DNA of 64,000 bases. It comes from Shinella granuli (GTDB lineage Bacteria; Pseudomonadota; Alphaproteobacteria; Rhizobiales; Rhizobiaceae). The translations under genes were made by a program, and so were the position numbers. The notes below the pieces were generated by a model. That model ran no database searches, was not told where the DNA came from, and worked only from the letters and a program-made list of their open reading frames with translations. The DNA is taken from assembly GCF_004341885.1 (NCBI RefSeq), contig NZ_SLVX01000005.1, forward strand, positions 124,001-188,000, given 5' to 3'. Below, piece after piece: positions 1 through 64,000 of the stretch (position 1 is the stretch's first letter; each line of letters opens with the position of its first letter).

Positions 1-910
1 TGAGGATGGAGCCTGCCTTGTTGAAGCCGCTCGCGACGCCGATCTTCGTCGGGATCGAGGCGAATTCCGAAAGCGTCAGCGAGACCAGCGCGCGGTTGAG
101 GCTGTAGTCGCAGAGCCGGCCTTCGCCATCCAGGAGATGGGCGAGAAGCTCCGAGCTCGCGCCGGAATGCTCGATGGCCTTGCGGTCCTCGCTCGACGAG
201 GGATGCAGGTCGTAATAGGTCGAGTCCGGGCTGAGGATCGAGCCGATGCCGACGACGGCCACCTTCGCCTCGCGCGCCCGCTGGAAGACGTCGGCGACGG
301 AGCGCATGTTCATCAGCATTTCCCGCTGCTCGGCATCGTCGGCGAAAAGCGGCGCGTGGATCTGGTAGGAGCGCCCGCCGAGCCGTTCGGCCATCAGCGT
401 CGAGACATGGTTGACGTCCGTATAGTGTTTTCCCTGCACGCAGCCCGTCGCGGGGATGACCTCGACATCAAAGCGGCGCGGCGCCTGCAGGCCAGCGACG
501 ACGGCGCTGACGCCCTTGCCGCCGGTGATGCAGATCGTGTCGCCGTCGGCGATCTCCTTAAGCAGCAGGCGGGCTGCCGCTTCGCCGACGGCCTGGAGCG
601 CCGTCTGCGGATTGTCGGAGACGGTCGGCACCACGACGGCGCGGCGGATGCCGCCGAGCGCCAGGAGCCGCTCCTCCATGTCGACCAGCGGCTCGACCGG
701 CGACTTGATCTTGATCTCGACGAGGCCGAGCTGGCGGCCGCGCTTGATGAGGCGGTTGACGGTGGCGTGCGACAGGCCGAGCTGGTCGGCGATCTGCGCC
801 TGCGTCAGGCCTTCCAGGAAGTGCAGCACGAGCGCCTGGTGCATCTGTCGGGCAATCACGATCTCTTCGCGCGGCGCCGTGGTCTTGGGTTTCAGCTTGG
901 CGATCGGCAT
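1..910 (-). CDS. SorC-family sugar-binding transcriptional regulator (3' end outside window)
   Basis: Cytoplasmic regulator. The protein read from 910 leftward has an N-terminal helix-turn-helix (about residues 20-60, with AQIADQLGLSHATVNRLIKRG) followed by the large SorC effector-binding domain (sugar-phosphate type fold). About 303 codons are visible; family members are about 310-320 residues, so only the last few are lost at the window edge. The start is one base after the stop of the upstream permease, so it is the last gene of the RbsB/A/C-type importer operon and probably its local regulator. Likely effector: a phosphorylated form of the imported sugar (family knowledge, not shown here). 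Candidate operators lie at 4725-4782. Confidence 0.9.
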   Translation of the reverse strand, partial: MPIAKLKPKTTAPREEIVIARQMHQALVLHFLEGLTQAQIADQLGLSHATVNRLIKRGRQLGLVEIKIKSPVEPLVDMEERLLALGGIRRAVVVPTVSDNPQTALQAVGEAAARLLLKEIADGDTICITGGKGVSAVVAGLQAPRRFDVEVIPATGCVQGKHYTDVNHVSTLMAERLGGRSYQIHAPLFADDAEQREMLMNMRSVADVFQRAREAKVAVVGIGSILSPDSTYYDLHPSSSEDRKAIEHSGASSELLAHLLDGEGRLCDYSLNRALVSLTLSEFASIPTKIGVASGFNKAGSIL

Positions 911-911
911 G

Positions 912-1901
912 TCAGGCGACCTTCCGCTTGTGCAGGAAATGGTCGATCGAGACGGCGGCGAGCAGGATGCAGCCCTTGATCATGTCCTGCCAGTAGACCG
1001 AGACATTGAGCAGGATCAGCGAGGAGGTGACGACCGAGAGCAGCGCGATGCCGAGGATGGCGCCGAGGATGGTGCCCGAGCCGCCATTGAGCGAGGCCCC
1101 GCCGATCACCGCTGCCGCGATGATGTTGAGCTCCATGCCGACGCCGAAGGTGGGGGTCGCGGCGCCGAAACGGGACATGTAGATGACGCCTGCGACACCG
1201 GCGAGCGTCGAGCACAGCACCGTCACCCAGAACTTCACCTGGTTGGTCTTGATGCCGGAATAGAGCGCGGCCTTTTCGTTGCTGCCGGTATAGAAGACCT
1301 TGCGGAAGGCGGTCGCCCGGCGCAGCAGGAAATCGAACAGGATGACGACGGCGACGAAGATCAGGATGACATAGGGCACGCCGTAGAAGGTGCCCTGCCC
1401 CACGGCCTTGAAGCCGGCCGGCAGCGTGAAGAGCGAGAGCGGCGTGCCCTTGGTGATGATGAGGCAGAGGCCGCGCACGATCACCATGGCTGCCAGAGAC
1501 GTGATGAAGTGGTTGAGGCCGATGACCGTCACGAAGAAGCCCATGGCGGCGCCGATGGCGCCCGAGGCGAGGATGCCGATCAGCGAGGCCGTCCACGGAT
1601 CGAGCCCGGCGAGGAACAGCGAGCCGGACAGCACCATCGCGAAGCAGACGACGGAGCCGACCGCAAGGTCGATGCCGCCGACGATCAAGAGGATCGTCAT
1701 GCCGACGACGACGATGCCTTCCACCGAAAAGCTCATCAGCATGGCGCGGAAGTTGCCGAGCGTCAGGAAGTGCGGCGAGGCGAAGCTCATGATCACGCAG
1801 AGCGCGAGGATGATCGCGATCAGCCCGGCCTCGCGCATGGTGCCGATGCGCCTGAAGGACGATGTCTTCGGCGTGCCTGCCGCCATCGTGTCGATTGCCA
1901 T
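912..1901 (-). CDS. RbsC-type sugar ABC transporter permease
   Basis: Inner-membrane permease of the ribose/xylose class (BPD_transp_2, 329 aa). Around ten hydrophobic segments are visible, with the conserved LLIVGGIDLAVGSVVCFAMV region near residue 80 and the ALLSVVTSSLILLNVSVYWQ end segment typical of RbsC. I chose the start at MAIDTM because GGGAGAG lies about 8 nt upstream; an in-frame upstream ATG at 1934 would overlap the ATPase gene. It sits between the two-domain ATPase and the SorC regulator, all on one strand. Substrate is probably a pentose, hexose or polyol and cannot be decided from the sequence. Confidence 0.93.
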   Translation of the reverse strand: MAIDTMAAGTPKTSSFRRIGTMREAGLIAIILALCVIMSFASPHFLTLGNFRAMLMSFSVEGIVVVGMTILLIVGGIDLAVGSVVCFAMVLSGSLFLAGLDPWTASLIGILASGAIGAAMGFFVTVIGLNHFITSLAAMVIVRGLCLIITKGTPLSLFTLPAGFKAVGQGTFYGVPYVILIFVAVVILFDFLLRRATAFRKVFYTGSNEKAALYSGIKTNQVKFWVTVLCSTLAGVAGVIYMSRFGAATPTFGVGMELNIIAAAVIGGASLNGGSGTILGAILGIALLSVVTSSLILLNVSVYWQDMIKGCILLAAVSIDHFLHKRKVA

Positions 1902-1923
1902 TCCCGTCTCTCCCAGTTTCTTC

Positions 1924-3444
1924 TCACGCGGCATGGTTTGCCGCCCTTACCGTGCCCAGGCCCGAAGCGAGCCGGATCACGGCCTCCTCCGTCATTTCCC
2001 TTGCGCCGAGTTCCCCCGCGATGCGTCCCTCCCGGACGACGAGCACGCGGTCGCAGAGCCCGAGCAGCTCCGGCATTTCCGAGGATATGACGAGGATGCC
2101 GATGCCCGCGCGCGCAAGCTCGCGCAGCAGGCGGTGAATTTCGGTCTTCGCGCCGACATCGATGCCGCGCGTCGGCTCGTCCATCAGGATGACCTTCGGC
2201 TTAACGGCGAGTTGCTTGGCGATGGCAACCTTCTGCTGGTTGCCACCCGAGAGCGATTTTACCGGCGCATCGATACCGCCCATGCGCACCGCGAGGCGCT
2301 TCGCAAAGTCCTCCGCCAGCACCGCCTCGGCACGGCCGTTGAGCAGGCCAAGCGGGCTCGTCAGCGACTTAAGGTCCAGGACGGAGATGTTCTGCGCGAT
2401 GGAAAGGTCGAGGAAGACGCCGGATCCCTTGCGGTCCTCGGAGAGGTAGACGATGCCGGCCTTCACCGCATCCGCATAGGAGCGGATCGCCTGCGCCGCG
2501 CCGTGCAGGCGCACCGTGCCGACGGTGTGCGGCCGCAGCCCGCAGATGCCCTCGGCGATCTCCGTGCGGCCGGAGCCGATGAGGCCGCCGATGCCGAGGA
2601 TCTCGCCCTTGCGCAGGGTGAAGCCGATGTCGTGGAAACGGTCGCCGTCACCGAGGCGATCGACTTCGAGGATCGTCGCGCCCGGCTCCGTGTCGAGCTT
2701 GTCCGGATAGAGCTGCGTGATCTCGCGTCCCACCATGCGGCGCACGACATCGTCAGGCGTGATGTCGGCGATGCGGTCGGTACAGACATAGCGCCCGTCG
2801 CGGAAAACGGTCACGCGGTCGCAGAGCGAGAAAATCTCGGCCATGCGGTGGCTGATATAGATGATCGAGATGCCGTTCGCCTTGAGGTCGCGGATGATGG
2901 AGAAGAGCTGCTGCGCCTCGGTTTCGGTGAGGGCGGCGGTGGGTTCGTCGAGGATCAGCACGCGGCAGTCGAGCGTCAGCGCCTTGGCGATCTCGACGAA
3001 CTGCTGGCTGGAAATCGGAAGGTCCGCCACCTTGCGGCGGACGTCGATGGCGGCAAGGCGGTTCATCACGGCCTGCGCATCGCGCTCCAGGGCGCGGTAG
3101 TTCATGAAGGGCGAGCGACGACGGTTGGTGGCGGCCATGAACATGTTTTCCGCCACGCTCGCATCCGGGCAGAGCGCGATCTCCTGGTGGACGAGGCCGA
3201 TGCCGAGCGCCTGGGCGGCGGCAGGGGATGCGATGCGCACGGCCTTGCCGTCGACGCGAATCTCCCCCTCGGTCGGCTGCAGCACGCCGGCGATGATGTT
3301 CATCAGCGTCGACTTGCCGGCGCCGTTCTCGCCGCAGAGCGCATGGACCTCGCCGCGTTCCAGGGTGAAGTCGACCTCGGTCAACGCCTTCACCGCCCCG
3401 AAATGCTTGGTCACGCCATGAATGGTGAGCACCGGCTCCGCCAT
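1924..3444 (-). CDS. RbsA-type sugar ABC transporter ATP-binding protein (two ATPase domains)
   Basis: Cytoplasmic energy-coupling subunit, 506 aa, full length for the RbsA/MglA/XylG class. The N-terminal domain has Walker [10 protein letters not shown] (about residue 40) and Walker [11 protein letters not shown]; the C-terminal domain has the usual degenerate Walker A (GLIGSGRTE) and a good signature LSGGNQQK with [12 protein letters not shown]. The reading frame continues upstream into the binding-protein region, but the start at [10 protein letters not shown] (3444) has GGAAGG about 8 nt upstream and matches family N-termini; MDDDLEG at 3471 is a weaker alternative. Works with the permease at 912-1901 and binding protein at 3546-4574. 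Confidence 0.94.
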
Positions 3445-3475
3445 CGTCTTTCCTTCCAAATCGTCGTCCATAGCT

Positions 3476-3505
3476 CCCCCCTCTGCCCGGCAGGGCAGAG
3501 GGGGG
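3476..3505 (-). other. Intercistronic hairpin between binding protein and ATPase genes
   Basis: Perfect 13-bp inverted repeat (six C plus TCTGCCC, then GGGCAGA plus six G) with a four-base loop at 3489-3492. It lies between the stop of the solute-binding-protein gene and the ATPase start, with no T-tract of note. Likely a 3' mRNA stabiliser or partial terminator that lifts binding-protein expression over the downstream genes. Confidence 0.75.
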
Positions 3506-3545
3506 AAGCCACAGTGGAAGCGGCCAAAGGCATGAGCCGCCGATA

Positions 3546-4574
3546 CTACTCCTCGATGCCCTTGGTGCCGCGACGCTTCAGGTACTTGTCCCAGTAGAAG
3601 TCGTCGGCATTTTCCGCCGTCACGATGGACAGGCCATTGTCGACGACCGGGATGCTCATCGGGTTGAAGCCCGAGCGCTTGGCATCGTTCATCGGGTCGA
3701 TCAGTTCCGGATGCTTGGCGAGCCACAGCAGCATGAAGCCCATATAGCCCTGCATGCCCTGGTTCGGGTTGATCGAGCCGAACACCTCGCCGGCCTTGAT
3801 CATGTCGAGGATGTTGGCGTTGACGTCCGCGCACATGACGAGGACCTTGCCGCCGGCCTCCTTGTTGGCCTGTGCCGCGCCGATGGCGGAGTTGGCTTCC
3901 GGCATGAAGACCGCGCCGAGATTCGGATTGGCCTGGATGATGCTGGAAAGCCCCTGATAGGCCTTGGTCGGATCCTGGTTGGAGGCGGCGCGGCCGACCA
4001 GCTTCATGTCCGGCCACTTCTCCTCCATGCGGGCGATGAAGGCGGCGATGCGCTTGTCGTGGTTGTCCTGGCCGGGGTTTTCGAGCACCGCATATTCGCC
4101 CTTGCCGCCCATCTTCTCGGCGATCGCATCGGCCGCATAGGTGCCTTCGCGGGTGTTGTCGGAGGTGATGAAGGACACACGCTTGGAAAGCGGCGAGTCG
4201 GCGGCGAAGGTCACGACCGCCGTGCCCTGGTCGATGGCGCGGTTGATCGGCTCGATGAACGGATCGGAGTTCATCGGATGGACGAGGATGCCGGCCGGGT
4301 TCTGCGCCAGCGCCTGGTCGAAGGTGGCGATCTGCTTGTTGACGTCATATTCCGGCGTGCCGGTATATTCCGTCTCGCAGCCGAGCTGCTGGCCGGCCTG
4401 CTTGAACATCTCATAGACCGGGAACCAGTATTCGACGCCCGAGACCATGACATTCATGACGTATTTCTCGCCCGGCTTGCAGCGGAACGGGTTTTCCGTC
4501 TCGGCCGCCGCGGAACCGGCAAAAAGCGTCGTCGCAAGGACCGCCAACGCGGTCGTCGTCAGAAAAGTGCGCAA
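3546..4574 (-). CDS. RbsB-type sugar ABC transporter substrate-binding protein
   Basis: Periplasmic receptor, 342 aa, with a clear Sec signal peptide (residues 1-24, cut after SAAA) and the two-lobed Peripla_BP_4 fold. Motifs include the N-lobe [20 protein letters not shown] region and [20 protein letters not shown], typical of type I sugar binders. It is the first gene of the operon that continues to the ATPase, permease and SorC regulator. An AT-rich 205-bp region upstream (4575-4779) carries palindromes that look like the operator. Ligand not predictable beyond a sugar, polyol or similar small molecule. Confidence 0.93.
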
Positions 4575-4724
4575 GTATCCTCCTCCGGGGCGAAAGCCCC
4601 TCCCAAAAAGCCCGTGGGCGTCGTTCCGACGCCGGTGATCTCCGTGAAGACCGGAATTCCTCCTCGAAGTCCGGTATGGGCAGCTAATCGCAAAGCAGAG
4701 GGAGTGTCAATATAATTCAGACAA

Positions 4725-4782
4725 TGAAATATATTTCATATCCAAATCATGAAATCAAGCCCGACGGCTGAAATATCTTTCA
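4725..4782. promoter_or_regulatory. Paired palindromes, candidate SorC operators
   Basis: TGAAATATATTTCA at 4725-4738 is a perfect 14-bp palindrome. TGAAATATCTTTCA at 4769-4782 is the same with one change, 44 bp away (about four helical turns). A half-site-like TCATGAAAT lies between at 4748-4755. They sit in an AT-rich stretch just upstream of the binding-protein operon whose last gene is the SorC regulator, so autoregulation is the simplest reading. The right copy overlaps the stop codon of the kinase gene. Confidence 0.6.
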
Positions 4783-5685
4783 TCCCTTCGCGACGGCCGC
4801 CACCGACGCGGCAAAGACCGGATCGGCCATCAGCGCGCGGCAGCGGGCAAAGCGCCCGTCCGCATAGGCCCGGAAATCGGCAGCCGGGTTGCCGTTCGCA
4901 AGCTGGATCAGCCCCCAGAGCGTCCAGAGCAGGTCGCACATCGCCTTGTAGATGACGATGCGGCCGCGCTCGGCCGGTTTCGGCTCGCCGCCGAAATAGG
5001 CGCGGATCATCGCTTCCTCCTGCTCGCGGTCGAACTCCGCCTCGACCGAGAGATCGCCGAGGTCCCACATCGGGTCGTTCATGCCGGAATATTCCCAGTC
5101 GACGATCCACATGCGGTCTCCCGTATCGAGGAAGTTCTCGCAGAGCGGATCGCAATGGCAGGCGACGACGGGCAGCGGATGGGCGGCGAGCGCGGCGCGC
5201 ACCGTTTCCGCCTCGCGCAGCCCCTCGTGATAGCCTTCCGGCAGGGCGACATCCTTGGTGGAGAGCACCGCAAGGTAGTCGTCGATCATCTGGAAGAGCT
5301 CGAAGCGCGCCGGAAAGACCACGCCGCTGCCGTGCAGGCGCCGGAAGGCCTCACCCGCCCGCGCCGGCGCGCCGGCGACGGACTTGAAGCCCTCCGGCGT
5401 CATCGTCGTCGCGCCGGGAATGAAACGGGTGACCATCAATCCGCTCGCCGCATCCGCATGAAAGACCTCCGGCCCCACGCCGACCCGCGCCGCTTCCCGC
5501 GCCGCAACGGCCTCGTTGCCGCGGTCGATATATTCCTCCGTGCCCCTGCCGGGCACGCGCAGGCACCAGTCGCGGACGCGGAAGACGAGATTGGTGAGGC
5601 CGCCGAGCCGTTCAACCGGGCCGTCATACCCTTCCAGAAGGGGAATTTTCGCGATTGCATCCAGGGCCTGCCGCTCTTCGCTCAT
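4780..5685 (-). CDS. Choline/ethanolamine kinase-like phosphotransferase
   Basis: Cytoplasmic kinase of the LicA/choline kinase and aminoglycoside phosphotransferase (APH) fold, 301 aa. The Brenner-type catalytic loop is read as VVACHCDPLCENFL followed by MWIVDWEYSGMNDPMWDLGDL, giving the catalytic Asp, Asn and the Mg-binding Asp. The N-terminal GLTNLVFRVRDWCLRVPG is the nucleotide-binding loop and Lys-equivalent region. Start chosen at MSEERQ, with AAGGAGGTG directly upstream. It lies upstream of the sugar-importer operon on the same strand and is divergent from a methyltransferase. A second member of this family is at 10302-11213. Substrate (choline, ethanolamine, a sugar or other alcohol) is not settled. 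Confidence 0.87.
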   Translation of the reverse strand: MSEERQALDAIAKIPLLEGYDGPVERLGGLTNLVFRVRDWCLRVPGRGTEEYIDRGNEAVAAREAARVGVGPEVFHADAASGLMVTRFIPGATTMTPEGFKSVAGAPARAGEAFRRLHGSGVVFPARFELFQMIDDYLAVLSTKDVALPEGYHEGLREAETVRAALAAHPLPVVACHCDPLCENFLDTGDRMWIVDWEYSGMNDPMWDLGDLSVEAEFDREQEEAMIRAYFGGEPKPAERGRIVIYKAMCDLLWTLWGLIQLANGNPAADFRAYADGRFARCRALMADPVFAASVAAVAKG

Positions 5686-5765
5686 GAACACCTCCTTTTG
5701 GCCGTCCGCGACGGTTTCACAGATTTCAGCCTTTCGCTATCATCATCAAAACATGAGGGAAGGCC

Positions 5766-6407
5766 ATGGCAAACGGACATCATGAGGGTGCACTCGGCGC
5801 GGTCTACAATGCAAGCGGCACGGAGGAGGTCGCGGCCCTCTACGACGGCTGGGCGGAGACCTACGACGCCGACATGGCGAGCGCCGGCTACCGCCATCCA
5901 TCGATCTGCGTCGCGCTCCTCGCGCGCCACCTGCCGCGCGGCGCCGCGCCCCTGCTCGATGCGGGCGCCGGCACCGGGCTCATCGGCGAATGGCTGGCGA
6001 TCCTCGGCTATGCCCATGTCGAGGGCCTCGACATCTCCGAGGGCATGCTCCAGCGGGCGGCGGCGAAGGCCGTCTATGCCGCCCTGCACCGCGCCGCCCT
6101 CGGCAACCCCCTGCCCTTTCCGGACGGGCATTTCGCCGGCATCGTCTCGGCCGGCGTCTTCACCTCCGGCCATGTCGGCGTCGAGGGCCTGCCGGAACTC
6201 ATCCGCATCACGCGGCCGGGCGGCGTCCTCGTCCTGACGGTGAAGAACACGCTGTGGAACGACGGCTTTTCCGACCGGCTGGCGGCCCTGGAGCGCGAGG
6301 GCATCCTCGCGCGGGCCGAGGAGACCGCGCCCTATGTCTCGATGCCCGGCGAGACGGGCACCGTGCCGAGCCGCGGTGTGGTGCTGAAGGTGCTGCGCCA
6401 CGCCTGA
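5766..6407 (+). CDS. Class I SAM-dependent methyltransferase
   Basis: Cytoplasmic methyltransferase, 213 aa, Rossmann-like fold. SAM motif I is LLDAGAGTGLIGEWL (about residue 63), with an acidic post-motif residue in VEGLDISEGML and motif IV around FAGIVSAGVF. The YDGWAETYDADM segment near residue 25 is seen in the WBSCR27/METTL27-like group. Start at ATG 5766 with GAGGGAAGG upstream. Divergent from the choline-kinase-like gene across 80 bp and convergent with dmeF 14 bp after its stop. Acceptor substrate unknown; pairing with the kinase hints at a methylated amine or lipid headgroup, but that is a guess. Confidence 0.85.
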   Translation: MANGHHEGALGAVYNASGTEEVAALYDGWAETYDADMASAGYRHPSICVALLARHLPRGAAPLLDAGAGTGLIGEWLAILGYAHVEGLDISEGMLQRAAAKAVYAALHRAALGNPLPFPDGHFAGIVSAGVFTSGHVGVEGLPELIRITRPGGVLVLTVKNTLWNDGFSDRLAALEREGILARAEETAPYVSMPGETGTVPSRGVVLKVLRHA

Positions 6408-6421
6408 GGCAGCGCCGCCGG

Positions 6422-7414
6422 TCAGGCCGGCTGCACCTCGACCGTCACATGCGACAGCCCGCCGAGATGGGCAAGCCGTGCCTTGTAGTCGGACGGCGCC
6501 TTCGGGTGTGGGGATGAGAGCGAGACGATCGCCGCGTGATGGCCGGGACCGACCTGCCAGACATGCAGGTCGGTGATGTGCTCGTCGCCGCGTTCCAGCA
6601 CCGTGCGGATATCCTCCGCCAGCGCCCCGCCCTCCGGCACCGCGTCGATCAGCACGCCGCCCGCCTCGCGGATGAGGCTCCACGACCAGCGGGCGATGAC
6701 CAGCGCCCCGACGACGCCCATCACCGGATCGGCCCAGAGCCAGCCGTAGCTCCGGCCGAGCAGCAGCGCGACGATGGCAAGGATGGAGGTCAGCGCATCC
6801 GCCAGCACATGCAGGTAGGCGGCGCGCAGGTTGTTGTCGCGCGCCGAATGCGGGTGGTGATGCGCATGGTGGTGATCGTGGCCGTCATGGTGATGATGGT
6901 CATCGTGGTCATGATGATGGCCGCCGTGAGCGTGATGGCCGTGATGGTGATGCGCATGGTCGTCCCGCAGCAGCCAGGCGCTGGCAAGGTTCACCGCAAG
7001 GCCGGCGACGGCCACGGCGATCGCCTGACCGAAATGGATCTCGACCGGATCGGCAAGGCGCAGGACGCTTTCCCAGCCGATGAGCAGGGCGATGAAGGCG
7101 AGGACGATGGCGCTGGCAAAGCCCGCGAGATCGCCGAGCTTGCCCGTGCCGAAGGTGAAGCGCGGATCGCGCGCATGCCGCCGCGCATAGGAGTAGGCGA
7201 GTGCCGCGACCAGCATGGCGCCGGCATGGGTGGACATGTGCCAGCCGTCCGCCACCAGCGCCATCGAGCCGTAGATCGTGCCCGCGACGATTTCCGCCAC
7301 CATCATGCCGGCCGTCAGCGCGATGACGAGCCAGACCCTGCGCTCGTTGCGGCTGTGGTCGGCGCCGAGGAAGACGTGGTCATGGGTGGGCCTTGCCGTC
7401 GTATCGTTTGCCAT
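6422..7414 (-). CDS. dmeF: Cation diffusion facilitator, cobalt/nickel exporter DmeF-like
   Basis: Inner-membrane CDF antiporter that exports divalent metals, 330 aa. Six membrane segments are visible; a very His/Asp-rich cytoplasmic loop (about residues 148-195, more than twenty His) lies between TM4 and TM5. HxxxD-type metal-site signatures are present (DGWHMSTHAG in TM2 and HVLADALTS in TM5). The C-terminal cytoplasmic domain ends with TVEVQPA. The upstream gene is an RcnR/CsoR-type sensor, the arrangement known as dmeRF in rhizobia, where it gives nickel and cobalt tolerance. Zinc or other divalent cations could also be exported. Confidence 0.9.
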   Translation of the reverse strand: MANDTTARPTHDHVFLGADHSRNERRVWLVIALTAGMMVAEIVAGTIYGSMALVADGWHMSTHAGAMLVAALAYSYARRHARDPRFTFGTGKLGDLAGFASAIVLAFIALLIGWESVLRLADPVEIHFGQAIAVAVAGLAVNLASAWLLRDDHAHHHHGHHAHGGHHHDHDDHHHHDGHDHHHAHHHPHSARDNNLRAAYLHVLADALTSILAIVALLLGRSYGWLWADPVMGVVGALVIARWSWSLIREAGGVLIDAVPEGGALAEDIRTVLERGDEHITDLHVWQVGPGHHAAIVSLSSPHPKAPSDYKARLAHLGGLSHVTVEVQPA

Positions 7415-7501
7415 GGGACTCCCTTTCGTTGCGGCGGGCGGGACCGAATGCCCTCGGCAGCGCCCGGGGCAAGGCTGCTTCGCCCTGCTGCGGGACCTGC
7501 G

Positions 7502-7774
7502 CTACTTCATGTAGGTCCGGATGACCCCGATCAGCTCCTCGCCGCCCTGAAGACAGCCTGCCTTCGTCTCGGCTTCCATCACATGATGGCGCAGATGATC
7601 CTCCATCACCTCCGCCGTCAGGCCGCCGAGCGCGCCGCGCACGGAGGCGAGCTGGCGCATGATCTCCGCACAGCCCGCCTCGCCTTCCAGCGCGCGTTCG
7701 ATGCCCTCGATCTGGCCGCGGATGCGGCGCACCCGGGCGATCAGCTTGTCCTTCTGCTGGATGGTGTGACTCAT
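7502..7774 (-). CDS. dmeR: RcnR/CsoR-family metal-responsive repressor DmeR
   Basis: Small all-helical DNA-binding sensor, 90 aa, full length for the family. Residues corresponding to the RcnR Co/Ni ligands are present: the N-terminus with His3, Cys35, His60 and His64 (MSHT, AGCAE, EDHLRHH). That favours cobalt/nickel sensing over the copper-type CsoR (C-H-C) site; RcnR His67 is a Glu here. It precedes dmeF by 87 bp on the same strand, and a G-tract palindrome of the expected type lies directly upstream of its start. Confidence 0.9.
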   Translation of the reverse strand: MSHTIQQKDKLIARVRRIRGQIEGIERALEGEAGCAEIMRQLASVRGALGGLTAEVMEDHLRHHVMEAETKAGCLQGGEELIGVIRTYMK

Positions 7775-7793
7775 GCGGGGTCGCCTTTCGAAT

Positions 7794-7819
7794 CCATAGC
7801 ATAGGGGGGTATACTATAG
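7794..7819 (-). promoter_or_regulatory. Candidate DmeR operator
   Basis: Read on the minus strand, TATAGTATACCCCCCTATGC covers 7799-7818: a run of six C flanked by TATAGTATA on one side and the imperfect inverse TATGCTATGG on the other. The RcnR/DmeR family binds a G/C-tract flanked by AT-rich inverted repeats, and rhizobial dmeR sites known to me have nearly this form. It sits 20 bp upstream of the dmeR start, so it should repress dmeRF until Co or Ni binds the sensor. Confidence 0.75.
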
Positions 7820-7863
7820 GTTGGCCGATCCGGAAAGGTCCGGAGGCCTTCCCTGCCGCAGGA

Positions 7864-10305
7864 TCAGGCTTTCACGCGCGCACCGGCCGGGTCGTAGAGC
7901 GGTTCGAGATGGATCTTCGCCGGCGTGCGTTCCATGGCGACGACGAGCTCGTAGTCGCCGCCCGTCAGGAAATCGTCGTCCACACCCTCGGCGCGGCGCA
8001 CATAGCCGTAGCCGACATTCTTGCCGAGTGTATAGCCGTAGCCGCCGCTGGTGAGGTAACCGACGGGCTCGCCGTTGCGCAGGATCGTCTCGCGGCCGAC
8101 GAGCACGATGTCCGGATTGTCGACCGTGAAGCCGGCCAGCGCCTTCTTGCGCTTTTCACCCTGCAGCGCCTCCAGCGCCCGGCGGCCGAGGAAATCGGTG
8201 TTCTTGCGCAGCTTCACCGCCCAGCCGAGGCCGGCATCGAAGGGCGTGTCGTTCGGTGTGATGTCAGCCCCCCAGGCGCGGTAACCCTTTTCGAGACGCA
8301 GCGATTCCAGCGCGCGATAGCCGACCGGACGGATACCGAACGGAGCGCCCGCCGTCATCAGCGCATCGAAGACCGTGCCGATGGCCTCGATCGGCACATG
8401 CAGCTCCCAGCCGAGCTCGCCGACATAGGTGACACGCAGCGCCCGCACGACATGGCCGGCAAGCACGATCTCCCGCACATGACCGAAGGGGAAGCCGGCA
8501 TTGGAGACATCGGTGTCGGCAAGTGCAGCCAGCACCTCGCGCGCCTTCGGCCCCATCAGCGAGAGCGTGCCGAAATCTTCCGTCACGTCGCGAAGCGTCA
8601 CGTCGAGGCCGCCGGGAAGATGATCGGCGATCCAGCCGAGGTCATGGGTGCGGAAGCCCGTGCCGGTCACGATGTAGAATTTCTCCTCGGCGAGCCGCGC
8701 CACCGTCAGGTCCGCCTCGATGCCGCCGCGGGTGTTGAGAAGCTGCGTGTAGGTCAGCCGCCCCACCGGCTTGCCGACATCGTTCGCGCAGATCCAGTCG
8801 AGCGCCTTCAGCGCGTCCGGCCCCGTCATCTCGTATTTGGCGAAGGAGGACTGGTCGAAGATGCCGACGGCCTCGCGCACATGGCGGTGCTCGTCGCCGA
8901 CCGTCGAGAACCAGTTCTGCCTTCCCATCGAATAGACGTCGCGCGCCTCCATGCCCTTCGGCGCGAACCAGTTCGGCCGTTCCCAGCCGAGCTTGGAGCC
9001 GAACACCGCGCCATGCGCCTTCAGCCGCTCGTAGAGCGGCGAGACGACGCGCGGGCGGCCGCTCTCGTATTCCTCGTGCGGAAAGCCGATCGTATAGTGC
9101 TTGCCATAGGCCTCCAGCGTGCGGTCGAGCACCCATTGGCGGTCGCGGTGCATGCCGGCAAAGCGGCGGATATCGACCACCCAGAGGTCGAGCGGCGCCT
9201 CGCCGTCGACGACCCATTGCGCCAGCACCCAGCCCGCCCCGCCGCCGGACGCGATGCCGAAGGCGTTGAAGCCCGCGCCGACGAACATGTTGCTGCATTC
9301 CGGCGCCACCCCGAGGATGAAGTTGCCGTCGGGCGTGAAACTCTCCGGCCCGTTGATCATCTGCTTGACGCCGACCTTCTCCAGCGCCGGCACGCGGGCG
9401 ATCGCCTCCACCATATGCTGCTCGAAATGGTCGAAATCGTCGTCGAACAGCCGGTAGGCCCATTCGTCGGGCACGTCGCCGGTCGTCCAGGGCTGCGGGT
9501 TCGGCTCGTAGCCGCCCATGACGAGCCCGCCGACCTCCTCCTTGAAATAGGTGCGGCGATCGGGATCGCGGATCGTCGGCGCATCGGTGGCGAGCCCCGG
9601 CACGGTTTCCGTGATGATATACTGATGCTTGACCGGCTGCAGCGGCACGTTGATGCCGGCCATCGCGCCCACCTGCCGCGCCCACTGGCCGGCGCAGTTG
9701 ACCACCTTGTCGCAGGCGATGTCGCCCAGCGTCGTGCGCACGCGGCGAATGCGGCCGTCCTCGATGTCGAAGCCCGTGACGCGCACGTTCTCGACGATCT
9801 TCGCGCCGTGCATGCGCGCGCCCCTGGCGAGCGACTGGGTGATGTCCGAGGGGCTCGCCTGGCCGTCCGTCGGCAGCCAGCTTGCGCCGACGAGGTCGCC
9901 GACCTCCATCAGCGGCCACATGGCCTTGACCTCCTGCGGCGTCAAAAGGTGCATGTCCATGCCGAAGCTCTTGGCCGTGGTGGCGAGGCGGCGGAACTCC
10001 GTCCAGCGGTCCTGGTTGGTGGCAAGCCGCAGGCACCCCGTCATCTTCCAGCCGGTCGCAAGGCCCGTCTCGGCTTCCAGGCCCTTGTAGAGATCGACGG
10101 AATATTTCAGCACCCGGGTGATCGATGCCGACGAGCGGAGCTGGCCGACGAGGCCGGCCGCATGCCAGGTCGAGCCCGAGGTCAGCGTGCCCTGCTCCAG
10201 GAGGATCACGTTCGCCTTGTGGTCGCGGGCGAGATGATAGGCCGTCGAGCAGCCGATGATGCCGCCGCCGATGACAACGATCTCAGCATGGGATGGCAGG
10301 GTCAT
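7864..10305 (-). CDS. Dimethylglycine/sarcosine dehydrogenase-like FAD protein with GcvT domain
   Basis: Oxidative N-demethylase, 813 aa, the size of DMGDH-type enzymes. Residues 5-390 form the FAD-dependent DAO domain (VVIGGGIIGCSTAYHL dinucleotide motif; LTSGSTWHAAG with His48 at the position of covalent flavin attachment in DMGDH). The C-terminal half is a GcvT/aminomethyltransferase-like folate domain (GLGWAVKLRKNTDFLGRRAL, GEPVGYLTSGGYG), which normally traps the one-carbon unit on tetrahydrofolate. Start MTLPSHAEIV overlaps the stop of the kinase gene by ATGA. Context with a betaine-type importer supports dimethylglycine, sarcosine or a related N-methyl amine as substrate. Confidence 0.9.
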   Translation of the reverse strand: MTLPSHAEIVVIGGGIIGCSTAYHLARDHKANVILLEQGTLTSGSTWHAAGLVGQLRSSASITRVLKYSVDLYKGLEAETGLATGWKMTGCLRLATNQDRWTEFRRLATTAKSFGMDMHLLTPQEVKAMWPLMEVGDLVGASWLPTDGQASPSDITQSLARGARMHGAKIVENVRVTGFDIEDGRIRRVRTTLGDIACDKVVNCAGQWARQVGAMAGINVPLQPVKHQYIITETVPGLATDAPTIRDPDRRTYFKEEVGGLVMGGYEPNPQPWTTGDVPDEWAYRLFDDDFDHFEQHMVEAIARVPALEKVGVKQMINGPESFTPDGNFILGVAPECSNMFVGAGFNAFGIASGGGAGWVLAQWVVDGEAPLDLWVVDIRRFAGMHRDRQWVLDRTLEAYGKHYTIGFPHEEYESGRPRVVSPLYERLKAHGAVFGSKLGWERPNWFAPKGMEARDVYSMGRQNWFSTVGDEHRHVREAVGIFDQSSFAKYEMTGPDALKALDWICANDVGKPVGRLTYTQLLNTRGGIEADLTVARLAEEKFYIVTGTGFRTHDLGWIADHLPGGLDVTLRDVTEDFGTLSLMGPKAREVLAALADTDVSNAGFPFGHVREIVLAGHVVRALRVTYVGELGWELHVPIEAIGTVFDALMTAGAPFGIRPVGYRALESLRLEKGYRAWGADITPNDTPFDAGLGWAVKLRKNTDFLGRRALEALQGEKRKKALAGFTVDNPDIVLVGRETILRNGEPVGYLTSGGYGYTLGKNVGYGYVRRAEGVDDDFLTGGDYELVVAMERTPAKIHLEPLYDPAGARVKA

Positions 10306-11213
10306 TTGGCGTGTTTCCCGTATTTTGTTCTGTAATGGTCGAGCGCCCCGTCGAGACGATCGAGATTTTCGGCCGTGTAGCCGACATAGTCGGCGCCGGG
10401 CGCTGCAAGATGGAGTTCGGAGACCATGCTCCACATCGCCTCGCGCAAGAGCGAGGCGCATTGCATGGCGGCATGCGAGCGAAGGATCGCCGGGTCGGGC
10501 GCGCCGGCGAAATAGGCGGCGAGGAAATCCTCCGCCTCGTCGGGCGAAAGCCCGGCATTGGAGGTGGCGCCGGCAAGGTCGAACATGGCGGTGGAGAAGC
10601 CGGCATATTCGAAGTCGATCAGCCAGAGCCGGGCACCGTCGTCGAGGATATTGGCCGGCAAGAGGTCGTTGTGCGCGAAGACGATGGGCAGCGGCGCCTG
10701 TGCCGCCTCCAGTTCCTCGACAAGCGCCAGATAGCCCGGAAGGTGCGGCTTCATGCGGCTGCCGCCCTCTTTCAGCGTGCGGGCATAGTCGCGCACCACA
10801 TGGAAGGGCCAGAAAAGGAAGGCGGCGCCGCTCACCTCCTGCGGCATCTCGTCGTGGAACCGGCGCAGCAGGTCCGCCACGCGCCGCCGCTCGGCGACGA
10901 CATCCGCGGCGCCGAATGTCTTCGCGCCGAGGAAGGCCGAGACCATGACACCGGGCTCGGCATAGCGCACCTCCGGGCCGAAGCCGGCCGCATGGGCCGC
11001 CCGCGCCGTCATCAGTTCCCGCTCGCGGAAGACATGGTGGAAGGGATAGTCCCGGCCGAAGCGCACGACATGGCGCCCCGCCGCATCGCTGACGAGATAG
11101 CTCTCGTTGCTGATGCCGCCCTTCAGCGGCGCGATCTCGATGCGGCCCGCCCAGCAGGGCAGAGCGCGGATGCGGTCCTCGACGGCGCGGCTGGGCTCGA
11201 CATGGCCCTCCAT
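10302..11213 (-). CDS. Choline kinase-like phosphotransferase in betaine-type ABC operon
   Basis: APH/choline kinase family protein, 303 aa. Catalytic loop IVFAHNDLLPANILDD and the metal-binding LWLIDFEYAGFSTAMFDLAG are intact; the N-terminal glycine-rich loop is LKGGISNESYLVSD with VVRFGRD after it. The frame extends far upstream but the start at MEGHVEPS shares one base with the stop of the double permease (TGATG), which is the likely translational coupling. Being between a glycine-betaine/choline-type importer and an N-demethylase, it may phosphorylate an imported choline-like alcohol; a role in lipid headgroup salvage is an alternative. Confidence 0.88.
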   Translation of the reverse strand: MEGHVEPSRAVEDRIRALPCWAGRIEIAPLKGGISNESYLVSDAAGRHVVRFGRDYPFHHVFRERELMTARAAHAAGFGPEVRYAEPGVMVSAFLGAKTFGAADVVAERRRVADLLRRFHDEMPQEVSGAAFLFWPFHVVRDYARTLKEGGSRMKPHLPGYLALVEELEAAQAPLPIVFAHNDLLPANILDDGARLWLIDFEYAGFSTAMFDLAGATSNAGLSPDEAEDFLAAYFAGAPDPAILRSHAAMQCASLLREAMWSMVSELHLAAPGADYVGYTAENLDRLDGALDHYRTKYGKHAK

Positions 11214-13246
11214 CAGCTCACCCTCTCGCGGATGCGGTTCGCGCCGGCGGAAATCAGCCGGTCGGCGATGATGGCGATGAAGGCGATCGAAAGGCCGGCG
11301 ACGAGGCCGCGGCCCGTATCGGCCTTGGTGAGCGCGATATAAACCTCCTGCCCGAGGTCGCGCGTGCCGACCAGTGCGGTGATGACCAGCATGGAGAGGG
11401 CGAACATGATCGTCTGGTTGAGGCCGAGCAGGATTTCCGGCAGCGCCAGCTTCAGCTTGATCTTGGCGAGGATCTGCCTCTGCGTGCAGCCCATGGCGCG
11501 GCCCGCCTCCACCACGCGCGGATCGACGCGCTGGAGCCCCAGCACCGTGTAGCGGATCGCCGGCACGACGGCGTAGGCGACGACGGCGATCATCGCGGTG
11601 AAATCGCCGACGCGGAACAGCATGACGACGGGCATGAGATAGACGAAGGAGGGCAGTGTCTGCAGCGTGTCGATGACGAGCTGGAGCCAGCGCCACAGCC
11701 GTTCGCGCTCGGCCGCCAGGATGCCGAGCGGCACGCCGATGAGGCAGGCGAAGACGACGGAGATGCCGCAGAGATAGACGGTGATCATCGCCTTCTCCCA
11801 TTGCCCGGTCGCCGCGATCAGGAAGGACAGCGCGCCGACCAGCGCGGCAAGGCGCAGGCCGCCCAGCCGGTAGCCCGAAAGCGCCAGCAGCGCGACGACG
11901 CCGGCCCAGGGCAGGTCGCCGAGCAGCCGCTTCAGCGGCACGAGGATGTTCAGGAGGATGACGTTGCGGATCGCCTCCAGCGTGTCGAAGAAGTTGACGT
12001 TGATCCAGCGCACCACCTCGGACCAGAAGGTGCCGGTGGAGACCTGCCAGCTTTCCGGGAAACTCTGGAGCGCGGGCACGGCAAGCCCGGCGAGGAAGGT
12101 CGCAACAACGATGGCGAGCGCGGCGAGGAGATAGGGGTGTCGGGAGACGAGGCCGCCGCTTGCCGGGAGACCGGCCGCGGGCCGGCCGGCCTTTTCCGCA
12201 TAGGCCTGGCTCAACCGGTCGAGCGCCACGGCGAGCGCGACGATGGCGAGCCCCGCTTCGAGGCCCGCGCCGATATCGAGGCGGCGGAGCGCGGCGAGCA
12301 CGTCGAAGCCGAGGCCGCCGGCGCCGATCATCGAGGCGATGATGACCATGTTCAGCGAAAGCATGATGACCTGGTTGACGCCGACCATCAGGCTGTCCTT
12401 GGCCGAGGGCACCATGACCTTCCAGGTCATCTGCCGCCGGCTGCAGCCGACCATGTTGCCGAGGTCGCGGATCTCCGCCGGCACGGAGCGCATGGCGAGG
12501 ATGGTGACGCGCGCCATCGGCGGCAGGGCATAGATCAGCGTCGCGACGATCGCCGCCGTCGGGCCGAAGCCGAAGAAGACGAGCACGGGCACGAGATAGG
12601 CGAAGACCGGGATCGTCTGCATGAGGTCGAGAACGGGAACCAGTACCCGCTCGAAGAAAGACCAGCGCCAGGCGGCAAGGCCGAGCAAGAGGCCGGCCAC
12701 CACGCCGATCGGCACGGCGACGACGATGGAGGCGAGCGTCACCATGGCGCTCGTCCACTGGCCGAAGATGACGAGGAAGCCGAAGCAGGCCGTGACGAGC
12801 GCGGCGAGCCGCGCGCCGCCGGCATGGTGGCCGATCAGCGCAACGATGGCGAGCACCGCGAGCCAGGAGAGCGGCGGCAGGTGCTGCACGGCGCTCGAGC
12901 CCTGCCCCGACAGGAGGCCGCTCGACAGGAGGCCGAGCGCCACCCGGTAGGGAACGTCGATGATCTCGGCGAGGAAACGGGTAAGGTCCGTAAAGGTGAA
13001 GAGGCCGAAGCTCGCCTCGTCCACCAGCCATTTCGTCGCCCTGCCGATCCAGCGCGCCGCCGGGATCTCGAAGGCGCGCGGATAGGAGAAGGCCGATTTC
13101 GCAAAGTCCTCGCCGAACTGCCAGAAGAGGACGAAGAGGGCGAGCGCGAGCGGCCACGGCCAGCGCGCCCGCGCCGCACCGCGCGCGGCCGGGTTTTCCG
13201 GGATCGGCTCGGAGACGGGCTGGAGGACGGGGAAGGACGCGCCCAT
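11213..13246 (-). CDS. Tandem-duplicated ProW-type ABC transporter permease (betaine class)
   Basis: Inner-membrane permease of 677 aa containing two complete BPD_transp_1 domains in one chain. Each half repeats the same elements: an N-terminal helix pair, an MQTIPVFAYLVPVLVFFGFG or LQTLPSFVYLMPVVMLFRVG segment, and an EAA-type coupling loop (GNMVGCSRRQMTWKVMVPSA and GRAMGCTQRQILAKIKLKLA). ProW homologues normally carry one such domain and dimerise; the fused form would supply both halves of the pore. Four bases separate it from the ATPase stop. With the ATPase at 13251-14276 and binding protein at 14365-15330 it forms an OpuA/ProU-like importer. Confidence 0.92.
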   Translation of the reverse strand: MGASFPVLQPVSEPIPENPAARGAARARWPWPLALALFVLFWQFGEDFAKSAFSYPRAFEIPAARWIGRATKWLVDEASFGLFTFTDLTRFLAEIIDVPYRVALGLLSSGLLSGQGSSAVQHLPPLSWLAVLAIVALIGHHAGGARLAALVTACFGFLVIFGQWTSAMVTLASIVVAVPIGVVAGLLLGLAAWRWSFFERVLVPVLDLMQTIPVFAYLVPVLVFFGFGPTAAIVATLIYALPPMARVTILAMRSVPAEIRDLGNMVGCSRRQMTWKVMVPSAKDSLMVGVNQVIMLSLNMVIIASMIGAGGLGFDVLAALRRLDIGAGLEAGLAIVALAVALDRLSQAYAEKAGRPAAGLPASGGLVSRHPYLLAALAIVVATFLAGLAVPALQSFPESWQVSTGTFWSEVVRWINVNFFDTLEAIRNVILLNILVPLKRLLGDLPWAGVVALLALSGYRLGGLRLAALVGALSFLIAATGQWEKAMITVYLCGISVVFACLIGVPLGILAAERERLWRWLQLVIDTLQTLPSFVYLMPVVMLFRVGDFTAMIAVVAYAVVPAIRYTVLGLQRVDPRVVEAGRAMGCTQRQILAKIKLKLALPEILLGLNQTIMFALSMLVITALVGTRDLGQEVYIALTKADTGRGLVAGLSIAFIAIIADRLISAGANRIRERVS

Positions 13247-13250
13247 GTCG

Positions 13251-14276
13251 TCAGCCCCGCATCATCACATCGACGACCGCCGCGCGGTCGATGAGGCCGA
13301 CGGGCGTTCCCGCCCCGTCGAGGGCGGCCAGCGTCTCCGCGCCTTGCGAGAAGAGCGGCGCGGCCTCGGCCACCGGCGCGCTCGCGCGGATCGAGGTCGG
13401 CGGCAGCGTGCCGTTCAGCGGCCGCATCAGGGCGGCCACCTTGACGACCTTGGCCCGGGCGACGCTGCGCGTGAACTCCGCCACATAGGGCGTCGCCGGG
13501 TTCAGCACGAGATCCTCGGGCGTGCCCGCCTGCACGATCTCGCCGTCCTTCATGATGGCAATGCGGTCGGCAAGGCGGATCGCCTCGTCGAAATCGTGGG
13601 TGATGAAGACGATGGTCTTCTTCAGCACCGATTGCAGGCGCAGGAACTCGTCCTGCATCTCGCGGCGGATCAGCGGGTCGAGCGCGGAAAAGGGCTCGTC
13701 GAGGAACCAGAGCTCCGGCTCGGCGGCGAGCGAGCGGGCAATGCCGACGCGCTGCTGCTGGCCGCCGGAGAGCTCGCGCGGAAAGGCGTTCTCGCGGCCC
13801 GAAAGGCCGACGAGGTCGATCATGCGCCGCGCCCGCTCCTCGCGCGCTGCCCGCTCAATGCCCTGGATCTCCAGCGGAAAGGCGACATTCGCCAGCACGG
13901 TGAGGTGCGGCAGCAGGGCGAAATGCTGGAAGACCATGCCCATCTGGTGGCGGCGGATCTCGATCATCCGCGCCTCGCTTGCCGCCAGGAGGTTCTCGCC
14001 GTTGAAGAGGATGTCGCCGGAGGTCGGCTCGATGAGGCGCGAGAGGCAGCGCACCAGCGTCGACTTGCCCGAGCCGGACAGGCCCATGATGACGAAGATC
14101 TCGCCCTCACGCACCTCGATATTGACGTCGCGCACCGCGCCGACGGCGCCGGCCGCGCGCAGCTCAGCGCTCGTCAGTCGCGCGGCCGAAGGGCCGGCCA
14201 GGGATCTGCCGCCTGCGCCAAAGATCTTCCAGACGCCACGGCAGACAAGTTTCGGTTCGCTAGAGGCCATCGTCAT
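13251..14276 (-). CDS. ProV-type glycine betaine/proline ABC transporter ATP-binding protein
   Basis: Cytoplasmic ATPase, 341 aa. Walker A GLSGSGKSTLVR, signature LSGGQQQRVGIARSLA, Walker B LWFLDEPFSALDPL and the H-loop ITHDFDEA are complete. The N-terminal extension before the ABC domain and the ARAKVVKV segment after it are typical of ProV/OpuAA. The C-terminus keeps only about 65 residues resembling one CBS domain, whereas ProV (about 400 aa) has two, so ionic-strength sensing may be reduced. Start at 14276 or at MASSEP (14270). Part of the five-gene minus-strand betaine-type operon. Confidence 0.92.
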   Translation of the reverse strand: MTMASSEPKLVCRGVWKIFGAGGRSLAGPSAARLTSAELRAAGAVGAVRDVNIEVREGEIFVIMGLSGSGKSTLVRCLSRLIEPTSGDILFNGENLLAASEARMIEIRRHQMGMVFQHFALLPHLTVLANVAFPLEIQGIERAAREERARRMIDLVGLSGRENAFPRELSGGQQQRVGIARSLAAEPELWFLDEPFSALDPLIRREMQDEFLRLQSVLKKTIVFITHDFDEAIRLADRIAIMKDGEIVQAGTPEDLVLNPATPYVAEFTRSVARAKVVKVAALMRPLNGTLPPTSIRASAPVAEAAPLFSQGAETLAALDGAGTPVGLIDRAAVVDVMMRG

Positions 14277-14296
14277 TCCGGTCGCGTGATCGAAAC

Positions 14297-14356
14297 GCGG
14301 TCCCTATGGGACCGCACGAAAGGCGCCCGGCCTCCCCTGCTGGCGGAGGGCCGGGC
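14297..14356 (-). other. Two consecutive hairpins after the betaine-type binding protein gene
   Basis: GCGGTCCC and GGGACCGC (14297-14304, 14308-14315) form a perfect 8-bp stem with a three-base loop; GCCCGGCC and GGCCGGGC (14325-14332, 14349-14356) form a second stem. Both lie between the binding-protein stop and the ATPase start. They probably shape differential expression in the operon; neither has a convincing T-tract. Confidence 0.65.
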
Positions 14357-14364
14357 CTTGCGCG

Positions 14365-15330
14365 CTACTTCTTGATCCAGTCGGACCAGCGCGCTTCGTT
14401 CGCCGCCATCCACTCGGCGACCACCTCGGAGACCTTCTTGCCGTCGAGGTCCACCTTGGTGATCATCGCCCCCATCTCGTCATTGTTGACATTGAACGCC
14501 TTGATGGCGGCATAGGCGCCCGGCCACTTGTCCTTGAGGCCGGACCAGCCGACCTTCCAGATCGGGCCGAAGGGCTTGCCGCAGTCATAGGCGGCATCGG
14601 GGTTCACGCCGGCCGCCGGGTCCTCGTAGCATTCCTTCGAATAGGGCGGGAACTCGACCCACTCGCCCTGGTACTTGGCCGGCGCCCAGTGCGGCGCATA
14701 GATCCACAGCAGGATCGGCGCCTGGCGCTGGTAGGCGCTTTCCAGCTCCGCGAAGAGCGCGGCGTCCGTGCCGGCATGGATCACCTCGAAGGGCAGGTCC
14801 AGCGCCTCGACGCGCTCGTCGTCGAAACCGCCCCAGGTGACGGGGCCGCCGAGATACCGGCCTTTTGGCGCGGTCTCCGGAATCGAGAAGGCTTCCGCGC
14901 AGGCTTCGCTCTTCAGCGCTTCCCAGTTCGGCAGGCCGGGGCATTTCTCCTTCATATAGGCCGGATACCACCACTCTTCCTTGGCCTGCATGCCGGTCTC
15001 GCCGAAATTCTCGACCTTGCCGGTGGCCGTCGCGGCGTCCATCGCGTCGCGGCCGGTGGTCTCCCACATCTCCATGGCGACGTGCAGGTCGCCGGTCTCC
15101 AGGCCCGCGAACTGCGCGAGATAGTCGGCCTGGACATAGTCGACGGAATAGCCGGCCTTCTTCAGCACCTCGCCCATGATTTCCGTGGTGATGAGCTGGC
15201 CCGTCCAGTCGTGCAGCGTCAGCTTGATCGGATCGGTGGATTCCTGCGCCGCCGCGGGCGCGATCGTGAAGGCCGCGGACAGGCACAGCGTCGCGGCGAA
15301 CAGTCCTGACAGGCGAATAGGTTGAAACAT
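14365..15330 (-). CDS. Glycine betaine-type ABC transporter substrate-binding protein
   Basis: Periplasmic OpuAC/ProX-family receptor, 321 aa, with a Sec signal peptide ending at about residue 28 (PAAAQ). Typical features are TLHDWTGQLITTEIMGEVLKKAGYSVDYVQ at the start of the mature part, the GDLHVAMEMWE motif and several Trp residues (WWYPAY, WGGFDD, WIYAPHW) of the kind that cage quaternary ammonium groups. First gene of the operon with ATPase, double permease, kinase and demethylase. Ligand is probably betaine, choline or a related methylated amine; proline betaine is also possible. Confidence 0.93.
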   Translation of the reverse strand: MFQPIRLSGLFAATLCLSAAFTIAPAAAQESTDPIKLTLHDWTGQLITTEIMGEVLKKAGYSVDYVQADYLAQFAGLETGDLHVAMEMWETTGRDAMDAATATGKVENFGETGMQAKEEWWYPAYMKEKCPGLPNWEALKSEACAEAFSIPETAPKGRYLGGPVTWGGFDDERVEALDLPFEVIHAGTDAALFAELESAYQRQAPILLWIYAPHWAPAKYQGEWVEFPPYSKECYEDPAAGVNPDAAYDCGKPFGPIWKVGWSGLKDKWPGAYAAIKAFNVNNDEMGAMITKVDLDGKKVSEVVAEWMAANEARWSDWIKK

Positions 15331-15463
15331 GCGTGATCTCCCGGTCGCACTTTGAAGTCGATGCTTTCTGATGCGCCGGATGCCGTTCCCCGTACTTTTG
15401 TATCTGTCGGCCTGCGCACGGAGCCGATCACACGCTGGATGAAAGCGGCTGTCAATCCTGAAA

Positions 15464-15508
15464 TGTGGCTTTTTCTGCCTTTGTGACCGAATTTGCGGCT
15501 TTCTTGCC
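15464..15508. promoter_or_regulatory. Direct repeat in the divergent promoter region
   Basis: TGTGGCTTTTTCTGCC (15464-15479) and TGCGGCTTTCTTGCC (15494-15508) are similar and start 30 bp apart, in the 197-bp gap between the betaine-type binding protein (minus) and the DeoR gene (plus). This is a reasonable site for the DeoR regulator to control both sides. No other obvious element was seen in the gap. Confidence 0.35.
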
Positions 15509-15527
15509 AGATGATCCGTCTAGGATT

Positions 15528-16322
15528 ATGAAGCAGGAAACGCATGCGGACACGACGACGATGAACCACTCCAAACGCCACAACGACATTCTGAGGCTGC
15601 TCCAGCAGGACGGCACGGTGACGATCGCCGACCTCGCCAAGAAACTCGACGTTTCGCTGGAAACCGTGCGGCGGGACATCAAGCCGCTGACGACGAACGG
15701 CACCGTGCTGAAGATGCACGGCGCCGTGGCGCTGCCCTCCGTGGTGGGCGAAGCGCCCTTCGAAAAGCGCATGCGCGAGAACAGCGAGGCGAAGAAGGCG
15801 ATCGCCGTCGCCATGGCCGCGACGATCCGCGACGGTGATTCGATCATGCTCGATACGGGCACGACGACGAGCTACCTCGCCCGCGAGTTGCTCGGCCACC
15901 GGCGGCTGACGGTCGTCACCAACTCCTCCGACATCGCGCGCACGCTTTCGACGGTCAACGACAACCGCGTCTACATGGCGGGCGGTGAGCTGCGCAGCGA
16001 CAATGGCGCGGCCTTTGGCGTCTCGGCGATCGAGTTCATCAACCATTTCACCGTCGGCCATGCGGTCATTTCCACGGGCGCGATCGATGCCGCGATCGGC
16101 GTGATGGACTACGACCTGGAGGAAGCGGAATTCGCGCGCGCCGTGGTCACGCGCGGCAAACGGGCCGTCGTCGTCACCGACCACACGAAGTTCGGCCGGC
16201 AGGGGCTGGTGCGCGTCTGCGAATTCAGCATGCTGACCGATCTCTTCACCGACAAGGTGCCGCCCCGCGATGTCTCCGCCTCGCTGAAGGCGGCCGGCGT
16301 CAACGTCACGCTGGCGCGCTGA
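15528..16322 (+). CDS. DeoR-family transcriptional regulator
   Basis: Cytoplasmic regulator, 264 aa. The N-terminal winged HTH is HNDILRLLQQDGTVTIADLAKKLDVSLETVRRDIKPL (about residues 16-55), and the C-terminal DeoRC sensor domain shows DSIMLDTGTTTSYLARELL and FGRQGLVRV. Start is uncertain: GTG 15465, ATG 15528 or ATG 15561 are in frame; I used 15528, which has AGGATT just before it. The gene diverges from the betaine-type importer operon and is its likely regulator. The effector of most family members is a sugar phosphate, which fits awkwardly with a betaine importer unless the kinase product is sensed. Confidence 0.88.
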   Translation: MKQETHADTTTMNHSKRHNDILRLLQQDGTVTIADLAKKLDVSLETVRRDIKPLTTNGTVLKMHGAVALPSVVGEAPFEKRMRENSEAKKAIAVAMAATIRDGDSIMLDTGTTTSYLARELLGHRRLTVVTNSSDIARTLSTVNDNRVYMAGGELRSDNGAAFGVSAIEFINHFTVGHAVISTGAIDAAIGVMDYDLEEAEFARAVVTRGKRAVVVTDHTKFGRQGLVRVCEFSMLTDLFTDKVPPRDVSASLKAAGVNVTLAR

Positions 16323-16324
16323 CG

Positions 16325-16361
16325 AAAAAGCGGCCCGGCGGATATCCCACCGAACCGCTTT
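16325..16361. terminator. Bidirectional terminator-like hairpin
   Basis: AAAGCGG (16327-16333) pairs with CCGCTTT (16355-16361), with a further imperfect GC stem inside, A-run before it and T-run after it. It lies between the convergent DeoR and DUF2171 genes and could end both transcripts. Confidence 0.6.
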
Positions 16362-16385
16362 GGATCCTGCCGAGAGACGGGACGA

Positions 16386-16619
16386 TCAGTTCATCGTCGA
16401 CCACTGGCTTTCGACTTCCTGTGCGTCCTTGTTCAGATGGACATGGGCGTCGACATGATCGACCCAGTCGAGGGGGATCAGGTGGTGCTGGCCGTCCTTC
16501 GAATCGCTCCGGGTGAGCTTGATGCGGCTGTCGCCTTCCATGTGGTCGACGGTGCCGACATGGCTGCCATCGGCGGCGCGGACTTCCATATGTTCACGAA
16601 TTTCGCTTGCAGCGACCAT
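16386..16619 (-). CDS. DUF2171 family protein
   Basis: Small soluble protein, 77 aa. The sequence VRAADGSHVGTVDHMEGDSRIKLTRSD followed by a conserved LIPLDWVDHVDAHVHLNK segment fits DUF2171, a PRC-barrel-like family that is common in alphaproteobacteria and often seen near stress genes. GGAGA lies upstream of the ATG (16619). Transcribed alone between two hairpins. No function is established for the family. Confidence 0.8.
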   Translation of the reverse strand: MVAASEIREHMEVRAADGSHVGTVDHMEGDSRIKLTRSDSKDGQHHLIPLDWVDHVDAHVHLNKDAQEVESQWSTMN

Positions 16620-16657
16620 GGAAATTCTCCTTTCAGGTCAAATTCACCCGAAAGGAA

Positions 16658-16685
16658 CGCGGGGAGCCGTGCGTGGTTCCCCGCG
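16658..16685 (-). terminator. Hairpin after the GS-like gene
   Basis: CGCGGGGA (16658-16665) and TCCCCGCG (16678-16685) form a perfect 8-bp stem with a 12-base loop, 17 bp after the stop of the glutamine-synthetase-like gene. Probable terminator of the RpiR-GS transcript, although a T-tract is weak. Confidence 0.55.
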
Positions 16686-16701
16686 CCCAAGGACCTTGTG
16701 G

Positions 16702-18015
16702 CTAGTAGGCGCTTTCGTAGGCGGCGCAGATCTCCGCCTGCGTCTTGCCCGAGAGATAGGCGATCTCGCCTTCCTTGTGCTTGACATAGACGTCGGCAAA
16801 GCCCTCGGGGAACCAGCCGCAGACCGTCGCATTGCCGCGGAACCGCTGGAGCGCGGCCTCCAGCGTCTGCGGCAGGCGCACATAGCCGCGCGCGGCCAGC
16901 GCCTCGACGCCCAGCAGCGACAGGTCCTCCTGCGTCGCCTCCGGCACGGCCAGCCCCTCCTCGATGCCCTGCACGCCGGCATGCACAATGGCGGCGAGCG
17001 CCAGATGCGGATTGGCCGCGCCGTCCGCGGCGCGGAACTCGAAGTTGAACTGGGCCGCGCGGGCGATGTCGCTGATGTCGGAAACCGGGCAGATGCGCAC
17101 CGAGGCCTCGCGATCGCGGAAACCGAGATTGTTGAAAGCGGCGCTCCAGCGATGCGGGGTGAGGCGCAGGTAGGAGACGACGCTCGGCGCCGTGATGGCA
17201 ATGATCGAATCAAGATATTTCAGGATGCCGGCAACGAATTTTCCGGCGACATCGGAGAGTTCGTGCTTGCCGGCCGGGTCATGGGTGACCGGATTGCCGG
17301 CCGCATCCAGCATGCTCATATGCACATGCACGCCGTTGCCGACGCCCGCGGAATCGCGGATCGGCGTGAAGGTCGGGTCGTAGCCGAGCTCGCGGGCGAC
17401 GAGGCCGACGAGTTCGCGGGTGATCAGCGAATGGTCCGCGATGGTGACGCCCTTCTGCGGACCCATCGTCACCTCGAACTGGCCGGCGCCGAACTCCTTG
17501 AGGATGGTGTCGGGCGTGACGCCCGCCTCCCGCATCGCCGCGATGATCGCCTCGCAGAAATGCCGCTCCTCCTGGAACCCGCCGAGCGTGAAGGCCTTGC
17601 CGATATCGGAGACGAGGTGCTTGATCTGGAACTCGTGCTCGAAGGCGCCGTAGAGCGTAACGCCCGCCACCCTTTGCAGACGATCGAGCGCCGTTTCCAG
17701 GATCGAGCGCGTGCAGAACTCCCACGGCCGGCCATCGGTATAGCGGATGTTGCCGATGACGAAATTCTCGTTCGGCGCCCCCTCCTCGCTCTCGATGCTG
17801 ACGCGTGTCGCGGGATCGGGAATGAGCACGAGGTCGCCGAGCGAGCCGAACGGGCTTTCGGCGATGTTGTCGAAGCAGGTGATCTGCACATTGGTCGGCG
17901 TCCAGCCGACGCCGCGCTTCAGGCGTTTGTCCATCTGTGCCAGCGGAAAGGCCTTGCCGCGCACCTTGCCAGAAAGGTCGCCGCAGCAGGCGACCATCAT
18001 TTCCTCACGTTTCAT
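16702..18015 (-). CDS. Divergent glutamine synthetase family ligase
   Basis: ATP-dependent amine-glutamate ligase of the GlnA fold, 437 aa. Catalytic landmarks are recognisable: YGAFEHEFQI (metal-binding Glu pair region), EFGAGQFEVTMGP, GNGVHVHMSM (the GxGxHxHxS loop) and VVSYLRLTPHRW. The usual NRxxxxRI becomes FRDREASVRI, and the adenylylation region is not conserved, so this is not housekeeping GlnA. Relatives include gamma-glutamylpolyamine synthetases. Start at MKREEM (18015) has GGGGA upstream and overlaps the RpiR stop by 11 nt. Context with amidases and an aminotransferase suggests gamma-glutamylation of an imported amine. Confidence 0.88.
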   Translation of the reverse strand: MKREEMMVACCGDLSGKVRGKAFPLAQMDKRLKRGVGWTPTNVQITCFDNIAESPFGSLGDLVLIPDPATRVSIESEEGAPNENFVIGNIRYTDGRPWEFCTRSILETALDRLQRVAGVTLYGAFEHEFQIKHLVSDIGKAFTLGGFQEERHFCEAIIAAMREAGVTPDTILKEFGAGQFEVTMGPQKGVTIADHSLITRELVGLVARELGYDPTFTPIRDSAGVGNGVHVHMSMLDAAGNPVTHDPAGKHELSDVAGKFVAGILKYLDSIIAITAPSVVSYLRLTPHRWSAAFNNLGFRDREASVRICPVSDISDIARAAQFNFEFRAADGAANPHLALAAIVHAGVQGIEEGLAVPEATQEDLSLLGVEALAARGYVRLPQTLEAALQRFRGNATVCGWFPEGFADVYVKHKEGEIAYLSGKTQAEICAAYESAY

Positions 18016-18901
18016 CGGCGTCCCCGTTGATCTGGTCATAACCCGGCATCGAAAAGCGGATGCCGTCCCAATCCTTGATGCGTTTCTGCGTCGCCTCCCA
18101 GTCGGCCTCCGAGACGCGCACGATCAGCGCCTCGACCAGCGCCATGGCGGCGGCCACCGTATCCCAGGCCGTGCCGGCATCGATCGGCAGCGCGACGATA
18201 TGATCGGCGCTGCGCGCGGCCGGCGACATCCACTTGTCGGTGACGACGACGATGGTCGCGCCGCGCTTCTTGGCGATCGTCTCGGCAAGGCGCGCGAGGC
18301 TGAGCTGGTAGCGCCGGAAATCGAACAGCAGCACGACGTCCTTCTTGCGCATGCGCAAGACGTGCTCCGGCCACATTTCCGGATTGTCGGACATGTGGTA
18401 GATGCCGCTGCGGATCTGGCGCAGGTGGATCGACAGGAACGCGGCGACATTGTCGCTGACGCGCCCGCCGAGCAGGAAGATGTTGCGCGAGGGATCGGCG
18501 AGCAGGTCGGCGAGAATGTCGAACTGCGCCTGCGACACCGTCGCCGTCATCTCCTGCATGACCGCCGAGACGCGCGCCACATATTCCGACAGGAATTCCG
18601 AATGGCCGACCGGCTTCTGGCTCGATTTCAGGTCGAGCGGCGAGCGCTGCCCTTCCTTCAATTCGGTGATCAACTGGCGCTGCAGGTCCTGGAAGCCGCC
18701 GCAGCCGATCTTGCTGACGAAGCGGGTGATCGAGGGTGCGCTGACCCCGGTCTTGGCCGCCAGCTCCTGGATGCTTTCGAGGCCCGTGAAGGGATAATCG
18801 GCAAGAATGGCATTGGCGATCTTGCGCTCGCTGGCGGTGAGCTGCGCTGCGGCATCGCGGATCCTCGTGCGGATCGTCGTCGACGATTTCCCATCGCTCA
18901 T
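18005..18901 (-). CDS. RpiR-family transcriptional regulator (HTH plus SIS domain)
   Basis: Regulator of 298 aa: N-terminal HTH_6 (LTASERKIANAILADYPFTG, then ELAAKTGVSAPSITRFVSKIG) and C-terminal SIS domain (NIFLLGGRVSDNVAAFLSIH; KRGATIVVVTDKWMSPAARSADHIVALP). SIS domains often sense phosphosugars, but RpiR-type regulators also control amino-acid and amine pathways. First gene of a two-gene minus-strand operon with the GS-like ligase and divergent from the N-formylglutamate-amidohydrolase-like operon, so it probably controls both. Confidence 0.92.
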   Translation of the reverse strand: MSDGKSSTTIRTRIRDAAAQLTASERKIANAILADYPFTGLESIQELAAKTGVSAPSITRFVSKIGCGGFQDLQRQLITELKEGQRSPLDLKSSQKPVGHSEFLSEYVARVSAVMQEMTATVSQAQFDILADLLADPSRNIFLLGGRVSDNVAAFLSIHLRQIRSGIYHMSDNPEMWPEHVLRMRKKDVVLLFDFRRYQLSLARLAETIAKKRGATIVVVTDKWMSPAARSADHIVALPIDAGTAWDTVAAAMALVEALIVRVSEADWEATQKRIKDWDGIRFSMPGYDQINGDADET

Positions 18902-18952
18902 TGGCGTTCGTTCCCCTGATTGGTTCGGATATTCGCGCCATGAAAAAAATTA

Positions 18953-18976
18953 GTCAAACGGAAAAATGCAATTGAC
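18953..18976. promoter_or_regulatory. Inverted repeat in RpiR divergent promoter
   Basis: GTCAA (18953-18957) and TTGAC (18972-18976) form a widely spaced inverted repeat inside an AT-rich stretch (18936-18994) that must hold promoters for both RpiR (minus) and the plus-strand operon. TTGACT on the plus strand could itself be a -35 element. Assignment as the RpiR operator is tentative. Confidence 0.3.
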
Positions 18977-19048
18977 TATGATCGAAAAATTTCCTTGACT
19001 GCCTGTCAGGAAAGCCCGACCCGCCGGGCCCGTTACGGATCCCATTCC

Positions 19049-19855
19049 ATGCTCAGGTTCGCAGACCGCGACACGACCAGATTGCTGCAGACGGGCGACC
19101 CGGAGCCGGTGGAACGGATCAACCCTGCCGGCGCCTCGTCGATCTTCCTGACCTGCGAACATGCCGGCCGCGCCATCCCGGCTGCGCTCGGCGATCTCGG
19201 CATTCCCGCCGCGGAGATGGATCGCCACATCGCCTATGACGTCGGCGCGGAGGGCGTCGCCCGCAGCCTGGCCGAGCGCCTCGACGCCGCGCTCATCCTG
19301 CAGCGCTACAGCCGCCTCGTCATCGACTGCAACCGGCCCTTCGAGGCGAAGGATTGCGTCGTCGAAGAGAGCGACGGCACGCCGGTGCCGGCAAATGCCG
19401 ATATCAGCGATCTCGACCGCCGCTGCCGCTTCGTGGAAATCCACCAGCCGCTGCACGAGGCGATCGCCGCAGCGCTCGACCAGCGCCAGGCGAGCGGAAG
19501 GCCGCTCCTCCTCGTCTCGGTGCACAGTTTCACGCCGGTCATGCGCGCAACGGGCGCCACACGGGATTTCGAACTCGGCCTGCTCTACAACCGCGACGCC
19601 CGCCTTGCCGAGCGGCTTGCGCAGACGTTCCGCGCCGCCAATCCGGACGTCACCGTCAAGCTCAACGCACCCTATCACGTCGACGACATCTCCGACTACA
19701 CGATCCCGGTGCACGGCGAGCGGCGCGGCATAGCGCATGTGCTTCTGGAAGTGCGCAACGACCTCATCAACGATGCCCGCGGGCAAGAGGAATGGGCAGG
19801 CCGCCTCGCCGGCCCCCTCCGCCTTGCGGCAGACAGCCTCGAAGGAAACGCCTGA
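19049..19855 (+). CDS. N-formylglutamate amidohydrolase family hydrolase
   Basis: Zinc-type amide hydrolase of the HutG/FGase family (PF05013), 268 aa. Signature residues are in SIFLTCEHAGRAIPAALG and MDRHIAYDVGAEGVARSLAE, with RYSRLVIDCNRP and LLVSVHSFTPVM farther on. Start chosen at ATG 19049 (MLRFADRD); a TTG at 18995 is an in-frame alternative. The stop overlaps the next ATG (TGATG). No other hut genes are nearby, so the substrate is probably not histidine-derived N-formylglutamate but another N-acyl or gamma-glutamyl amino compound of this pathway. Confidence 0.87.
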   Translation: MLRFADRDTTRLLQTGDPEPVERINPAGASSIFLTCEHAGRAIPAALGDLGIPAAEMDRHIAYDVGAEGVARSLAERLDAALILQRYSRLVIDCNRPFEAKDCVVEESDGTPVPANADISDLDRRCRFVEIHQPLHEAIAAALDQRQASGRPLLLVSVHSFTPVMRATGATRDFELGLLYNRDARLAERLAQTFRAANPDVTVKLNAPYHVDDISDYTIPVHGERRGIAHVLLEVRNDLINDARGQEEWAGRLAGPLRLAADSLEGNA

Positions 19856-20505
19856 TGGCCGCTGACCATCCAACCACCCGCGACGTGCCGCTCGATCCGG
19901 CCGCCTCCGCCATCCTCTTCATCGACGTGCAGAACTTTTCCGTGCGCCGCGAGGGCGGTGAGTTCAAGGATGTTTCCGACGCCGATATCGCGGGAAAATA
20001 CGGCTATTATTTCAAGCGCATCCACGAGGTCGCGATCCCGAACATGCAGCGCCTCATCGCCGGCTTCCGCAAGGCCGGCATCGAGGTGCTGCACACGACG
20101 ATCGAGAGCCTGACGAAGGACGGCCGCGACCGCAGCCTGGACTACAAGATCACCGGCTTCAACGTGCCGAAGGGCTCGTGGGACGGCAAGGTCATCGACG
20201 AACTGGCGCCGCTGGAGGACGAGATCGTCTTCCCGAAGAGCTCGTCCAGCGTCTTCGTCTCCACCCATATCGACTACATCCTGCGCAATCTCGGCGTAAA
20301 ACAACTCGTGCTGTGTGGACTTCTGACCGACCAGTGCGTGGAATCGGCCGTGCGCGATGCCTGCGACCTCAACTATCTCGTGACGCTGGTGCCCGATGCC
20401 TGCGGCACCTATTCGCAGGAGCGCCACGACACCTCGCTGAGCGCCATCAAGGGCTATTGCCGGCAGGTCTCGACCGATGCGCTGCTGAAGGAGATCGGGC
20501 AGTAA
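19855..20505 (+). CDS. Isochorismatase-like cysteine hydrolase (first copy)
   Basis: Cysteine amidohydrolase of the isochorismatase-like fold, 216 aa. The catalytic triad is visible as Asp24 (LFIDVQN), Lys128 (VFPKSSS) and Cys161 (LLTDQCVESAV). The family includes N-carbamoylsarcosine amidase, nicotinamidase, ureidoacrylate and biuret hydrolases. It shares the GRDRSL and PKG/LP elements with the protein at 25220-25891, so the two are paralogues flanking the Liv importer. Longer reading frame upstream is excluded by the TGATG overlap start. Likely hydrolyses an amide or carbamoyl group in the imported compound. Confidence 0.88.
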   Translation: MAADHPTTRDVPLDPAASAILFIDVQNFSVRREGGEFKDVSDADIAGKYGYYFKRIHEVAIPNMQRLIAGFRKAGIEVLHTTIESLTKDGRDRSLDYKITGFNVPKGSWDGKVIDELAPLEDEIVFPKSSSSVFVSTHIDYILRNLGVKQLVLCGLLTDQCVESAVRDACDLNYLVTLVPDACGTYSQERHDTSLSAIKGYCRQVSTDALLKEIGQ

Positions 20506-20626
20506 AGCCCGCAGACGAACCGACGGGACGGAAACGAGGAGCATCCGAAAGCGGGCCGCAGAACACAACAAAAGGCCGGGCCGCGCGACACTTCACTGCC
20601 GAAAGGCATCAAAAAGGGGAACGACC

Positions 20627-21799
20627 ATGATGAAGACTTCCAAACTGCTTCTGGCGGCCGCAAGCCTTGCGCTCGCCGCCTCCGCGGCCTTTGCCGAGGA
20701 CGACAAGATCGTCATCGGCGGCGCGCTCTCGATGACGGGCATCCAGGCCCCGCTCGACACGCCCGGCTACAACGGCGCGCAGGTCGCGGTGAAATATCTC
20801 AACGACAATGGCGGCGTGCTCGGCAAGCAGGTCGAGTTCATCAACATCGACGGCAAGTCCGATCCGGTGACGGTCGGCAACGTCGCCGTCGAGCTGATCG
20901 ACAAGGGCGCGCAGGTCATCGTCGCGCCCTGCGATTTCGATTTCGGCTCGCCGGCGAGCCGCGAGGCACAGTCGGCCGGCCTCGTCGGCATCTCGACCTG
21001 CGCCTCCGATCCGCTCTACTCTTCCTGGTCGCTCGGCGACAAGCAGTTCACGCTCTCCATGTGGAACACCACGATGGGCGCGACGGCAGCCGATTTCGCC
21101 TTCACGGAGAAGGGCTGGAAGACGGCCTATGTCGTCACCGACCAGTTCATCGCCTACACCAAGTCGCTGTCGAAGTATTTCGTCGAGCAGTTCAAGGCCG
21201 ATGGCGGCGAGATCATCCTGGAAGACACCTATACGAACGGCGACAACAACTTTTCCGCCCAGCTCGCGCGTCTCCAGGCGCTCGGCAAGAAGCCGGACGT
21301 GATCTTCGTCTCGTCCTACGGCACGGATATCGGCGTGATCATCCGCGCGCTGCGCGAAGTCGGCTATGACGCGCCGATCCTCGGCGGCGATGCCTATGAC
21401 GACCCGGCGATGCACGAGGCGCTCGGCGAAAAGTTCGGCAACGACGTCTATTTCGTCACCCATACCTGGATGGGAACGGGAGCGGACCCGGAAATGGAGA
21501 AGTTCATCGGTCTCTACAAGGAGATGTTCGGCAACGACCCGGACACGTCCTTCGTCTCGACGGGCTGGGACACGATCATGATGATCGCCGAGGCGATCAA
21601 GGCGGCCGGCACGACGGAAGGCGGCGCGCTTGCCAAGGCGCTGGAAGATGGCCAGTTCAAGCTGCTGACCGGCGACCTCGACTACGGCACGGCCGAAGAG
21701 GGCCACGTTCCGAACAAGGCGGCGGCGCTCATCGAGCTGAAGGGCGGCAAGCCGACTTTCGTGGGCTGGCGCAAGCCGGAATCCCTGCCGAAGCCCTGA
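20627..21799 (+). CDS. LivK-type ABC transporter substrate-binding protein
   Basis: Periplasmic binding protein of the branched-chain amino acid class (Peripla_BP_6), 390 aa. Sec signal peptide residues 1-23 (cut after AFA), then DDKIVIGGALSMTGIQAPLDTPGYNGAQVAVKYLN, the N-lobe landmark. AAAAGGGGAACG precedes the ATG. LivK relatives in rhizobia bind amides, urea, aromatic acids and other compounds beyond Leu/Ile/Val. Followed by a hairpin and the two ATPases and two permeases of the same importer. Confidence 0.93.
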   Translation: MMKTSKLLLAAASLALAASAAFAEDDKIVIGGALSMTGIQAPLDTPGYNGAQVAVKYLNDNGGVLGKQVEFINIDGKSDPVTVGNVAVELIDKGAQVIVAPCDFDFGSPASREAQSAGLVGISTCASDPLYSSWSLGDKQFTLSMWNTTMGATAADFAFTEKGWKTAYVVTDQFIAYTKSLSKYFVEQFKADGGEIILEDTYTNGDNNFSAQLARLQALGKKPDVIFVSSYGTDIGVIIRALREVGYDAPILGGDAYDDPAMHEALGEKFGNDVYFVTHTWMGTGADPEMEKFIGLYKEMFGNDPDTSFVSTGWDTIMMIAEAIKAAGTTEGGALAKALEDGQFKLLTGDLDYGTAEEGHVPNKAAALIELKGGKPTFVGWRKPESLPKP

Positions 21800-21810
21800 T
21801 CGTACTTTAC

Positions 21811-21833
21811 GGGCCGGCCGCCAAAGCCGGCCC
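21811..21833 (+). other. Intercistronic hairpin after livK-type gene
   Basis: GGGCCGGC (21811-21818) and GCCGGCCC (21826-21833) form a perfect 8-bp stem with a seven-base loop, 11 bp after the binding-protein stop and 18 bp before the LivG-type start. Probable mRNA stabiliser or attenuator. Confidence 0.7.
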
Positions 21834-21851
21834 ATCACCTTCGGAAAAGCC

Positions 21852-22586
21852 ATGTCTGAAACGCGCCTCGCGGTAAACGACGTGTCGGTGGAATTCACCG
21901 GCCTCCGCGCCCTCGACCATGTGTCGCTCTCCGTCCTCACCGGCGAGGTCGTCGGCCTGATCGGTCCGAACGGCTCGGGCAAGACGACGCTCATCAACGC
22001 CATCACCGGCCAGGTAAAGCTGGCGGGCGGCACGATCACCGCCGGCGACATAACCCTTTCCGGCCTCTCGCCGCGTAGGATCGCCCTTGCCGGCGTCAGC
22101 CGCTCCTTCCAGATCGTGCGCCTTTTCAACACGATGACGGTGCTGGAGAACGTCGAGGCCGCAGCCCTGGCGAAGGGCGCCTCCCGCGGGGCCGCCACCG
22201 AGCGCGCGAAAAGCCTTCTCGACGAACTCGGCCTCTCGGCGAAGGTGGACGAGCTGGGCGAGAGCCTCAGCTACGGCGACAAGCGCCGCGTCGAGATCGC
22301 AAGGGCGCTCGCCGCCGAACCGCGCTTCCTGCTGCTCGACGAACCCGCCGCCGGCATGAACGACGCGGAGACGGAAACCCTGCTGCACACCCTCTCCGAA
22401 CTGCCGAGGAAACGCGGCCTCGGCCTTCTCATCATCGATCACGACATGGGCCTCATCATGCGCCTCTGCCACCGGCTGCATGTGCTCGCCTCCGGCCGCA
22501 CCATCGCGGAAGGGGACGCCGCCCATGTCCGCAGCCATCCTGATGTCATCGAGGCCTATCTCGGCAAGGGGGCGGCCCATGCTTGA
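21852..22586 (+). CDS. LivG-type ABC transporter ATP-binding protein
   Basis: Cytoplasmic ATPase of the LivG class, 244 aa. Walker A GPNGSGKTTLINAIT, the LivG-specific GVSRSFQIVRLFNTMTVLENV, signature LSYGDKRRVEIARAL and Walker B LLLDEPAAGMN are present. It overlaps the LivF-type gene by 8 nt. Pairs with LivF, LivH and LivM to power uptake of the ligand bound by the 20627-21799 product. Confidence 0.94.
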   Translation: MSETRLAVNDVSVEFTGLRALDHVSLSVLTGEVVGLIGPNGSGKTTLINAITGQVKLAGGTITAGDITLSGLSPRRIALAGVSRSFQIVRLFNTMTVLENVEAAALAKGASRGAATERAKSLLDELGLSAKVDELGESLSYGDKRRVEIARALAAEPRFLLLDEPAAGMNDAETETLLHTLSELPRKRGLGLLIIDHDMGLIMRLCHRLHVLASGRTIAEGDAAHVRSHPDVIEAYLGKGAAHA

Positions 22587-23286
22587 GATCACCGGCCTCT
22601 CCGTCAATTACGGCACGATCCGCGCGGTGCGCGGCATCAGCCTCACCGTCGCCAGGGGCGAGCTGGTGAGCCTGCTCGGCGCGAACGGCGCGGGCAAATC
22701 CTCGACCATCAAATGCATCGCCGGCGCGCTGAAGGCGGCGGGCGGCTCGATCGTGCTCGAAGGCCAGGACATCACCGCGGCCAATCCCGAGCAGGTCATC
22801 CGTGCCGGCCTTGCCACCGTGCCGGAAACCCGCGACGTCTTCCCGGACCTGACGGTCGCCGAAAACCTCATGCTCGGCGCCTATATCCACCGGCGCGACC
22901 AGGCCGGCAACCGGCAGAACCTCGAAAGGCTGCACACGCTCTTCCCGCGCCTCGCCGAGCGGTCGAACCAGCCGGCCGGCACGCTTTCGGGCGGCGAGCA
23001 GCAGATGCTCGTCATCGCCCGCGCGCTGATGGCGCGCCCGCGCGTCCTCCTCCTCGACGAGCCCTCGCTGGGTCTCGCGCCCGCGATCGTCGAGCGCATC
23101 TTCGAGATGATCGAGACACTCAAAAAGTCCGGCCTCACCATCCTGCTCGTCGAGCAGAACGTGAACCAGGCGCTCGCCGTCGCCGACCGCGCCTATGTCA
23201 TGCGGCTCGGTGCCATCGTCGCATCCGGCACCGCCGAGGAGATCCGCTCGGGAAGCGATCTCAGCGCACATTATCTGGGAGGCTGA
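22579..23286 (+). CDS. LivF-type ABC transporter ATP-binding protein
   Basis: Second ATPase of the importer, 235 aa. Walker A GANGAGKSSTIK, signature LSGGEQQMLVIARALM, Walker B LLLDEPSLGLAP and the LLVEQNVNQAL H-loop variant typical of LivF. Translation most likely starts at ATG 22579 (MLEITGLSVNYG), inside the end of the LivG gene; the longer frame upstream has no homology. Confidence 0.94.
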   Translation: MLEITGLSVNYGTIRAVRGISLTVARGELVSLLGANGAGKSSTIKCIAGALKAAGGSIVLEGQDITAANPEQVIRAGLATVPETRDVFPDLTVAENLMLGAYIHRRDQAGNRQNLERLHTLFPRLAERSNQPAGTLSGGEQQMLVIARALMARPRVLLLDEPSLGLAPAIVERIFEMIETLKKSGLTILLVEQNVNQALAVADRAYVMRLGAIVASGTAEEIRSGSDLSAHYLGG

Positions 23287-23291
23287 TTCCG

Positions 23292-24182
23292 ATGGCTTTC
23301 GCGATCCAGTTCGTCATCGACGTCCTCAGCCTCGGCGGGGCCTATGCCCTCATGGCGCTCGGCCTCGTCATCATCTACGGCATCCTGCGGCTGGTGAATT
23401 TCGCCTATGGCGAACTCATCATGGTCGCCGGCTACACCATGTATCTTTCCAGCGGCTCGGGCCTGCCCTGGCTCGTCATGGCCGCACTCGCCGTCGCCAT
23501 GGCGGTGCTCTTCGGCATCCTCACCGACTATGCCGCCTTCCGCCCGGTGCGCGCCAAATCGGTGACGGCGGTGCTGATCACCTCCTTCGCCTTCTCCAAC
23601 CTGTTGCAGAACGCCGCCCTCCTCTTCATCTCGCCGCGCCCGCGCAACGTGCCCCTGCCGGACATCTTCTCCCAGACCGTCTCGATCGGCGGCGCGATCA
23701 CGCCGGTGCGCAACCTCATCACCATCGCCGCCTCCATCGTGCTGCTCGCCGCCGTCGCCTTCCTGATGCGCAGGACGACGCTCGGCATCGCCATGCGCGC
23801 GGCGGCGACCAACTTCACCATGGCCCGCATGCTCGGCGTGCCGGCGAACCTCATCATCTCCTCGGCCTTCGCCCTCTCCGGCTTCCTCGCCGGCGTCGTC
23901 GGCATCCTGTGGATCGGCCGCATCGGCACGGTCGTGCCGGGCGTCGGGCTGGAGCCGCTGCTCGTCGCCTTCATCGCCACCGTGATCGGCGGCATGCGCA
24001 GCCTTCCGGGCGCCGTCGTCGGCGGCTTCCTCTTGGCGCTGATCGATACGACGCTCAACTACACCCTGTCGCAGGATCTCCTGAAGTTCCGCGACGCCTT
24101 CACCTTCAGCCTCGTCATCCTGATCCTGCTCTGGCGCCCGCAGGGCCTCATCAAGGGCCCGGCGAGCGGACAGCGGACCTGA
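23292..24182 (+). CDS. LivH-type ABC transporter permease
   Basis: Inner-membrane permease of the BPD_transp_2 class, 296 aa with about eight hydrophobic segments. The N-terminal SLGGAYALMALGLVIIYGIL and VNFAYGELIMVAGY segments are the usual LivH landmarks, and GVVGILWIGRIGTVVPGVGLEPLLVAFIA marks the C-terminal half. Start MAFAIQ lies 5 bp after the LivF stop; the frame open further upstream is out of register with homology. Confidence 0.93.
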   Translation: MAFAIQFVIDVLSLGGAYALMALGLVIIYGILRLVNFAYGELIMVAGYTMYLSSGSGLPWLVMAALAVAMAVLFGILTDYAAFRPVRAKSVTAVLITSFAFSNLLQNAALLFISPRPRNVPLPDIFSQTVSIGGAITPVRNLITIAASIVLLAAVAFLMRRTTLGIAMRAAATNFTMARMLGVPANLIISSAFALSGFLAGVVGILWIGRIGTVVPGVGLEPLLVAFIATVIGGMRSLPGAVVGGFLLALIDTTLNYTLSQDLLKFRDAFTFSLVILILLWRPQGLIKGPASGQRT

Positions 24183-24194
24183 GGAGCGGAGACC

Positions 24195-25223
24195 ATGAAA
24201 CATTCCTATCTCACCGCCCTCATCCTCATCGCCGTCATCGCCGCCATCGCCATCGGCAGCCAGCTCATCGGCATCCGCCTCTACGACCGGATCGCCACCA
24301 ACCTGCTGATCTCGCTGGTCCTCGTCGTCGGCCTGCAGACCTTCATGGGCAATTCGGGCCTGCTCTCCTTCGCCCATATCGGCTTCATGGGCCTCGGCGC
24401 CTACACCTCCGCCGTGCTGACCATCCCGGCCCAGATGAAGGGCATGGCGCTGCCGGACCTCTACGACTTCATGAAGGTGGTGGAGATCTCGCCGCTGCTG
24501 GCCATGCTGGCTGCGGGCGTGCTTGCCGCGGTCGTGGCGGCCGTCGTCGCCTATCCGCTGATGCGGCTTTCGGATGCGGCCTCCGTCATCACCTCCTTTG
24601 CGCTGCTCGTGGTGCTCTACACCGTCATGAACAACTGGAGCGCCTTCACCAACGGCCCGCGCACGCTCTTCGGCCTGCCGAAGACAACGGACCTGCCGAT
24701 CGCCGCCATCGTCGCGGCCGTCGTGGTGGTCGTCGCGCTGCTCTTCAAGGAATCGCGCACCGGCAAGCTGCTCCGCGCCTCCCGAGAGGACGAGGTCGCC
24801 GCCGCCGCGCTCGGCGCGAACATCCCGCACCTGCGCTGGCGTGCCTTCATCCTCGCCGCCTTCATCGCCGGCATCGGCGGCGCTCTCTGGGGCCATTTCA
24901 TCACCTCCTTCGCGCCGAAGGCCTTCTACCTGAAGGAGACCTTCCTCATCATCACCATGCTGGTGATCGGCGGGGCGAACACGGTGACCGGCGCCGTCGC
25001 CGGCACGATCCTCATCACGTTTGCCTATGAAGGCCTTCGCGGCACCGAAAGCGCGCTGAACGCCACCGCCATCGGCGCCGGCCAGGTCGTCGGCCTCACC
25101 GAGATCGTGCTGGCGCTCGCCATGATCGCCGTGATGATCGTCAAGCCCGGCGGCCTCTTCCCGAACCGCGAGATCGGCCACATCCTCACCCGCGCCCGCC
25201 GCAAGAAGGAGACAGTTGCATGA
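24195..25223 (+). CDS. LivM-type ABC transporter permease
   Basis: Inner-membrane permease, 342 aa, ten or so hydrophobic segments. LQTFMGNSGLLSFAHIGFMGLGAYTSA and the loop SREDEVAAAALGANIPHLRWRAFILAAFIAGIGGALWGHF are LivM hallmarks. The stop overlaps the next start by four bases (ATGA), coupling the importer to the second isochorismatase-like gene. GGAGCGGAGACC precedes its ATG. Confidence 0.93.
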   Translation: MKHSYLTALILIAVIAAIAIGSQLIGIRLYDRIATNLLISLVLVVGLQTFMGNSGLLSFAHIGFMGLGAYTSAVLTIPAQMKGMALPDLYDFMKVVEISPLLAMLAAGVLAAVVAAVVAYPLMRLSDAASVITSFALLVVLYTVMNNWSAFTNGPRTLFGLPKTTDLPIAAIVAAVVVVVALLFKESRTGKLLRASREDEVAAAALGANIPHLRWRAFILAAFIAGIGGALWGHFITSFAPKAFYLKETFLIITMLVIGGANTVTGAVAGTILITFAYEGLRGTESALNATAIGAGQVVGLTEIVLALAMIAVMIVKPGGLFPNREIGHILTRARRKKETVA

Positions 25224-25891
25224 GCTGGAAGACCGCCTACCGTTCCTTCTACTACGCCAACGCGGAGGCGCCGGACGACATCGTGCTCGATCCGCAGACG
25301 ACCGCGCTACTCGTCATCGACATCCAGAACACCTATCTCGATCCGAAGGACACGCCGGAAGAGACCGCCCGCTGGCAGCCCTTCTATGATCGCATGCGCA
25401 AAACGGTGATCCCGAACACCGCACGGCTGATCAAGGAATGCCGCAAGCGCAAGGTGGAGGTCATCTTCGCCCGCATCGCCTGCCTGAAGCCGGACGGCCG
25501 CGATCGCTCGCTGAGCCAGAAGAAGCCCGGCTTCAACTACCTGCTTCTGCCGAAGGACCTGCCCGAGGGCCAGGTCGTGCCGGAACTCGAACCGCGTCCC
25601 GACGAGATCGTCATCACCAAGACGACCGACAGCGCGCTGACCGGCACGAACCTCCGCCTGATCCTCCACAATATGGGCATCAAGGACGTCATCTGCTGCG
25701 GCATCTTCACCGACCAGTGCGTCTCCTCCACCGTGCGCAGCCTGGCGGATGAAAGCTTCGGCGTGGTCGTCGTCGACGATTGCGGCGCGGCGGCGACGGA
25801 CGAGCTGCACCGGCGGGAGCTGGAGATCATCAACATGATCTATTGCCACGTCGTCCAGCTTGACGAGGTCCTGACCTTCTTCAAGGAATAG
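25220..25891 (+). CDS. Isochorismatase-like cysteine hydrolase (second copy)
   Basis: Cysteine amidohydrolase, 223 aa, with triad residues Asp34 (LLVIDIQN), Lys134 (IVITKTTDSA) and Cys167 (FTDQCVSSTV). It is clearly related to the 19855-20505 product through the PDGRDRSL segment and overall layout, yet divergent enough to act on a different intermediate. Coupled by ATGA to LivM and followed 10 bp later by the aminotransferase. Candidates within the family are carbamoyl, ureido or amide hydrolysis; the sequence alone does not decide. Confidence 0.88.
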   Translation: MSWKTAYRSFYYANAEAPDDIVLDPQTTALLVIDIQNTYLDPKDTPEETARWQPFYDRMRKTVIPNTARLIKECRKRKVEVIFARIACLKPDGRDRSLSQKKPGFNYLLLPKDLPEGQVVPELEPRPDEIVITKTTDSALTGTNLRLILHNMGIKDVICCGIFTDQCVSSTVRSLADESFGVVVVDDCGAAATDELHRRELEIINMIYCHVVQLDEVLTFFKE

Positions 25892-25901
25892 GGAGAGCGA
25901 C

Positions 25902-27206
25902 ATGTCCGGCCTCTACGCCCGTGAAAGCCGATCGGTCTCGACGATGGCGCATCTGCGGTTCTTTCCGCAGGCGGTGGTCGGCGGAAGCGGCGCGTACCTG
26001 ACCGGCGACGACGGGCGCAAACTCCTCGATTTCGCCGCCTCCTGGGGCGCAGCGAGCCTCGGCCATTCGCATCCCGCCATCCGCGAGGCGGTGAACCGCG
26101 CGCTCTGCGACCAGGCGGGCGCAAGCTATCTCTCCACGGCCAACGAGCCCTCGGTGCTGCTCGCCGAAAAGCTGCTCTCCCTCGTGCCGGAACGCGCCCG
26201 CGGCCGCGTCTGGTTCGGCCATTCCGGCTCGGACGCCAACGAGACGGTCGCCCGCATGGTCGTCGCCGCTACCGGCCGGCCGCGCATCCTCGCCTTTAAC
26301 GGCGCCTATCACGGAGGCACCGTCGGTTCCATGGCCGTCTCCGGCCACCCCGCCCAGCAGGGTGCGCGGGCGAAGGACCTGACGCTGGTGCCCTACCCAA
26401 ACAGCTACGCCGCCGGCAGCCCCGAAGCCGCGAAGGACGCCGCCCTCGCTTATCTCGAAAAACTCCTTGCGACCGAGATCCCGCCGCAAGAGATCGCCGC
26501 CTTCTTCATCGAGCCGATCCAGTCGGACGGCGGCATGCTGGTGCCGCCGGAAGGGTTTTTCAAGGACGTGGAAGCGCTCTGCCGCACACACGGCATCCTC
26601 ATCGTCTCAGACGAGGTGAAGGTCGGCCTTGGCCGCAGCGGACGCTTCAACGCCTTCGAGCATGCCGGCATCGAGCCCGATATCGTCGTCTTCGGCAAGG
26701 GCCTCGGCGGCGGCCTGCCGGTCTCGGCCGTGGTCGGTCCGGAGGCGATCCTGAACCACGCCGTCGCCTTCTCGCTGCAGACCGTGCACGGCAATCCGGT
26801 CTGCGCCGCCGCGGCGCTCGCCGTGCTGCAGACCATCGAGCGCGACAATCTCGTCGCCAATGCGGAACGGACAGGACGCATGCTGCGCGAGGCGCTCGAC
26901 CGCCTCGCCACCCGCCATGCCCTGATCGGCAATGTGCGCGGCCGGGGCCTCGCCCTCGGCGTCGAGCTTGTGGCGAATGGCGCACCGGCCCTGCGGCAGA
27001 CGGCGTTGGCGGTCTACCGCGCCTTCCAGCTCGGCCTCGTGCTCTACTATGTCGGCGTCAACTCCAACGTGCTGGAATTCACGCCGCCGCTGACCCTGAC
27101 GGAGGCGGAAGCGCAGGAGGGTGTCGCCATTCTCGACCAAGCGCTCGCAGACGTCGCGGCGGGCCGGGTCGACGAGGCGCTGCTTGCCGATTTCGCCGGC
27201 TGGTAG
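25902..27206 (+). CDS. Class III PLP-dependent aminotransferase
   Basis: Omega-type aminotransferase (or glutamate-1-semialdehyde aminomutase relative), 434 aa. PLP-site residues are visible: GSDANETV (phosphate binding), Asp237 in IVSDEVKVG, and Lys266 in VVFGKGLGGGLPVSAV. The C-terminus has YYVGVNSNVLEFTPPLTLT. Members transfer amino groups from beta-alanine, GABA, taurine, diamines and similar terminal amines. Last gene of the plus-strand operon; convergent, 3 bp apart, with the Zn-hydrolase gene of the next operon. It likely removes the amine released by the upstream amidases. Confidence 0.92.
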   Translation: MSGLYARESRSVSTMAHLRFFPQAVVGGSGAYLTGDDGRKLLDFAASWGAASLGHSHPAIREAVNRALCDQAGASYLSTANEPSVLLAEKLLSLVPERARGRVWFGHSGSDANETVARMVVAATGRPRILAFNGAYHGGTVGSMAVSGHPAQQGARAKDLTLVPYPNSYAAGSPEAAKDAALAYLEKLLATEIPPQEIAAFFIEPIQSDGGMLVPPEGFFKDVEALCRTHGILIVSDEVKVGLGRSGRFNAFEHAGIEPDIVVFGKGLGGGLPVSAVVGPEAILNHAVAFSLQTVHGNPVCAAAALAVLQTIERDNLVANAERTGRMLREALDRLATRHALIGNVRGRGLALGVELVANGAPALRQTALAVYRAFQLGLVLYYVGVNSNVLEFTPPLTLTEAEAQEGVAILDQALADVAAGRVDEALLADFAGW

Positions 27207-27209
27207 GCT

Positions 27210-28454
27210 TCAGGCGGCCGAAAGACGAAGCGCCACGCCCAGCAGGATGCGCGCACCGGCGATGATATGCGCGTCGGAAACGAACTCCGCCTCGTTGTGG
27301 CTGATGCCGTTGCGGCAGGGCACGAAGATCATCGCCGCCGGGGCGACCCGACCCACGAAGAGCGCATCGTGAAAGGCGCCCGACACCATCGGCCGGCTGC
27401 GGATCGCGAGCGCCCGGCACGTCTCCTCGATCGCCGCCGTCACCTCCGGGGCGAACCGGCCGGGAGCCATGTCGACGCGCAGTTCGATGGCCGTTTCGCA
27501 GCCCCACCGCGCGCCCGCGGCCTCGCATTCCTCCCTCACGCGCCGGTCCATCGCCGCAAGCGCCGCCGCGTCCGGATGGCGGATGTCGACGGTGAAGGAG
27601 ACGCGGCTCGGGATGACGTTGATGGAGCCCGGCTCGGCGGTGATGCGGCCGACCGTCAGCCGCGCTGCGGGATCGGCCGGCATGATATCGCCCTGGATGC
27701 GCGCGATGGCGGCGGCCGCCGCACCCATCGGGTCCTTGCGGAATTCCAGCGGCGTGGTGCCGGCATGGGCCGCCTCGCCGGAAAAGGCGATCTCCAGCCA
27801 TTTCGTGCCCTGAACGGCGGTGACCACGCCGATCGGCACGTCCTCGCGTTCGAGAACGGGGCCTTGCTCGATATGCAGTTCGACGAAGGCGGAGATGGCG
27901 TGCCCGATGGGCCGCATGCGGGCTTCCGGCAGCGCTTGCAGCGTCGCCGCCAGTTCGTCGGCGAGCAGCGCGCCGTCCGTCGCCCGCGCCCGGCGCCAAT
28001 CCGAAAGGTTACCCGCGCCAGCGAAGGCCATGGAGCCCATGCAGCCCGGCGAGAAGCGGCTGCCCTCCTCGTTGGTGAAGGCGACGACCTCGATGGCGCG
28101 GTCGGTCTCGACGCCCGCATCGGCGAGCGCTTCCAGTACCTCGAAGGCGCTGAGCGTGCCGAGCGCGCCGTCGTAGCGGCCGCCGGTCGGCTGGCTGTCG
28201 AGATGGCTGCCGATGAGGAGCGGCGGCAGCGTCGCATCCCGGCCGTCGCGGCGGAGGAAAAGATTGGCCGCCTCATCCTGGAAGACGGTGAAGCCCCGCG
28301 CGAAAGCGCGCTCGGCCAGCAAGCGGCGGGCGGTACGGTCTTCGACGCTCAGGGCCTGCCGGTTGACGCCGCCGGCGGGCGTCGCGCCGATGGCCGCGAA
28401 ATCGGCGATGGATGTGAGGAGGCGCGCGGGATTGACCTCCGGCATTGTGCTCAT
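27210..28454 (-). CDS. Zn-dependent M20-family hydrolase (N-carbamoyl amino acid/ureidopropionase-like)
   Basis: Metal-dependent amidase of the AllC/HyuC/AmaB group, 414 aa. Metal-site motifs are intact: GSHLDSQPTGGRYDGALG (His, Asp), TNEEGSRFSPGCMGS (Glu), FVELHIEQGPVLE (His) and CRNGISHNEAEF (His). Related enzymes split N-carbamoyl-L-amino acids, beta-ureidopropionate or allantoate. Start at MSTMPE (28454) gives an ATGA overlap with the BtpA-like gene, so it belongs to the minus-strand importer operon that begins near 34932, despite lying beside the Liv cluster. Possible role: releasing an amine from a ureido intermediate. Confidence 0.9.
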   Translation of the reverse strand: MSTMPEVNPARLLTSIADFAAIGATPAGGVNRQALSVEDRTARRLLAERAFARGFTVFQDEAANLFLRRDGRDATLPPLLIGSHLDSQPTGGRYDGALGTLSAFEVLEALADAGVETDRAIEVVAFTNEEGSRFSPGCMGSMAFAGAGNLSDWRRARATDGALLADELAATLQALPEARMRPIGHAISAFVELHIEQGPVLEREDVPIGVVTAVQGTKWLEIAFSGEAAHAGTTPLEFRKDPMGAAAAAIARIQGDIMPADPAARLTVGRITAEPGSINVIPSRVSFTVDIRHPDAAALAAMDRRVREECEAAGARWGCETAIELRVDMAPGRFAPEVTAAIEETCRALAIRSRPMVSGAFHDALFVGRVAPAAMIFVPCRNGISHNEAEFVSDAHIIAGARILLGVALRLSAA

Positions 28455-29284
28455 CGGCCGAGGCCTGCGATGAAGCGCTTCACCCGGTCCGGATCGACCG
28501 CGTTCCACCAGACGCCGTCATATTTGAGGGCGCTGGCGATGATCACGCCGTCGGCGACGGCGAGGATGTCGTTGGCATTGTCATGGGTGACGCCGCTGCC
28601 GACCAGCGTCGGCAGCGAGGCGGCCTCCTTGATCATGCGGATATAGCCGAGATCGGCCGTATGGCCGGTGCGCTGGCCGGTGGCGATGACGACGTCGGCA
28701 TCGAAGAAGACGAGGTCCTTGACCTGCTCCTCGACCGGCCGGTCGGCGACGATGGCGTGCGCGCCGTGCTTGACATGGGCGTCGGCGAAGATGCGGATGC
28801 CTCTGGCACGCAGTTGCGCCCGGTAGCGCATGGCGCGGGCGGATTCGCCCTCCACGAAGCCCTCGTTGGCGACATAGGCATTGGCCCACTGATTGACGCG
28901 GATGAACGAGGCCGAGGAGGCCGAGGCGATGGCAAGCGCCGGGATCGCCGCATTGGCAAGCACGTTGATGCCGATCGGGCGGCCGAGCTCGCGGCGGATG
29001 CGGTCGGCGATGACGGCCATGTGGGCGGAGGTCTCGTGGCCGATCTGGTCCGGCTTCGAGAACGGCACGTCGCCGTGGTTCTCGACGATCAGCGCGTCGC
29101 AGCCGCCGGAAAGATAGGCGCGCGCATCCGAAAGGCCGCGCTCGTAGATCGCCTCCACGCCTTCGTCGTCATAGCGCGGGGCGCCCGGCAGCGGGAGCAG
29201 GTGCACCACGCCGATCACCGGCTTGTCGCGCCCGAAAAGCGTCTTCAGCGTATCCTTGTCCTGCCGTCCGATGGAGTTGCTCAT
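28451..29284 (-). CDS. BtpA/SgcQ-family TIM-barrel protein
   Basis: Protein of 277 aa in the BtpA family (PF03437). Typical beginnings of the barrel are KPVIGVVHLLPLPGAPRYD and the CDALIVENHGDVPF strand; later GQRTGHTADLGYIRMIKEA and LPTLVGSGVTHDN. BtpA was first linked to photosystem I stability, while SgcQ-type members sit in sugar operons with unknown activity. Here it is within a sugar-importer operon, 5 bp after a PfkB kinase, which favours a phosphosugar-directed enzyme; catalytic function is not known. Confidence 0.86.
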   Translation of the reverse strand: MSNSIGRQDKDTLKTLFGRDKPVIGVVHLLPLPGAPRYDDEGVEAIYERGLSDARAYLSGGCDALIVENHGDVPFSKPDQIGHETSAHMAVIADRIRRELGRPIGINVLANAAIPALAIASASSASFIRVNQWANAYVANEGFVEGESARAMRYRAQLRARGIRIFADAHVKHGAHAIVADRPVEEQVKDLVFFDADVVIATGQRTGHTADLGYIRMIKEAASLPTLVGSGVTHDNANDILAVADGVIIASALKYDGVWWNAVDPDRVKRFIAGLGR

Positions 29285-29289
29285 GGCGA

Positions 29290-30201
29290 TCACACGTTTT
29301 CCAGTTTCAGTGTCTTGGTGAGGGCGGCGATTTCCGCCGGCGTGGGGAAGGAGGCGAGCGTGCCGGGACGAGCGACCGCGAAGGCGGCCGCCCGAGTTGC
29401 CAGCCGCGCGGCATCGGGGAGCGATGCCCCCTGCGCCAGCAGGCCGGCAAGCGTGCCGGCGAAACAATCGCCCGCGCCGCTGGCATCGACGGCCTCCACA
29501 TCGGAGGGCGGGAGGCAGACGGCGGACGAAGTTCCTGCCTCAAGAAGCAGGGCGCCCGCGCTGCCGAGCGTGACGATGGCGCTGCCGGCACCCATCGCCA
29601 GCAAGCGGCGCGCTGCGCGCTCGGCATCGGCCTCGCCGGTCAGGGCCTCCGCCTCCGGCCGGTTGACGACGATGAGCGACACGGCCGCAAGGTCGAGCGG
29701 ATCGGCGGAGAGCGGGCTCGGGTTGAGTATCGTTACGAGGCCTGCCGCCCGCGCCGTCGCCAGGCAGGCCATCGTCGCGGCCGTCGAAAGGTTCCCCTGC
29801 ATCAGCAGCATGTCGCCGGCCGCCCATGTGTCGCCGAGGGCGGTCATGGCGAGCGGGTCGAAGGCCTCCGCGCAGGCCGCGGCGGTGATGATGACATTCT
29901 CGCCGGCGCGGTCGATCATGATCACCGAGCGGTCGCAGGGCAGGTCGAGATGCACGAGGCGGAGATCCGGGATCTCGGCGGCGATCACCCCCTCGACCCA
30001 GTCGCTCGCCGCATCCCGGCCGACCGGCGCCCACAGCGCCACCGCAGCCCCCGTACGGGCCGCGGCAACCGCCTGGTTGGCGCCCTTGCCACCCGGACCG
30101 TCGCCGGCAGCGGCCGCATTCAGCGTTTCGCCGGGCAGCGGCAGCCGCGCCAGGCGAAAGCTCGTATCGACGCAGACATTGCCGACGACATGGATGGTCA
30201 T
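29290..30201 (-). CDS. PfkB/ribokinase-family carbohydrate kinase
   Basis: Cytoplasmic kinase, 303 aa. Substrate loop GPGGKGANQAVAAARTG (about residues 35-51) and the C-terminal signature VDASGAGDCFAGTLAGLLAQG with the catalytic Asp are complete. Start MTIHVVGNVCVD at 30201; the frame open upstream is not homologous. Members phosphorylate ribose, deoxyribose, nucleosides, pseudouridine and fructose-type sugars. Located between the GATase1-like and BtpA-like genes in the XRE-cupin-controlled operon. Substrate likely the sugar part of the imported ligand. Confidence 0.92.
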   Translation of the reverse strand: MTIHVVGNVCVDTSFRLARLPLPGETLNAAAAGDGPGGKGANQAVAAARTGAAVALWAPVGRDAASDWVEGVIAAEIPDLRLVHLDLPCDRSVIMIDRAGENVIITAAACAEAFDPLAMTALGDTWAAGDMLLMQGNLSTAATMACLATARAAGLVTILNPSPLSADPLDLAAVSLIVVNRPEAEALTGEADAERAARRLLAMGAGSAIVTLGSAGALLLEAGTSSAVCLPPSDVEAVDASGAGDCFAGTLAGLLAQGASLPDAARLATRAAAFAVARPGTLASFPTPAEIAALTKTLKLENV

Positions 30202-30226
30202 GGGGCTGTTTCCTGGAACCTCCGGT

Positions 30227-30991
30227 TCAGTCCGTCGCCCAGGCGAGCATCTGCTCGAACAGGGTCTTGTAGCCGGGCCAGGCGATGAATTCCGGCGGCA
30301 GCCAGTGCGGGCCGACATCCGACGTCCAGACCACCGTGCGGCCCTCGCCATAGGTGCCGGTGACGAGCAGCGGCAGCGAACCATATTCGGAGGAGACGGT
30401 CATCAACTGGTTGGCGCCGTCCTTCAGCGTCACCTCGTTGAAGCCGAGCAGATAGGGGAACTCGCCGGAAATGCCCGACAGGATCGGGTGCGACGTATCG
30501 CCCGAGACGACGGGCGTAAAGCCTTCCGGCACTTCCACGCGGTCGTCGATCGAGAGGCAGGCGACGGGCAGGACCTCTTCGACGGCGGTGTTGCGGAAGC
30601 GCGCACCGCCGTTGATGCCCTGGAAGGAATAGTAGCCGCCGAACATCAGGAGGGCGCCGCCCTTGGCGACATAGTCGCGCAGCAGCTTCAGGCGGTTCGG
30701 CGTGCGGCGGGAATGAATCCAGGTGTCGGGATGCAGCAGCAGCGTGTTGGCACCAATATCCGAGAGCACGATGGCGTCGTAGGCCTGAAGGCCCTCCAGC
30801 GTGCTCGGAAACTCCTTCTGCGCCTCGTGCGCCGGCATGAAGGTGACGTCGAAGGGGCTGTCCTTCAGCGCCTTCAGGAGTTCATCGGCGCCGGTATGGT
30901 AGGTGACGGTCGGAAACTGGTCGAAGCCCTTGATGTGGGTCGCGGTCGAAACCCAGGATTCGCCGGCCAGCAGCACTTTCTTCTTGGTCAT
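30227..30991 (-). CDS. GATase1-like domain protein (PF07090 type)
   Basis: Soluble protein, 254 aa, resembling the glutamine-amidotransferase-like domain family also called DUF1355. KKVLLAGESWVSTATHIKGFDQF opens the protein; FDVTFMPAHEAQKEFPSTLEGLQAYDAIVLSDIGANTLLLHPD and VAKGGALLMFGGYYSFQGINGGARF follow. The nucleophile position of true class I amidotransferases is not a clear Cys here (GGYYSF), so glutaminase activity is doubtful. Close relatives appear beside sugar transporters. Function unknown. Confidence 0.78.
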   Translation of the reverse strand: MTKKKVLLAGESWVSTATHIKGFDQFPTVTYHTGADELLKALKDSPFDVTFMPAHEAQKEFPSTLEGLQAYDAIVLSDIGANTLLLHPDTWIHSRRTPNRLKLLRDYVAKGGALLMFGGYYSFQGINGGARFRNTAVEEVLPVACLSIDDRVEVPEGFTPVVSGDTSHPILSGISGEFPYLLGFNEVTLKDGANQLMTVSSEYGSLPLLVTGTYGEGRTVVWTSDVGPHWLPPEFIAWPGYKTLFEQMLAWATD

Positions 30992-31019
30992 GGTAGCTCC
31001 TTGAACGGTTGGCCGGCGC

Positions 31020-32111
31020 TCAGTGCGCGGCAGAGAAGACGGATTTCGGATTGTCGATCAGCATGCGGTCGATAGCCGCCTGCTCGACGCCGTGCCGCTT
31101 CAGGCGCGGCAGGAAATGCTTGAGGATGTAGCCATAGCCGAAGCCGCCGTAGCGGGTGAGCATGATCTTGAGGAACACGTCCTGCGACAGCAGCAGCCGG
31201 TCGGCAAAGCCCCTGTCGACAAGGGCCGCGATGGCGCGGGCGTTCTCTTCGTCGGACGGCGACTGGGCGTCCTGGTCGGCATAATAATAATCCATGCCGA
31301 TCATGTCGTATTCCAGGAAGGCACCGCGCCTTGCGAGCGCCATCTGGTAGCCGGGATCGCTGTGGCTCGGGTTCATGTGGCAGAGCACGGTGTGCGCCGG
31401 ATCGGCGCCCTCCTCCTCCACCACGTCGAGCACGCGGTGGGCGAGGCGTTCCCAGCCCGGCAAATGGATGGAGAGCGGCAGGCCGGTGATGCGCGCCGCC
31501 CGCGCCGAGGCGCGCAGCGACTTTTCCTCTTCAGTGGTGAAGTTGCGGCTGACGCCGACCTCGCCGATGATGCCCGCCATGATCTCCGGCTGGCTCTCGC
31601 CGCCGCCGACATCCTCGACGATGAACTGCGTCACCTCCTCCACATCCATCGCCTTCAGCCAGTCGGGATGGGTGTGCTCGAGATAGAAGCCGGTGCCCAT
31701 GATGATCCGGAGCCCCGACATGCGGGCGATGCGGGCCAGGCCGGCCGCATCGCGGCCGATGCCGAAATTCGTCGTCTCCACCACGGTGCAGCCACCCAGC
31801 GCCTGGAAGCGCTTCAGTTCGCTGAGCGCCAGGTCCCCGTCGTCGAGCGAGACGTTGTCCCGGTTCATGTAGGGGTTCATCCGCAGCTCGCCGACGATCT
31901 CGATATTGACCTTCTGCTCGGCGATCGCCTTCTCGTCGGGATGGCAGGGGCAGATCCAGCTGCGCGCACCATCGAGGAAGATATGCTCGTGCATCAGCGT
32001 CACGCCGAGATCTTCGACCGGGACCGGCCCCGTCACGGTCATCGCGGTGCCGGACCCGACGCCGATCGGATGACGTTTCCGCGGCTCTTCGGCAAAGAGA
32101 TGGTCGAGCAT
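31020..32111 (-). CDS. Phosphotriesterase-family amidohydrolase
   Basis: Binuclear-metal TIM-barrel hydrolase, 363 aa. Metal ligands can be followed: HxH in VTLMHEHIFLDG, the bridging acidic residue in IIGEVGVS, His in LSIHLPGW, His in VLCHMNPSH and Asp in LLLSQDVFLK. A Glu in place of the carboxylated Lys is as in the PHP/lactonase-like branch, so lactone, amide or sugar-lactone hydrolysis is more likely than organophosphate cleavage. One base separates it from the permease stop. Probably opens a ring or bond in the imported carbohydrate-like compound. Confidence 0.88.
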   Translation of the reverse strand: MLDHLFAEEPRKRHPIGVGSGTAMTVTGPVPVEDLGVTLMHEHIFLDGARSWICPCHPDEKAIAEQKVNIEIVGELRMNPYMNRDNVSLDDGDLALSELKRFQALGGCTVVETTNFGIGRDAAGLARIARMSGLRIIMGTGFYLEHTHPDWLKAMDVEEVTQFIVEDVGGGESQPEIMAGIIGEVGVSRNFTTEEEKSLRASARAARITGLPLSIHLPGWERLAHRVLDVVEEEGADPAHTVLCHMNPSHSDPGYQMALARRGAFLEYDMIGMDYYYADQDAQSPSDEENARAIAALVDRGFADRLLLSQDVFLKIMLTRYGGFGYGYILKHFLPRLKRHGVEQAAIDRMLIDNPKSVFSAAH

Positions 32112-32112
32112 G

Positions 32113-33123
32113 TCAACGCCCCCTCGCCCCGCCCTTGAAGAGGCGGAAGTTGAGCCAGATCGCGACCAGGATGATGAACCCGGTGACGATGGGCGTGAAG
32201 AAGGGCGAGAGATGCGACAGGATGAGGCCGTTCGCCAGCACCGCGACCGTCAGCGCCCCGAGGATCGTGCCGACCAGCGAGCCGCGCCCGCCGAAGAGGC
32301 TGGTGCCGCCGAGCACCACGGCCGCGATGACGTCGAGCTCGAAACCCTGCCCCGCATTCGAGGAGCCGGAACCGAGGCGGGCGGAGAGGATGACGCCGGC
32401 CGCCGCCGAGGCCGTGCCCGACAGGATGTAGACCCACAGGATGATGCGCCGCGTGTTGACACCGGCCCGGCGCGTGGCTTCCGCATTGGCACCGACGCCG
32501 GTGACGTAGCGGCCGAAATGGGTCTCGTTGAAGGCGACGTAGGCGACGATCAGTACGACGATGGCGATGAGCGCCGGCGCCGGAATGCCGAGGATCCAGG
32601 CCCGGCCGATCGTGACGAACGGGCTCGTCGGCTCGATCGGGATCGAATAGCCGCCGGTGATCAGAAGCGCGAAGCCGCGGATGACGGAGAGGCCGGCCAG
32701 CGTGACGATGAAGGCGGGGATGCGCTCATAGGCGATGAAATAGCCCTGGATCAGCCCCACCACGCCGCCGAGCGCGAGCATCAGCAGGATGGCGAGCGGC
32801 CAGGGAACGCCGGCCTGCAGGGCGGCGGCGGAGAGCGTCGCGGTCAGCGCCAAGACGGAGCCGACGGAAAGGTCGATGCCGCCCGTCGTGATGACGAAGG
32901 TCATGGCGGCCGCGACGATCAGCAGCGGCGCGGACTGGCGGATGATGTTCAGGAGGTTCGGTGCCGTGAGGAAGGCATCCGTCGTCACCGCGAAGAACAG
33001 GCAGCAGACGATGAAGAACAGCGCGATCGACATGACGCCGCCATTGGCGACGACCTTGTCGAGGATGGTCGCATCCCGCAGGCGCGGCGGATGGCTGGAA
33101 TAGGCGTTGGGCTCGGAGCTCAT
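32113..33123 (-). CDS. RbsC-type ABC transporter permease
   Basis: Inner-membrane permease, 336 aa. DLSVGSVLALTATLSAAAL and GIDLSVGSVL-type signature, TLFGRYVTGVGANAEATRRAGV coupling loop equivalent (FGRYVTGVGANAEATRRAGV) and FELDVIAAVVLGGTSLFGGRGSL are the usual RbsC features. Start overlaps the ATPase stop (ATGA). Works with the single-domain ATPase at 33120-33920 and binding protein at 33991-34932. Confidence 0.93.
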   Translation of the reverse strand: MSSEPNAYSSHPPRLRDATILDKVVANGGVMSIALFFIVCCLFFAVTTDAFLTAPNLLNIIRQSAPLLIVAAAMTFVITTGGIDLSVGSVLALTATLSAAALQAGVPWPLAILLMLALGGVVGLIQGYFIAYERIPAFIVTLAGLSVIRGFALLITGGYSIPIEPTSPFVTIGRAWILGIPAPALIAIVVLIVAYVAFNETHFGRYVTGVGANAEATRRAGVNTRRIILWVYILSGTASAAAGVILSARLGSGSSNAGQGFELDVIAAVVLGGTSLFGGRGSLVGTILGALTVAVLANGLILSHLSPFFTPIVTGFIILVAIWLNFRLFKGGARGR

Positions 33124-33920
33124 GCGGAGGCGCCTCGTTCCTGGTGGTTGTGGCCGGCGGAACGGGCGGTGAACTTCCGCCCGACGATGAGATTGACGAC
33201 GTCCTCGATATTGGTGTCCTCGATGCGCCGCTCGGCGACGTTGCGGCCCTCGTACATGACCTGGATGCGATCGCAGACGAGGAAGAGGTCCTGCAGCCGG
33301 TGCGTGATGAGGATGACGGAGACCCCGCGCTTCGAGACGGTGCGGATGAGTTCGAGCACGGCCTCCACCTCGGCGACCGCAAGGGCGGCCGTCGGCTCGT
33401 CCATGATCAGAACGGAGGGATTGAAGGAGGCGGCGCGGCCGATCGCGATCGACTGGCGCTGGCCGCCGGAAAGGTTCTCCACCTTCATGCTCGTATCGGG
33501 AATGACGATGCCGAGATTGGAGAGCATGTCGCGCGCCCGCTCGTGCATCGTCTTCTTGTCGAGCAGCGGCACGCCGGCGAGGCGCCGCTTCGGCTCGCGG
33601 CCGAGAAAGAGGTTGCCGGCGACGTCGATCGTGTCACAGAGCGCGAGGTCCTGGTAGACCATCTCGATGCGTGCGGCGCGCGCCTCGGCAGGCGAGGTGA
33701 AGGACACCGGCCGGCCATCGATCTCGATCGTGCCGGCGTCGGGGATGACGGCGCCCGAGAGCACCTTGCTCATGGTGGATTTTCCCGCGCCGTTGTCGCC
33801 CACCAGCCCGAGCACTTCGCCCGGCATGAGGTTGAGCGAGGCGTTGTCGAGCGATTGCAGCGCGCCATAGCGCTTGGATATGCCGGTCATCCGGACGCGG
33901 CTGACGTCAGTGTCGGTCAT
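33120..33920 (-). CDS. Single-domain sugar ABC transporter ATP-binding protein
   Basis: ATPase of 266 aa with only one ABC domain: Walker A GDNGAGKSTMSK, signature LSGGQRQSIAIGRAA, Walker B VLIMDEPTAALAV, H-loop LITHRLQD. RbsA/XylG proteins normally have two domains (about 500 aa, as at 1924-3444), so this transporter must use a homodimer, as FrcA-type systems do. The FrcBCA fructose/ribose importer of rhizobia is one precedent for this layout. Gene lies between the binding protein and the permease. Confidence 0.92.
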   Translation of the reverse strand: MTDTDVSRVRMTGISKRYGALQSLDNASLNLMPGEVLGLVGDNGAGKSTMSKVLSGAVIPDAGTIEIDGRPVSFTSPAEARAARIEMVYQDLALCDTIDVAGNLFLGREPKRRLAGVPLLDKKTMHERARDMLSNLGIVIPDTSMKVENLSGGQRQSIAIGRAASFNPSVLIMDEPTAALAVAEVEAVLELIRTVSKRGVSVILITHRLQDLFLVCDRIQVMYEGRNVAERRIEDTNIEDVVNLIVGRKFTARSAGHNHQERGASA

Positions 33921-33950
33921 GTTCGATGGCCCCTGGAGGAGGTTCCGGCT

Positions 33951-33976
33951 GCCCGGCCCGCTTGCGCGGACCAGGC
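33951..33976 (-). other. Intercistronic hairpin with GCAA loop
   Basis: On the minus-strand RNA, GCCUGGUCCGC (33976-33966) pairs with GCGGGCCGGGC (33961-33951) over 11 bp, with two G-U pairs and a GCAA tetraloop of the stable GNRA class. It lies 14 bp after the binding-protein stop and before the ATPase. The G-U pairs stabilise only the minus-strand RNA form, which supports a function in this transcript. Confidence 0.7.
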
Positions 33977-33990
33977 AACGGCGGTTCGGC

Positions 33991-34932
33991 TTACTTGAAC
34001 ATGTCGCGATACTGGTCGACGTTCTCCTTGGTGACGATCGTCACCGGCACGTTGATGATCGGCTCGATCGTCTCGCCCTTCTTCACCTTGACGAGCGCTT
34101 CGACGGCGGCCTTGCCTTCACCGGCCGGGTCCTGCTGGATGACGGCGGTGACAAAACCCTGGTCGATGCCGTCGATGGCGGATTTCGTCAGGTCCCAACC
34201 GAAGACCTTGATGCTGTCGCCGCGGCCCTGGCTGGCGACGGCCGAGACCGCGCCGAGCAGCGCCGGCTCGCCGGTGGCGTAGAGCGCCGTCATGTCCGGG
34301 TTGGCGGTCATCAGGTTTTCGGCGGCCGCAAGCGCCACGTCCTGCACGTTCTGGCCGTCGACGGTGTTGAGGAATTCGACGTTCTGGCCGCCCTCTGTCA
34401 CCGCCGCCTTGAAGCCGTCGAGGCGCTGGTTCTGGATGAAGGAGTTGAGCGCGCCGACGACGCCGACCTTGGCGGTGCCGCCCATGTCGCTCTTCACATA
34501 GTCGGAGAAGAACTTGCCGATCTCGCCGCCCGCCGCCGTGTTGTCGACGCCGACGAAGGCGATGTTGTCGCCATCAGGGATCTGCGCGTCGATGGCGATG
34601 ACGGGAATGCCGGCATTCTTGGCGGCGGTGATGGCGGGCTTCACGCCGTTGACATCGATGGCGACCAGAATGATGCCGTCGACCTTCTGGGTGATGTAGG
34701 TCTCGATCGCGTCGTTCTGGGCGGAGGGCACGTTGTTGGCGTTGAAGATGACGAGCTCGGCGCCGGCCTCCTTGGCCGCCGCGCTGGCGCCGTCATTGAT
34801 CTGGTTGAAGAAGAGCGCCTGCTGGTTGATGGTGACGAGCGCGAACGTATCGGCGAAGGCGTTTGCGGCGCCCATGGAAAGCGTCATGGCGACAGCTGCA
34901 GCGCAGCCGAGGAGATATTTGGTCCGACCCAT
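33991..34932 (-). CDS. RbsB/FrcB-type ABC transporter substrate-binding protein
   Basis: Periplasmic receptor, 313 aa, Sec signal peptide through about residue 26 (ANAFA). Peripla_BP_4 landmarks: TFALVTINQQALFFNQINDGASAAAKEAG, VDGIILVAIDVNGVKPAITAAKNAGIPVIAIDAQIP and YATGEPALLGAVSAV. Start at MGRTKYLLG (34932) has AAGGGGAA upstream; longer frame rejected. First gene of the eight-gene operon ending at 27210, with paired palindromes directly upstream. Ligand unknown; enzymes downstream suggest a sugar carrying an amide, ureido or lactone function. Confidence 0.92.
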   Translation of the reverse strand: MGRTKYLLGCAAAVAMTLSMGAANAFADTFALVTINQQALFFNQINDGASAAAKEAGAELVIFNANNVPSAQNDAIETYITQKVDGIILVAIDVNGVKPAITAAKNAGIPVIAIDAQIPDGDNIAFVGVDNTAAGGEIGKFFSDYVKSDMGGTAKVGVVGALNSFIQNQRLDGFKAAVTEGGQNVEFLNTVDGQNVQDVALAAAENLMTANPDMTALYATGEPALLGAVSAVASQGRGDSIKVFGWDLTKSAIDGIDQGFVTAVIQQDPAGEGKAAVEALVKVKKGETIEPIINVPVTIVTKENVDQYRDMFK

Positions 34933-34989
34933 TTTGATGTTCCCCTTGTTTGATGCCGTTGGCGGCAACCGGAATTTACGAGAGGCATT

Positions 34990-35026
34990 ATTCAAGTGAC
35001 TTGAATTCTTGTCAAGAGACTTGAAT
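34990..35026. promoter_or_regulatory. Tandem palindromes, candidate XRE-cupin operator
   Basis: ATTCAAGTGACTTGAAT (34990-35006) is a perfect palindrome around a central G. TCAAGAGACTTGA (35012-35024) is a second inverted repeat. CAAGTGACTTGAAT and CAAGAGACTTGAAT recur at 34993 and 35013, exactly 20 bp apart (two helical turns), differing by one base. They lie 58 bp upstream of the binding-protein start and downstream of the XRE-cupin gene. Confidence 0.65.
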
Positions 35027-35070
35027 GGCGCTGCCGCTGAATCCGCTGGAGGAATTTTTTAAAAGAAATA

Positions 35071-35691
35071 TCAAAAGGTTGGCGGTGTATTCACCCAGAA
35101 GATCGAAGCACGCTCGGCCCCTACATTGCGATACCAGTGCGCAAGCTCGGAATTGAACACGAAACTGTCGCCGGCCGAAAGCCGAAAGGTCTTGTCGCCG
35201 ATCATCAATTCGATTTCGCCGACCAGCACGTAGCCCACCTCTTCGCCGACATGCTGGATCGGCCCGGCGCTCTGGCCGCCGGCATCGATGTGGTGGATGT
35301 TGCACTGGAGAAGATGGCCGGCCGAATAGGGAATGATGCGTTCGAGCGAAATGCCCTCGCCGCGCCGAAGGGGATCGAGCGCGATGAGCGGGCGGGTCCC
35401 GGCACGGAAGACCACGCCCTCCTCGCCGTCGGTCTCCTCGAACATCCAGCCGATATTGGAATCGAGCGCGCGCACCAGCCGGTGCAGCATGGGCAGCGAG
35501 GGCGAGGCCTTGCCGTTCTCGATCTTGGAAAGCAGGCTTTCGGAACACTCCGCCGCCTGCGCCAGCGCCTTCAGCGTCAGGCCGCGCGTCTGGCGGGCGA
35601 GCTTCAGGCGTGCGCCGAGCCGCACCGGATTCGACTGGATCCTGTCCTCCCGGCTGCCGTCAGACGGCGAAGGCGGCTTGAGCATGTTCAT
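35071..35691 (-). CDS. XRE-family regulator with C-terminal cupin
   Basis: Transcriptional regulator, 206 aa. HTH_XRE is LGARLKLARQTRGLTLKALAQAAECSESLLSKIENGKASPS (about residues 25-65). The C-terminal cupin_2 domain has QHVGEEVGYVLVGEIELMIGDKTFRLSAGDSFVFNSELAHWYRN. PuuR- and SutR-type regulators share this plan. Start placed at MNMLKPP (35691), with no strong Shine-Dalgarno sequence; an M two codons later is possible. Same strand as and directly upstream of the importer operon, whose promoter region holds tandem palindromes. Confidence 0.9.
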   Translation of the reverse strand: MNMLKPPSPSDGSREDRIQSNPVRLGARLKLARQTRGLTLKALAQAAECSESLLSKIENGKASPSLPMLHRLVRALDSNIGWMFEETDGEEGVVFRAGTRPLIALDPLRRGEGISLERIIPYSAGHLLQCNIHHIDAGGQSAGPIQHVGEEVGYVLVGEIELMIGDKTFRLSAGDSFVFNSELAHWYRNVGAERASIFWVNTPPTF

Positions 35692-35959
35692 GATATGAGT
35701 ATCGCATTGATCGAGACCATAATCATAAATCCTTCGATCGACGGCTGTCCAGAGACCGCCGGCCGTTGACCCGGCACCGTCGCCCGGACGGTGACGTCGC
35801 GCGCCGAGACCGCCTCGTCGGCGATGACGAAGCGCGGCCGGTCGGCAGAGGGGGCGCCGCAGACCGCATGCGCCGCGACATCCATCCTGTCCCAAAGCCG
35901 TAGAAATCGCCCGTCGTCGCGTATATCGAAGGAAGACGAATTCCTGAGATGGACGGGCA
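35692..35959. other. Intergenic region between divergent XRE and LysR genes
   Basis: 268 bp. It holds an AT-rich part next to the XRE start (35692-35735) that could be a promoter. The GC-rich remainder can be read on the minus strand as a short frame of coding-like composition (ADRPRFVIADEAVSARDVTV) without start signal or recognisable family, possibly a gene remnant. No repeat or RNA element was recognised. Confidence 0.3.
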
Positions 35960-36856
35960 ATGAACCTGCGCTTCGTCGAGACATTTGTGTGGGTGGCCCG
36001 GCTCGGAAGCTTCCGCGCCGCGGCCGACCGGCTGAACGCCACCCAGGCCGCCGTTTCCAACCGCATCGCCAGCCTGGAGGCGGAGATGGGGTGCGAGCTC
36101 TTCGAGCGGGTGCCGGGCGGCGTTCGGCTGTCGGCCGTCGGCCAGCGCGCCATGCAGCCCGCCGAGGAGCTGCTGAAGGCGGCCACCAGCTTCAAGATGG
36201 CGGTCGGCAGCCCGCAGCACCTGCGCGCCACCGTGTCGATCGGCACCATCGATTCCATCGTGCATGCCTGGCTGCCGAATTTCATCGAGCGGGTGAAGGA
36301 ACGCTTTCCCGCGCTCGGCCTCGACCTCAACGTGGACACGTCGCTGGCGATCGGCCGCGACATCAGCGAGAGGCGGCTCGATCTCGCGCTGCTGATGGGG
36401 CCGGTTCTAACCCCCGGCCTCAAGAACATCGACCTCGGCACGATGGAATGCGCCTGGGTCGCCGCCCCCGCCTTCCGGCTCGGCGGCCGGGAGTTGCGTC
36501 TGCAGGACCTGTCTGCCTATCCCGTGCTCACCTTCTCTCGCAACAGCGTGCCGCATATCTGGCTGCTGCGGCAGTTCGAGGAGCTGGGCGTGCAGCCGCC
36601 GGTCATTTCCAACTCCAACTCGCTTTCCGCCATGCTGCGGCTCGCCCGGGACGGCATCGGCATCGCGCTGCTGCCGGTGCCCATGGTGGCGCCGATGATC
36701 GCCGACGGCACGCTGGAGGCGCTCGCGATCACGCCGCGCTTCCCGGCCCTGAAGCTCCACGCCGTCTATGCCGACGACCCGGAAAACCTAATCCCGTCAA
36801 TACTTTCGGTGATTGCCCGGGAGGCCTCGCTCGACACGACGGGCATCACCGCCTAG
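35960..36856 (+). CDS. LysR-family transcriptional regulator
   Basis: LysR regulator, 298 aa. N-terminal HTH_1: MNLRFVETFVWVARLGSFRAAADRLNATQAAVSNRIASLE. C-terminal substrate domain: VSIGTIDSIVHAWLPNF, LDLALLMGPVL and SNSLSAMLRLARDGIGIALLPVPMV. The gene precedes, on the same strand, the nitrilase, RraA and polyamine-type importer genes by 104 bp and is their likely activator; a candidate binding site is at 36889-36909. Inducer unknown. Confidence 0.93.
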   Translation: MNLRFVETFVWVARLGSFRAAADRLNATQAAVSNRIASLEAEMGCELFERVPGGVRLSAVGQRAMQPAEELLKAATSFKMAVGSPQHLRATVSIGTIDSIVHAWLPNFIERVKERFPALGLDLNVDTSLAIGRDISERRLDLALLMGPVLTPGLKNIDLGTMECAWVAAPAFRLGGRELRLQDLSAYPVLTFSRNSVPHIWLLRQFEELGVQPPVISNSNSLSAMLRLARDGIGIALLPVPMVAPMIADGTLEALAITPRFPALKLHAVYADDPENLIPSILSVIAREASLDTTGITA

Positions 36857-36888
36857 CGTTTTCGCCACAAGTTTTTTCTATCAGGAAC

Positions 36889-36909
36889 GACAATTCTTTA
36901 TCGTTTGTC
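36889..36909. promoter_or_regulatory. Candidate LysR-type binding box
   Basis: GACAA (36889-36893) and TTGTC (36905-36909) are inverted around 11 bases, the spacing of LysR T-N11-A sites. The site lies in the AT-rich gap between the LysR gene and the nitrilase-family gene, about 50 bp before that ATG. Confidence 0.4.
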
Positions 36910-36960
36910 ATTCCCGTCGCAAGGCCCGACGATGCCTCCACTGAGACTTGGAGGACTTCG

Positions 36961-37764
36961 ATGAAGATCAGTGTTGTGCAAATGAATTCCGGTTCCGACA
37001 AAGCCAAGAACCTCGACGACGCCGAGCGCATGGTGCGCGACGTGGTGGCCGGGGAGAAGCCGGACCTCGTCGTGCTGCCGGAATATTTCGCCTTTCTCGG
37101 CGAGGGACGCGACGCCGTGCACGGCAGCGGCGAGAGCTTCCCGGACGGCAGCACCTACCAGCGCTTCGCCGCGCTTGCCAGGGAGCTCGGCGTGACGCTG
37201 CACTGCGGCTCGATGGTCGAGAAGGCCGGCAACAACCACTACAACGCCTCGGTCGTCTTCGGCCCCGAAGGCAAGGAAATCGCAAAGTACCGCAAGATCC
37301 ACCTCTTCGACGTGGACACGCCCGGCGGCGTCTCCTACCGCGAATCCGACACGATCGGCCGCGGCGAGGACGTGGTGACCTACAAGGTCGGCGACACGAC
37401 CGTCGGCTGCGCCATCTGCTACGACATCCGCTTCCCCGAGCTCTTCCGGGCGCTGCGCGACAAGGGCGCCGACGTCATCGTGCTTCCCGCCGCCTTCACG
37501 CTGATGACCGGCAAGGACCATTGGGAAGTGCTCGCCCGGGCCCGCGCCATCGAGACGCAGACCTATTTCGTCGCCGTCGGCCAGGCCGGCGCCCATGCGG
37601 ACGGCAAGAAATGGTGCTGGGGCCATTCCATGGTCATCGACCCCTGGGGCCACATGGTCGCGCAGTGCTCGGACGGCGTCGGCGCCGCCACGGCCAGGAT
37701 CGACCTCAGCCGCATCGGCGCCGTGCGCCGCGACGTGCCGGTCGCCCAGCACCACGTCCTCTAG
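36961..37764 (+). CDS. Nitrilase-superfamily carbon-nitrogen hydrolase
   Basis: Cytoplasmic amidase, 267 aa. The triad is Glu41 (VVLPEYFAF), Lys112 (YRKIHLFDVD) and Cys153 (AICYDIRFPE), the omega-amidase/Nit2-like variant of the family. Start at ATG 36961 with TTGGAGGAC upstream; the longer frame starting before the LysR gene has no homology. Followed by the RraA-like gene and ABC importer. Likely substrates are omega-amides such as ketoglutaramate-type acids, N-carbamoyl amines or an amide derived from the imported polyamine-like ligand. Confidence 0.9.
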   Translation: MKISVVQMNSGSDKAKNLDDAERMVRDVVAGEKPDLVVLPEYFAFLGEGRDAVHGSGESFPDGSTYQRFAALARELGVTLHCGSMVEKAGNNHYNASVVFGPEGKEIAKYRKIHLFDVDTPGGVSYRESDTIGRGEDVVTYKVGDTTVGCAICYDIRFPELFRALRDKGADVIVLPAAFTLMTGKDHWEVLARARAIETQTYFVAVGQAGAHADGKKWCWGHSMVIDPWGHMVAQCSDGVGAATARIDLSRIGAVRRDVPVAQHHVL

Positions 37765-37875
37765 GACATCCCGGCCCTTCCAGCCGGAAAAATCCATCTC
37801 TTTGTTTTTGTGCAGGTCCGGACGCAAAAGTGTTACGCATTTTTGCCGGAACTGCCTTATGGAGCAATTCCTGTC

Positions 37876-38538
37876 ATGTTCGTCGTCAATCCCATGCCGC
37901 AGCAGATCGCCCCGGCCCTCATCAAGAAGATGGAACAGGTCGAGACCGCCACGGTCGGCCATTTCCTGCATTCCGGCTTCATGAGCCGCGAGCTTCGCGC
38001 CGTGCTGCCCGAAAAGCGCATCGCCGGCACCGCGGTCACCGTGCGCCTGCCCCATGCCGACTCGACCATCCTGCACTACCTGACCAAGCTGGTGCGGCCG
38101 GGCGACTTCATCGTCGTCGATCGTTGCGGCGACGACAAGCATGCCTGCTGGGGCGGCGTCGTGACCCACTCCATGAAGCTCGGCGGCATCGTCGGCGCGG
38201 TCATCGACGGCCCGGCGACGGACTTTTCCGAGATCCGCCGCGTCGACCTGCCGATGTGGTGCCGCGGCCCCTCGCCGATCACCACGAAGATCCTCGGCCT
38301 CGAAGGGGCGATCAACGTGCCCGTCTCGGTGGGCGGCCAGACGGTGAACCCGGGCGACGCCATCATTGCCGACGAGAGCGGCGTCCTGGTGCTCGACCCT
38401 TCCAAGGCCGAATGGGCCGTGGACAAGGCGCTCGGCATGCAGGAAAGCGAACTCGTCCTGCTCGAGCGACTGCGCAACGGCGAGAAGCTGCCCGACATTT
38501 CCGGCGCCACGAAAATCGTGGAAGCCTCGGCCGCCTGA
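37876..38538 (+). CDS. RraA-like / HMG-aldolase-fold protein
   Basis: Protein of 220 aa with the RraA/demethylmenaquinone-methyltransferase-like fold. HADSTILHYLTKLVRPGDFIVVDRCGDDKHACWGGVVTHSMKLGG and GAVIDGPATDFSEIRRVDLPMWCRG fit the family. Aldolase members have DGxxRD with Arg and Asp for metal and pyruvate binding; here the Arg position is Thr (DGPATD), so normal aldolase activity is questionable. Start taken at MFVVNP (37876), preceded by GGAG; an ATG/GTG at 37810 is possible. Between the amidase and the importer. Confidence 0.85.
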   Translation: MFVVNPMPQQIAPALIKKMEQVETATVGHFLHSGFMSRELRAVLPEKRIAGTAVTVRLPHADSTILHYLTKLVRPGDFIVVDRCGDDKHACWGGVVTHSMKLGGIVGAVIDGPATDFSEIRRVDLPMWCRGPSPITTKILGLEGAINVPVSVGGQTVNPGDAIIADESGVLVLDPSKAEWAVDKALGMQESELVLLERLRNGEKLPDISGATKIVEASAA

Positions 38539-38596
38539 AGCGGCTCAATACGATAAAGCGAATGGGAACAATCGGTTCAAGAGCGGAGGAAAACTC

Positions 38597-39652
38597 ATGA
38601 CCGCAATGAAGAACGCAACCCGCGCCGGCCTTGCCGCGCTTGCAATGGCTCTCGCCACATCCGTGGCGATGGCCGATACGGTGGTGCTGACCGCCTATTC
38701 CGGCATCTTCCAGGAAAACTACGTGAAGGCCGTCGTCGAGCCCTTCATGAAGGCCAATCCCGACATCATCGTGGAATTCTACGGCATGCCGAACTCCGCC
38801 CAGATGCTGGGCACGCTGCGCGCCCAGGCAAGCGCGCCGCAGATCGACATCGCCATCATGGACGTCTCGGTCGCCAAGGCCGCGACCGACGAGGGCATCT
38901 TCGCGCCGATGGACGAGACGGTGACGCAGCATCTCGCCGACCTCTATCCCCAGGCACGCTACGAGGGCGTCAACGCCGCCGGCGTCACCTTCGACAACCT
39001 CATCCTGCTCTACAACACCGACAAGGTGCAGCAGGCGCCGACCTCCTGGAACGCGCTGTGGGACGCGCAATATGCCAAGCAGGTCTCCATTCCGGCCGTG
39101 CCGGACATCCAGGGCACGACGCTGACCATCATCACCGACAAGATGGCCGGCGGCACGAACTATATCGAGAGCGTCGAGGCCGGCCTCAAGCGGCTGGAGG
39201 AACTTGCCCCCCTCGTCCAGACCTGGGAGCCGCGACCCGACGTCTACCAGCCGATCTCCAGCGGCACGGCGGCGATCGGCATCGGCTGGAACGCCCGCGC
39301 GCAGGTCTATGCCGACTTGTCGGACGGCAAGCTCGGCGTGGTTCTGCCTGAGGAAGGCAGCGGCTTCCAGATCAACGTGATCGGCCTCGTCAAGGGCGGG
39401 CCGGCCAGCGAAAGCGCCAAGAAGTTCATCGACTACGCGCTGAGCCCGGAGGCGCAGGCCGCCTTCACCGAGCAGATGTTCTACGCGCCCACCAACGCCA
39501 AGGCCGCGGCGCTCATCTCGGAGAAGGCGCTGCAGCGCACGGCCGCCGGCGCCATGGACAGGATGATCGACATCAACTGGCTCGAGGTCGCCAAGGTCCG
39601 CGACGCCATCACCGAGCAGTGGCGCCGCCGCGTCATTCCGCTCAGCCGCTGA
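38597..39652 (+). CDS. PotD-like ABC transporter substrate-binding protein
   Basis: Periplasmic binding protein of the family 1 / spermidine-putrescine and iron type, 351 aa. Signal peptide residues 1-26 (AMA), then DTVVLTAYSGIFQENYVKAVVEPFMKANP. NLILLYNTDKVQQAPTSWNALWD and GTAAIGIGWNARAQVYAD are class landmarks. GGAGGAAAAC precedes ATG 38597. First of four importer genes. Ligand could be a polyamine, an amino acid derivative or a phosphonate. Confidence 0.91.
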   Translation: MTAMKNATRAGLAALAMALATSVAMADTVVLTAYSGIFQENYVKAVVEPFMKANPDIIVEFYGMPNSAQMLGTLRAQASAPQIDIAIMDVSVAKAATDEGIFAPMDETVTQHLADLYPQARYEGVNAAGVTFDNLILLYNTDKVQQAPTSWNALWDAQYAKQVSIPAVPDIQGTTLTIITDKMAGGTNYIESVEAGLKRLEELAPLVQTWEPRPDVYQPISSGTAAIGIGWNARAQVYADLSDGKLGVVLPEEGSGFQINVIGLVKGGPASESAKKFIDYALSPEAQAAFTEQMFYAPTNAKAAALISEKALQRTAAGAMDRMIDINWLEVAKVRDAITEQWRRRVIPLSR

Positions 39653-39662
39653 TGCCGGCCGG

Positions 39663-39697
39663 AAGCGTTTCCGTTTTCTCCGATCACGGAAACGCTT
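39663..39697 (+). other. Intercistronic hairpin after binding protein gene
   Basis: AAGCGTTTCCGT (39663-39674) and ACGGAAACGCTT (39686-39697) make a perfect 12-bp stem with an 11-base loop, followed by TATCTGTCTGTC. It is just after the binding-protein stop and 74 bp before the ATPase start. Partial terminator or mRNA stabiliser. Confidence 0.75.
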
Positions 39698-39771
39698 TAT
39701 CTGTCTGTCTTTCCGCAGTTCCGCCCTTGGACAGGCCGCGTTCCCTGCCGGAATTGCCCCAGGAGTTCCCC

Positions 39772-40845
39772 ATGCCCACGACTTCCGCTCCCGACGAGCA
39801 TCTCAGACTGGAGGGGATCGGCGTCAGCTTCGGCGCCGTCAACGTGATCCCCTCGCTCGATCTTTCCGTTCGCAAGGGCGAGATGGTCGCCTTCCTCGGC
39901 CCCTCGGGATGCGGAAAGACCACGACGCTCCGGATCATCGCCGGCCTCAACAAACCCTCCCGGGGCAGCATCATGGTGGGAGGGCGCGACATCACGCACC
40001 TTCCCATCCATGATCGCGACATGGGCATGGTCTTCCAGAGCTACGCCCTCTTCCCGCACATGGACGTTTCACACAACGTCCAGTTCGGGCTGCAGATGCG
40101 CAACGTCCCCGCCCGCGAGGCGGAAAAGCGGGCGGCGCAGGCGCTGGAGATGGTCCAGCTCGGCCACCTCGCCCATCGCAAGCCGAAGGAGCTGTCGGGC
40201 GGCCAGCAGCAGCGCGTGGCGCTCGCCCGCGCCCTCGTCATCGAACCGTCGATCCTGCTGCTCGACGAGCCGCTGTCCAATCTCGATGCCAAGCTGCGCG
40301 ACGAGATGCGCGTGCAGATCCGCGCCCTCCAGCAGCAGAGCGGCATCACGGCCGTCTTCGTCACCCACGACCAGGTCGAGGCGCTGTCGATGTGCGACCG
40401 CGTGGTCGTCATGCGCGGCGGCCATGTCGAGCAGTTCGGCACGCCGACCGAGGTCTACGAGCGCCCGGCGACGGCCTTCGTCGCCAATTTCGTCGGCCGC
40501 ACGAACCGCCTCAAGGGCGCGCTAACCGCGGAAGGCATCCTCACGGGGGCCGGCCAGCAGCTCCGCTCCGCCACGCGCCTGCCCGCCGGCGCCGTCGACA
40601 TCCTCGTCCGCCCGCACCGCATCCGCCTCCAGGAGACGGGCGAGGCCGACAACAAGGTCCAGGGCACCGTATCGACCATCACCTTCATCGGCGACCTCGT
40701 GCAATACGGCGTCAGCGTCGGCGGCGAGGAGATCGTCGTCGAGGAAGCGACGCGGCGGGGCCGCAGCCCGCTTGCCGCCGGCGACAGCGTCACGCTCGGC
40801 TGGTCGGCCGAGGACACGCTCATCTATCCGGCGGGCGAGAAATGA
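39772..40845 (+). CDS. PotA-like ABC transporter ATP-binding protein
   Basis: Cytoplasmic ATPase, 357 aa: Walker A GPSGCGKTTTLRIIAG, Q-loop FQSYALFPHM, signature LSGGQQQRVALARALV, Walker [16 protein letters not shown], then a C-terminal TOBE_2 domain (VDILVRPHRIRLQE, GTVSTITFIGDLVQYGVSVGG). Start at ATG 39772 with CCAGGAG upstream rather than the longer frame. Stop overlaps the permease start (ATGA). Confidence 0.94.
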   Translation: MPTTSAPDEHLRLEGIGVSFGAVNVIPSLDLSVRKGEMVAFLGPSGCGKTTTLRIIAGLNKPSRGSIMVGGRDITHLPIHDRDMGMVFQSYALFPHMDVSHNVQFGLQMRNVPAREAEKRAAQALEMVQLGHLAHRKPKELSGGQQQRVALARALVIEPSILLLDEPLSNLDAKLRDEMRVQIRALQQQSGITAVFVTHDQVEALSMCDRVVVMRGGHVEQFGTPTEVYERPATAFVANFVGRTNRLKGALTAEGILTGAGQQLRSATRLPAGAVDILVRPHRIRLQETGEADNKVQGTVSTITFIGDLVQYGVSVGGEEIVVEEATRRGRSPLAAGDSVTLGWSAEDTLIYPAGEK

Positions 40846-41705
40846 GCGCCGCCCCCGCCCTTCCGCGCGCCTGGCGCGACGGCCAGCTCGCCGTCCTCCT
40901 GCTGCTCCCCATCGCGCTCATCAACGCGATCGGCTTCATCCTGCCGGTGCTGAACCTCGCCCGCTATTCCTTCAACCGGTCGCGCATCGGCGGCGGCATC
41001 GAGCAGGTCTTCACCTGGGAGAACTGGGTGGGCCTGCTCAGCGATCCCTTCTACCTGGAGCTGGTGCTCAATTCCGTCTGGATCAGCCTTGCCATCACGC
41101 TGACGACGCTCGTCGTCTCCTACCCGATCGCGCTCTACCTGCACCGCGCCTCCGGCTCCTGGCGGACGTTCCTCACCGTCCTCGTCATCTCGCCATTGCT
41201 CACCTCCGCCGTGGTGCGCACCTACGGCTGGATCGCGATCCTGACCGACGACGGCCCGGTCGTCAGCGCCATCAAGGCGCTCGGCCTGCCGGCGCCGAGC
41301 CTGATGTTCAACATCAAGGGCGTCTTCATCGGCCTCACCGAAATCCTGATGCCCTACATGATCCTGGCGCTGATGGCGGGTTTCGGCCGGCTCGATCCGC
41401 GGGTGGAGGAGGCCGCGCGCACGCTCGGCGCGACGCCGGCCCGCACCTTCCGCAAGGTCATCCTCCCGCTGACGCTGCCCGGCATCGCGCTCGGCTGCCT
41501 GCTCTGCTTCGTTCTGGCCGTCTCGTCCTTCATCACGCCCAAGCTGATGGGCGGCGGGCGGGTCTTCCTGCTGGCGACCGAGATCTACGACCAGGCGATC
41601 GTGACGCTCAACTGGCCGCTCGCCTCCACCCTCTCGATCCTCGTGCTCATCGTGTTCGGCGCCGCGCTCTGGGCCTATTCCGCCGTACTGCGGCGTCTCG
41701 ACTAG
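40842..41705 (+). CDS. PotB-like ABC transporter permease
   Basis: Inner-membrane permease of the BPD_transp_1 class, 287 aa with about six membrane segments. The EAA coupling loop is VEEAARTLGATPARTFRKVILPLTLPGI (about residues 185-212). ATG 40842 overlaps the ATPase stop. Pairs with the permease at 41717-42511. Confidence 0.93.
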   Translation: MSAAPALPRAWRDGQLAVLLLLPIALINAIGFILPVLNLARYSFNRSRIGGGIEQVFTWENWVGLLSDPFYLELVLNSVWISLAITLTTLVVSYPIALYLHRASGSWRTFLTVLVISPLLTSAVVRTYGWIAILTDDGPVVSAIKALGLPAPSLMFNIKGVFIGLTEILMPYMILALMAGFGRLDPRVEEAARTLGATPARTFRKVILPLTLPGIALGCLLCFVLAVSSFITPKLMGGGRVFLLATEIYDQAIVTLNWPLASTLSILVLIVFGAALWAYSAVLRRLD

Positions 41706-41716
41706 GAGGTAAATCC

Positions 41717-42511
41717 ATGGAAATCCACAAGACCTCCTGGCCGATGCGCATCCTCGTCTTCGTGCTGTTCGTCTATCTGCTGGCGCCGGTCATCCTCGTC
41801 TTCCCGCTGTCGTTTTCCGGCGACCAGGTGCTGCGCTTCCCGCCCTCCTTCTGGTCGACGCGGTGGTATTCGGCGCTCTTCGCCAACAGCCAGATGCTGA
41901 AGGCCTTCTGGACCAGCCTGTCGCTGGCGGCGATCGTCACGGTGCTCTCGATCGTCATCGCCGTGCCGGCCGCCTGGGTGATGACCCGGCTGAAATTCAC
42001 CGGACGGGATCTCCTGTTCAACCTCTTCACCGCGCCGCTGCTTTTGCCCACCATCGTGCTCGGCCTTGCCATCCTCATCGTCTTCGCCTCCTTCGGGCTG
42101 CTCGCGACGATGCAGGGCCTCGTCTTCGCCCATCTGGTGGTGACGCTGCCCTATGCGCTGCGCGTCCTCGCCGTCTCGCTCAGCACGCAGGACCGCGCCT
42201 GCGAGGAGGCGGCGCGCACGCTCGGCGCAAAGCCGCTAACCGTGTTCTTCCGCGTCACCGTGCCGATGCTGACGCCCGGCATCGTCGCCGCCGCCGCGCT
42301 CTGCTTCCTCGTCTCCTTCGACGAGGTGGTGATCACGCTCTTCCTCACCGGCCCGCGCATCAGCACGCTCCCGGTCGAGCTTTACAACTATGTCTACAAC
42401 CAGGCCGACCCGCTCGTCGCCGCCGCCTCGGCGCTGCTGATCCTGCTGACGCTCGCCGTGATCATGATCGTCGAGCGCGCGATGGGCCTCGGCAAGGCCT
42501 TCGTCAAATAG
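41717..42511 (+). CDS. PotC-like ABC transporter permease
   Basis: Second permease of the importer, 264 aa. The EAA loop is CEEAARTLGAKPLTVFFRVTVPMLTPGI, and the FDEVVITLFLTGPRISTLPVELYNY segment near residue 205 is characteristic of PotC. TAGGAGGTAAATCC gives a strong ribosome site before ATG 41717. Last gene of the plus-strand operon, followed by a terminator. Confidence 0.93.
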   Translation: MEIHKTSWPMRILVFVLFVYLLAPVILVFPLSFSGDQVLRFPPSFWSTRWYSALFANSQMLKAFWTSLSLAAIVTVLSIVIAVPAAWVMTRLKFTGRDLLFNLFTAPLLLPTIVLGLAILIVFASFGLLATMQGLVFAHLVVTLPYALRVLAVSLSTQDRACEEAARTLGAKPLTVFFRVTVPMLTPGIVAAAALCFLVSFDEVVITLFLTGPRISTLPVELYNYVYNQADPLVAAASALLILLTLAVIMIVERAMGLGKAFVK

Positions 42512-42585
42512 GCGGCGGCACGACACGACTGCCCAGGCATGCCAAAATCATGGCTGCCTGCGGACAGCAGTCTGATCGAAAATAC

Positions 42586-42605
42586 CGGGCGTTCCCCGCC
42601 CGTTT
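42586..42605 (+). terminator. Intrinsic terminator after the PotC-like gene
   Basis: CGGGCG (42586-42591) and CGCCCG (42597-42602) with a five-base loop are followed by TTT, 75 bp after the permease stop. A fair rho-independent terminator, though the T-run is short. Confidence 0.55.
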
Positions 42606-42611
42606 CCCGAG

Positions 42612-42643
42612 CCCTCTTGCACGCCCGCCTGGTCGTGCAAGGG
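42612..42643. terminator. Hairpin between convergent operons
   Basis: CTTGCACG (42616-42623) and CGTGCAAG (42634-42641) form a perfect 8-bp stem with flanking CCC/GGG. It lies 11 bp beyond the stop of the minus-strand frameshifted gene and can serve as that operon's terminator. Confidence 0.55.
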
Positions 42644-42652
42644 AGGGGGTTG

Positions 42653-42992
42653 TCACACCCGGAATGCCCGCGTCAGCGCTTCTAGATTGTCGGCCGTCAC
42701 CTGTAGGATATCGGGCTTGTCCGCCCCGACGGTCGCAAGCAGGACGGGCCTCACCGCCTTCATGTCCACCGAGAGCTCCGGTCCGGGCGCGGCATCGAGT
42801 AGCACGACGGAGACGCTGTTGGCTTTGAGCCATGCGGCGATTTTTTCGGCGCGCGCTGCGGTCCATTCGCCGGGAGCTGCGGTGAGGGTGCCCCGCCTCC
42901 ATCGCACAGGTGCAGTAGGGGTAATGCGCCCGTGCGGGCGAAGCGATCGCTGCGGCCAGCGCGGCGACGAGCCAGAGATTCCGTTTTCTCAT
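42653..42992 (-). pseudogene. Small secreted protein gene with a one-base frameshift
   Basis: Translation from ATG 42992 gives a clean Sec signal peptide (MRKRNLWLVAALAAAIASPARA) and HYPYCTCAMEAG, then the frame runs out of sense. The next frame carries a coherent 70-residue continuation (GTLTAAPGEWTAARAEKIAA onward, VVLLDAAPGPELSVDMKAV, ending LEALTRAFRV). Removing one G from the four-G run (plus strand C-run 42891-42894) joins them into about 112 residues. So this is either a recent inactivation or a base-calling error in a homopolymer. Start overlaps the previous stop (ATGA). Family not recognised; the CTC motif may bind metal. Confidence 0.65.
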
Positions 42993-43534
42993 TGCGCTTC
43001 TCCGCGCTGCTTCAGCCACGCGATGGTGGCGGGTGATGCTTCGTTTAGAGGAATGGCCACCTGGTGCACGGTGCCATCCCAGCCCTCGACGGTCAGCCAC
43101 AGGGCGTCGTCAGGCCTGGCGCGCTGCGGGATCGGCACATCGGCCATCTGTCGATAGGGAGCTCCCGACAGGACGACGCCGGCGGCACGCAGTGAGCGCG
43201 GCTTGCCGACCTTGAAATAGCTCGCCTTGATATGAGCGGCGTCTTCAGTGTTCCAGCGGATGGCGAAGGTCTTCATATGACCGGCAAGGCCCTGGTCGAT
43301 CGGCGCATCTGCCATGTATTCGGCAACGCTGACATGCCAGGGGCCGATGGCCATCTCACCCAGTTCGCGCTGGCCGAGGCCGGAATCGCCGAAGAACAAC
43401 GCCTCCTCGCGGAGGAATTTCGGAGCAAGCGCAATCGGAATGATGAGCAGCAGGACACTGAGATGAAAGCGCCACCGATGCCGCCCGCCGGGCAGACCGG
43501 CATGGGGATTGGTCTTTACCTTCGCCGTGCTCAT
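42989..43534 (-). CDS. Membrane-anchored small protein of PepSY operon
   Basis: 181 aa. A single N-terminal membrane anchor (WRFHLSVLLLIIPIALAPKF, about residues 20-40) is followed by a periplasmic domain with FGDSGLGQRELGEMAIGPWHVSVAEYM and FAIRWNTEDAAHIKASYFKVGKPRSLRAAGVVLSGAPYRQMADVP. I do not recognise a named family, but such proteins occur next to PepSY_TM genes in alphaproteobacteria. Its start overlaps the PepSY stop and its stop overlaps the next start, so the three form one operon, perhaps linked to iron or other metal metabolism. Confidence 0.75.
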   Translation of the reverse strand: MSTAKVKTNPHAGLPGGRHRWRFHLSVLLLIIPIALAPKFLREEALFFGDSGLGQRELGEMAIGPWHVSVAEYMADAPIDQGLAGHMKTFAIRWNTEDAAHIKASYFKVGKPRSLRAAGVVLSGAPYRQMADVPIPQRARPDDALWLTVEGWDGTVHQVAIPLNEASPATIAWLKQRGEAQ

Positions 43535-44727
43535 TCCGCCGCCTCCCGCGCACGGCCCACCGACGGCGCGGCACGCTCGGCCCTGACATCGCGCACCAGC
43601 TTGGCGGTCGCCTGCGCCGTGCGCTTCAGCCAGATCATCATGCCGGAGAACACCATCATGGTGAGCAGCAGCCCGAAGACGAAATAGACGAGCTTCAGCC
43701 AGAGACCGGCGAAGTCGCCGGTATGCAGCGGGCGCATGCTCTCGGTCACGAGTTCGAGCGCCGACCGGTCGGAGACCCGGCGCGTCCATTCGACCTTGCC
43801 ATTGTAGGGATTGACGTTGGCGGTTTCGAAGATCAGCGGATAGGCCCCACGCCCGCCGACGACGATATGGCTGAAGGCATTGCCGGGCAGCGAGACGAAA
43901 TCCGGGCTCAGATCCGGAAATTTCTCGCGGACCAGCTCGCCGGCCCGGTCTAGCGAAATCCACGGCGCCTTCGCTCCGCTCCCGGCCGGTATGTCCTCTC
44001 GTGCCACGACCGGCGGCACGCCGGCGGTCGAAACGGTGATGCTGTTGTCCGCGAGAATCTGCTGGATCAGGAACCAGCCCGCCGTCACCGCCATGATGGC
44101 GATGAACGGAACGGACCAGATGCCTGCCAGCCGATGGAAATCGCCCCAGAAGATGCGCGCACCGTTGCGCAGACGCAGGCGCGGGTTGAGATAGCCGCGC
44201 CAGAATTTCTTGTAGACGAGAAGCCCCGTGACGAGCGAGCCGAGCATGGGGATCGACAAGGCCGAGACGAGATACCAGCCCCAGCTCGTCGCCCCGACAA
44301 AGGGCACGAGCAGCCAGCCGTGCAGCGCGCGCATGAAGTAGCGGAAGTCGAACACGCCGCCGACGCCCTGGATGGCGCCCGTATACGGGTTGACGTAGAG
44401 CGAACGTGTCCGTCCGTCCGGATAGGTCACGAAGACATCCAGCGCGAAGATCGACTTCACCGGGCGCGCGATGGAGTTCACCGCGATACCGGGCTCGGCC
44501 TGCTCCACGGCGGCAAGGACCGCATCGTAGCCGAGCGGCACGGCATCCGGCGCCGGGCGGTTCGCCCGAACCTCCGGCTTTGCCAGCCACACGAGCTCCT
44601 GGCTGACGGTCGCAATCGTTCCCGTCAGGCAGACGAAGAAGATCAGGACCCACAGCGGCAAGGCCAGCCAGCTATGAACGATCAGCCACAAACGGGACGT
44701 CTTCTTCTTTTCCTTCGCGGGCCGCAT
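43531..44727 (-). CDS. PepSY-associated transmembrane protein
   Basis: Inner-membrane protein, 398 aa, PepSY_TM family. Four membrane segments are visible: LWLIVHSWLALPLWVLIFFVCLTG, WYLVSALSIPMLGSLVTGLLVY, SVPFIAIMAVTAGWFLIQQI and LVYFVFGLLLTMMVFSGMMIWL, with conserved His residues in HSWLALPL, RALHGWLL and WGDFHRLAG. Periplasmic parts include PepSY repeats. Start MRPAKEKKK (44727) is preferred to an upstream TTG. Relatives are frequently next to siderophore uptake or ferric reductase genes and may be heme-containing reductases; none of those neighbours is visible here. Confidence 0.86.
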   Translation of the reverse strand: MRPAKEKKKTSRLWLIVHSWLALPLWVLIFFVCLTGTIATVSQELVWLAKPEVRANRPAPDAVPLGYDAVLAAVEQAEPGIAVNSIARPVKSIFALDVFVTYPDGRTRSLYVNPYTGAIQGVGGVFDFRYFMRALHGWLLVPFVGATSWGWYLVSALSIPMLGSLVTGLLVYKKFWRGYLNPRLRLRNGARIFWGDFHRLAGIWSVPFIAIMAVTAGWFLIQQILADNSITVSTAGVPPVVAREDIPAGSGAKAPWISLDRAGELVREKFPDLSPDFVSLPGNAFSHIVVGGRGAYPLIFETANVNPYNGKVEWTRRVSDRSALELVTESMRPLHTGDFAGLWLKLVYFVFGLLLTMMVFSGMMIWLKRTAQATAKLVRDVRAERAAPSVGRAREAAE

Positions 44728-45101
44728 CGCTTCCAACAATTCCAAACTTCCAAAACGCCAGGACAATGGCTCTACTGTCCAGGACGAACGACGCTGCCCG
44801 GCGCCTCACCCCTCAAAGTGAAATATTTTTCCAAGTTGGTGCCGGCCGGCGTCCCGCCCGCCTGTCTTCGTTCCCCGGAGGTGCTGCGGAGCGGCAGGAG
44901 GAAGTTTCGCGGTCCGCATGACACGCGATGCCGGCAGAACCGAGAAGGGCGACGTTTCACAACCCGCTACGAACGCAGGACGGTCCACGTCAAAGGCTCA
45001 TCCATCTCCTCGTCGCGACGATAGGGATGCAGCGCATGCCGATCCGGCCTGGTGCAATTCCGGCAAACGTGCGACGCGTTCTCGCGATTCGAGGAAACGC
45101 G
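44728..45101. other. Intergenic region upstream of PepSY operon
   Basis: 374 bp without a supported gene. It must contain the promoter of the PepSY operon (an AT-rich stretch, AAATATTTTT, is at 44822-44831) and the 3' end of the dehydrogenase transcript. A weak hairpin (GCGTT with AACGC plus CTCG/CGAG) at 45076-45100 touches the dehydrogenase stop. I found no riboswitch fold or tRNA. Confidence 0.45.
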
Positions 45102-46262
45102 CTAATAGGCGGAGCGATACAGTGACAGCGCATCCGCTTCACTCAATGGCACCGGATTGTTGGCGAGAAGCCGGGTCTGCAACATCGCGTCGGCCGCAAG
45201 CGTTGGAAGCATGTCTTCCACCACGCCGGCGTCGCGCAGCCGGCGCGGCGCACCGGAAGCATCCATAAGCTCCAGCATGCGATCGAGAAAGCGGCGGGCG
45301 CAGTCCATTTCGCTTTTCGCGCCGACGAGATCTGCGCCGACGGGCACGGCAAGCCGGGCGTAAAGCGGCGCTGCGGCCTTCAGGTTGAAATCGAGCACCG
45401 GTCCGAGCATGAGCGCATTGGCGAGGCCGTGGGGAATGTGGCAGCGGCCGCCGAGCGGATAGGCCAGGGCGTGGACCGCGGCCACAGGCGCATTCGCGAA
45501 AGCCTGCCCGGCCAGCGTCGCGCCGAGAAGCATCGCCTCGCGCGCCGTGCGGTCACTGCCGTTGCGGCATGCGGCAACCAGGTGGGTGGACAGAAGCCGC
45601 AACGCCTCGCAGGCGAGAAGGTCGGATATGGGGTTCTTCCTGTGCCGCGACGTATAGGCTTCGATCGCATGCACCATGGCGTCGATGCCGGTTGCGGCCG
45701 TGTGGAGCGGCGGCAGGCCGCAGGTGAGCGCCCCGTCGAGCAGCACGCGGTCGGCATAGAGCTGGTCGGCGACCACGCCCATCTTCGTCGTCTCGCCCGT
45801 GGTCAGGATCGTGATGTTGGTCACCTCCGATCCCGTGCCGGCCGTGGTCGGGACCTGCACGAGCGGCAGGCGCCCGCCCTCGACCTTGCCGATGCCGTAG
45901 AGGCTGGCAAGGCTTTGCCCGGACCGGATGAGAACGGCGGCGAGCTTCGCCACGTCCATGGACGAGCCGCCGCCGAAGCCGAGCACGATGTCGACCTGCG
46001 CGGCCCTGGCGCGCGCGACACAATCGAGAAGCACGCTTTCGGGCGGGTCGGCAACGACGGCGTCGAACACGGTGACGGCGAAGCCGCTCGCCTGAAGCGA
46101 GGCAAGCGCGGGGTCCAGAACGCCCGAGGCCCTGAGGCCGCCGTCCGTGACGAGCAGGAGGTTGCGCGCGGCAAACCAGGCACCCAGCCTCTCGCCGATA
46201 TGGGCCGCTCCGCCCCATTCGACGGCAAGGCTCGGAACGGTGTCGAACTGGAACGGCTGCAT
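45102..46262 (-). CDS. Iron-containing alcohol dehydrogenase
   Basis: NAD(P)-dependent group III dehydrogenase, 386 aa. Cofactor motif VLGFGGGSSMDVAKLAAV, PTTAGTGSEVTNITIL, and metal-site region GIDAMVHAIEAY with HALAYPLGGRCHIPHGLANALMLGPVL are complete. Start MQPFQFDT at 46262 lies 4 bp after the SDR stop. Last gene of the nine-gene LacI-controlled operon, so it likely oxidises a polyol or reduces an aldehyde produced by the preceding enzymes. Confidence 0.92.
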   Translation of the reverse strand: MQPFQFDTVPSLAVEWGGAAHIGERLGAWFAARNLLLVTDGGLRASGVLDPALASLQASGFAVTVFDAVVADPPESVLLDCVARARAAQVDIVLGFGGGSSMDVAKLAAVLIRSGQSLASLYGIGKVEGGRLPLVQVPTTAGTGSEVTNITILTTGETTKMGVVADQLYADRVLLDGALTCGLPPLHTAATGIDAMVHAIEAYTSRHRKNPISDLLACEALRLLSTHLVAACRNGSDRTAREAMLLGATLAGQAFANAPVAAVHALAYPLGGRCHIPHGLANALMLGPVLDFNLKAAAPLYARLAVPVGADLVGAKSEMDCARRFLDRMLELMDASGAPRRLRDAGVVEDMLPTLAADAMLQTRLLANNPVPLSEADALSLYRSAY

Positions 46263-46266
46263 GGGA

Positions 46267-46965
46267 TCAGGCCGCCAGATAGCCGCCGTCGACGGGCACG
46301 ATGGCGCCGTGGACATAGGAAGCGTCTTCCGACAGGAGGAACGCCACGACCCGGGCGATCTCCACCGTGGCGGCCCACCGGCCGATGGGAATGCGCGCGT
46401 CGATCCGGGCGCGCCGCGCCGCATCCGCCCGCGCCCCTTCCGAAATGCGCGTCTCCACCCAGCCGGGCGCCACCGCGTTGACGCGGATGCCGCTCGCGCC
46501 CCAGGCCACGGCCAGCGAACGCGTCAGCGCGGCGACGGCCCCCTTGCTGGTGCCGTAGGCGGGCGCGACGGGGTTGCCGAACCAGCTCCACATCGAGGCG
46601 ATGTTGACGACCGCGCCGCCGCCGCGCTGGAGCGCGTCGCGGGCCGCGGTGCAGGAGGAAAGGACGCCGGTGACGTTGACCGCCATGACCTTCTCGAAAA
46701 CCGCTTCCTCCCACTCCCTGCCATACTGGATGGTGCCTGCGCAGGTCACGAGCCCGCCGAGCGTCTCGACCCCTTCGAAGACTTTGGCCAGCGAGGCCGC
46801 ATCGGTGACGTCGCATTCGACGAAGCGGGCGGCATCGGGAAAGCCGTCCTCCCGCTCCAGGCCCGCAGCCGTCACCTGCCAACCGCGCTCGACGAGCACC
46901 TGGGCCGTCGCCAGCCCGATGCCGGTCCCTCCCCCGGTAACCACCACGTTTCGTGTCTCTCCCAT
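46267..46965 (-). CDS. Short-chain dehydrogenase/reductase
   Basis: NAD(P)-binding SDR, 232 aa. TGGGTGIGLATAQVL is the cofactor loop, CAGTIQYG the NAG-like motif, and Ser (NIASMWSW), Tyr and Lys (AYGTSKGAV) are the catalytic residues; the end VHGAIVPVDGGYLA is standard. Lies 2 bp after the GldA-like gene stop and upstream of the group III dehydrogenase. Substrate likely a sugar alcohol, keto-sugar or aldonate derivative. Confidence 0.92.
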   Translation of the reverse strand: MGETRNVVVTGGGTGIGLATAQVLVERGWQVTAAGLEREDGFPDAARFVECDVTDAASLAKVFEGVETLGGLVTCAGTIQYGREWEEAVFEKVMAVNVTGVLSSCTAARDALQRGGGAVVNIASMWSWFGNPVAPAYGTSKGAVAALTRSLAVAWGASGIRVNAVAPGWVETRISEGARADAARRARIDARIPIGRWAATVEIARVVAFLLSEDASYVHGAIVPVDGGYLAA

Positions 46966-46967
46966 CG

Positions 46968-48017
46968 TCAGTTCCTTTCGTCGAGGCTCCGCATCGCGCG
47001 CACGAGATCGCCGGCATCGAGTTTCCGATAATAGTTCGGCGCATAGGGCGCGGCGAGCCCGATCTCGGCCATGCGCCGGAAATCGGCCTCTGCCGTGATG
47101 CCGAACGCCTTGAAGCCGGTGGGCAGGCCGATGCGGCGGAAGAAACCGGCAAGCGCGCGGATCTCCTCCGCGCTGCCCTGCCCGGCGGCGAGCTGCGTCA
47201 GCGTGCCGAGCGCGACCATTTCGCCGTGCAGCAGGCCGCCTAGTGCCGGCATGACCGATAGTCCGCGCACCATGGCATGGGCAATGGAAAGGCCGCCGCT
47301 TTCAAAGGCGAGGCCGCTCAGGAGCACGGCCGCCTCGACGACGCGCTCGAAGGCCTCATCGGGCTCGGTTGCCGCCATGGCAGCCTCGCTGTCGGCGAGA
47401 AGGATCTCCTGGGCGCGGGAGACGATCGCCTGCGTCAGTTCCGTCGGCCGGCCCGAGAAGAAGTTGAGCCCGCCGCCGGCCAGCGCGCCCGCAAGCTCGT
47501 AGGGCTTCGACATCGCATCGCCGATGCCGGCGGCAAGGAACCGGCGCGGCGCCCCGGCGATGACGGCGGTGTCGACCAGCACCAGCACGGGATTGGTCTT
47601 CATGCGGCGCACGCCTTCGACGGCGTGATCCGGCGTGTAGACGACGGCGATGTGGCTGGTGGGGCTGTCGTTGGAAGCGATCGTCGGCACGATGGCGACC
47701 GGCAGGCCGCGCTCGATCGCGGCCCCCTTCGCGGTGTCGATCGCCTTGCCGCCGCCGACGCCGATGAGAAGCCGGGCATCGCCCGCTTCCGCGGCGCGCG
47801 CGGCGATTTCCGCAGCGGTGCATTCACCCCCGAACGCCATGAGGCGGGCATCGGGCAACTGGCGGAGGATGCGTTCGCCGAGAAGGCTGCGGGCAACCGG
47901 ATCGATGACCACGGCCACCGGCCCGCCCCCGACGATCACCACCTCTTCCGCCAGCCGGTCGATGGCGCCCGGCCCCTGCACATAGCGCAGCGGCGCCCCC
48001 AGGATACGCATGGTCAT
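46968..48017 (-). CDS. Glycerol dehydrogenase-like (GldA family) protein
   Basis: Zn/Fe dehydrogenase of 349 aa in the GldA / glycerol-1-phosphate dehydrogenase group. GVGGGKAIDTAKGAAI binds NAD; PTIASNDSPTSHIAVVY is the GldA-specific loop; metal ligands appear in GIGDAMSKPYE, SIAHAMVRG and LLHGEMVALG. GGGTGA precedes ATG 48017. Sits after the MalG-type permease. Could oxidise glycerol or a related diol, or act on a phosphorylated polyol; family assignment is firm, substrate is not. Confidence 0.9.
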   Translation of the reverse strand: MTMRILGAPLRYVQGPGAIDRLAEEVVIVGGGPVAVVIDPVARSLLGERILRQLPDARLMAFGGECTAAEIAARAAEAGDARLLIGVGGGKAIDTAKGAAIERGLPVAIVPTIASNDSPTSHIAVVYTPDHAVEGVRRMKTNPVLVLVDTAVIAGAPRRFLAAGIGDAMSKPYELAGALAGGGLNFFSGRPTELTQAIVSRAQEILLADSEAAMAATEPDEAFERVVEAAVLLSGLAFESGGLSIAHAMVRGLSVMPALGGLLHGEMVALGTLTQLAAGQGSAEEIRALAGFFRRIGLPTGFKAFGITAEADFRRMAEIGLAAPYAPNYYRKLDAGDLVRAMRSLDERN

Positions 48018-48021
48018 GGCA

Positions 48022-48864
48022 TCACCCTTTCACGGCGCCGGCCGTCAGGCCCTGGACGAAGTAGCGCGACAGCGCCAGGAAGGCGGCGAAGAGCGGCAGG
48101 GCAATCAGCGTCGATCCCGCCATCACGTCGCCCCAGCGCAGGTCGAAGGCGCCGATCATCGAGGCAAGGCCGAGCGGCACGGTCTTGTTGGCGTCCGAGC
48201 CGATCATGACGAGCGCGAAGGTATAGTCCGTCCACGACAGCAGGAAGGCGAAGATCGCGACCGTCACGAGGCCGGGAACCGAGAGCGGCAGCACCACCCG
48301 CAGGAACGCGCCGAGCCGGGTGCAGCCATCGACCATCGCCGCCTCCTCCAGCTCGAAGGGCATGGTCTTGAAGAAGCCCCAGAGGAACCAGACGCCGAGC
48401 GGCATGGTGATCGTCAGGTGCGAGATGACGAGCGAGAGCAGCGTGTCGTTGAGCCCGACGACCGAGAACATCGCATAGAGCGGGATGGCGAGCAGCAGCG
48501 GCGGGAACATGTAGGCATAGAGCATGCCGGCGATGATCATCTGCTTGCCGCGGATGCGCTGGCGCGTGACGCCATAGGCGATCATCACCGACAGGACCAT
48601 CGTCAGCGCCACCGTGGTCACCGCGACGATCAGGCTGTTGAGGAACTGTCGCGGATAGTCGGTCTGCGCCAGCAGGCTGGTATAGTATTCCAGCGTCCAG
48701 CGCTGCGGCACCAGCGACGGGTTCATCAGCATTTCCTGCGTGGGGCGCAGGGAGGAGACGATCATCCAGTAGATCGGGAAGGCGCTGTAGACGGCGAGCA
48801 CGATCGCCGCGAAGTAGAGCCCCATGCGGCCGGCGATCCGCCGGGGTCGGATTTGCCCGCTCAT
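48022..48864 (-). CDS. MalG-type carbohydrate ABC transporter permease
   Basis: Inner-membrane permease, 280 aa. Six membrane segments and an EAA loop LEEAAMVDGCTRLGAFLRVVLPLSVPGL. The N-terminal SAFPIYWMIVSSLRPTQEML is typical of UgpE/MalG types. ATG 48864 overlaps the MalF-type stop (ATGA). Pairs with the 48861-49721 product. Confidence 0.93.
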   Translation of the reverse strand: MSGQIRPRRIAGRMGLYFAAIVLAVYSAFPIYWMIVSSLRPTQEMLMNPSLVPQRWTLEYYTSLLAQTDYPRQFLNSLIVAVTTVALTMVLSVMIAYGVTRQRIRGKQMIIAGMLYAYMFPPLLLAIPLYAMFSVVGLNDTLLSLVISHLTITMPLGVWFLWGFFKTMPFELEEAAMVDGCTRLGAFLRVVLPLSVPGLVTVAIFAFLLSWTDYTFALVMIGSDANKTVPLGLASMIGAFDLRWGDVMAGSTLIALPLFAAFLALSRYFVQGLTAGAVKG

Positions 48865-49721
48865 TTGCCTTGCTCCATCGGGAATACGCGGAAGTAGATC
48901 GCCACGGCGACCATGAGGACGAAGAAGGAGAGCGTCGCGATGGCCGCACCGCTTCCGATGTCGTAGAGCGCGAAGGCCTCCCGGTAGGACAGGACCGGCA
49001 GATGCTCCGTGGCCCCCAGCGGCCCGCCGCCCGTCGCCAGCCAGACGACATCGAACTTGTTGAACATCCACACGCCGCGCAGAAGGATGATGACCGTCAG
49101 GATCGGCCGCAGCGAGGGCAGCGTGACATGGAAGAACTGCCGGATCGGCCCGGCGCCATCGACGCGCGCCGCCTCGTAGAGCTGGCCCGGCACCGTCTGC
49201 AGGCCGGCGAGGAACGTCGTGGTGACGAACGGCGTCCACAGCCAGACCGAGATCATGATGACGGAGACCATCGAGGCCGTTTCCGTTTCGAACCAGTAGA
49301 TCGGCGGCAGGCCCCAGTCGTCCATCAGGATCGTCACGATGCCGAGCGAGCCGTCCACCATCCACTTGAACACCAGCACGGCGACGACCGTCGGCAGGAG
49401 ATAGGGCAGGAAGGCGAGCCCCCGCAGCAGCGACCGGCCGATGAAGTTCTGGTTCAAAAGCAGCGCGAAGCCGATGCCGAGCACCACCTGCAGCACGATC
49501 GCAAGCCCGGCATAGACGATGCCGTTCCACAGGGCGTTCCAGAAGGCGGCGCTCGCCAGGACCTGGGCGTATTTTGCAAAACCGACCCAGACCGGATCGG
49601 CCGTCAGCGACGGCATGTCGTAAAAGCTGAGGGATACCGCGTACAACGCGGGGCCGACGATCAGCAAAAGGGTCGCAAGGACCCCGACGCCGAGAAAGCC
49701 GGGCAGCAGCCAGCGGGTCAT
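48861..49721 (-). CDS. MalF-type carbohydrate ABC transporter permease
   Basis: Inner-membrane permease, 286 aa. LRGLAFLPYLLPTVVAVLVFKWM and the EAA loop YEAARVDGAGPIRQFFHVTLPSLRPIL are class landmarks, as is FNKFDVVWLATGGGPLGATEHLPV. Located between the binding protein and the MalG-type permease with a hairpin before it. Confidence 0.93.
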   Translation of the reverse strand: MTRWLLPGFLGVGVLATLLLIVGPALYAVSLSFYDMPSLTADPVWVGFAKYAQVLASAAFWNALWNGIVYAGLAIVLQVVLGIGFALLLNQNFIGRSLLRGLAFLPYLLPTVVAVLVFKWMVDGSLGIVTILMDDWGLPPIYWFETETASMVSVIMISVWLWTPFVTTTFLAGLQTVPGQLYEAARVDGAGPIRQFFHVTLPSLRPILTVIILLRGVWMFNKFDVVWLATGGGPLGATEHLPVLSYREAFALYDIGSGAAIATLSFFVLMVAVAIYFRVFPMEQGK

Positions 49722-49743
49722 TCGAAAACTCCTGTGGGAACGG

Positions 49744-49772
49744 GCCGGGGGAGAGGCGCGCCCTCCCCCGGC
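49744..49772 (-). other. Intercistronic hairpin after binding protein gene
   Basis: GCCGGGGGAG (49744-49753) and CTCCCCCGGC (49763-49772) form a perfect 10-bp stem; the nine-base loop contains the self-complementary GGCGCGCC. It begins 6 bp after the binding-protein stop and precedes the MalF-type permease. Confidence 0.75.
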
Positions 49773-49778
49773 GTCTCG

Positions 49779-51107
49779 TCACTTGATGACGTCGCGCATC
49801 TTGGCCGCAGCCTGCGCCACGGCCTCGGCCGAGTCCATCTCGCGCAGGATCTTGTTCTGCAGCATTTCCGGCATGACGAAGGATTCGAACACCTTGCCCG
49901 GCCGCACGTCCGGCCGCGGGCCCTGCGTGTCGATCGAGGTCAGGACGACCGATCCGTCGGTGACGAGGTTGCGCATCTGGTCGATCTCCGCGCCGAACTG
50001 CTTGATCAGCGCATTGTCGCGCCAGCGCTGGTCGTCGTAGATGTCGAGCCGGGCCGGCTGGAAGTGCACGGGCGCGCTGTGCAGGAAGTCGACCATGCGG
50101 TCGGTCGTCAGCCAGCGCATGAACTCCATGGCATTGCCGGTATTGTCGGTCTTCAGCACGACCCAGCCGTCATAGCCGTGGCTGACCGCCGTCTGCTTTC
50201 CGGCGCTGTCCATGTAGGGCATGATGCCGAGGCGCCCGCCCATGTCGGGATTGTCGCGCGCCGCCGCCTCGTAGACGCGCCCCGCATAGGCGCCATGCGC
50301 GACCGTGCCGGCAACGAGGTTCGACAGCACGTCCGAATAGCCGGCCTGAAGCGCGCCGGGCGGCATGGTGGCGTAGAGCCGCGCCATGAAGTCGAGATAG
50401 GCGGCGGCCTTCGGCTTCATCTCGTCATTGTCGATGATGACGTTCCACTCGTCGTCGAAGAGCTTGACGCCCTCGGCCCACAGGAAGGCGAAGGACATCC
50501 AGTTGGCCGCGCCGTTGGAGCCGATGGGGAACAGGCACCCCTTCTGGCGGCCCTCAACCAGCGCCTCGCAATTGCCGGCGAAGGCATCCCAGGTGTTCGG
50601 CACCGAGAGGCCCTTCGCCTCGTAGAGATCCTTGCGATAGTAGATGAGCGCGAGGTTGTAGTCGAAGGGATACCAGTAGACCTTGCCGTCGATGGGGAAA
50701 AGGATGTTGTTGCCCCATTTGAACTCGTCGGTGAGCTCGTTCAGCGGCACGATCTGCTCCTCTTCGGCGAGGAGAAGGACCTGGCCGATGAAGCCGACAT
50801 TGGCGACGTCATAGGGCGTGCCGGAGCGGATGCCGTTGGTGATCTTGGTGAAGGCCTCGTCCAGCGGCACCGAATCGACGATGACCTCGACGCCGGCCTT
50901 CTCCTTGTATTCCGTGGCCATCCTGGCGAAGAAGGCGAGCGTGTCCTTGCCCGTCTCGCAGTTCAGAAAGCGGATGGGGCGTTTTTCCTGCGCGCGTAGC
51001 GCAGGCGCGGCCAGCCCCGACAGCGCAAGGCCCATGCCGAGCGCGCCCGCGCCCTTGAGGGCCTGCCGCCGGGTCCACACGCCACCCTTGGTTTTTTCGT
51101 ATGTCAT
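49779..51107 (-). CDS. Carbohydrate ABC transporter substrate-binding protein with Tat signal
   Basis: Periplasmic family 1 binding protein, 442 aa. The N-terminus WTRRQALKGAGALGMGLALSGLAAPALRAQ has a twin-arginine motif (TRRQALK) plus a moderately hydrophobic core, so export is likely by Tat. Later GIRSGTPYDVANVGFIGQVLLLAEE and WYPFDYNLALIYYRKDLYEAKGL are family features. Start MTYEKTK (51107) has GGGAGGAGAAG upstream. Ligand is a sugar, polyol or glycerol-phosphate-like compound. Confidence 0.91.
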   Translation of the reverse strand: MTYEKTKGGVWTRRQALKGAGALGMGLALSGLAAPALRAQEKRPIRFLNCETGKDTLAFFARMATEYKEKAGVEVIVDSVPLDEAFTKITNGIRSGTPYDVANVGFIGQVLLLAEEEQIVPLNELTDEFKWGNNILFPIDGKVYWYPFDYNLALIYYRKDLYEAKGLSVPNTWDAFAGNCEALVEGRQKGCLFPIGSNGAANWMSFAFLWAEGVKLFDDEWNVIIDNDEMKPKAAAYLDFMARLYATMPPGALQAGYSDVLSNLVAGTVAHGAYAGRVYEAAARDNPDMGGRLGIMPYMDSAGKQTAVSHGYDGWVVLKTDNTGNAMEFMRWLTTDRMVDFLHSAPVHFQPARLDIYDDQRWRDNALIKQFGAEIDQMRNLVTDGSVVLTSIDTQGPRPDVRPGKVFESFVMPEMLQNKILREMDSAEAVAQAAAKMRDVIK

Positions 51108-51161
51108 GTCTTCTCCTCCCATGATCCGCCCCTTGTGCGGACGCTCCCGATGCGTTGGCCG

Positions 51162-52223
51162 TTACCGGCCGGTGGTAAGCCTTTCGCCGCTTTCGCGGTC
51201 GAAGAGATGGATCGCCGCCTCCGGTACGGCGATCCTCATGCCGCTGCCCAGCGCCACGTCGTCGCGGCGGCCGGTCATGACGCGCAGGCGGCGTCCCGCC
51301 AGCTCGCCGATGAACAGGGTCTGCGAGCCGAGCTGCTCGATGCCGCGGATGGTGAAGGGCAGCCCCTCCCCGGCCGGCGCGATCGCCTCCGGCCGCATGC
51401 CGACCGTCACGCGCCCCTCCCGGCGCGTAAGGCCCGATGGGGCAGGAAGCGAAACGCCCTCGCCGAGCACCAGCCGCCCGTCGGCAAGGTCCGCGTCGAT
51501 GAGGTTCATCTCGGGCGAGCCGATGAAACCGGCGACGAAGGCGTTGGCCGGGCGGTCGTAGACCTCCAGGGGCGAACCGATCTGCTGCACCCGCCCGTCC
51601 CGCATGATGACGATGCGGTCGGCGAGCGTCATCGCCTCGGTCTGGTCGTGCGTGACATAGAGCATCGCCTTGCCGATGCGCCTTTGCAGCAGGGCGATCT
51701 CCTCGCGCATGCGCGAGCGCAGCTTGGCGTCGAGATTGGACAGCGGCTCGTCGAGCAGGAAGACGGCCGGATCGCGCACCAGCGCGCGACCGAGCGCCAC
51801 GCGCTGCATCTGGCCGCCCGAGAGCTGGCCGGGCTTGCGGTCCAGCAGATGCGTGATGTCCAGCATCTCGGCCGCCGCATCGACCCGCTTCGTGATCTCG
51901 GCCGTGTCGGTGCCCCGCATCTTCAGGCCGAAGGACATGTTTCCCCGGATCGTCTTGTGCGGGTAGAGCGCGTAGTTCTGGAACACCATCGCGATGTCGC
52001 GATCCTTCGGCTCCAGCGCCGTGACGTCGCGCCCGCCGATATGCAGCTTGCCGTCGCTGATCGTCTCGAGGCCCGCGACCATGCGCAGCGTGGTCGACTT
52101 GCCGCAGCCCGAGGGGCCGAGCAGCACGATCAGCTCGCCCTTGGCGATTTCCAGATCGACACCCTCCACCGCGACCACCGGGCCATAGGTCTTGCGCAGC
52201 TTGCGCAGACTGACTTCCGCCAT
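51162..52223 (-). CDS. UgpC/MalK-type ABC transporter ATP-binding protein
   Basis: ATPase of 353 aa. Walker [18 protein letters not shown]-loop [11 protein letters not shown], signature [16 protein letters not shown], Walker [16 protein letters not shown]; the C-terminal regulatory TOBE/OB domain covers about residues 240-350 ([12 protein letters not shown]). Start MAEVSLRKL shares one base with the kinase stop (TGATG). Powers the MalF/MalG pair of this operon. Confidence 0.94.
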
Positions 52224-53719
52224 CACTTCGCCTCCCTGATTGCCCGGACCGTCTCGTGGTTGACCGGGGTCAGCGCCTCCTTGGCCGCCCGGAAACGGGC
52301 AAAGCCCGCATCGTAGATCCCGGCGACGCCTGCGGCCGGGGTCAGGGTTTCGGCCACCTTGATGACGCGGGCCGCGTCCGCCGTGTCGGCAAAGACACCG
52401 GCGCCGATGCCGGCGATGAGGGCCGCGCCGTAGGACGCATCGCCTTCCGCCGGCACCTCGATCGTGAGGCCCGTGACATCGGCGATGATCTGGCGCCACA
52501 GGGCGCTGCGCGTGCCGCCGCCGACGAGGCGCGCGGTCGCGAAGCCCATGCCGCGGGCGTGCAGCACCGTCAGGCAATCGCGCAGCGTGTAGGCGATGCC
52601 TTCGTAGAGCGCGCGGCAGATGTGCGGTGCCCCGTGCTGGAAGCCGAGCCCCACGAAAGAGGCCCGCAGGTCCGGATCCCAATAGGGGCTCCGCTCGCCG
52701 TTGAGATAGGGATGGAAGAGCAGGCCTTCCGACCCCGCCGGCGCTTCCCGCGCCTTCTCGTCCATGCCGTCGAAGCCGATCTGCGAAAACAGCGCATCGC
52801 GCAGCCAGCGATGGGCGGAAGCGCAGGAATTGGTGCCGAGGATGGCGTAGTGATGGCCCGGAACGAGATGCGGGTAATGGATGACGTCGTCGGAGAAGAC
52901 CGGCGCGGCGGTGAGCGTGGAGACCGTGCCCGCCGTCGCCAGCTTCAGCGCGCCGATGCCCGGCCGCGTCATGCCGGCCGCATAGGTTTCCGCATTGGTA
53001 TCGGACGTGCCGCAGACGACGGGCGTTCCCGCCCGCAGCCCCGTCTCGGCGGCGGCCGCCGCCGTCACGGTCCCGGTCGTCGCGGTCGATCCGACGATCT
53101 GCGGCAGCACGCCGGGCTCCAGCCCGGCCATCGCGCACAATTCGGCCGACCAGCCGTCGCGCTGCGCGTCGGCCAGCATCAGGCCCCAGGCATCCGTGAG
53201 ATCCGTGGCATCGCTGCCGTCGAGACGGCGGCGCAGCCAGTCCTTGGCGGGCCGCAGGCGGCGGATGCGGGCATGCACCTCCGGCTCCTCCTCCCGCAGC
53301 CAGACGAGCTGCGGCAGGGTCCAGGTCGGGCTGACCCGGTTGCCGGACAGTTCGAGGATGCGCGGGCCGCGGGCGGCCCTTTCCCGCGCGACCTGCGGGC
53401 CGGAACGCTGATCGTTCCACATGATGGCCGGGCGCAGGGTCCTGCCCGTTTCGTCCTCCAGGACATGCGTATGGGCGCCCGCCGTCACGGAGACGGCGGC
53501 GACGCGGCCGGGATCGATGCCGGCCTGCCAGATCGTCCGGAGCGACTGCACCAGGGCGGACCACCAGCCTTCCGGGTCCTGCTCGCTGAAGCCGGGTTTC
53601 GGCGTCAGCGTTTCGACGGGAACAGAGGCGGTGGCAAGGACCTTCCCGTCGCCGGCAATGACCGTCGACTTGAGCGATCCTGCGCCGAGATCGATCCCGA
53701 GCAAGAGGATGTCAGACAT
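52223..53719 (-). CDS. FGGY-family carbohydrate kinase
   Basis: Cytoplasmic sugar kinase, 498 aa, similar to xylulokinase and glycerol kinase. LLLGIDLGAGSLKSTVI (phosphate 1), PAIMWNDQRS, the LFHPYLNGERSPYWDPDLRASFVGL region and GGGTRSALWRQIIADVTG (adenosine motif) are present. Overlaps the FAD oxidase stop by 8 nt. Probably phosphorylates the keto-sugar or polyol imported and processed by this operon; xylulose, ribulose, erythrulose or glycerol types all fit. Confidence 0.92.
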   Translation of the reverse strand: MSDILLLGIDLGAGSLKSTVIAGDGKVLATASVPVETLTPKPGFSEQDPEGWWSALVQSLRTIWQAGIDPGRVAAVSVTAGAHTHVLEDETGRTLRPAIMWNDQRSGPQVARERAARGPRILELSGNRVSPTWTLPQLVWLREEEPEVHARIRRLRPAKDWLRRRLDGSDATDLTDAWGLMLADAQRDGWSAELCAMAGLEPGVLPQIVGSTATTGTVTAAAAAETGLRAGTPVVCGTSDTNAETYAAGMTRPGIGALKLATAGTVSTLTAAPVFSDDVIHYPHLVPGHHYAILGTNSCASAHRWLRDALFSQIGFDGMDEKAREAPAGSEGLLFHPYLNGERSPYWDPDLRASFVGLGFQHGAPHICRALYEGIAYTLRDCLTVLHARGMGFATARLVGGGTRSALWRQIIADVTGLTIEVPAEGDASYGAALIAGIGAGVFADTADAARVIKVAETLTPAAGVAGIYDAGFARFRAAKEALTPVNHETVRAIREAK

Positions 53720-55172
53720 TGGCACCCCTGTCGCGGTAGGGATCGACGGCGCCAGCACGGGGCGGGAAGCCGAGCTTGCCGGGATTGAACAGGTTCTGCG
53801 GATCGACGGACGCCTTGATGCGGCGCAGGAGATCCATCCCGACGCCGTGCTCGCCATCCATCCACGGCCCGCGGAAGAGGCCGCTGCCATGATGATGCGC
53901 GATGGAGCCGCCATGGACCAGGGTCTCGCCGGTCGCGATCTCCCACATCTTCTGATGCAGTGGCAGCGCCGCGGCCTGGTCCATGGGTGGCAGGCGCAGG
54001 GTCATGTACTGGCAGACGCCTTCCGGATAGACATGCGACCAGTGGGCGCTGAAATGCGCGTCCGGCGACACTTCCGCCGCGATGCGCGCGGCGATCGTGT
54101 CATAGAGCGCGGTCGCATTGCTCCAGTTCACCGTCACCTCGATCGTGTCGTTGTAATAACCACGATCGAGCCATTGCTTGGTGATCGAGTGGTAGCGCTT
54201 CGCCCGCCACTCGTCGAAGGGACGCGTTTCGGTCTCGACGGCGTCGACCTCCTGCGCAAAGCCGCGCACGAGCGCCGCCTCGGCGGCCACGATGGCCGGC
54301 TCGCCGCAGACGACGATGTTGGCCATGACCGGGCGGGTCCGGTAGGCATCGATGCCTTCCGTGCGCAGCGCGGTTTCCTTTTCGTCGTAGAGACGGACGA
54401 TCCGCGGGTGCAGGCCCGCCTGCATGATGCGCTTGGCAAGCCCCAGCGCGGCGGCCCGGTCCGGCAGGGCCAGCACGATCGCCTCTTCCGCCGCCGGCAG
54501 CGTCCAGATGCGCATGGTCAGCTCCGTGATGACGGCGAGCGTGCCCTCGCTTCCCACGATGACATCGAGCACGGAAGGACCGGAGGCGCGCTTGGGCAGC
54601 GGGCGGACCTCCAGCACGCGCCCGTCGGGCATGACGGCCTTCAGGCCGACGACGATGTTCTCGATCTTGCCGAAGCGGCTCGATTCCTGGCCGCCGCCGC
54701 GGCAGGCGGCCCAGCCGCCGACCGTCGAGATGGTGAGCGACTGCGGCAGGTGGCCGGAGGTGTAGCCTTCGGCATTCAGCGCGTCCTCGAAGGCTTCGCC
54801 GTTCATGCCGGCCTCGACCGTCACGAGGTTGTTCTCGCGGTCGATGCCGAGGATGCGGTTCATGCGCTGCATGTCGAGCATCAGCTCCTCGCCGAGCGGA
54901 ATGATCCCGCCGAGGACGCCGGAGCCGCTGCCATAGGGGATGAGCGGCTTGTCGACCTCGCTGGCCTTGCGGACGATCGCCGAGACGTCCTCGGTGCTGG
55001 CCGGGCGCAACACCAGACCGGGCAGCGTGCCGACCAGCGCGCCTTCCCGCGCACGGAAGTTCGCATAGGGCAGACGGTCATGTGCGTAACCGGCACGCGC
55101 GGCCTCGTCCACCAGGACGTTTTCCGCGCCGATCAGCTCCGAAAGCTCGGAGACGAGATCACGTTCTTTCAA
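53712..55172 (-). CDS. FAD-binding oxidase, alkyl-DHAP synthase-like (VAO family)
   Basis: Flavoenzyme of 486 aa. The FAD_binding_4 domain has YGSGSGVLGGIIPLGEELML, TVEAGMNGEAFEDALNAEGY and TSGHLPQSLTISTVGGWAAC; the C-terminal FAD-oxidase domain contains ETLVHGGSIAHHHGSGL. The SGHxPxS...STVGGW and GGSIxHHHG elements are those of the alkylglycerone-phosphate-synthase and D-lactate/glycolate-oxidase-like branch. Best start is TTG 55172 (LKERDLVSEL) with GAGGAGG 8 nt before it; no ATG fits. First gene of the operon after the LacI operator. Confidence 0.9.
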   Translation of the reverse strand: MKERDLVSELSELIGAENVLVDEAARAGYAHDRLPYANFRAREGALVGTLPGLVLRPASTEDVSAIVRKASEVDKPLIPYGSGSGVLGGIIPLGEELMLDMQRMNRILGIDRENNLVTVEAGMNGEAFEDALNAEGYTSGHLPQSLTISTVGGWAACRGGGQESSRFGKIENIVVGLKAVMPDGRVLEVRPLPKRASGPSVLDVIVGSEGTLAVITELTMRIWTLPAAEEAIVLALPDRAAALGLAKRIMQAGLHPRIVRLYDEKETALRTEGIDAYRTRPVMANIVVCGEPAIVAAEAALVRGFAQEVDAVETETRPFDEWRAKRYHSITKQWLDRGYYNDTIEVTVNWSNATALYDTIAARIAAEVSPDAHFSAHWSHVYPEGVCQYMTLRLPPMDQAAALPLHQKMWEIATGETLVHGGSIAHHHGSGLFRGPWMDGEHGVGMDLLRRIKASVDPQNLFNPGKLGFPPRAGAVDPYRDRGANV

Positions 55173-55220
55173 CGGCTTTTCCTCCTCTATGTCCTGCGAA
55201 ACCCTCGATCTCACTATGGA

Positions 55221-55268
55221 CAAACGTTTGCTCAAGCAATAAACAAGCTATTTCGCGCAGGATGTCAA
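55221..55268 (-). promoter_or_regulatory. Sigma-70-like promoter with LacI-type operator
   Basis: On the minus strand, TTGACA (55268-55263) and TGTTTA (55245-55240) are separated by 17 bp. GAGCAAACGTTTGTC follows, with CAAACGTTTG at 55221-55230 a perfect palindrome with central CG, the usual LacI/GalR-type core. The operator would cover about +3 to +12 of the transcript that begins the FAD-oxidase operon, directly downstream of the LacI gene. Confidence 0.7.
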
Positions 55269-55285
55269 CCCTGAATCCAGATTTT

Positions 55286-56302
55286 TCAGAGCGCGGTCAC
55301 GGAGGCCCGGACGATGAGTTCGTCGGGGGGCAGAAGAAGATTGCCGGTGGGTTGCGTGCCATCAGGCGTTACCCCCTGGATGAGGTCGATCAGCCGGCGT
55401 GCGGCCACGCGGCCCATCTCCTGCGACGGCAACGCGACGGTCGTCACCTGCGGATAGACGACACGCGCCAGCAGGTCATCATGCATGGTGACGACCGACA
55501 CCTCCTCGGGTACGCGGACATCCCGCTCGTGCAGTCGCGCGATGGCGGCAGCAGCCGTCAGCAGCGTCGCGGCGTGGATCGCCGTCACGCCGACGGCGAG
55601 GAGCTTGTCCACGGCCGCCGGCACCTCGTCAGGACTGTAGCCCGCCTGCGCGACGAGATCATCGCCGTGATCAAGCCCCGCCGCGGCCATCGCCTCTTCC
55701 CAGCCGCGCCGACGCATGTCGCCATTGAAACGCCCGAGCCGGCCGGCAAGGTGCCCGATGCGGCGGTGCCCCATCGCGATCAGATGCTCCACCCCCATGC
55801 GCGCGGCAAGCCGCGTGTCGATGGCGACGCAGTTCTCGTCACCGGACAGGTGCCGGTTGAGGACGACATGCGGCAGATCGGTGCTTTTCAGCACCTGACG
55901 CAGCCGGTCGTCGTCATCGAAGCTGGCGATGATGACGCCCTCGATGATGCTGGAACGGGAGATGTCGGAGATGATCTCGCGCCCGTCCCCCTTGTCATAG
56001 GAAACGAGCAGGGCGAACCCCCTGCTGCGCGCCTCGATCTCCGCCCCGATGATGGCGGAGGCGAAAATCGGGTTTTCGATCTGCGGCACCACCATGAGCA
56101 CGGTCGAGGATTTTGCGGTCTTCAGGGCGCGCGCGACCGGGTTGCCGTGATAACCGAGGCGCTCGGCTGTTTCGAGAATGCGCGTTCGCGTTTCTTCCGA
56201 AACACGCCCCTTGTTCTGCAGCACGCGCGAAATGGTCGAGACGTCGACTCCCGTCGCAGCCGCGACGTCACGCAGGGTGACGGACGAATTCCTGTTGTTC
56301 AT
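55286..56302 (-). CDS. LacI-family transcriptional repressor
   Basis: Repressor of 338 aa. HTH and hinge: VTLRDVAAATGVDVSTISRVLQNKGRVSEETRTRILETAERLGYHGNPVARALKT. The C-terminal Peripla_BP_3 effector domain follows, with VLMVVPQIENPIFASAIIGAEIEAR and GVEHLIAMGHRRIGHLAG. GGGAGGATTGT precedes the ATG. Immediately upstream of and on the same strand as the polyol operon. Effector likely the imported sugar or its first product. Confidence 0.93.
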   Translation of the reverse strand: MNNRNSSVTLRDVAAATGVDVSTISRVLQNKGRVSEETRTRILETAERLGYHGNPVARALKTAKSSTVLMVVPQIENPIFASAIIGAEIEARSRGFALLVSYDKGDGREIISDISRSSIIEGVIIASFDDDDRLRQVLKSTDLPHVVLNRHLSGDENCVAIDTRLAARMGVEHLIAMGHRRIGHLAGRLGRFNGDMRRRGWEEAMAAAGLDHGDDLVAQAGYSPDEVPAAVDKLLAVGVTAIHAATLLTAAAAIARLHERDVRVPEEVSVVTMHDDLLARVVYPQVTTVALPSQEMGRVAARRLIDLIQGVTPDGTQPTGNLLLPPDELIVRASVTAL

Positions 56303-56512
56303 ACAATCCTCCCGCGCCCATCCTAAAGGTCAACAGACCGAGAAGGGAACTGCAGAAAATCGCTTTACCTGGAATCCGACTGTAGCTCCTGAACGGATAG
56401 GAACCAACGGCCCCGTGATGTGAGCGCCCCACACGCACCGTGTTGATTTGCGCTGAGAGCTTACCCGCACGCAGGTGATCCCTGGCGTTGCCAAGCGTGC
56501 GGTGCGCTCTCG

Positions 56513-57301
56513 CTACCGCTTTGCGAGCAGGTCCGTGATCTTGCGCCTCGTCGCCACGAAATCGGGATCGTCGCGGTGGCGCGGCCTTCTGCTGATGATA
56601 TCGAAAGTCGCGGCGATGCGCCCGGGCCTCGGCTCCATGACGACGACGCGGTCGGAAAGATAGATCGCTTCCTCCACATCATGCGTCACCATGACCACCG
56701 TGCTCTTTTCCCGTTCCCGGATCGCCAGGAGCTCGTCCTGGAGATAGCTGCGCGTCAGGGAATCGAGCGCGCCGAGCGGCTCGTCGAGCAGCAGCAGCGG
56801 CGGCCGCGGTGCAAGCCCGCGGGCAATGGCGGCGCGCTGCGACATGCCGCCGGACAATTCATGCGGAAAGGCCTTCTCGAAACCGGTCAAGCCCACGAGA
56901 TCGATGAGGGACTGCACCCTCTCCTTCTTCGCGGACGGCGCGCCGGCAAGGCTGCGAAGGCTGAGCGCGACGTTTTCCTCCACGTTGAGCCAGGGAAGCA
57001 GGCGGTGATCCTGGAAGACGATGCCGCGCTTGAGGCTCGGCCGGTCGACCACCTCGCCATCCACCGTGATCCGGCCGCCGTCCGGCCTGTCCAGGCCGGC
57101 GAGGAAACGCAGCAGCGTGGATTTCCCGCAGCCGCTCGGCCCGACGATGCTGATGAATTCGCCCGATGCGATCGCAAGCGACACGTCGTCGAGCGCATGC
57201 ACCGTCCGGTTCTCGACGTGAAAGGTCTTCGATACATCCTGGATGGTCACCGCGCCGGCATCCCTTGCGACCGGTCGGGAAAGCGTCAGGGCGTCCGCCA
57301 T
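56513..57301 (-). CDS. SsuB/TauB-type ABC transporter ATP-binding protein
   Basis: ATPase, 262 aa, of the nitrate/sulfonate class. Walker [18 protein letters not shown]-loop FQDHRLLPWLNVEENV, signature LSGGMSQRAAIARGLA, Walker B LLLDEPLGALDSLTR, H-loop VTHDVEEAIYLSDRVVVME. The RLLPWL motif is typical of SsuB/TauB. Its start overlaps the end of the permease gene by 16 nt. Last gene of a six-gene operon starting with the flavoprotein at 62106. The 210 bp between its stop and the LacI start (56303-56512) show no gene. Confidence 0.93.
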   Translation of the reverse strand: MADALTLSRPVARDAGAVTIQDVSKTFHVENRTVHALDDVSLAIASGEFISIVGPSGCGKSTLLRFLAGLDRPDGGRITVDGEVVDRPSLKRGIVFQDHRLLPWLNVEENVALSLRSLAGAPSAKKERVQSLIDLVGLTGFEKAFPHELSGGMSQRAAIARGLAPRPPLLLLDEPLGALDSLTRSYLQDELLAIREREKSTVVMVTHDVEEAIYLSDRVVVMEPRPGRIAATFDIISRRPRHRDDPDFVATRRKITDLLAKR

Positions 57302-58086
57302 GATACGAGCCTCCTTGAAAATCCGAGAACAAACCTGTCGAGGCCGATGCCGATCAGCGCGAGGAACAGGACCCCGAGAAGGACCTGGTCCATGCGGGCA
57401 TGCTCACGCGCCGCCGCGAGATAGGCCCCGAGCCCGTCGCCCATGCCGTTGATGTAACCCGTGCCGATCAGGTATTCGGCGCCGAAGGTGCCGAGCCAGG
57501 CGATATTGAGGGAAAGTTCCAGTCCCGCCAGGATCGACGGCAGGGCCGCGGGAATGATGATCGTGGTGATCGTCGCGCGACGATCGAGCTCCAGCACCCT
57601 GCCGACCTCGCGAAACGGCGCCGGGACGTTCTGGCAGCCCGCCTGGGTGCCGAGCGCCATGGGAAAGAAGGCGCCAAGGGCGATCAGCGTGATCTTCATC
57701 GCCTCGCCGTTTCCCAGCCAGGCGCTGAGCAGCGGTATCCAGGCGAACAGGGCGATCTGCCGCAGGCTGGAAATCGAGGGATCGAACAGGTTGCGCGCGA
57801 TGCCGGACAAGCCGAGGACAAGGCCGAAGACGAGCCCGGCAAACGCGCCGATGGCCCAGCCGGTCAGTGCCCGCAGCAGGGTCGCGAGCGCCGCGCCCGG
57901 CAACGAGCCGTCGGCAAATCCCTCATGGGCCGTCGCGAAAACCTGTGACGGCGACACCACGATCCCCTCCTTCAGGACACCGAGGGCGTCCAGCAGCACC
58001 CAGAGGAGGAGAAGCGCGACCGGCAGCACCAGGGCGCGTGCGACGATGCCGGACCGCGACGCGGCGGAGAAATCCATCGCCGCCAT
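57286..58086 (-). CDS. SsuC/TauC-type ABC transporter permease (second)
   Basis: Inner-membrane permease, 266 aa, six membrane segments. The EAA loop is FREVGRVLELDRRATITTIIIPAALPSILAGLELSLN; GTFGAEYLIGTGYINGMGDGLGAYLAAA near the C-terminus is characteristic of sulfonate-type permeases. One base separates it from the preceding permease stop. A second start nine bases downstream is possible. Confidence 0.92.
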   Translation of the reverse strand: MAAMDFSAASRSGIVARALVLPVALLLLWVLLDALGVLKEGIVVSPSQVFATAHEGFADGSLPGAALATLLRALTGWAIGAFAGLVFGLVLGLSGIARNLFDPSISSLRQIALFAWIPLLSAWLGNGEAMKITLIALGAFFPMALGTQAGCQNVPAPFREVGRVLELDRRATITTIIIPAALPSILAGLELSLNIAWLGTFGAEYLIGTGYINGMGDGLGAYLAAAREHARMDQVLLGVLFLALIGIGLDRFVLGFSRRLVSWRTP

Positions 58087-58087
58087 G

Positions 58088-58954
58088 TCAGGCCGCCTTG
58101 AACGACCAGGCGGTTGCCCGGTGCTGGAAGCGTGTCAGGGCATGATCGAGCGCCCAGCCGACCAGACCGATGACGATCATGGTCGCGAAGACGACGTCGA
58201 GCTGGAAGGCCTTGCGCCCCCACATCATCAGGTAGCCGAGGCCGGCGGCCGACGCGATCATCTCGACGAGGATGAGCACCTTCCAGCCGCGGCTGAGCGC
58301 CTGGCGTACGCCCGTCAGGATGGAGGGCAGAATGGACGGCCAGACCACCAGCCGCACGCGCGAGAACCACGAGAGTTCGAGGGCGCTGGCCACCTCGTCA
58401 TACTTGCGCGGCCGGCTGCGCAGCCCCTCATAGGCCCCCACCATCAGCGGCAGGAAGCAGGTCTTGGCGATGAGGACGAGCTTCAGCGTTTCACCGATGC
58501 CGAAGACGAGCATGAAGAAGGGAAGCCAGCCCAGCGACGGCACGAGGCAGAAGGCGCGGACCGTCGGCGCGACATAGAGGTCGAGCGTGCGGAAGAGCCC
58601 GAAGGCGAGCCCGAACAGAAGGCCGAGCCCGCCGCCGATCGCAAGGCCTGCCCCGACGCGGGCAAGACTGACCAAGAGCTCGTCGGCAAGCTGGCCGGTC
58701 AGCAGCAGATCGCGCGTCGTTTCGTAGACGAGAAACGGCGCGGGCAGGATCTGCTCCGCCAGCCATTCCTGCCGGACGGCGTAGGACCACAGGGCCAGCA
58801 GCGCGAGCGGAGGCACGAGGCCCAGGAGCACCCTGGTGGCCGCATCGGACAGCCACGGCCGAGCCCACGAGCGCGCCGCCCCCTCTCCTGCACCGGCCCG
58901 CTGAGGCCGGCGATCGCTGATGATGACGGGCGCCTTGAAGGTGACGTCGGACAT
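58088..58954 (-). CDS. SsuC/TauC-type ABC transporter permease (first)
   Basis: Inner-membrane permease, 288 aa. LVPSLGWLPFFMLVFGIGETLKLVLIAKTCFLPLMVGAYEGL and the loop YDEVASALELSWFSRVRLVVWPSILPSILTGVRQALSRGW fit the SsuC/NrtB class. Differs clearly from the next gene, so the pore is a heterodimer, unlike the usual single ssuC. First permease after the binding protein. Confidence 0.92.
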   Translation of the reverse strand: MSDVTFKAPVIISDRRPQRAGAGEGAARSWARPWLSDAATRVLLGLVPPLALLALWSYAVRQEWLAEQILPAPFLVYETTRDLLLTGQLADELLVSLARVGAGLAIGGGLGLLFGLAFGLFRTLDLYVAPTVRAFCLVPSLGWLPFFMLVFGIGETLKLVLIAKTCFLPLMVGAYEGLRSRPRKYDEVASALELSWFSRVRLVVWPSILPSILTGVRQALSRGWKVLILVEMIASAAGLGYLMMWGRKAFQLDVVFATMIVIGLVGWALDHALTRFQHRATAWSFKAA

Positions 58955-58968
58955 GCTCTCTCCTTTCC

Positions 58969-58988
58969 TTCACCGGAAATCCGGTGAA
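58969..58988 (-). other. Intercistronic hairpin after binding protein gene
   Basis: TTCACCGG (58969-58976) and CCGGTGAA (58981-58988) form a perfect 8-bp stem with an AAAT loop in the gap between the binding-protein stop and the first permease start. Confidence 0.65.
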
Positions 58989-59024
58989 AGCTGGCGGTCG
59001 AAAAATCGGGACAGGCCGGAAGCG

Positions 59025-60107
59025 TCAGAACTGGACGGCATTGCCCTTGCTGTCGCGCGGGGTCCAGACGTTCTCGTAACCGTAGTCCTTGAGGGCCTTC
59101 TTCAGGTAGCTGTCGTCCACCCATTCATTGACGTCGAACGGCTTGCGGATCAGCTTCTGGCTGACGGCGAAATCGACACCGGCCGTGACGTTCGCCCGAT
59201 AGAAATCGTCGAGAAGCGGGCTCTGGCGATCCTTCAGCACCTCGTCGGCATAGTCCTTCTCGAAGGTGGACCGCGGCGAGCCGGTCAGCGCCCAGATATC
59301 GAACAGGGCCTCGCGGTTCTTCTCGTCGGAAGCGAAGTAGGATGCTTCCACGAACTTGTTGACGACCCGCTGCGTCAGGTCCGGATAGGCCTCGCGGAAC
59401 GCATCCGTGACGACGAAGGACCCGAAATTGCTGCCGGGGGCGGGGCTGCCCTTCGTGGTGAAGACGACCGTGGCGATGTTCTGTTCGACGAGCTGAAGCA
59501 CGCTGCTGCCCCCGCCGACGACCGCATCGATGTCACCCGAGGTGATCGCGGCGATCTGGTCGGCGGTCTGCAGGTCGAAGAACTGGATATCGTCCGGCGT
59601 CAGCCCCCCCTGCTCCAGAATGCGGAAGAGGCTGAGCTCGTTGATCGTGCCGCGCGACGTCGCGACCTTCTTTCCCTTGAGATCGGCGATCGAGGCGATC
59701 TTGGCATCCGGCCGCGCCACGACATAGCTCGGGCTGACGCCATAGGACGAGACGACCTTGGTCTTGAGGCCGGCACCGCGCCCGACGATATTCGGCAGGC
59801 CGCCGTAATAGGCAAAGTCGAGCTGGCCGTTTGCGATGGCCTCGTTGATCGCGGGGCCGGTTCCGCGCGGGAACTGCCATTCGATCGAAATGCCGTCGGC
59901 GGCAAATTCCTTTTCCAGCAGTTCCTGCGCCCGCAGGACCCCGATCGCCCCCGTGCCATAGGGCTTGCCGGCGGGGTTGCCGAAGGAGGCGAGGCGGATC
60001 ACGCTCGGCTTTTCCGCCGCCAGCGCCGGCAAGGGCGCGGCCTGCACGGCCGCGAACCCGATGACGGCCGTCAGCGCGGCCACGAACATTCTGCGATTGA
60101 TAGACAT
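59025..60107 (-). CDS. SsuA/NMT1-type ABC transporter substrate-binding protein
   Basis: Periplasmic binding protein, 360 aa, with a signal peptide through about residue 31 (PALAA). Class features: VIRLASFGNPAGKPYGTGAIGVL, NGQLDFAYYGGLPNIVGRGAGLKTKVVSSYG and IADLKGKKVATSRGTINELSLFRILEQ. This is the NMT1/SBP_bac_9-like group that binds alkanesulfonates, taurine, nitrate or aromatic acids. Follows a ferredoxin gene by 59 bp. A sulfur-containing organic ligand is the most likely. Confidence 0.92.
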   Translation of the reverse strand: MSINRRMFVAALTAVIGFAAVQAAPLPALAAEKPSVIRLASFGNPAGKPYGTGAIGVLRAQELLEKEFAADGISIEWQFPRGTGPAINEAIANGQLDFAYYGGLPNIVGRGAGLKTKVVSSYGVSPSYVVARPDAKIASIADLKGKKVATSRGTINELSLFRILEQGGLTPDDIQFFDLQTADQIAAITSGDIDAVVGGGSSVLQLVEQNIATVVFTTKGSPAPGSNFGSFVVTDAFREAYPDLTQRVVNKFVEASYFASDEKNREALFDIWALTGSPRSTFEKDYADEVLKDRQSPLLDDFYRANVTAGVDFAVSQKLIRKPFDVNEWVDDSYLKKALKDYGYENVWTPRDSKGNAVQF

Positions 60108-60166
60108 TCAAATCCCCATTCGTTCCAATTGCGGTTCATTTTTCGAGGCTCGCAGCCGGCCCGCCT

Positions 60167-60490
60167 TCAGCGGTGCTCCAGTCGCTGCATGATTTCCGGC
60201 GCCGGCCGGGGCCGGCCGCCCCTGATCCAGCCGATCGACTTGCGGTAGCTTCCGAAGAGGTCCCGCGCCTCCAGCTCCGCGACCGTCACATGGGTGATCT
60301 CGGTCGCGTGGGGCGCCACGTAGAGCGCGTCGTCCGGGCAATAGACTTCACACATAAAGCACGTCTGGCAGTCATCCTGGCGCGCGATGACCGGGATGCC
60401 ATCGGCGACCGGAGCGAAGACATTGGTCGGACAGACATTGACGCAGATGTTGCAGCCCGTGCAGCGATCCTCACTGATGACCTCGATCAT
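60167..60490 (-). CDS. 4Fe-4S dicluster ferredoxin
   Basis: Small iron-sulfur protein, 107 aa. Two cluster motifs are present: CTGCNICVNVCP and CQTCFMCEVYCP (CxxCxxCxxxCP each), followed by a 60-residue tail. It resembles the AprB-like partner subunits found with AprA-like flavoproteins. ATG 60490 overlaps the flavoprotein stop (ATGA). It probably passes electrons to or from the flavoprotein at 60487-62106. Confidence 0.92.
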   Translation of the reverse strand: MIEVISEDRCTGCNICVNVCPTNVFAPVADGIPVIARQDDCQTCFMCEVYCPDDALYVAPHATEITHVTVAELEARDLFGSYRKSIGWIRGGRPRPAPEIMQRLEHR

Positions 60491-62106
60491 GCCGCGAGCA
60501 CCTCTATCTCGGGCGAAGGCGCGCGCTCGTGCCCGATCCAGATCTCGTCGAGGCCGCCGCTCGTCGTGTAGTGAAGCTGGTTGTCGTCCTTCTCGGGAAA
60601 ATCCTCGCGCTTGTGCATGCCGCGGCTTTCCGTCCGCGACAGGGCGCTGCGGTACATCCACCGGGACGTCGCCAGCATCGCCACGCCTTCGCGAGTGCGC
60701 TGCGCCTCGTCGAGGGACGCGGCCTGCGCCGTGCGCGCGCCGCTCCAGAGACCGTCGAGACGGCCGAGCGAATCGGTCAGCCGCTCGCCGGAGCGGAGAT
60801 AGTTGCGGTCATACGGCCAGACCTCGTCCTGCACCGCCCGGGTGAGCGTCGCGGCGTCGATCGCCCGGCCCGACCCATCGGCAACGCCGACGCCGCCGGC
60901 GCGCAGGACCGTCCGGTTGCGGCCGCGCAGATGGCGGCCATGCTCGCCGGCCGCGCTGCCAGCCCAGTAGCCGGACGACATCGCCCAGGCGGCATTGTGG
61001 CTGCCGCCGCCGGTGAAGGCGCCGCAAACCAGCTCGCGGGTCGCCGCGTCGCCGGCTGCATAAAGGCCCGGAACGGTCGTGGCGCAGGTGCTGTCGACGA
61101 TCCGCAGCCCGCCGGTGCCGCGCACCGTGCCTTCCAGGAGCAGCGTCACCGGGAAGCGCTGCCGGAACGGGTCGATCCCCACGCGGTCGAGCGGCAGGAA
61201 GAAGTTCGGCTGGGCATAACGCATCGCCTGCTCCGTCTCCGCGTCGGCCTTGTCGAGCTGGGCGAAGACGCGCCGCGACTGGAGCACGCGTGCGATCACC
61301 GACCGGCCGCCCTTGGAGGCCGCGCCCGGAATCGGCGAACCGTCCTCGAAGGTGAAGGTCGCCCAATCGTAGAAGCGCGTCTTGGTGACCGAGCCGCCTT
61401 CGAGCGCCATGGCATAGGCGGTCGAGAACTCCATTCCCGAAAGCTCGGCGCCAAGCTCGGCAGCGAACAGAAGGCCGTCGCCGGTGAGCACATTGCAGCC
61501 GAGCGCCTTGCTGAGGAAGGCACAGCCGCCTGTCGCGATGACCACCGCATTGGCCCTCACCAGCCAGGTGTCCGCCTTCTGGCGCCGGACGCCCGCGGCC
61601 CCCGCCACCGCGCCGCTGTCATCGCGCAGCAATTCGAGCGCGGGGCTGTGATCGAGGATTTTCACGCCCGCGGCCTTCGTGCGCTTGCGCATCAGCCGCA
61701 TGTAGTCCGGGCCGTCGAGGCCGTTGCGGATCGAGCGGCCCTCGGCGTCGTCGCTGAACGGGTAGCCCCATTCGGCAAGCTGGTTCACATTGTCATAGGT
61801 CCGGTCCAGCACCCGCCGCATCCAGGCCGGATCCGCCAGCCGGCCGCCGAGATCCCAGCGGCTGTTCATCGCCTTCGCGCGGCGCGCGGGATCCGGCGGC
61901 ACATACCAGACACCCGTGCCAGAAGGCGCAGTCGCCCCGGACGAGCCGCAAAAGCCCTTGTCGGCGAGGATGACCTTCGCGCCCCTCGCGGCGGCGGCAA
62001 TGGCCGCCCAGGTCCCTGCCGGCCCGCCGCCGATCACGAGGACATCGGCGTCGAGCTCGAGCGAGGCAGTGGGAATAGTCGATGCGGCGGTGGGTGGAAA
62101 TGCCAT
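60487..62106 (-). CDS. FAD-dependent oxidoreductase, fumarate reductase/AprA-like flavoprotein
   Basis: Flavoprotein of 539 aa in the succinate dehydrogenase/fumarate reductase/adenylylsulfate reductase A superfamily. The dinucleotide motif is DVLVIGGGPAGTWAAIAAAARGAKV; AVVIATGGCAFLSKALGCNVLTGDGLLFAAELGAEL and VPGLYAAGDAATRELVCGAFTGGGSHNAAWA are further landmarks. Start MAFPPTAAS (62106) has CGGAGAAAT upstream. Coupled to a ferredoxin and a sulfonate-type importer, so it may oxidise or reduce a sulfur compound after uptake. True dissimilatory AprA is longer (about 600 or more), so this is a relative. Confidence 0.88.
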   Translation of the reverse strand: MAFPPTAASTIPTASLELDADVLVIGGGPAGTWAAIAAAARGAKVILADKGFCGSSGATAPSGTGVWYVPPDPARRAKAMNSRWDLGGRLADPAWMRRVLDRTYDNVNQLAEWGYPFSDDAEGRSIRNGLDGPDYMRLMRKRTKAAGVKILDHSPALELLRDDSGAVAGAAGVRRQKADTWLVRANAVVIATGGCAFLSKALGCNVLTGDGLLFAAELGAELSGMEFSTAYAMALEGGSVTKTRFYDWATFTFEDGSPIPGAASKGGRSVIARVLQSRRVFAQLDKADAETEQAMRYAQPNFFLPLDRVGIDPFRQRFPVTLLLEGTVRGTGGLRIVDSTCATTVPGLYAAGDAATRELVCGAFTGGGSHNAAWAMSSGYWAGSAAGEHGRHLRGRNRTVLRAGGVGVADGSGRAIDAATLTRAVQDEVWPYDRNYLRSGERLTDSLGRLDGLWSGARTAQAASLDEAQRTREGVAMLATSRWMYRSALSRTESRGMHKREDFPEKDDNQLHYTTSGGLDEIWIGHERAPSPEIEVLAA

Positions 62107-62448
62107 GATATTTCTCCGATGCACGCTGAAGGCGGCCAACCAGAATGTCGGAACCGGATACGGCACCGCGACGTCGGCCAATGACGCACCGATATTATCT
62201 ATTAAAACTATAGATTAAAGGGATATTGATGCGCCTGATGACGCCGAAGAGAAAAATGCTCCCCGCAAATCAGCCGCACGCCGAAGCGGACCGCAAACCG
62301 CCAGGGTAGTCGCTCCACCCATCATGAGGCGATGAATAAACCCGGCATCCGCCGCACAAGAGAACAGATTCGCATCTGCGGCTATTGTGTCGGAGCGGAA
62401 GTTCCGTCGATATGGAGAGGGGATTTCGTAACGTTGGAGGGAGGAAAG
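62107..62448. promoter_or_regulatory. Divergent promoter region with inverted repeat
   Basis: 342 bp between the flavoprotein operon and nhaD. An AT-rich core at 62191-62226 includes ATCTAT (62197-62202) and ATAGAT (62210-62215), an inverted repeat around seven bases, plus TATAGT/TAATAT-like -10 candidates for the minus strand. The rest (62227-62440) has no supported gene; a GGAGGGAGGAAAG ribosome site ends it. Confidence 0.5.
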
Positions 62449-63843
62449 ATGAAGCGTCTGTGCCGATGGATGTCGTTCCTGGCGGCCTTCGTCTCGTCCT
62501 ACTCGTCTGTCGCTCCCGCTCATGCAGAAGAGATTGCCGCGCGGATCGACCTGACACACCATCTCGCCGGCTATCTGGCCCTCCTGATCTTCTTCATCGC
62601 CTACGGGTTCGTGGCTGTCGAGAAGGCCATCCAGTTGCGCAAGTCGAAGCCCGTCATGCTGGCATCGGGCCTCATCTGGGCACTTCTCGGCCTCGTCTAC
62701 GCCCTGAATGGCCAGAGTGCCGCGCTGGAGGCCGCCGCCAAGCACGTGATCCTCGACTATGGCGAGTTGATGCTGTTCCTGGTGGTGGCCATAACCTATG
62801 TGAATACGATGCAGGAACGGCGCGTCTTCGACACGCTGAGGACCAGGCTCGTCAGCCTGCAGCTCTCCTACCGCCAGCTTTTCTGGCTGGTCGGAGGGCT
62901 CGCGTTCGTTTTCGGCCCCATCATCGACAATCTGACCACGGCCCTCGTCATGGGCGCCGTGGTGGTCTCCGTCGGGGTCGGCAACTACCGGTTCATCGTC
63001 ATGGGCTGCATCATCATCGTGGTGGCCGCCAATGCGGGCGGCGTCTTCTCACCCTTCGGCGACATCACCTCGCTGATGGTCTGGCAGAAGGGCAAGCTGG
63101 GCTTCTTCGAGTTCTTCCATCTCTTCCTTCCCTCGCTGGTGAATTTCCTCGTGCCGGCGACATTCATGCATTTCAGCGTGCCGAAAGGCACGCCGGAAGC
63201 GACGGGCGCCGTCAGGAAGCTCAAGCCCGGCGGGATCGTGGTCATCTGGCTGTTCGTGGCGACCCTCGTCACCGCGGTCTCCTTCAAGAGTCTGTTCGGC
63301 CTGCCGCCCGCACTCGGCATGATGCTCGGCCTGGGATACCTGCAGATGTACAGCTATCTCCTCCAGCACATCGGGCGCCGCCTGAACAACCAGGACATGC
63401 TGGCATTCGATTCCCTGCGGGAAATGAGGCATGTGGAGTGGGATACGCTGCTGTTCTTCTTCGGCATCATCTTCGCCGTCGCCGGTCTCGGCGTGGCCGG
63501 CTACCTCGCCCAGTTGTCGAATTATCTCTACGATGATCTGGGAGCGACCTTCGCCAATATCGCCATCGGCGTGCTGGGCGCCGCATTCGACAACATACCG
63601 CTCATGTTCGCGGTGCTGACGATGAATCCCGACATGTCGAGCGGCCAGTGGATGCTGGTCACGCTCAGCACAGGGGTCGGCGGCAGCCTGGTCTCCATAG
63701 GCTCGGCGGCGGGCGTGGTGCTGATGGGGCTCGTGCGCAACCACTATACGTTTCTCAACCATCTTCGATGGGCCTGGGCCATCGGGTTGGGCTACATAGC
63801 GAGCATCCTCACCCACCTTTGGATCAATGCCGCCTTCATCTGA
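62449..63843 (+). CDS. nhaD: NhaD-type sodium/proton antiporter
   Basis: Inner-membrane antiporter of the ion-transporter superfamily, 464 aa. Begins with a cleavable-looking signal (cut near AHA, residue 25), a known trait of NhaD. About 12-13 membrane segments; conserved stretches include FGPIIDNLTTALVMGAVVVS, ANAGGVFSPFGDITSLMVWQKGKL, AAFDNIPLMFAVLTM and GVGGSLVSIGSAAGVVLMG. Start at ATG 62449 with strong GGAGG. Confers Na+/Li+ tolerance at alkaline pH in characterised members. Single gene, divergent from the flavoprotein operon. Confidence 0.9.
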   Translation: MKRLCRWMSFLAAFVSSYSSVAPAHAEEIAARIDLTHHLAGYLALLIFFIAYGFVAVEKAIQLRKSKPVMLASGLIWALLGLVYALNGQSAALEAAAKHVILDYGELMLFLVVAITYVNTMQERRVFDTLRTRLVSLQLSYRQLFWLVGGLAFVFGPIIDNLTTALVMGAVVVSVGVGNYRFIVMGCIIIVVAANAGGVFSPFGDITSLMVWQKGKLGFFEFFHLFLPSLVNFLVPATFMHFSVPKGTPEATGAVRKLKPGGIVVIWLFVATLVTAVSFKSLFGLPPALGMMLGLGYLQMYSYLLQHIGRRLNNQDMLAFDSLREMRHVEWDTLLFFFGIIFAVAGLGVAGYLAQLSNYLYDDLGATFANIAIGVLGAAFDNIPLMFAVLTMNPDMSSGQWMLVTLSTGVGGSLVSIGSAAGVVLMGLVRNHYTFLNHLRWAWAIGLGYIASILTHLWINAAFI

Positions 63844-63925
63844 AGCCGGCCCTGCATCCCGATGGCTCCGGCAGGTTCCAAGCTGAGGCCATATGCGGCC
63901 GGGGGGCTTGGCCCGGAACGGCCTC

Positions 63926-64000
63926 CTACTGGAAGTCGTCCCTCTGTGGCGTGAAGGTGTCGATCAGAAGGCCGGCTGTCAGCGCGACCACGCCATGGAC
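63926..64000 (-). CDS. C-terminal tail of a gene entering from the right edge
   Basis: Minus-strand frame open from 64000 to a TAG at 63926-63928, encoding 24 residues (VHGVVALTAGLLIDTFTPQR, then DDFQ). The hydrophobic stretch suggests a membrane protein end. Too short to assign; supported only by the open frame and by convergent placement with nhaD. Confidence 0.4.
   Translation of the reverse strand, partial: VHGVVALTAGLLIDTFTPQRDDFQ

Follow-up and report, generated by a model that had tools for sequence, protein, structure and literature searches.

An operon of Shinella granuli with an ACL-racemase homologue and a possible gamma-glutamyl route for amino acid amides

The 64,000-nucleotide stretch of Shinella granuli DNA analysed here (the window) holds an operon that combines a GS-like ligase, an FGase-family hydrolase, two isochorismatase-like cysteine amidases, a Liv-type importer and a class III PLP enzyme. 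This raises the question as to what kind of compound such a set would import and degrade. We give a probability of about one half to the reading that the operon imports alpha-amino acid amides and breaks them down hydrolytically via a gamma-glutamyl shuttle. All genes claimed in the preliminary description were located with their reading frames intact, and the divergence that it described is confirmed, with the ligase and RpiR genes (minus strand) facing the remaining genes (plus strand):

16702..18039, minus strand: GS-family ligase, putative gamma-glutamyl-amine ligase (PF00120, 226 bits; PF16952, 77.4 bits)
18005..18901, minus strand: RpiR-family regulator, HTH_6 + SIS (PF01418, PF01380)
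18941..19000, no strand: conserved intergenic block, candidate RpiR operator/promoter (alignment across loci)
19049..19855, plus strand: FGase-family amidohydrolase, proposed gamma-glutamyl-amino-acid hydrolase (PF05013, 154.5 bits)
19855..20505, plus strand: CysH1, isochorismatase-like cysteine amidase (DGRDRSL...K and TDQC signature)
20627..21799, plus strand: HAAT/Liv-type periplasmic binding protein (PF13458, 180.9 bits)
21852..22586, plus strand: LivG ATPase (named ABC ATP-binding protein in HZN7)
22579..23286, plus strand: LivF ATPase (length matches HZN7 annotation)
23292..24182, plus strand: LivH permease (length matches HZN7 annotation)
24195..25223, plus strand: LivM permease (open reading frame, gene order and HZN7 annotation)
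25220..25891, plus strand: CysH2, paralogue of CysH1, cysteine amidase (PF00857, 119.5 bits)
25902..27206, plus strand: PLP-dependent ACL/amino-acid-amide racemase homologue (sequence clade, residue pattern)

The Liv importer as a whole spans 20627-25223(+). The true start of the ligase is probably at about 18015, going by the annotation of a close Shinella plasmid; the ligase annotated in HZN7 is 1314 bp long. For the FGase, the more likely start is ATG 19049, which gives 268 aa and agrees with the Shinella HZN7 annotation, rather than TTG 18995, because the first 21 residues have pLDDT <50 (model mean 88.2) and TTG 18995 lies inside the end of the conserved block. A carbamoylase-family gene absent from the preliminary description (27210-28457, minus strand) ends 3 bases past the operon, and its product scores above the hydantoinase/carbamoylase cut-off (403.9 vs 204 bits). 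It was rejected as a module member because it is present in just 2 of 38 loci, both from Shinella (L004, L016).

A genome-neighbourhood search, as called for in the preliminary description, shows that the families do co-occur. The complete order GS-RpiR-FGase-CysH1-BP-LivGFHM-CysH2-class III PLP enzyme (BP, binding protein) is kept in 21 of the 38 loci retrieved with the FGase, so that the gene set is a real module, beyond chance. Full-order loci come from Rhizobiaceae, Phyllobacteriaceae, Stappia and Dongia, and RpiR adjoins GS in every one (21/21); partial or rearranged versions are found on plasmids of Sulfitobacter, Paracoccus, Phyllobacterium, Maritalea, Nitratireductor, Ensifer and Shinella. 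The block at 18941-19000 of the window, which holds a 17-nt direct repeat (copies 76% alike, 23-nt spacing), aligns with its counterparts in 20 of the 21 full-order loci, with L015 left out and L016 carrying a run of N inside the block; RpiR would control both divergent promoters via these conserved 60 bp. Outside the alphaproteobacteria, four loci (L120, L124, L125, L127) have the order RpiR-CysH-GS-FGase-amino acid permease (the L127 permease being judged by eye), and neither a racemase nor a Liv importer is present in their regions. As the racemase profile at 1e-140 also matched no non-alpha genome (398 genomes), the substrates of the core need not be chiral amides. In two genomes (G224, G338), a CysH search at 1e-40 remained without a match.

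The PLP enzyme is central to the substrate question. Its best solved matches are ACL/amino-acid-amide racemases (1e-154 to 4e-134; 58% identity to 5m49), whereas solved entries named transaminases begin only at 7e-70. The enzyme retains the Asp (QSDGG) and Lys (DEVK) that are replaced by Ala in the deposited variants 5m4b and 5m4d; the Asp occurs in 33/33 rows of our tree that have DEVK (SDGG in 28, ADGG in 4, CDGG in 1), and the fragment L082 also carries both residues. In this tree, which includes near-orthologues as well as 12 further class III enzymes, the window protein groups with the ACL/amino-acid-amide racemases; before it was built, we removed fragments, duplicate loci and all but three of the rows >80% identical to the window, and the branches of several outside rows are long. 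By sequence, then, the protein is an ACL/amino-acid-amide racemase homologue and the label "class III aminotransferase" is wrong; match scores, residues and tree placement lead us to drop the transamination step of the preliminary description and to reject GABA-type transamination. The solved racemases have near-orthologues (85% to 5m49, 80% to 6gio) whose genes lie within an RpiR-CysH-GS-FGase-racemase module. Among 16 racemase loci outside the window, four have no module gene nearby (L075, L077, L080, L081), one has Liv genes only (L086) and two have an FGase only (L078, L082), L077, L080 and L082 lying on short contigs. In L134 and L045, a different class III enzyme (31-34% identity to that of the window) lies near the ligase, replacing the racemase. 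ACL racemases serve in making chiral amino acids, according to the accessible text of PMC7431475. No natural role was found stated in the available portions of the literature searched, and in those of a caprolactam paper (PMC6061476) the racemase is merely mentioned.

The ligase has PA5508 (4hpp) as its best solved match (4.6e-93; the next is at 5.6e-30), and it reaches 239.6 bits vs a GGputSyn cut-off of 650. In a comparison of 12 module proteins with the GlnA of the same genome (L139), the flap Glu motif is replaced by HRWSA, the glutamate and metal motifs are retained and the ammonia-handling motifs are lost, the residue roles being those of GlnA. An Amidohydro_2 gene adjoins the ligase in L073, L079 and L178. 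The FGase exceeds the PF05013 gathering score (154.5 vs 28.9 bits) and falls far below the HutG equivalog TIGR02017 (22 vs 278.75 bits), on which the HutG/histidine route was rejected. Its predicted structure resembles poly-gamma-glutamate hydrolases, a fold likeness that alone shows no function. Ligase and FGase are co-encoded across module loci, including the non-alpha rows and the class survey described below. The preliminary description could assign this pair to no named pathway; by its families it would match a gamma-glutamylation scheme, and PF05013 is listed as gamma-glutamylglycine amidohydrolase in a proposed ethanolamine route (PMC9397018, accessible part). The earlier guess that the FGase-like enzyme removes a gamma-glutamyl group gains support as the likeliest function, short of proof.

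The two amidases are 37% identical, and their solved matches are RutB, biuret hydrolase and N-carbamoylsarcosine amidohydrolase, which we take to act on primary amide or ureido nitrogen, not on rings. Biuret and ureidoacrylate hydrolysis as such were rejected, with CysH1 and CysH2 scoring far under the cut-offs for RutB (TIGR03614; 80.4 and 71.9 vs 377.95 bits) and biuret hydrolase (NF050097; 69.2 and 77 vs 370 bits). We know of no isochorismatase-family enzyme that acts on acyl-amino acid amides. CysH2 was not found in L025, L050 and L052-L055, and the varied neighbours of CysH2-type enzymes elsewhere (7 loci listed) give no clue to its role. Similarly, the solved relatives of the binding protein (20627-21799) do not fix its ligand.

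From the genes, their families, the conserved linkage, the racemase kinship and the residue patterns, we infer the following reactions, order and substrate class. The Liv-type ABC importer would take up an alpha-amino acid amide, and the PLP enzyme would equilibrate its D- and L-forms; racemisation would precede acylation because PLP requires a free amine. The GS-like ligase would then use ATP to put glutamate on the alpha-amine, yielding gamma-Glu-NH-CHR-CONH2, from which CysH1 would hydrolyse the terminal carboxamide to give gamma-Glu-amino acid and NH3. Finally, the FGase-family hydrolase would release glutamate and the free amino acid from gamma-Glu-amino acid. The uptake of an amine that bears an amide, its gamma-glutamylation and its stepwise hydrolysis, as proposed in the preliminary description, stand as the likeliest course, though not a proven one. 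The bulky amines reportedly preferred by PA5508, e.g. catecholamines (PMC6478659, as far as its accessible text goes), are not amino acid amides and count against the shuttle. So do the racemase-free non-alpha modules, the racemase loci with few or no module genes nearby, the two genomes that lack a CysH match, the different class III enzyme of L134 and L045 and the want of a known isochorismatase-family enzyme for acyl-amino acid amides. Somewhat more tentatively, the module may be where the ACL/amino-acid-amide racemases have their physiological role. It would then form a widespread gamma-glutamyl pathway that degrades D,L-amino acid amides or aminolactams by hydrolysis, with an amidase replacing the oxidative enzymes of the known gamma-glutamyl pathways and with the orphan PA5506-PA5510-type operon as its racemase-free form.

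Could the racemase and cysteine amidases instead work directly on free amides, leaving ligase and FGase as a side branch, e.g. for temporary amine protection or detoxification? Laboratory cascades do pair ACL racemase with stereospecific amidases and no glutamylation (available text of PMC7431475), and two CysH paralogues could have two roles. However, in the non-alpha core, ligase, FGase and one CysH stand together in a single row, and in a class survey 18 of 23 retrieved CysH1-type loci contain a module-like ligase in the region, so that ligase and amidase are no loose pair; we regard the side branch as unlikely. Ranked below it, and likewise unlikely, is a ring substrate in place of a primary amide, namely an alpha-amino lactam or lactone (lysine lactam, ornithine lactam, homoserine lactone or a cycloserine-like compound). 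ACL racemases are described as accepting aminolactams (PMC7431475, in part), and alpha-proton exchange of homocysteine thiolactone is described for the A. obae enzyme (PMC11391342, in part). Beyond its neighbouring M20/Liv set, L030 also holds a gene of the penicillin-amidase family that matches PvdQ weakly (23.8 bits, cut-off 950), but that locus has no racemase. The primary amide or ureido nitrogen presumed for the solved relatives of CysH speaks against rings as well. Catabolism of PA5508-type bulky mono- or polyamines, in which amidases and racemase would have been taken on for some other purpose, would fit the closest solved ligase and its reported preference (PMC6478659, in part), but is improbable: the operon is without amine oxidase or aldehyde dehydrogenase, while dehydrogenases do occur at the genome's second ligase/FGase locus, and the racemase linkage is found again in several gene arrangements. 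Least probable is the version of the preliminary description, in which an imported amide-bearing amine, once glutamylated and hydrolysed, ends in transamination by a genuine class III aminotransferase, as the Pfam Aminotran_3 match and the product names of annotated relatives (aspartate aminotransferase family) would have it. Racemases match better than named transaminases by >80 orders of magnitude in E-value, the clade as a whole conserves the racemase residue pattern and no NCBIfam cut-off is reached among the matches listed (25 of 69; best transaminase 346.4 vs 608 bits).

If the amino-acid-amide shuttle is correct, racemases known mainly as industrial tools would gain a natural job, in an amino acid amide pathway of soil and marine bacteria, and their mis-annotation as aspartate aminotransferase would be corrected. 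Biocatalysis would gain partner enzymes (ligase, amidases, gamma-glutamyl hydrolase), and orphan PA5508-type ligase operons a testable substrate class.

The literature searched yielded no description of the operon, an absence that is unproven since subscription papers were mostly outside the search; several known systems do share parts of it. The ACL racemases (A. obae 2zuk/3dxv, 5m46-5m4d, 6gio) belong to the same sequence clade as the window protein and share the residues changed in the variants; the module neighbourhood is shared by their near-orthologues (80-85%), the window protein itself being 58% identical to 5m49. Biuret hydrolase and RutB are of the same isochorismatase-like family as CysH and align over the Lys and Cys regions, but the DGRDRSL motif of CysH1 is unmatched in their alignments and the scores are 69-80 bits vs cut-offs of 370-378. 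In P. aeruginosa PA5506-PA5510, PA5508 is the closest solved ligase, and we assume PA5506 to be RpiR, PA5507 CysH and PA5509 FGase; the four non-alpha loci have this type of order with a permease and, unlike the window, lack racemase and Liv importer. PA5510 is a mere list entry in the accessible part of a transporter-mutant paper (PMC2542419). Fungal FluG and its bacterial halves pair a GS-like ligase with an amidohydrolase (PMC6478659, in part), whereas the window uses an FGase; the Amidohydro_2 genes beside the ligase in L073, L079 and L178 are a possible point of likeness to FluG. The Puu pathway for putrescine follows the same logic of glutamylation, transformation and deglutamylation. 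It differs in that the window operon is without oxidase, aldehyde dehydrogenase, PuuD-type hydrolase and GABA transaminase (PuuA and PuuB are listed in the available text of PMC9397018). The gamma-glutamyl ethanolamine pathway (C. salexigens, S. coelicolor GlnA4), as far as its accessible description goes, likewise places a GS-like ligase and a PF05013 hydrolase around a middle transformation. There the middle step is carried out by two dehydrogenases; the window operon has a cysteine amidase, with no Fe-dependent alcohol dehydrogenase or aldehyde dehydrogenase, and adds a Liv importer as well as a racemase. The genome's other ligase/FGase locus (L217), with PF00171 (404.8 bits), PF00465 (169.6 bits) and TRAP, looks from its families like the ethanolamine version. 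The gamma-glutamylation scheme is already known, and an amidase in place of dehydrogenases or other oxidative enzymes would be the new element.

The window comes from contig 5 of a genome of 6.59 Mb, and ORF and Pfam results bear out the genes listed in the preliminary description. A GS-family ligase (GS) and an RpiR regulator, overlapping on the minus strand, stand opposite a plus-strand series of a PF05013 amidohydrolase (FGase), an isochorismatase-like cysteine amidase (CysH1), a Liv-type binding protein (BP), LivGFHM, a second such amidase (CysH2) and a class III PLP enzyme. The encoded proteins share 91-99% identity with their Shinella yambaruensis counterparts (locus L004) and 97-100% with those on a plasmid of Shinella sp. 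HZN7 (L042). An FGase scan of genome contigs gave 38 loci, which were then searched by tblastn with the window's proteins. The complete gene order is present in 21 of them (L004-L024), and one more (L025) has the window's order without CysH2. GS, RpiR, FGase and CysH1 sit amid different surroundings in six (L026-L028, L030-L032), two short contigs hold GS and FGase (L039) or RpiR and FGase (L041), and FGase stands without other core genes (RpiR, CysH, GS) in eight. Rearranged gene sets with Liv transporters are found on annotated plasmids. We conclude that this is a real, conserved pathway module. The window features are as follows.

13251-16322: glycine-betaine-type ABC genes and a DeoR regulator, adjoining the module
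16702-27206, both strands: the module
18941-19000: 60-bp block between RpiR and FGase, putative RpiR operator
27210-34995, minus strand: carbamoylase-family M20 hydrolase, BtpA/SgcQ protein, PfkB kinase, glutamine-amidotransferase-like protein, phosphotriesterase-like protein and sugar-type ABC importer (product names from Shinella sp. HZN7, ORFs from the window)

The intergenic block, strongly conserved in the window and 20 aligned loci, contains a 17-nt direct repeat with 23-nt spacing and is a candidate operator. Because flanking carbamoylase, BtpA and PfkB genes occur in only two of the 38 loci (L004, L016), they are taken as a separate neighbour; the glycine-betaine-type binding protein and DeoR lie beside the module in L004, L006 and L016 only.

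The last gene had been read as a class III aminotransferase, and this did not hold: the closest solved relatives of its product are racemases of alpha-amino-epsilon-caprolactam (ACL) and amino acid amides. The best match is 5m46/5m49 (1e-154; deposited as aminotransferase class-III), of which we take 5m46 to be the Rhizobium freirei ACL racemase, followed by the ACL racemase of A. obae (2zuk/3dxv, 3e-148) and by 6gio (4e-134), an amino acid amide racemase presumably from Ochrobactrum anthropi. Alanine/serine racemase matches at 1e-85 and other racemases or epimerases at about 1e-70; the best transaminase-named entry is hypothetical (7vno, 7e-70), with the next from 1e-62 downward. Relatives of the window enzyme are annotated as aspartate aminotransferase family. 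The enzyme keeps both the DEVK Lys and the QSDGG Asp, replaced by Ala in 5m4d and 5m4b, respectively, and this Asp is present in 33/33 rows having DEVK. In a 44-row class III tree (midpoint root, several outside rows on long branches), a branch with 99/99 support separates the window protein and the 31 further DEVKVG rows from the remainder; a 43% identical enzyme with QSDGG and DEVKTG (L178) is sister to this DEVKVG group, on a long branch. Racemase instead of aminotransferase is, as judged from sequence, the decisive correction.

Near-orthologues of the solved racemases occur within the module itself. The racemase of L087, from a genome of the same family, is 80.4% identical to 6gio (349/434), and that of L053 (Shinella zoogloeoides) is 85.0% identical to 5m49 (367/432) and matches 2zuk at E 6e-244; both loci have a contiguous RpiR-CysH-GS-FGase-racemase set, divergent from Liv genes. 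Our literature search found no paper reporting this linkage. More broadly, the racemase profile (E<=1e-140) matched 10 genomes in a class survey of 385 and 8 in a phylum survey of 398; two were in both, giving 16 racemase-positive genomes including the window's own. The 16 racemase loci outside the window hold a ligase in nine cases, FGase in ten, Liv BP in ten, RpiR in eight and CysH1 in seven; L086 has Liv genes only, L078 and L082 FGase only, and none of the five was found in the fetched loci L075, L077, L080 and L081 (4/16). CysH is present in 14 of the 16 genomes, the other two (G224, G338) giving no match at 1e-40.

CysH was found at 1e-45 in 32 of 289 class genomes, and 37 fetched regions represent 40 of the 46 CysH places, the remaining six being the window's two or in previously fetched loci. 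Of 23 CysH1-type regions, 18 hold a ligase resembling the module's (identity 30% or more) and 20 a ligase or FGase, with neither in L196, L197 and L198; such a ligase accompanies one of nine CysH2-type loci and none of five distant relatives without the signature. CysH1 and CysH2 are 37% identical, and DGRDRSL, K98, K128 and TDQCV are invariant over 16 aligned members. When aligned with 3kl2, RutB and biuret hydrolase, they agree in the Lys and Cys regions but not at DGRDRSL; DGRDR is missing from the CysH1-type enzymes of survey loci L188, L191 and L198. Our guess is that the paired arginines may bind a glutamyl carboxylate.

The ligase matches solved PA5508 (4hpp) at 4.6e-93, with the runner-up at 5.6e-30. 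Aligned with the genome's own GlnA, 12 module ligases retain the glutamate/metal motifs, but HRWSA-like motifs occupy the position of GYEAP, and FDGSS is absent. With these motifs assigned the roles we presume for them in GlnA, the pattern argues for an amine ligase and against a glutamine synthetase. In PMC11335346, enzymes of this kind are classed as glutamyl-organic amine synthases, which are not reported to use ammonium.

Of 398 phylum genomes, 95 have an FGase match at 1e-60, and 20 regions were sampled from these (all 10 non-alpha genomes and 10 chosen alpha places). RpiR, CysH, GS and FGase are together in seven (L120, L124, L125, L127, L131, L134, L135); the other 13 have FGase without the full set, L121 having a distant GS. 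Four of the seven are non-alpha. In these, an amino acid permease gene comes after RpiR-CysH-GS-FGase, identified by scan in L120, L124 and L125 and by eye in L127, and no racemase was seen in the four regions. The core extends more widely than the racemase. PA5506-PA5509 is, we assume, a gene set resembling it. These genes are termed glutamine synthesis genes in a passage of PMC6246594, and a table in the Crc-regulon paper PMC6235884 includes PA5508 and PA5510.

The proposed route would run from import through racemisation, glutamylation and deamidation to deglutamylation, and would release ammonia together with an amino acid at a cost of one ATP beyond import. The initial proposal of import of an amide- or carbamoyl-bearing amine, gamma-glutamylation, hydrolysis and transamination was partly right. 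Beyond gene content, kinship and residues, we infer the whole route. It is weakened by the racemase-free cores, by racemase loci without partner genes, by the other kind of class III enzyme found in L045 and L134, and by the bulky-amine preference reported for PA5508 in PMC6478659. The steps may follow another order, and the substrate may be a ring or a linear amide. Variant loci include the following.

L030 (Mesorhizobium), 11428-19679: after FGase and CysH1, an M20 deacylase-family gene, another Liv importer and a penicillin-amidase-family acylase
L045 (Paracoccus), 13413-16442, and L134, 3932-6961: class III enzyme of about 1010 aa near a module ligase (domain scan in L134: APH, M23, class III)
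L178, 138-9670; L073, 9365-13180; L079, 1862-4373: Amidohydro_2 protein adjoining the ligase, in L178 also with CysH and the racemase-like enzyme
L217 (window's genome), 5813-14930: second ligase/FGase locus, with RpiR, TRAP transporter, aldehyde dehydrogenase and Fe-type alcohol dehydrogenase

The pairing of ligase and Amidohydro_2 protein calls to mind fungal FluG with its two halves, and the L217 locus resembles the proposed gamma-glutamyl ethanolamine route. We regard the module as a probable variant of gamma-glutamylation pathways.
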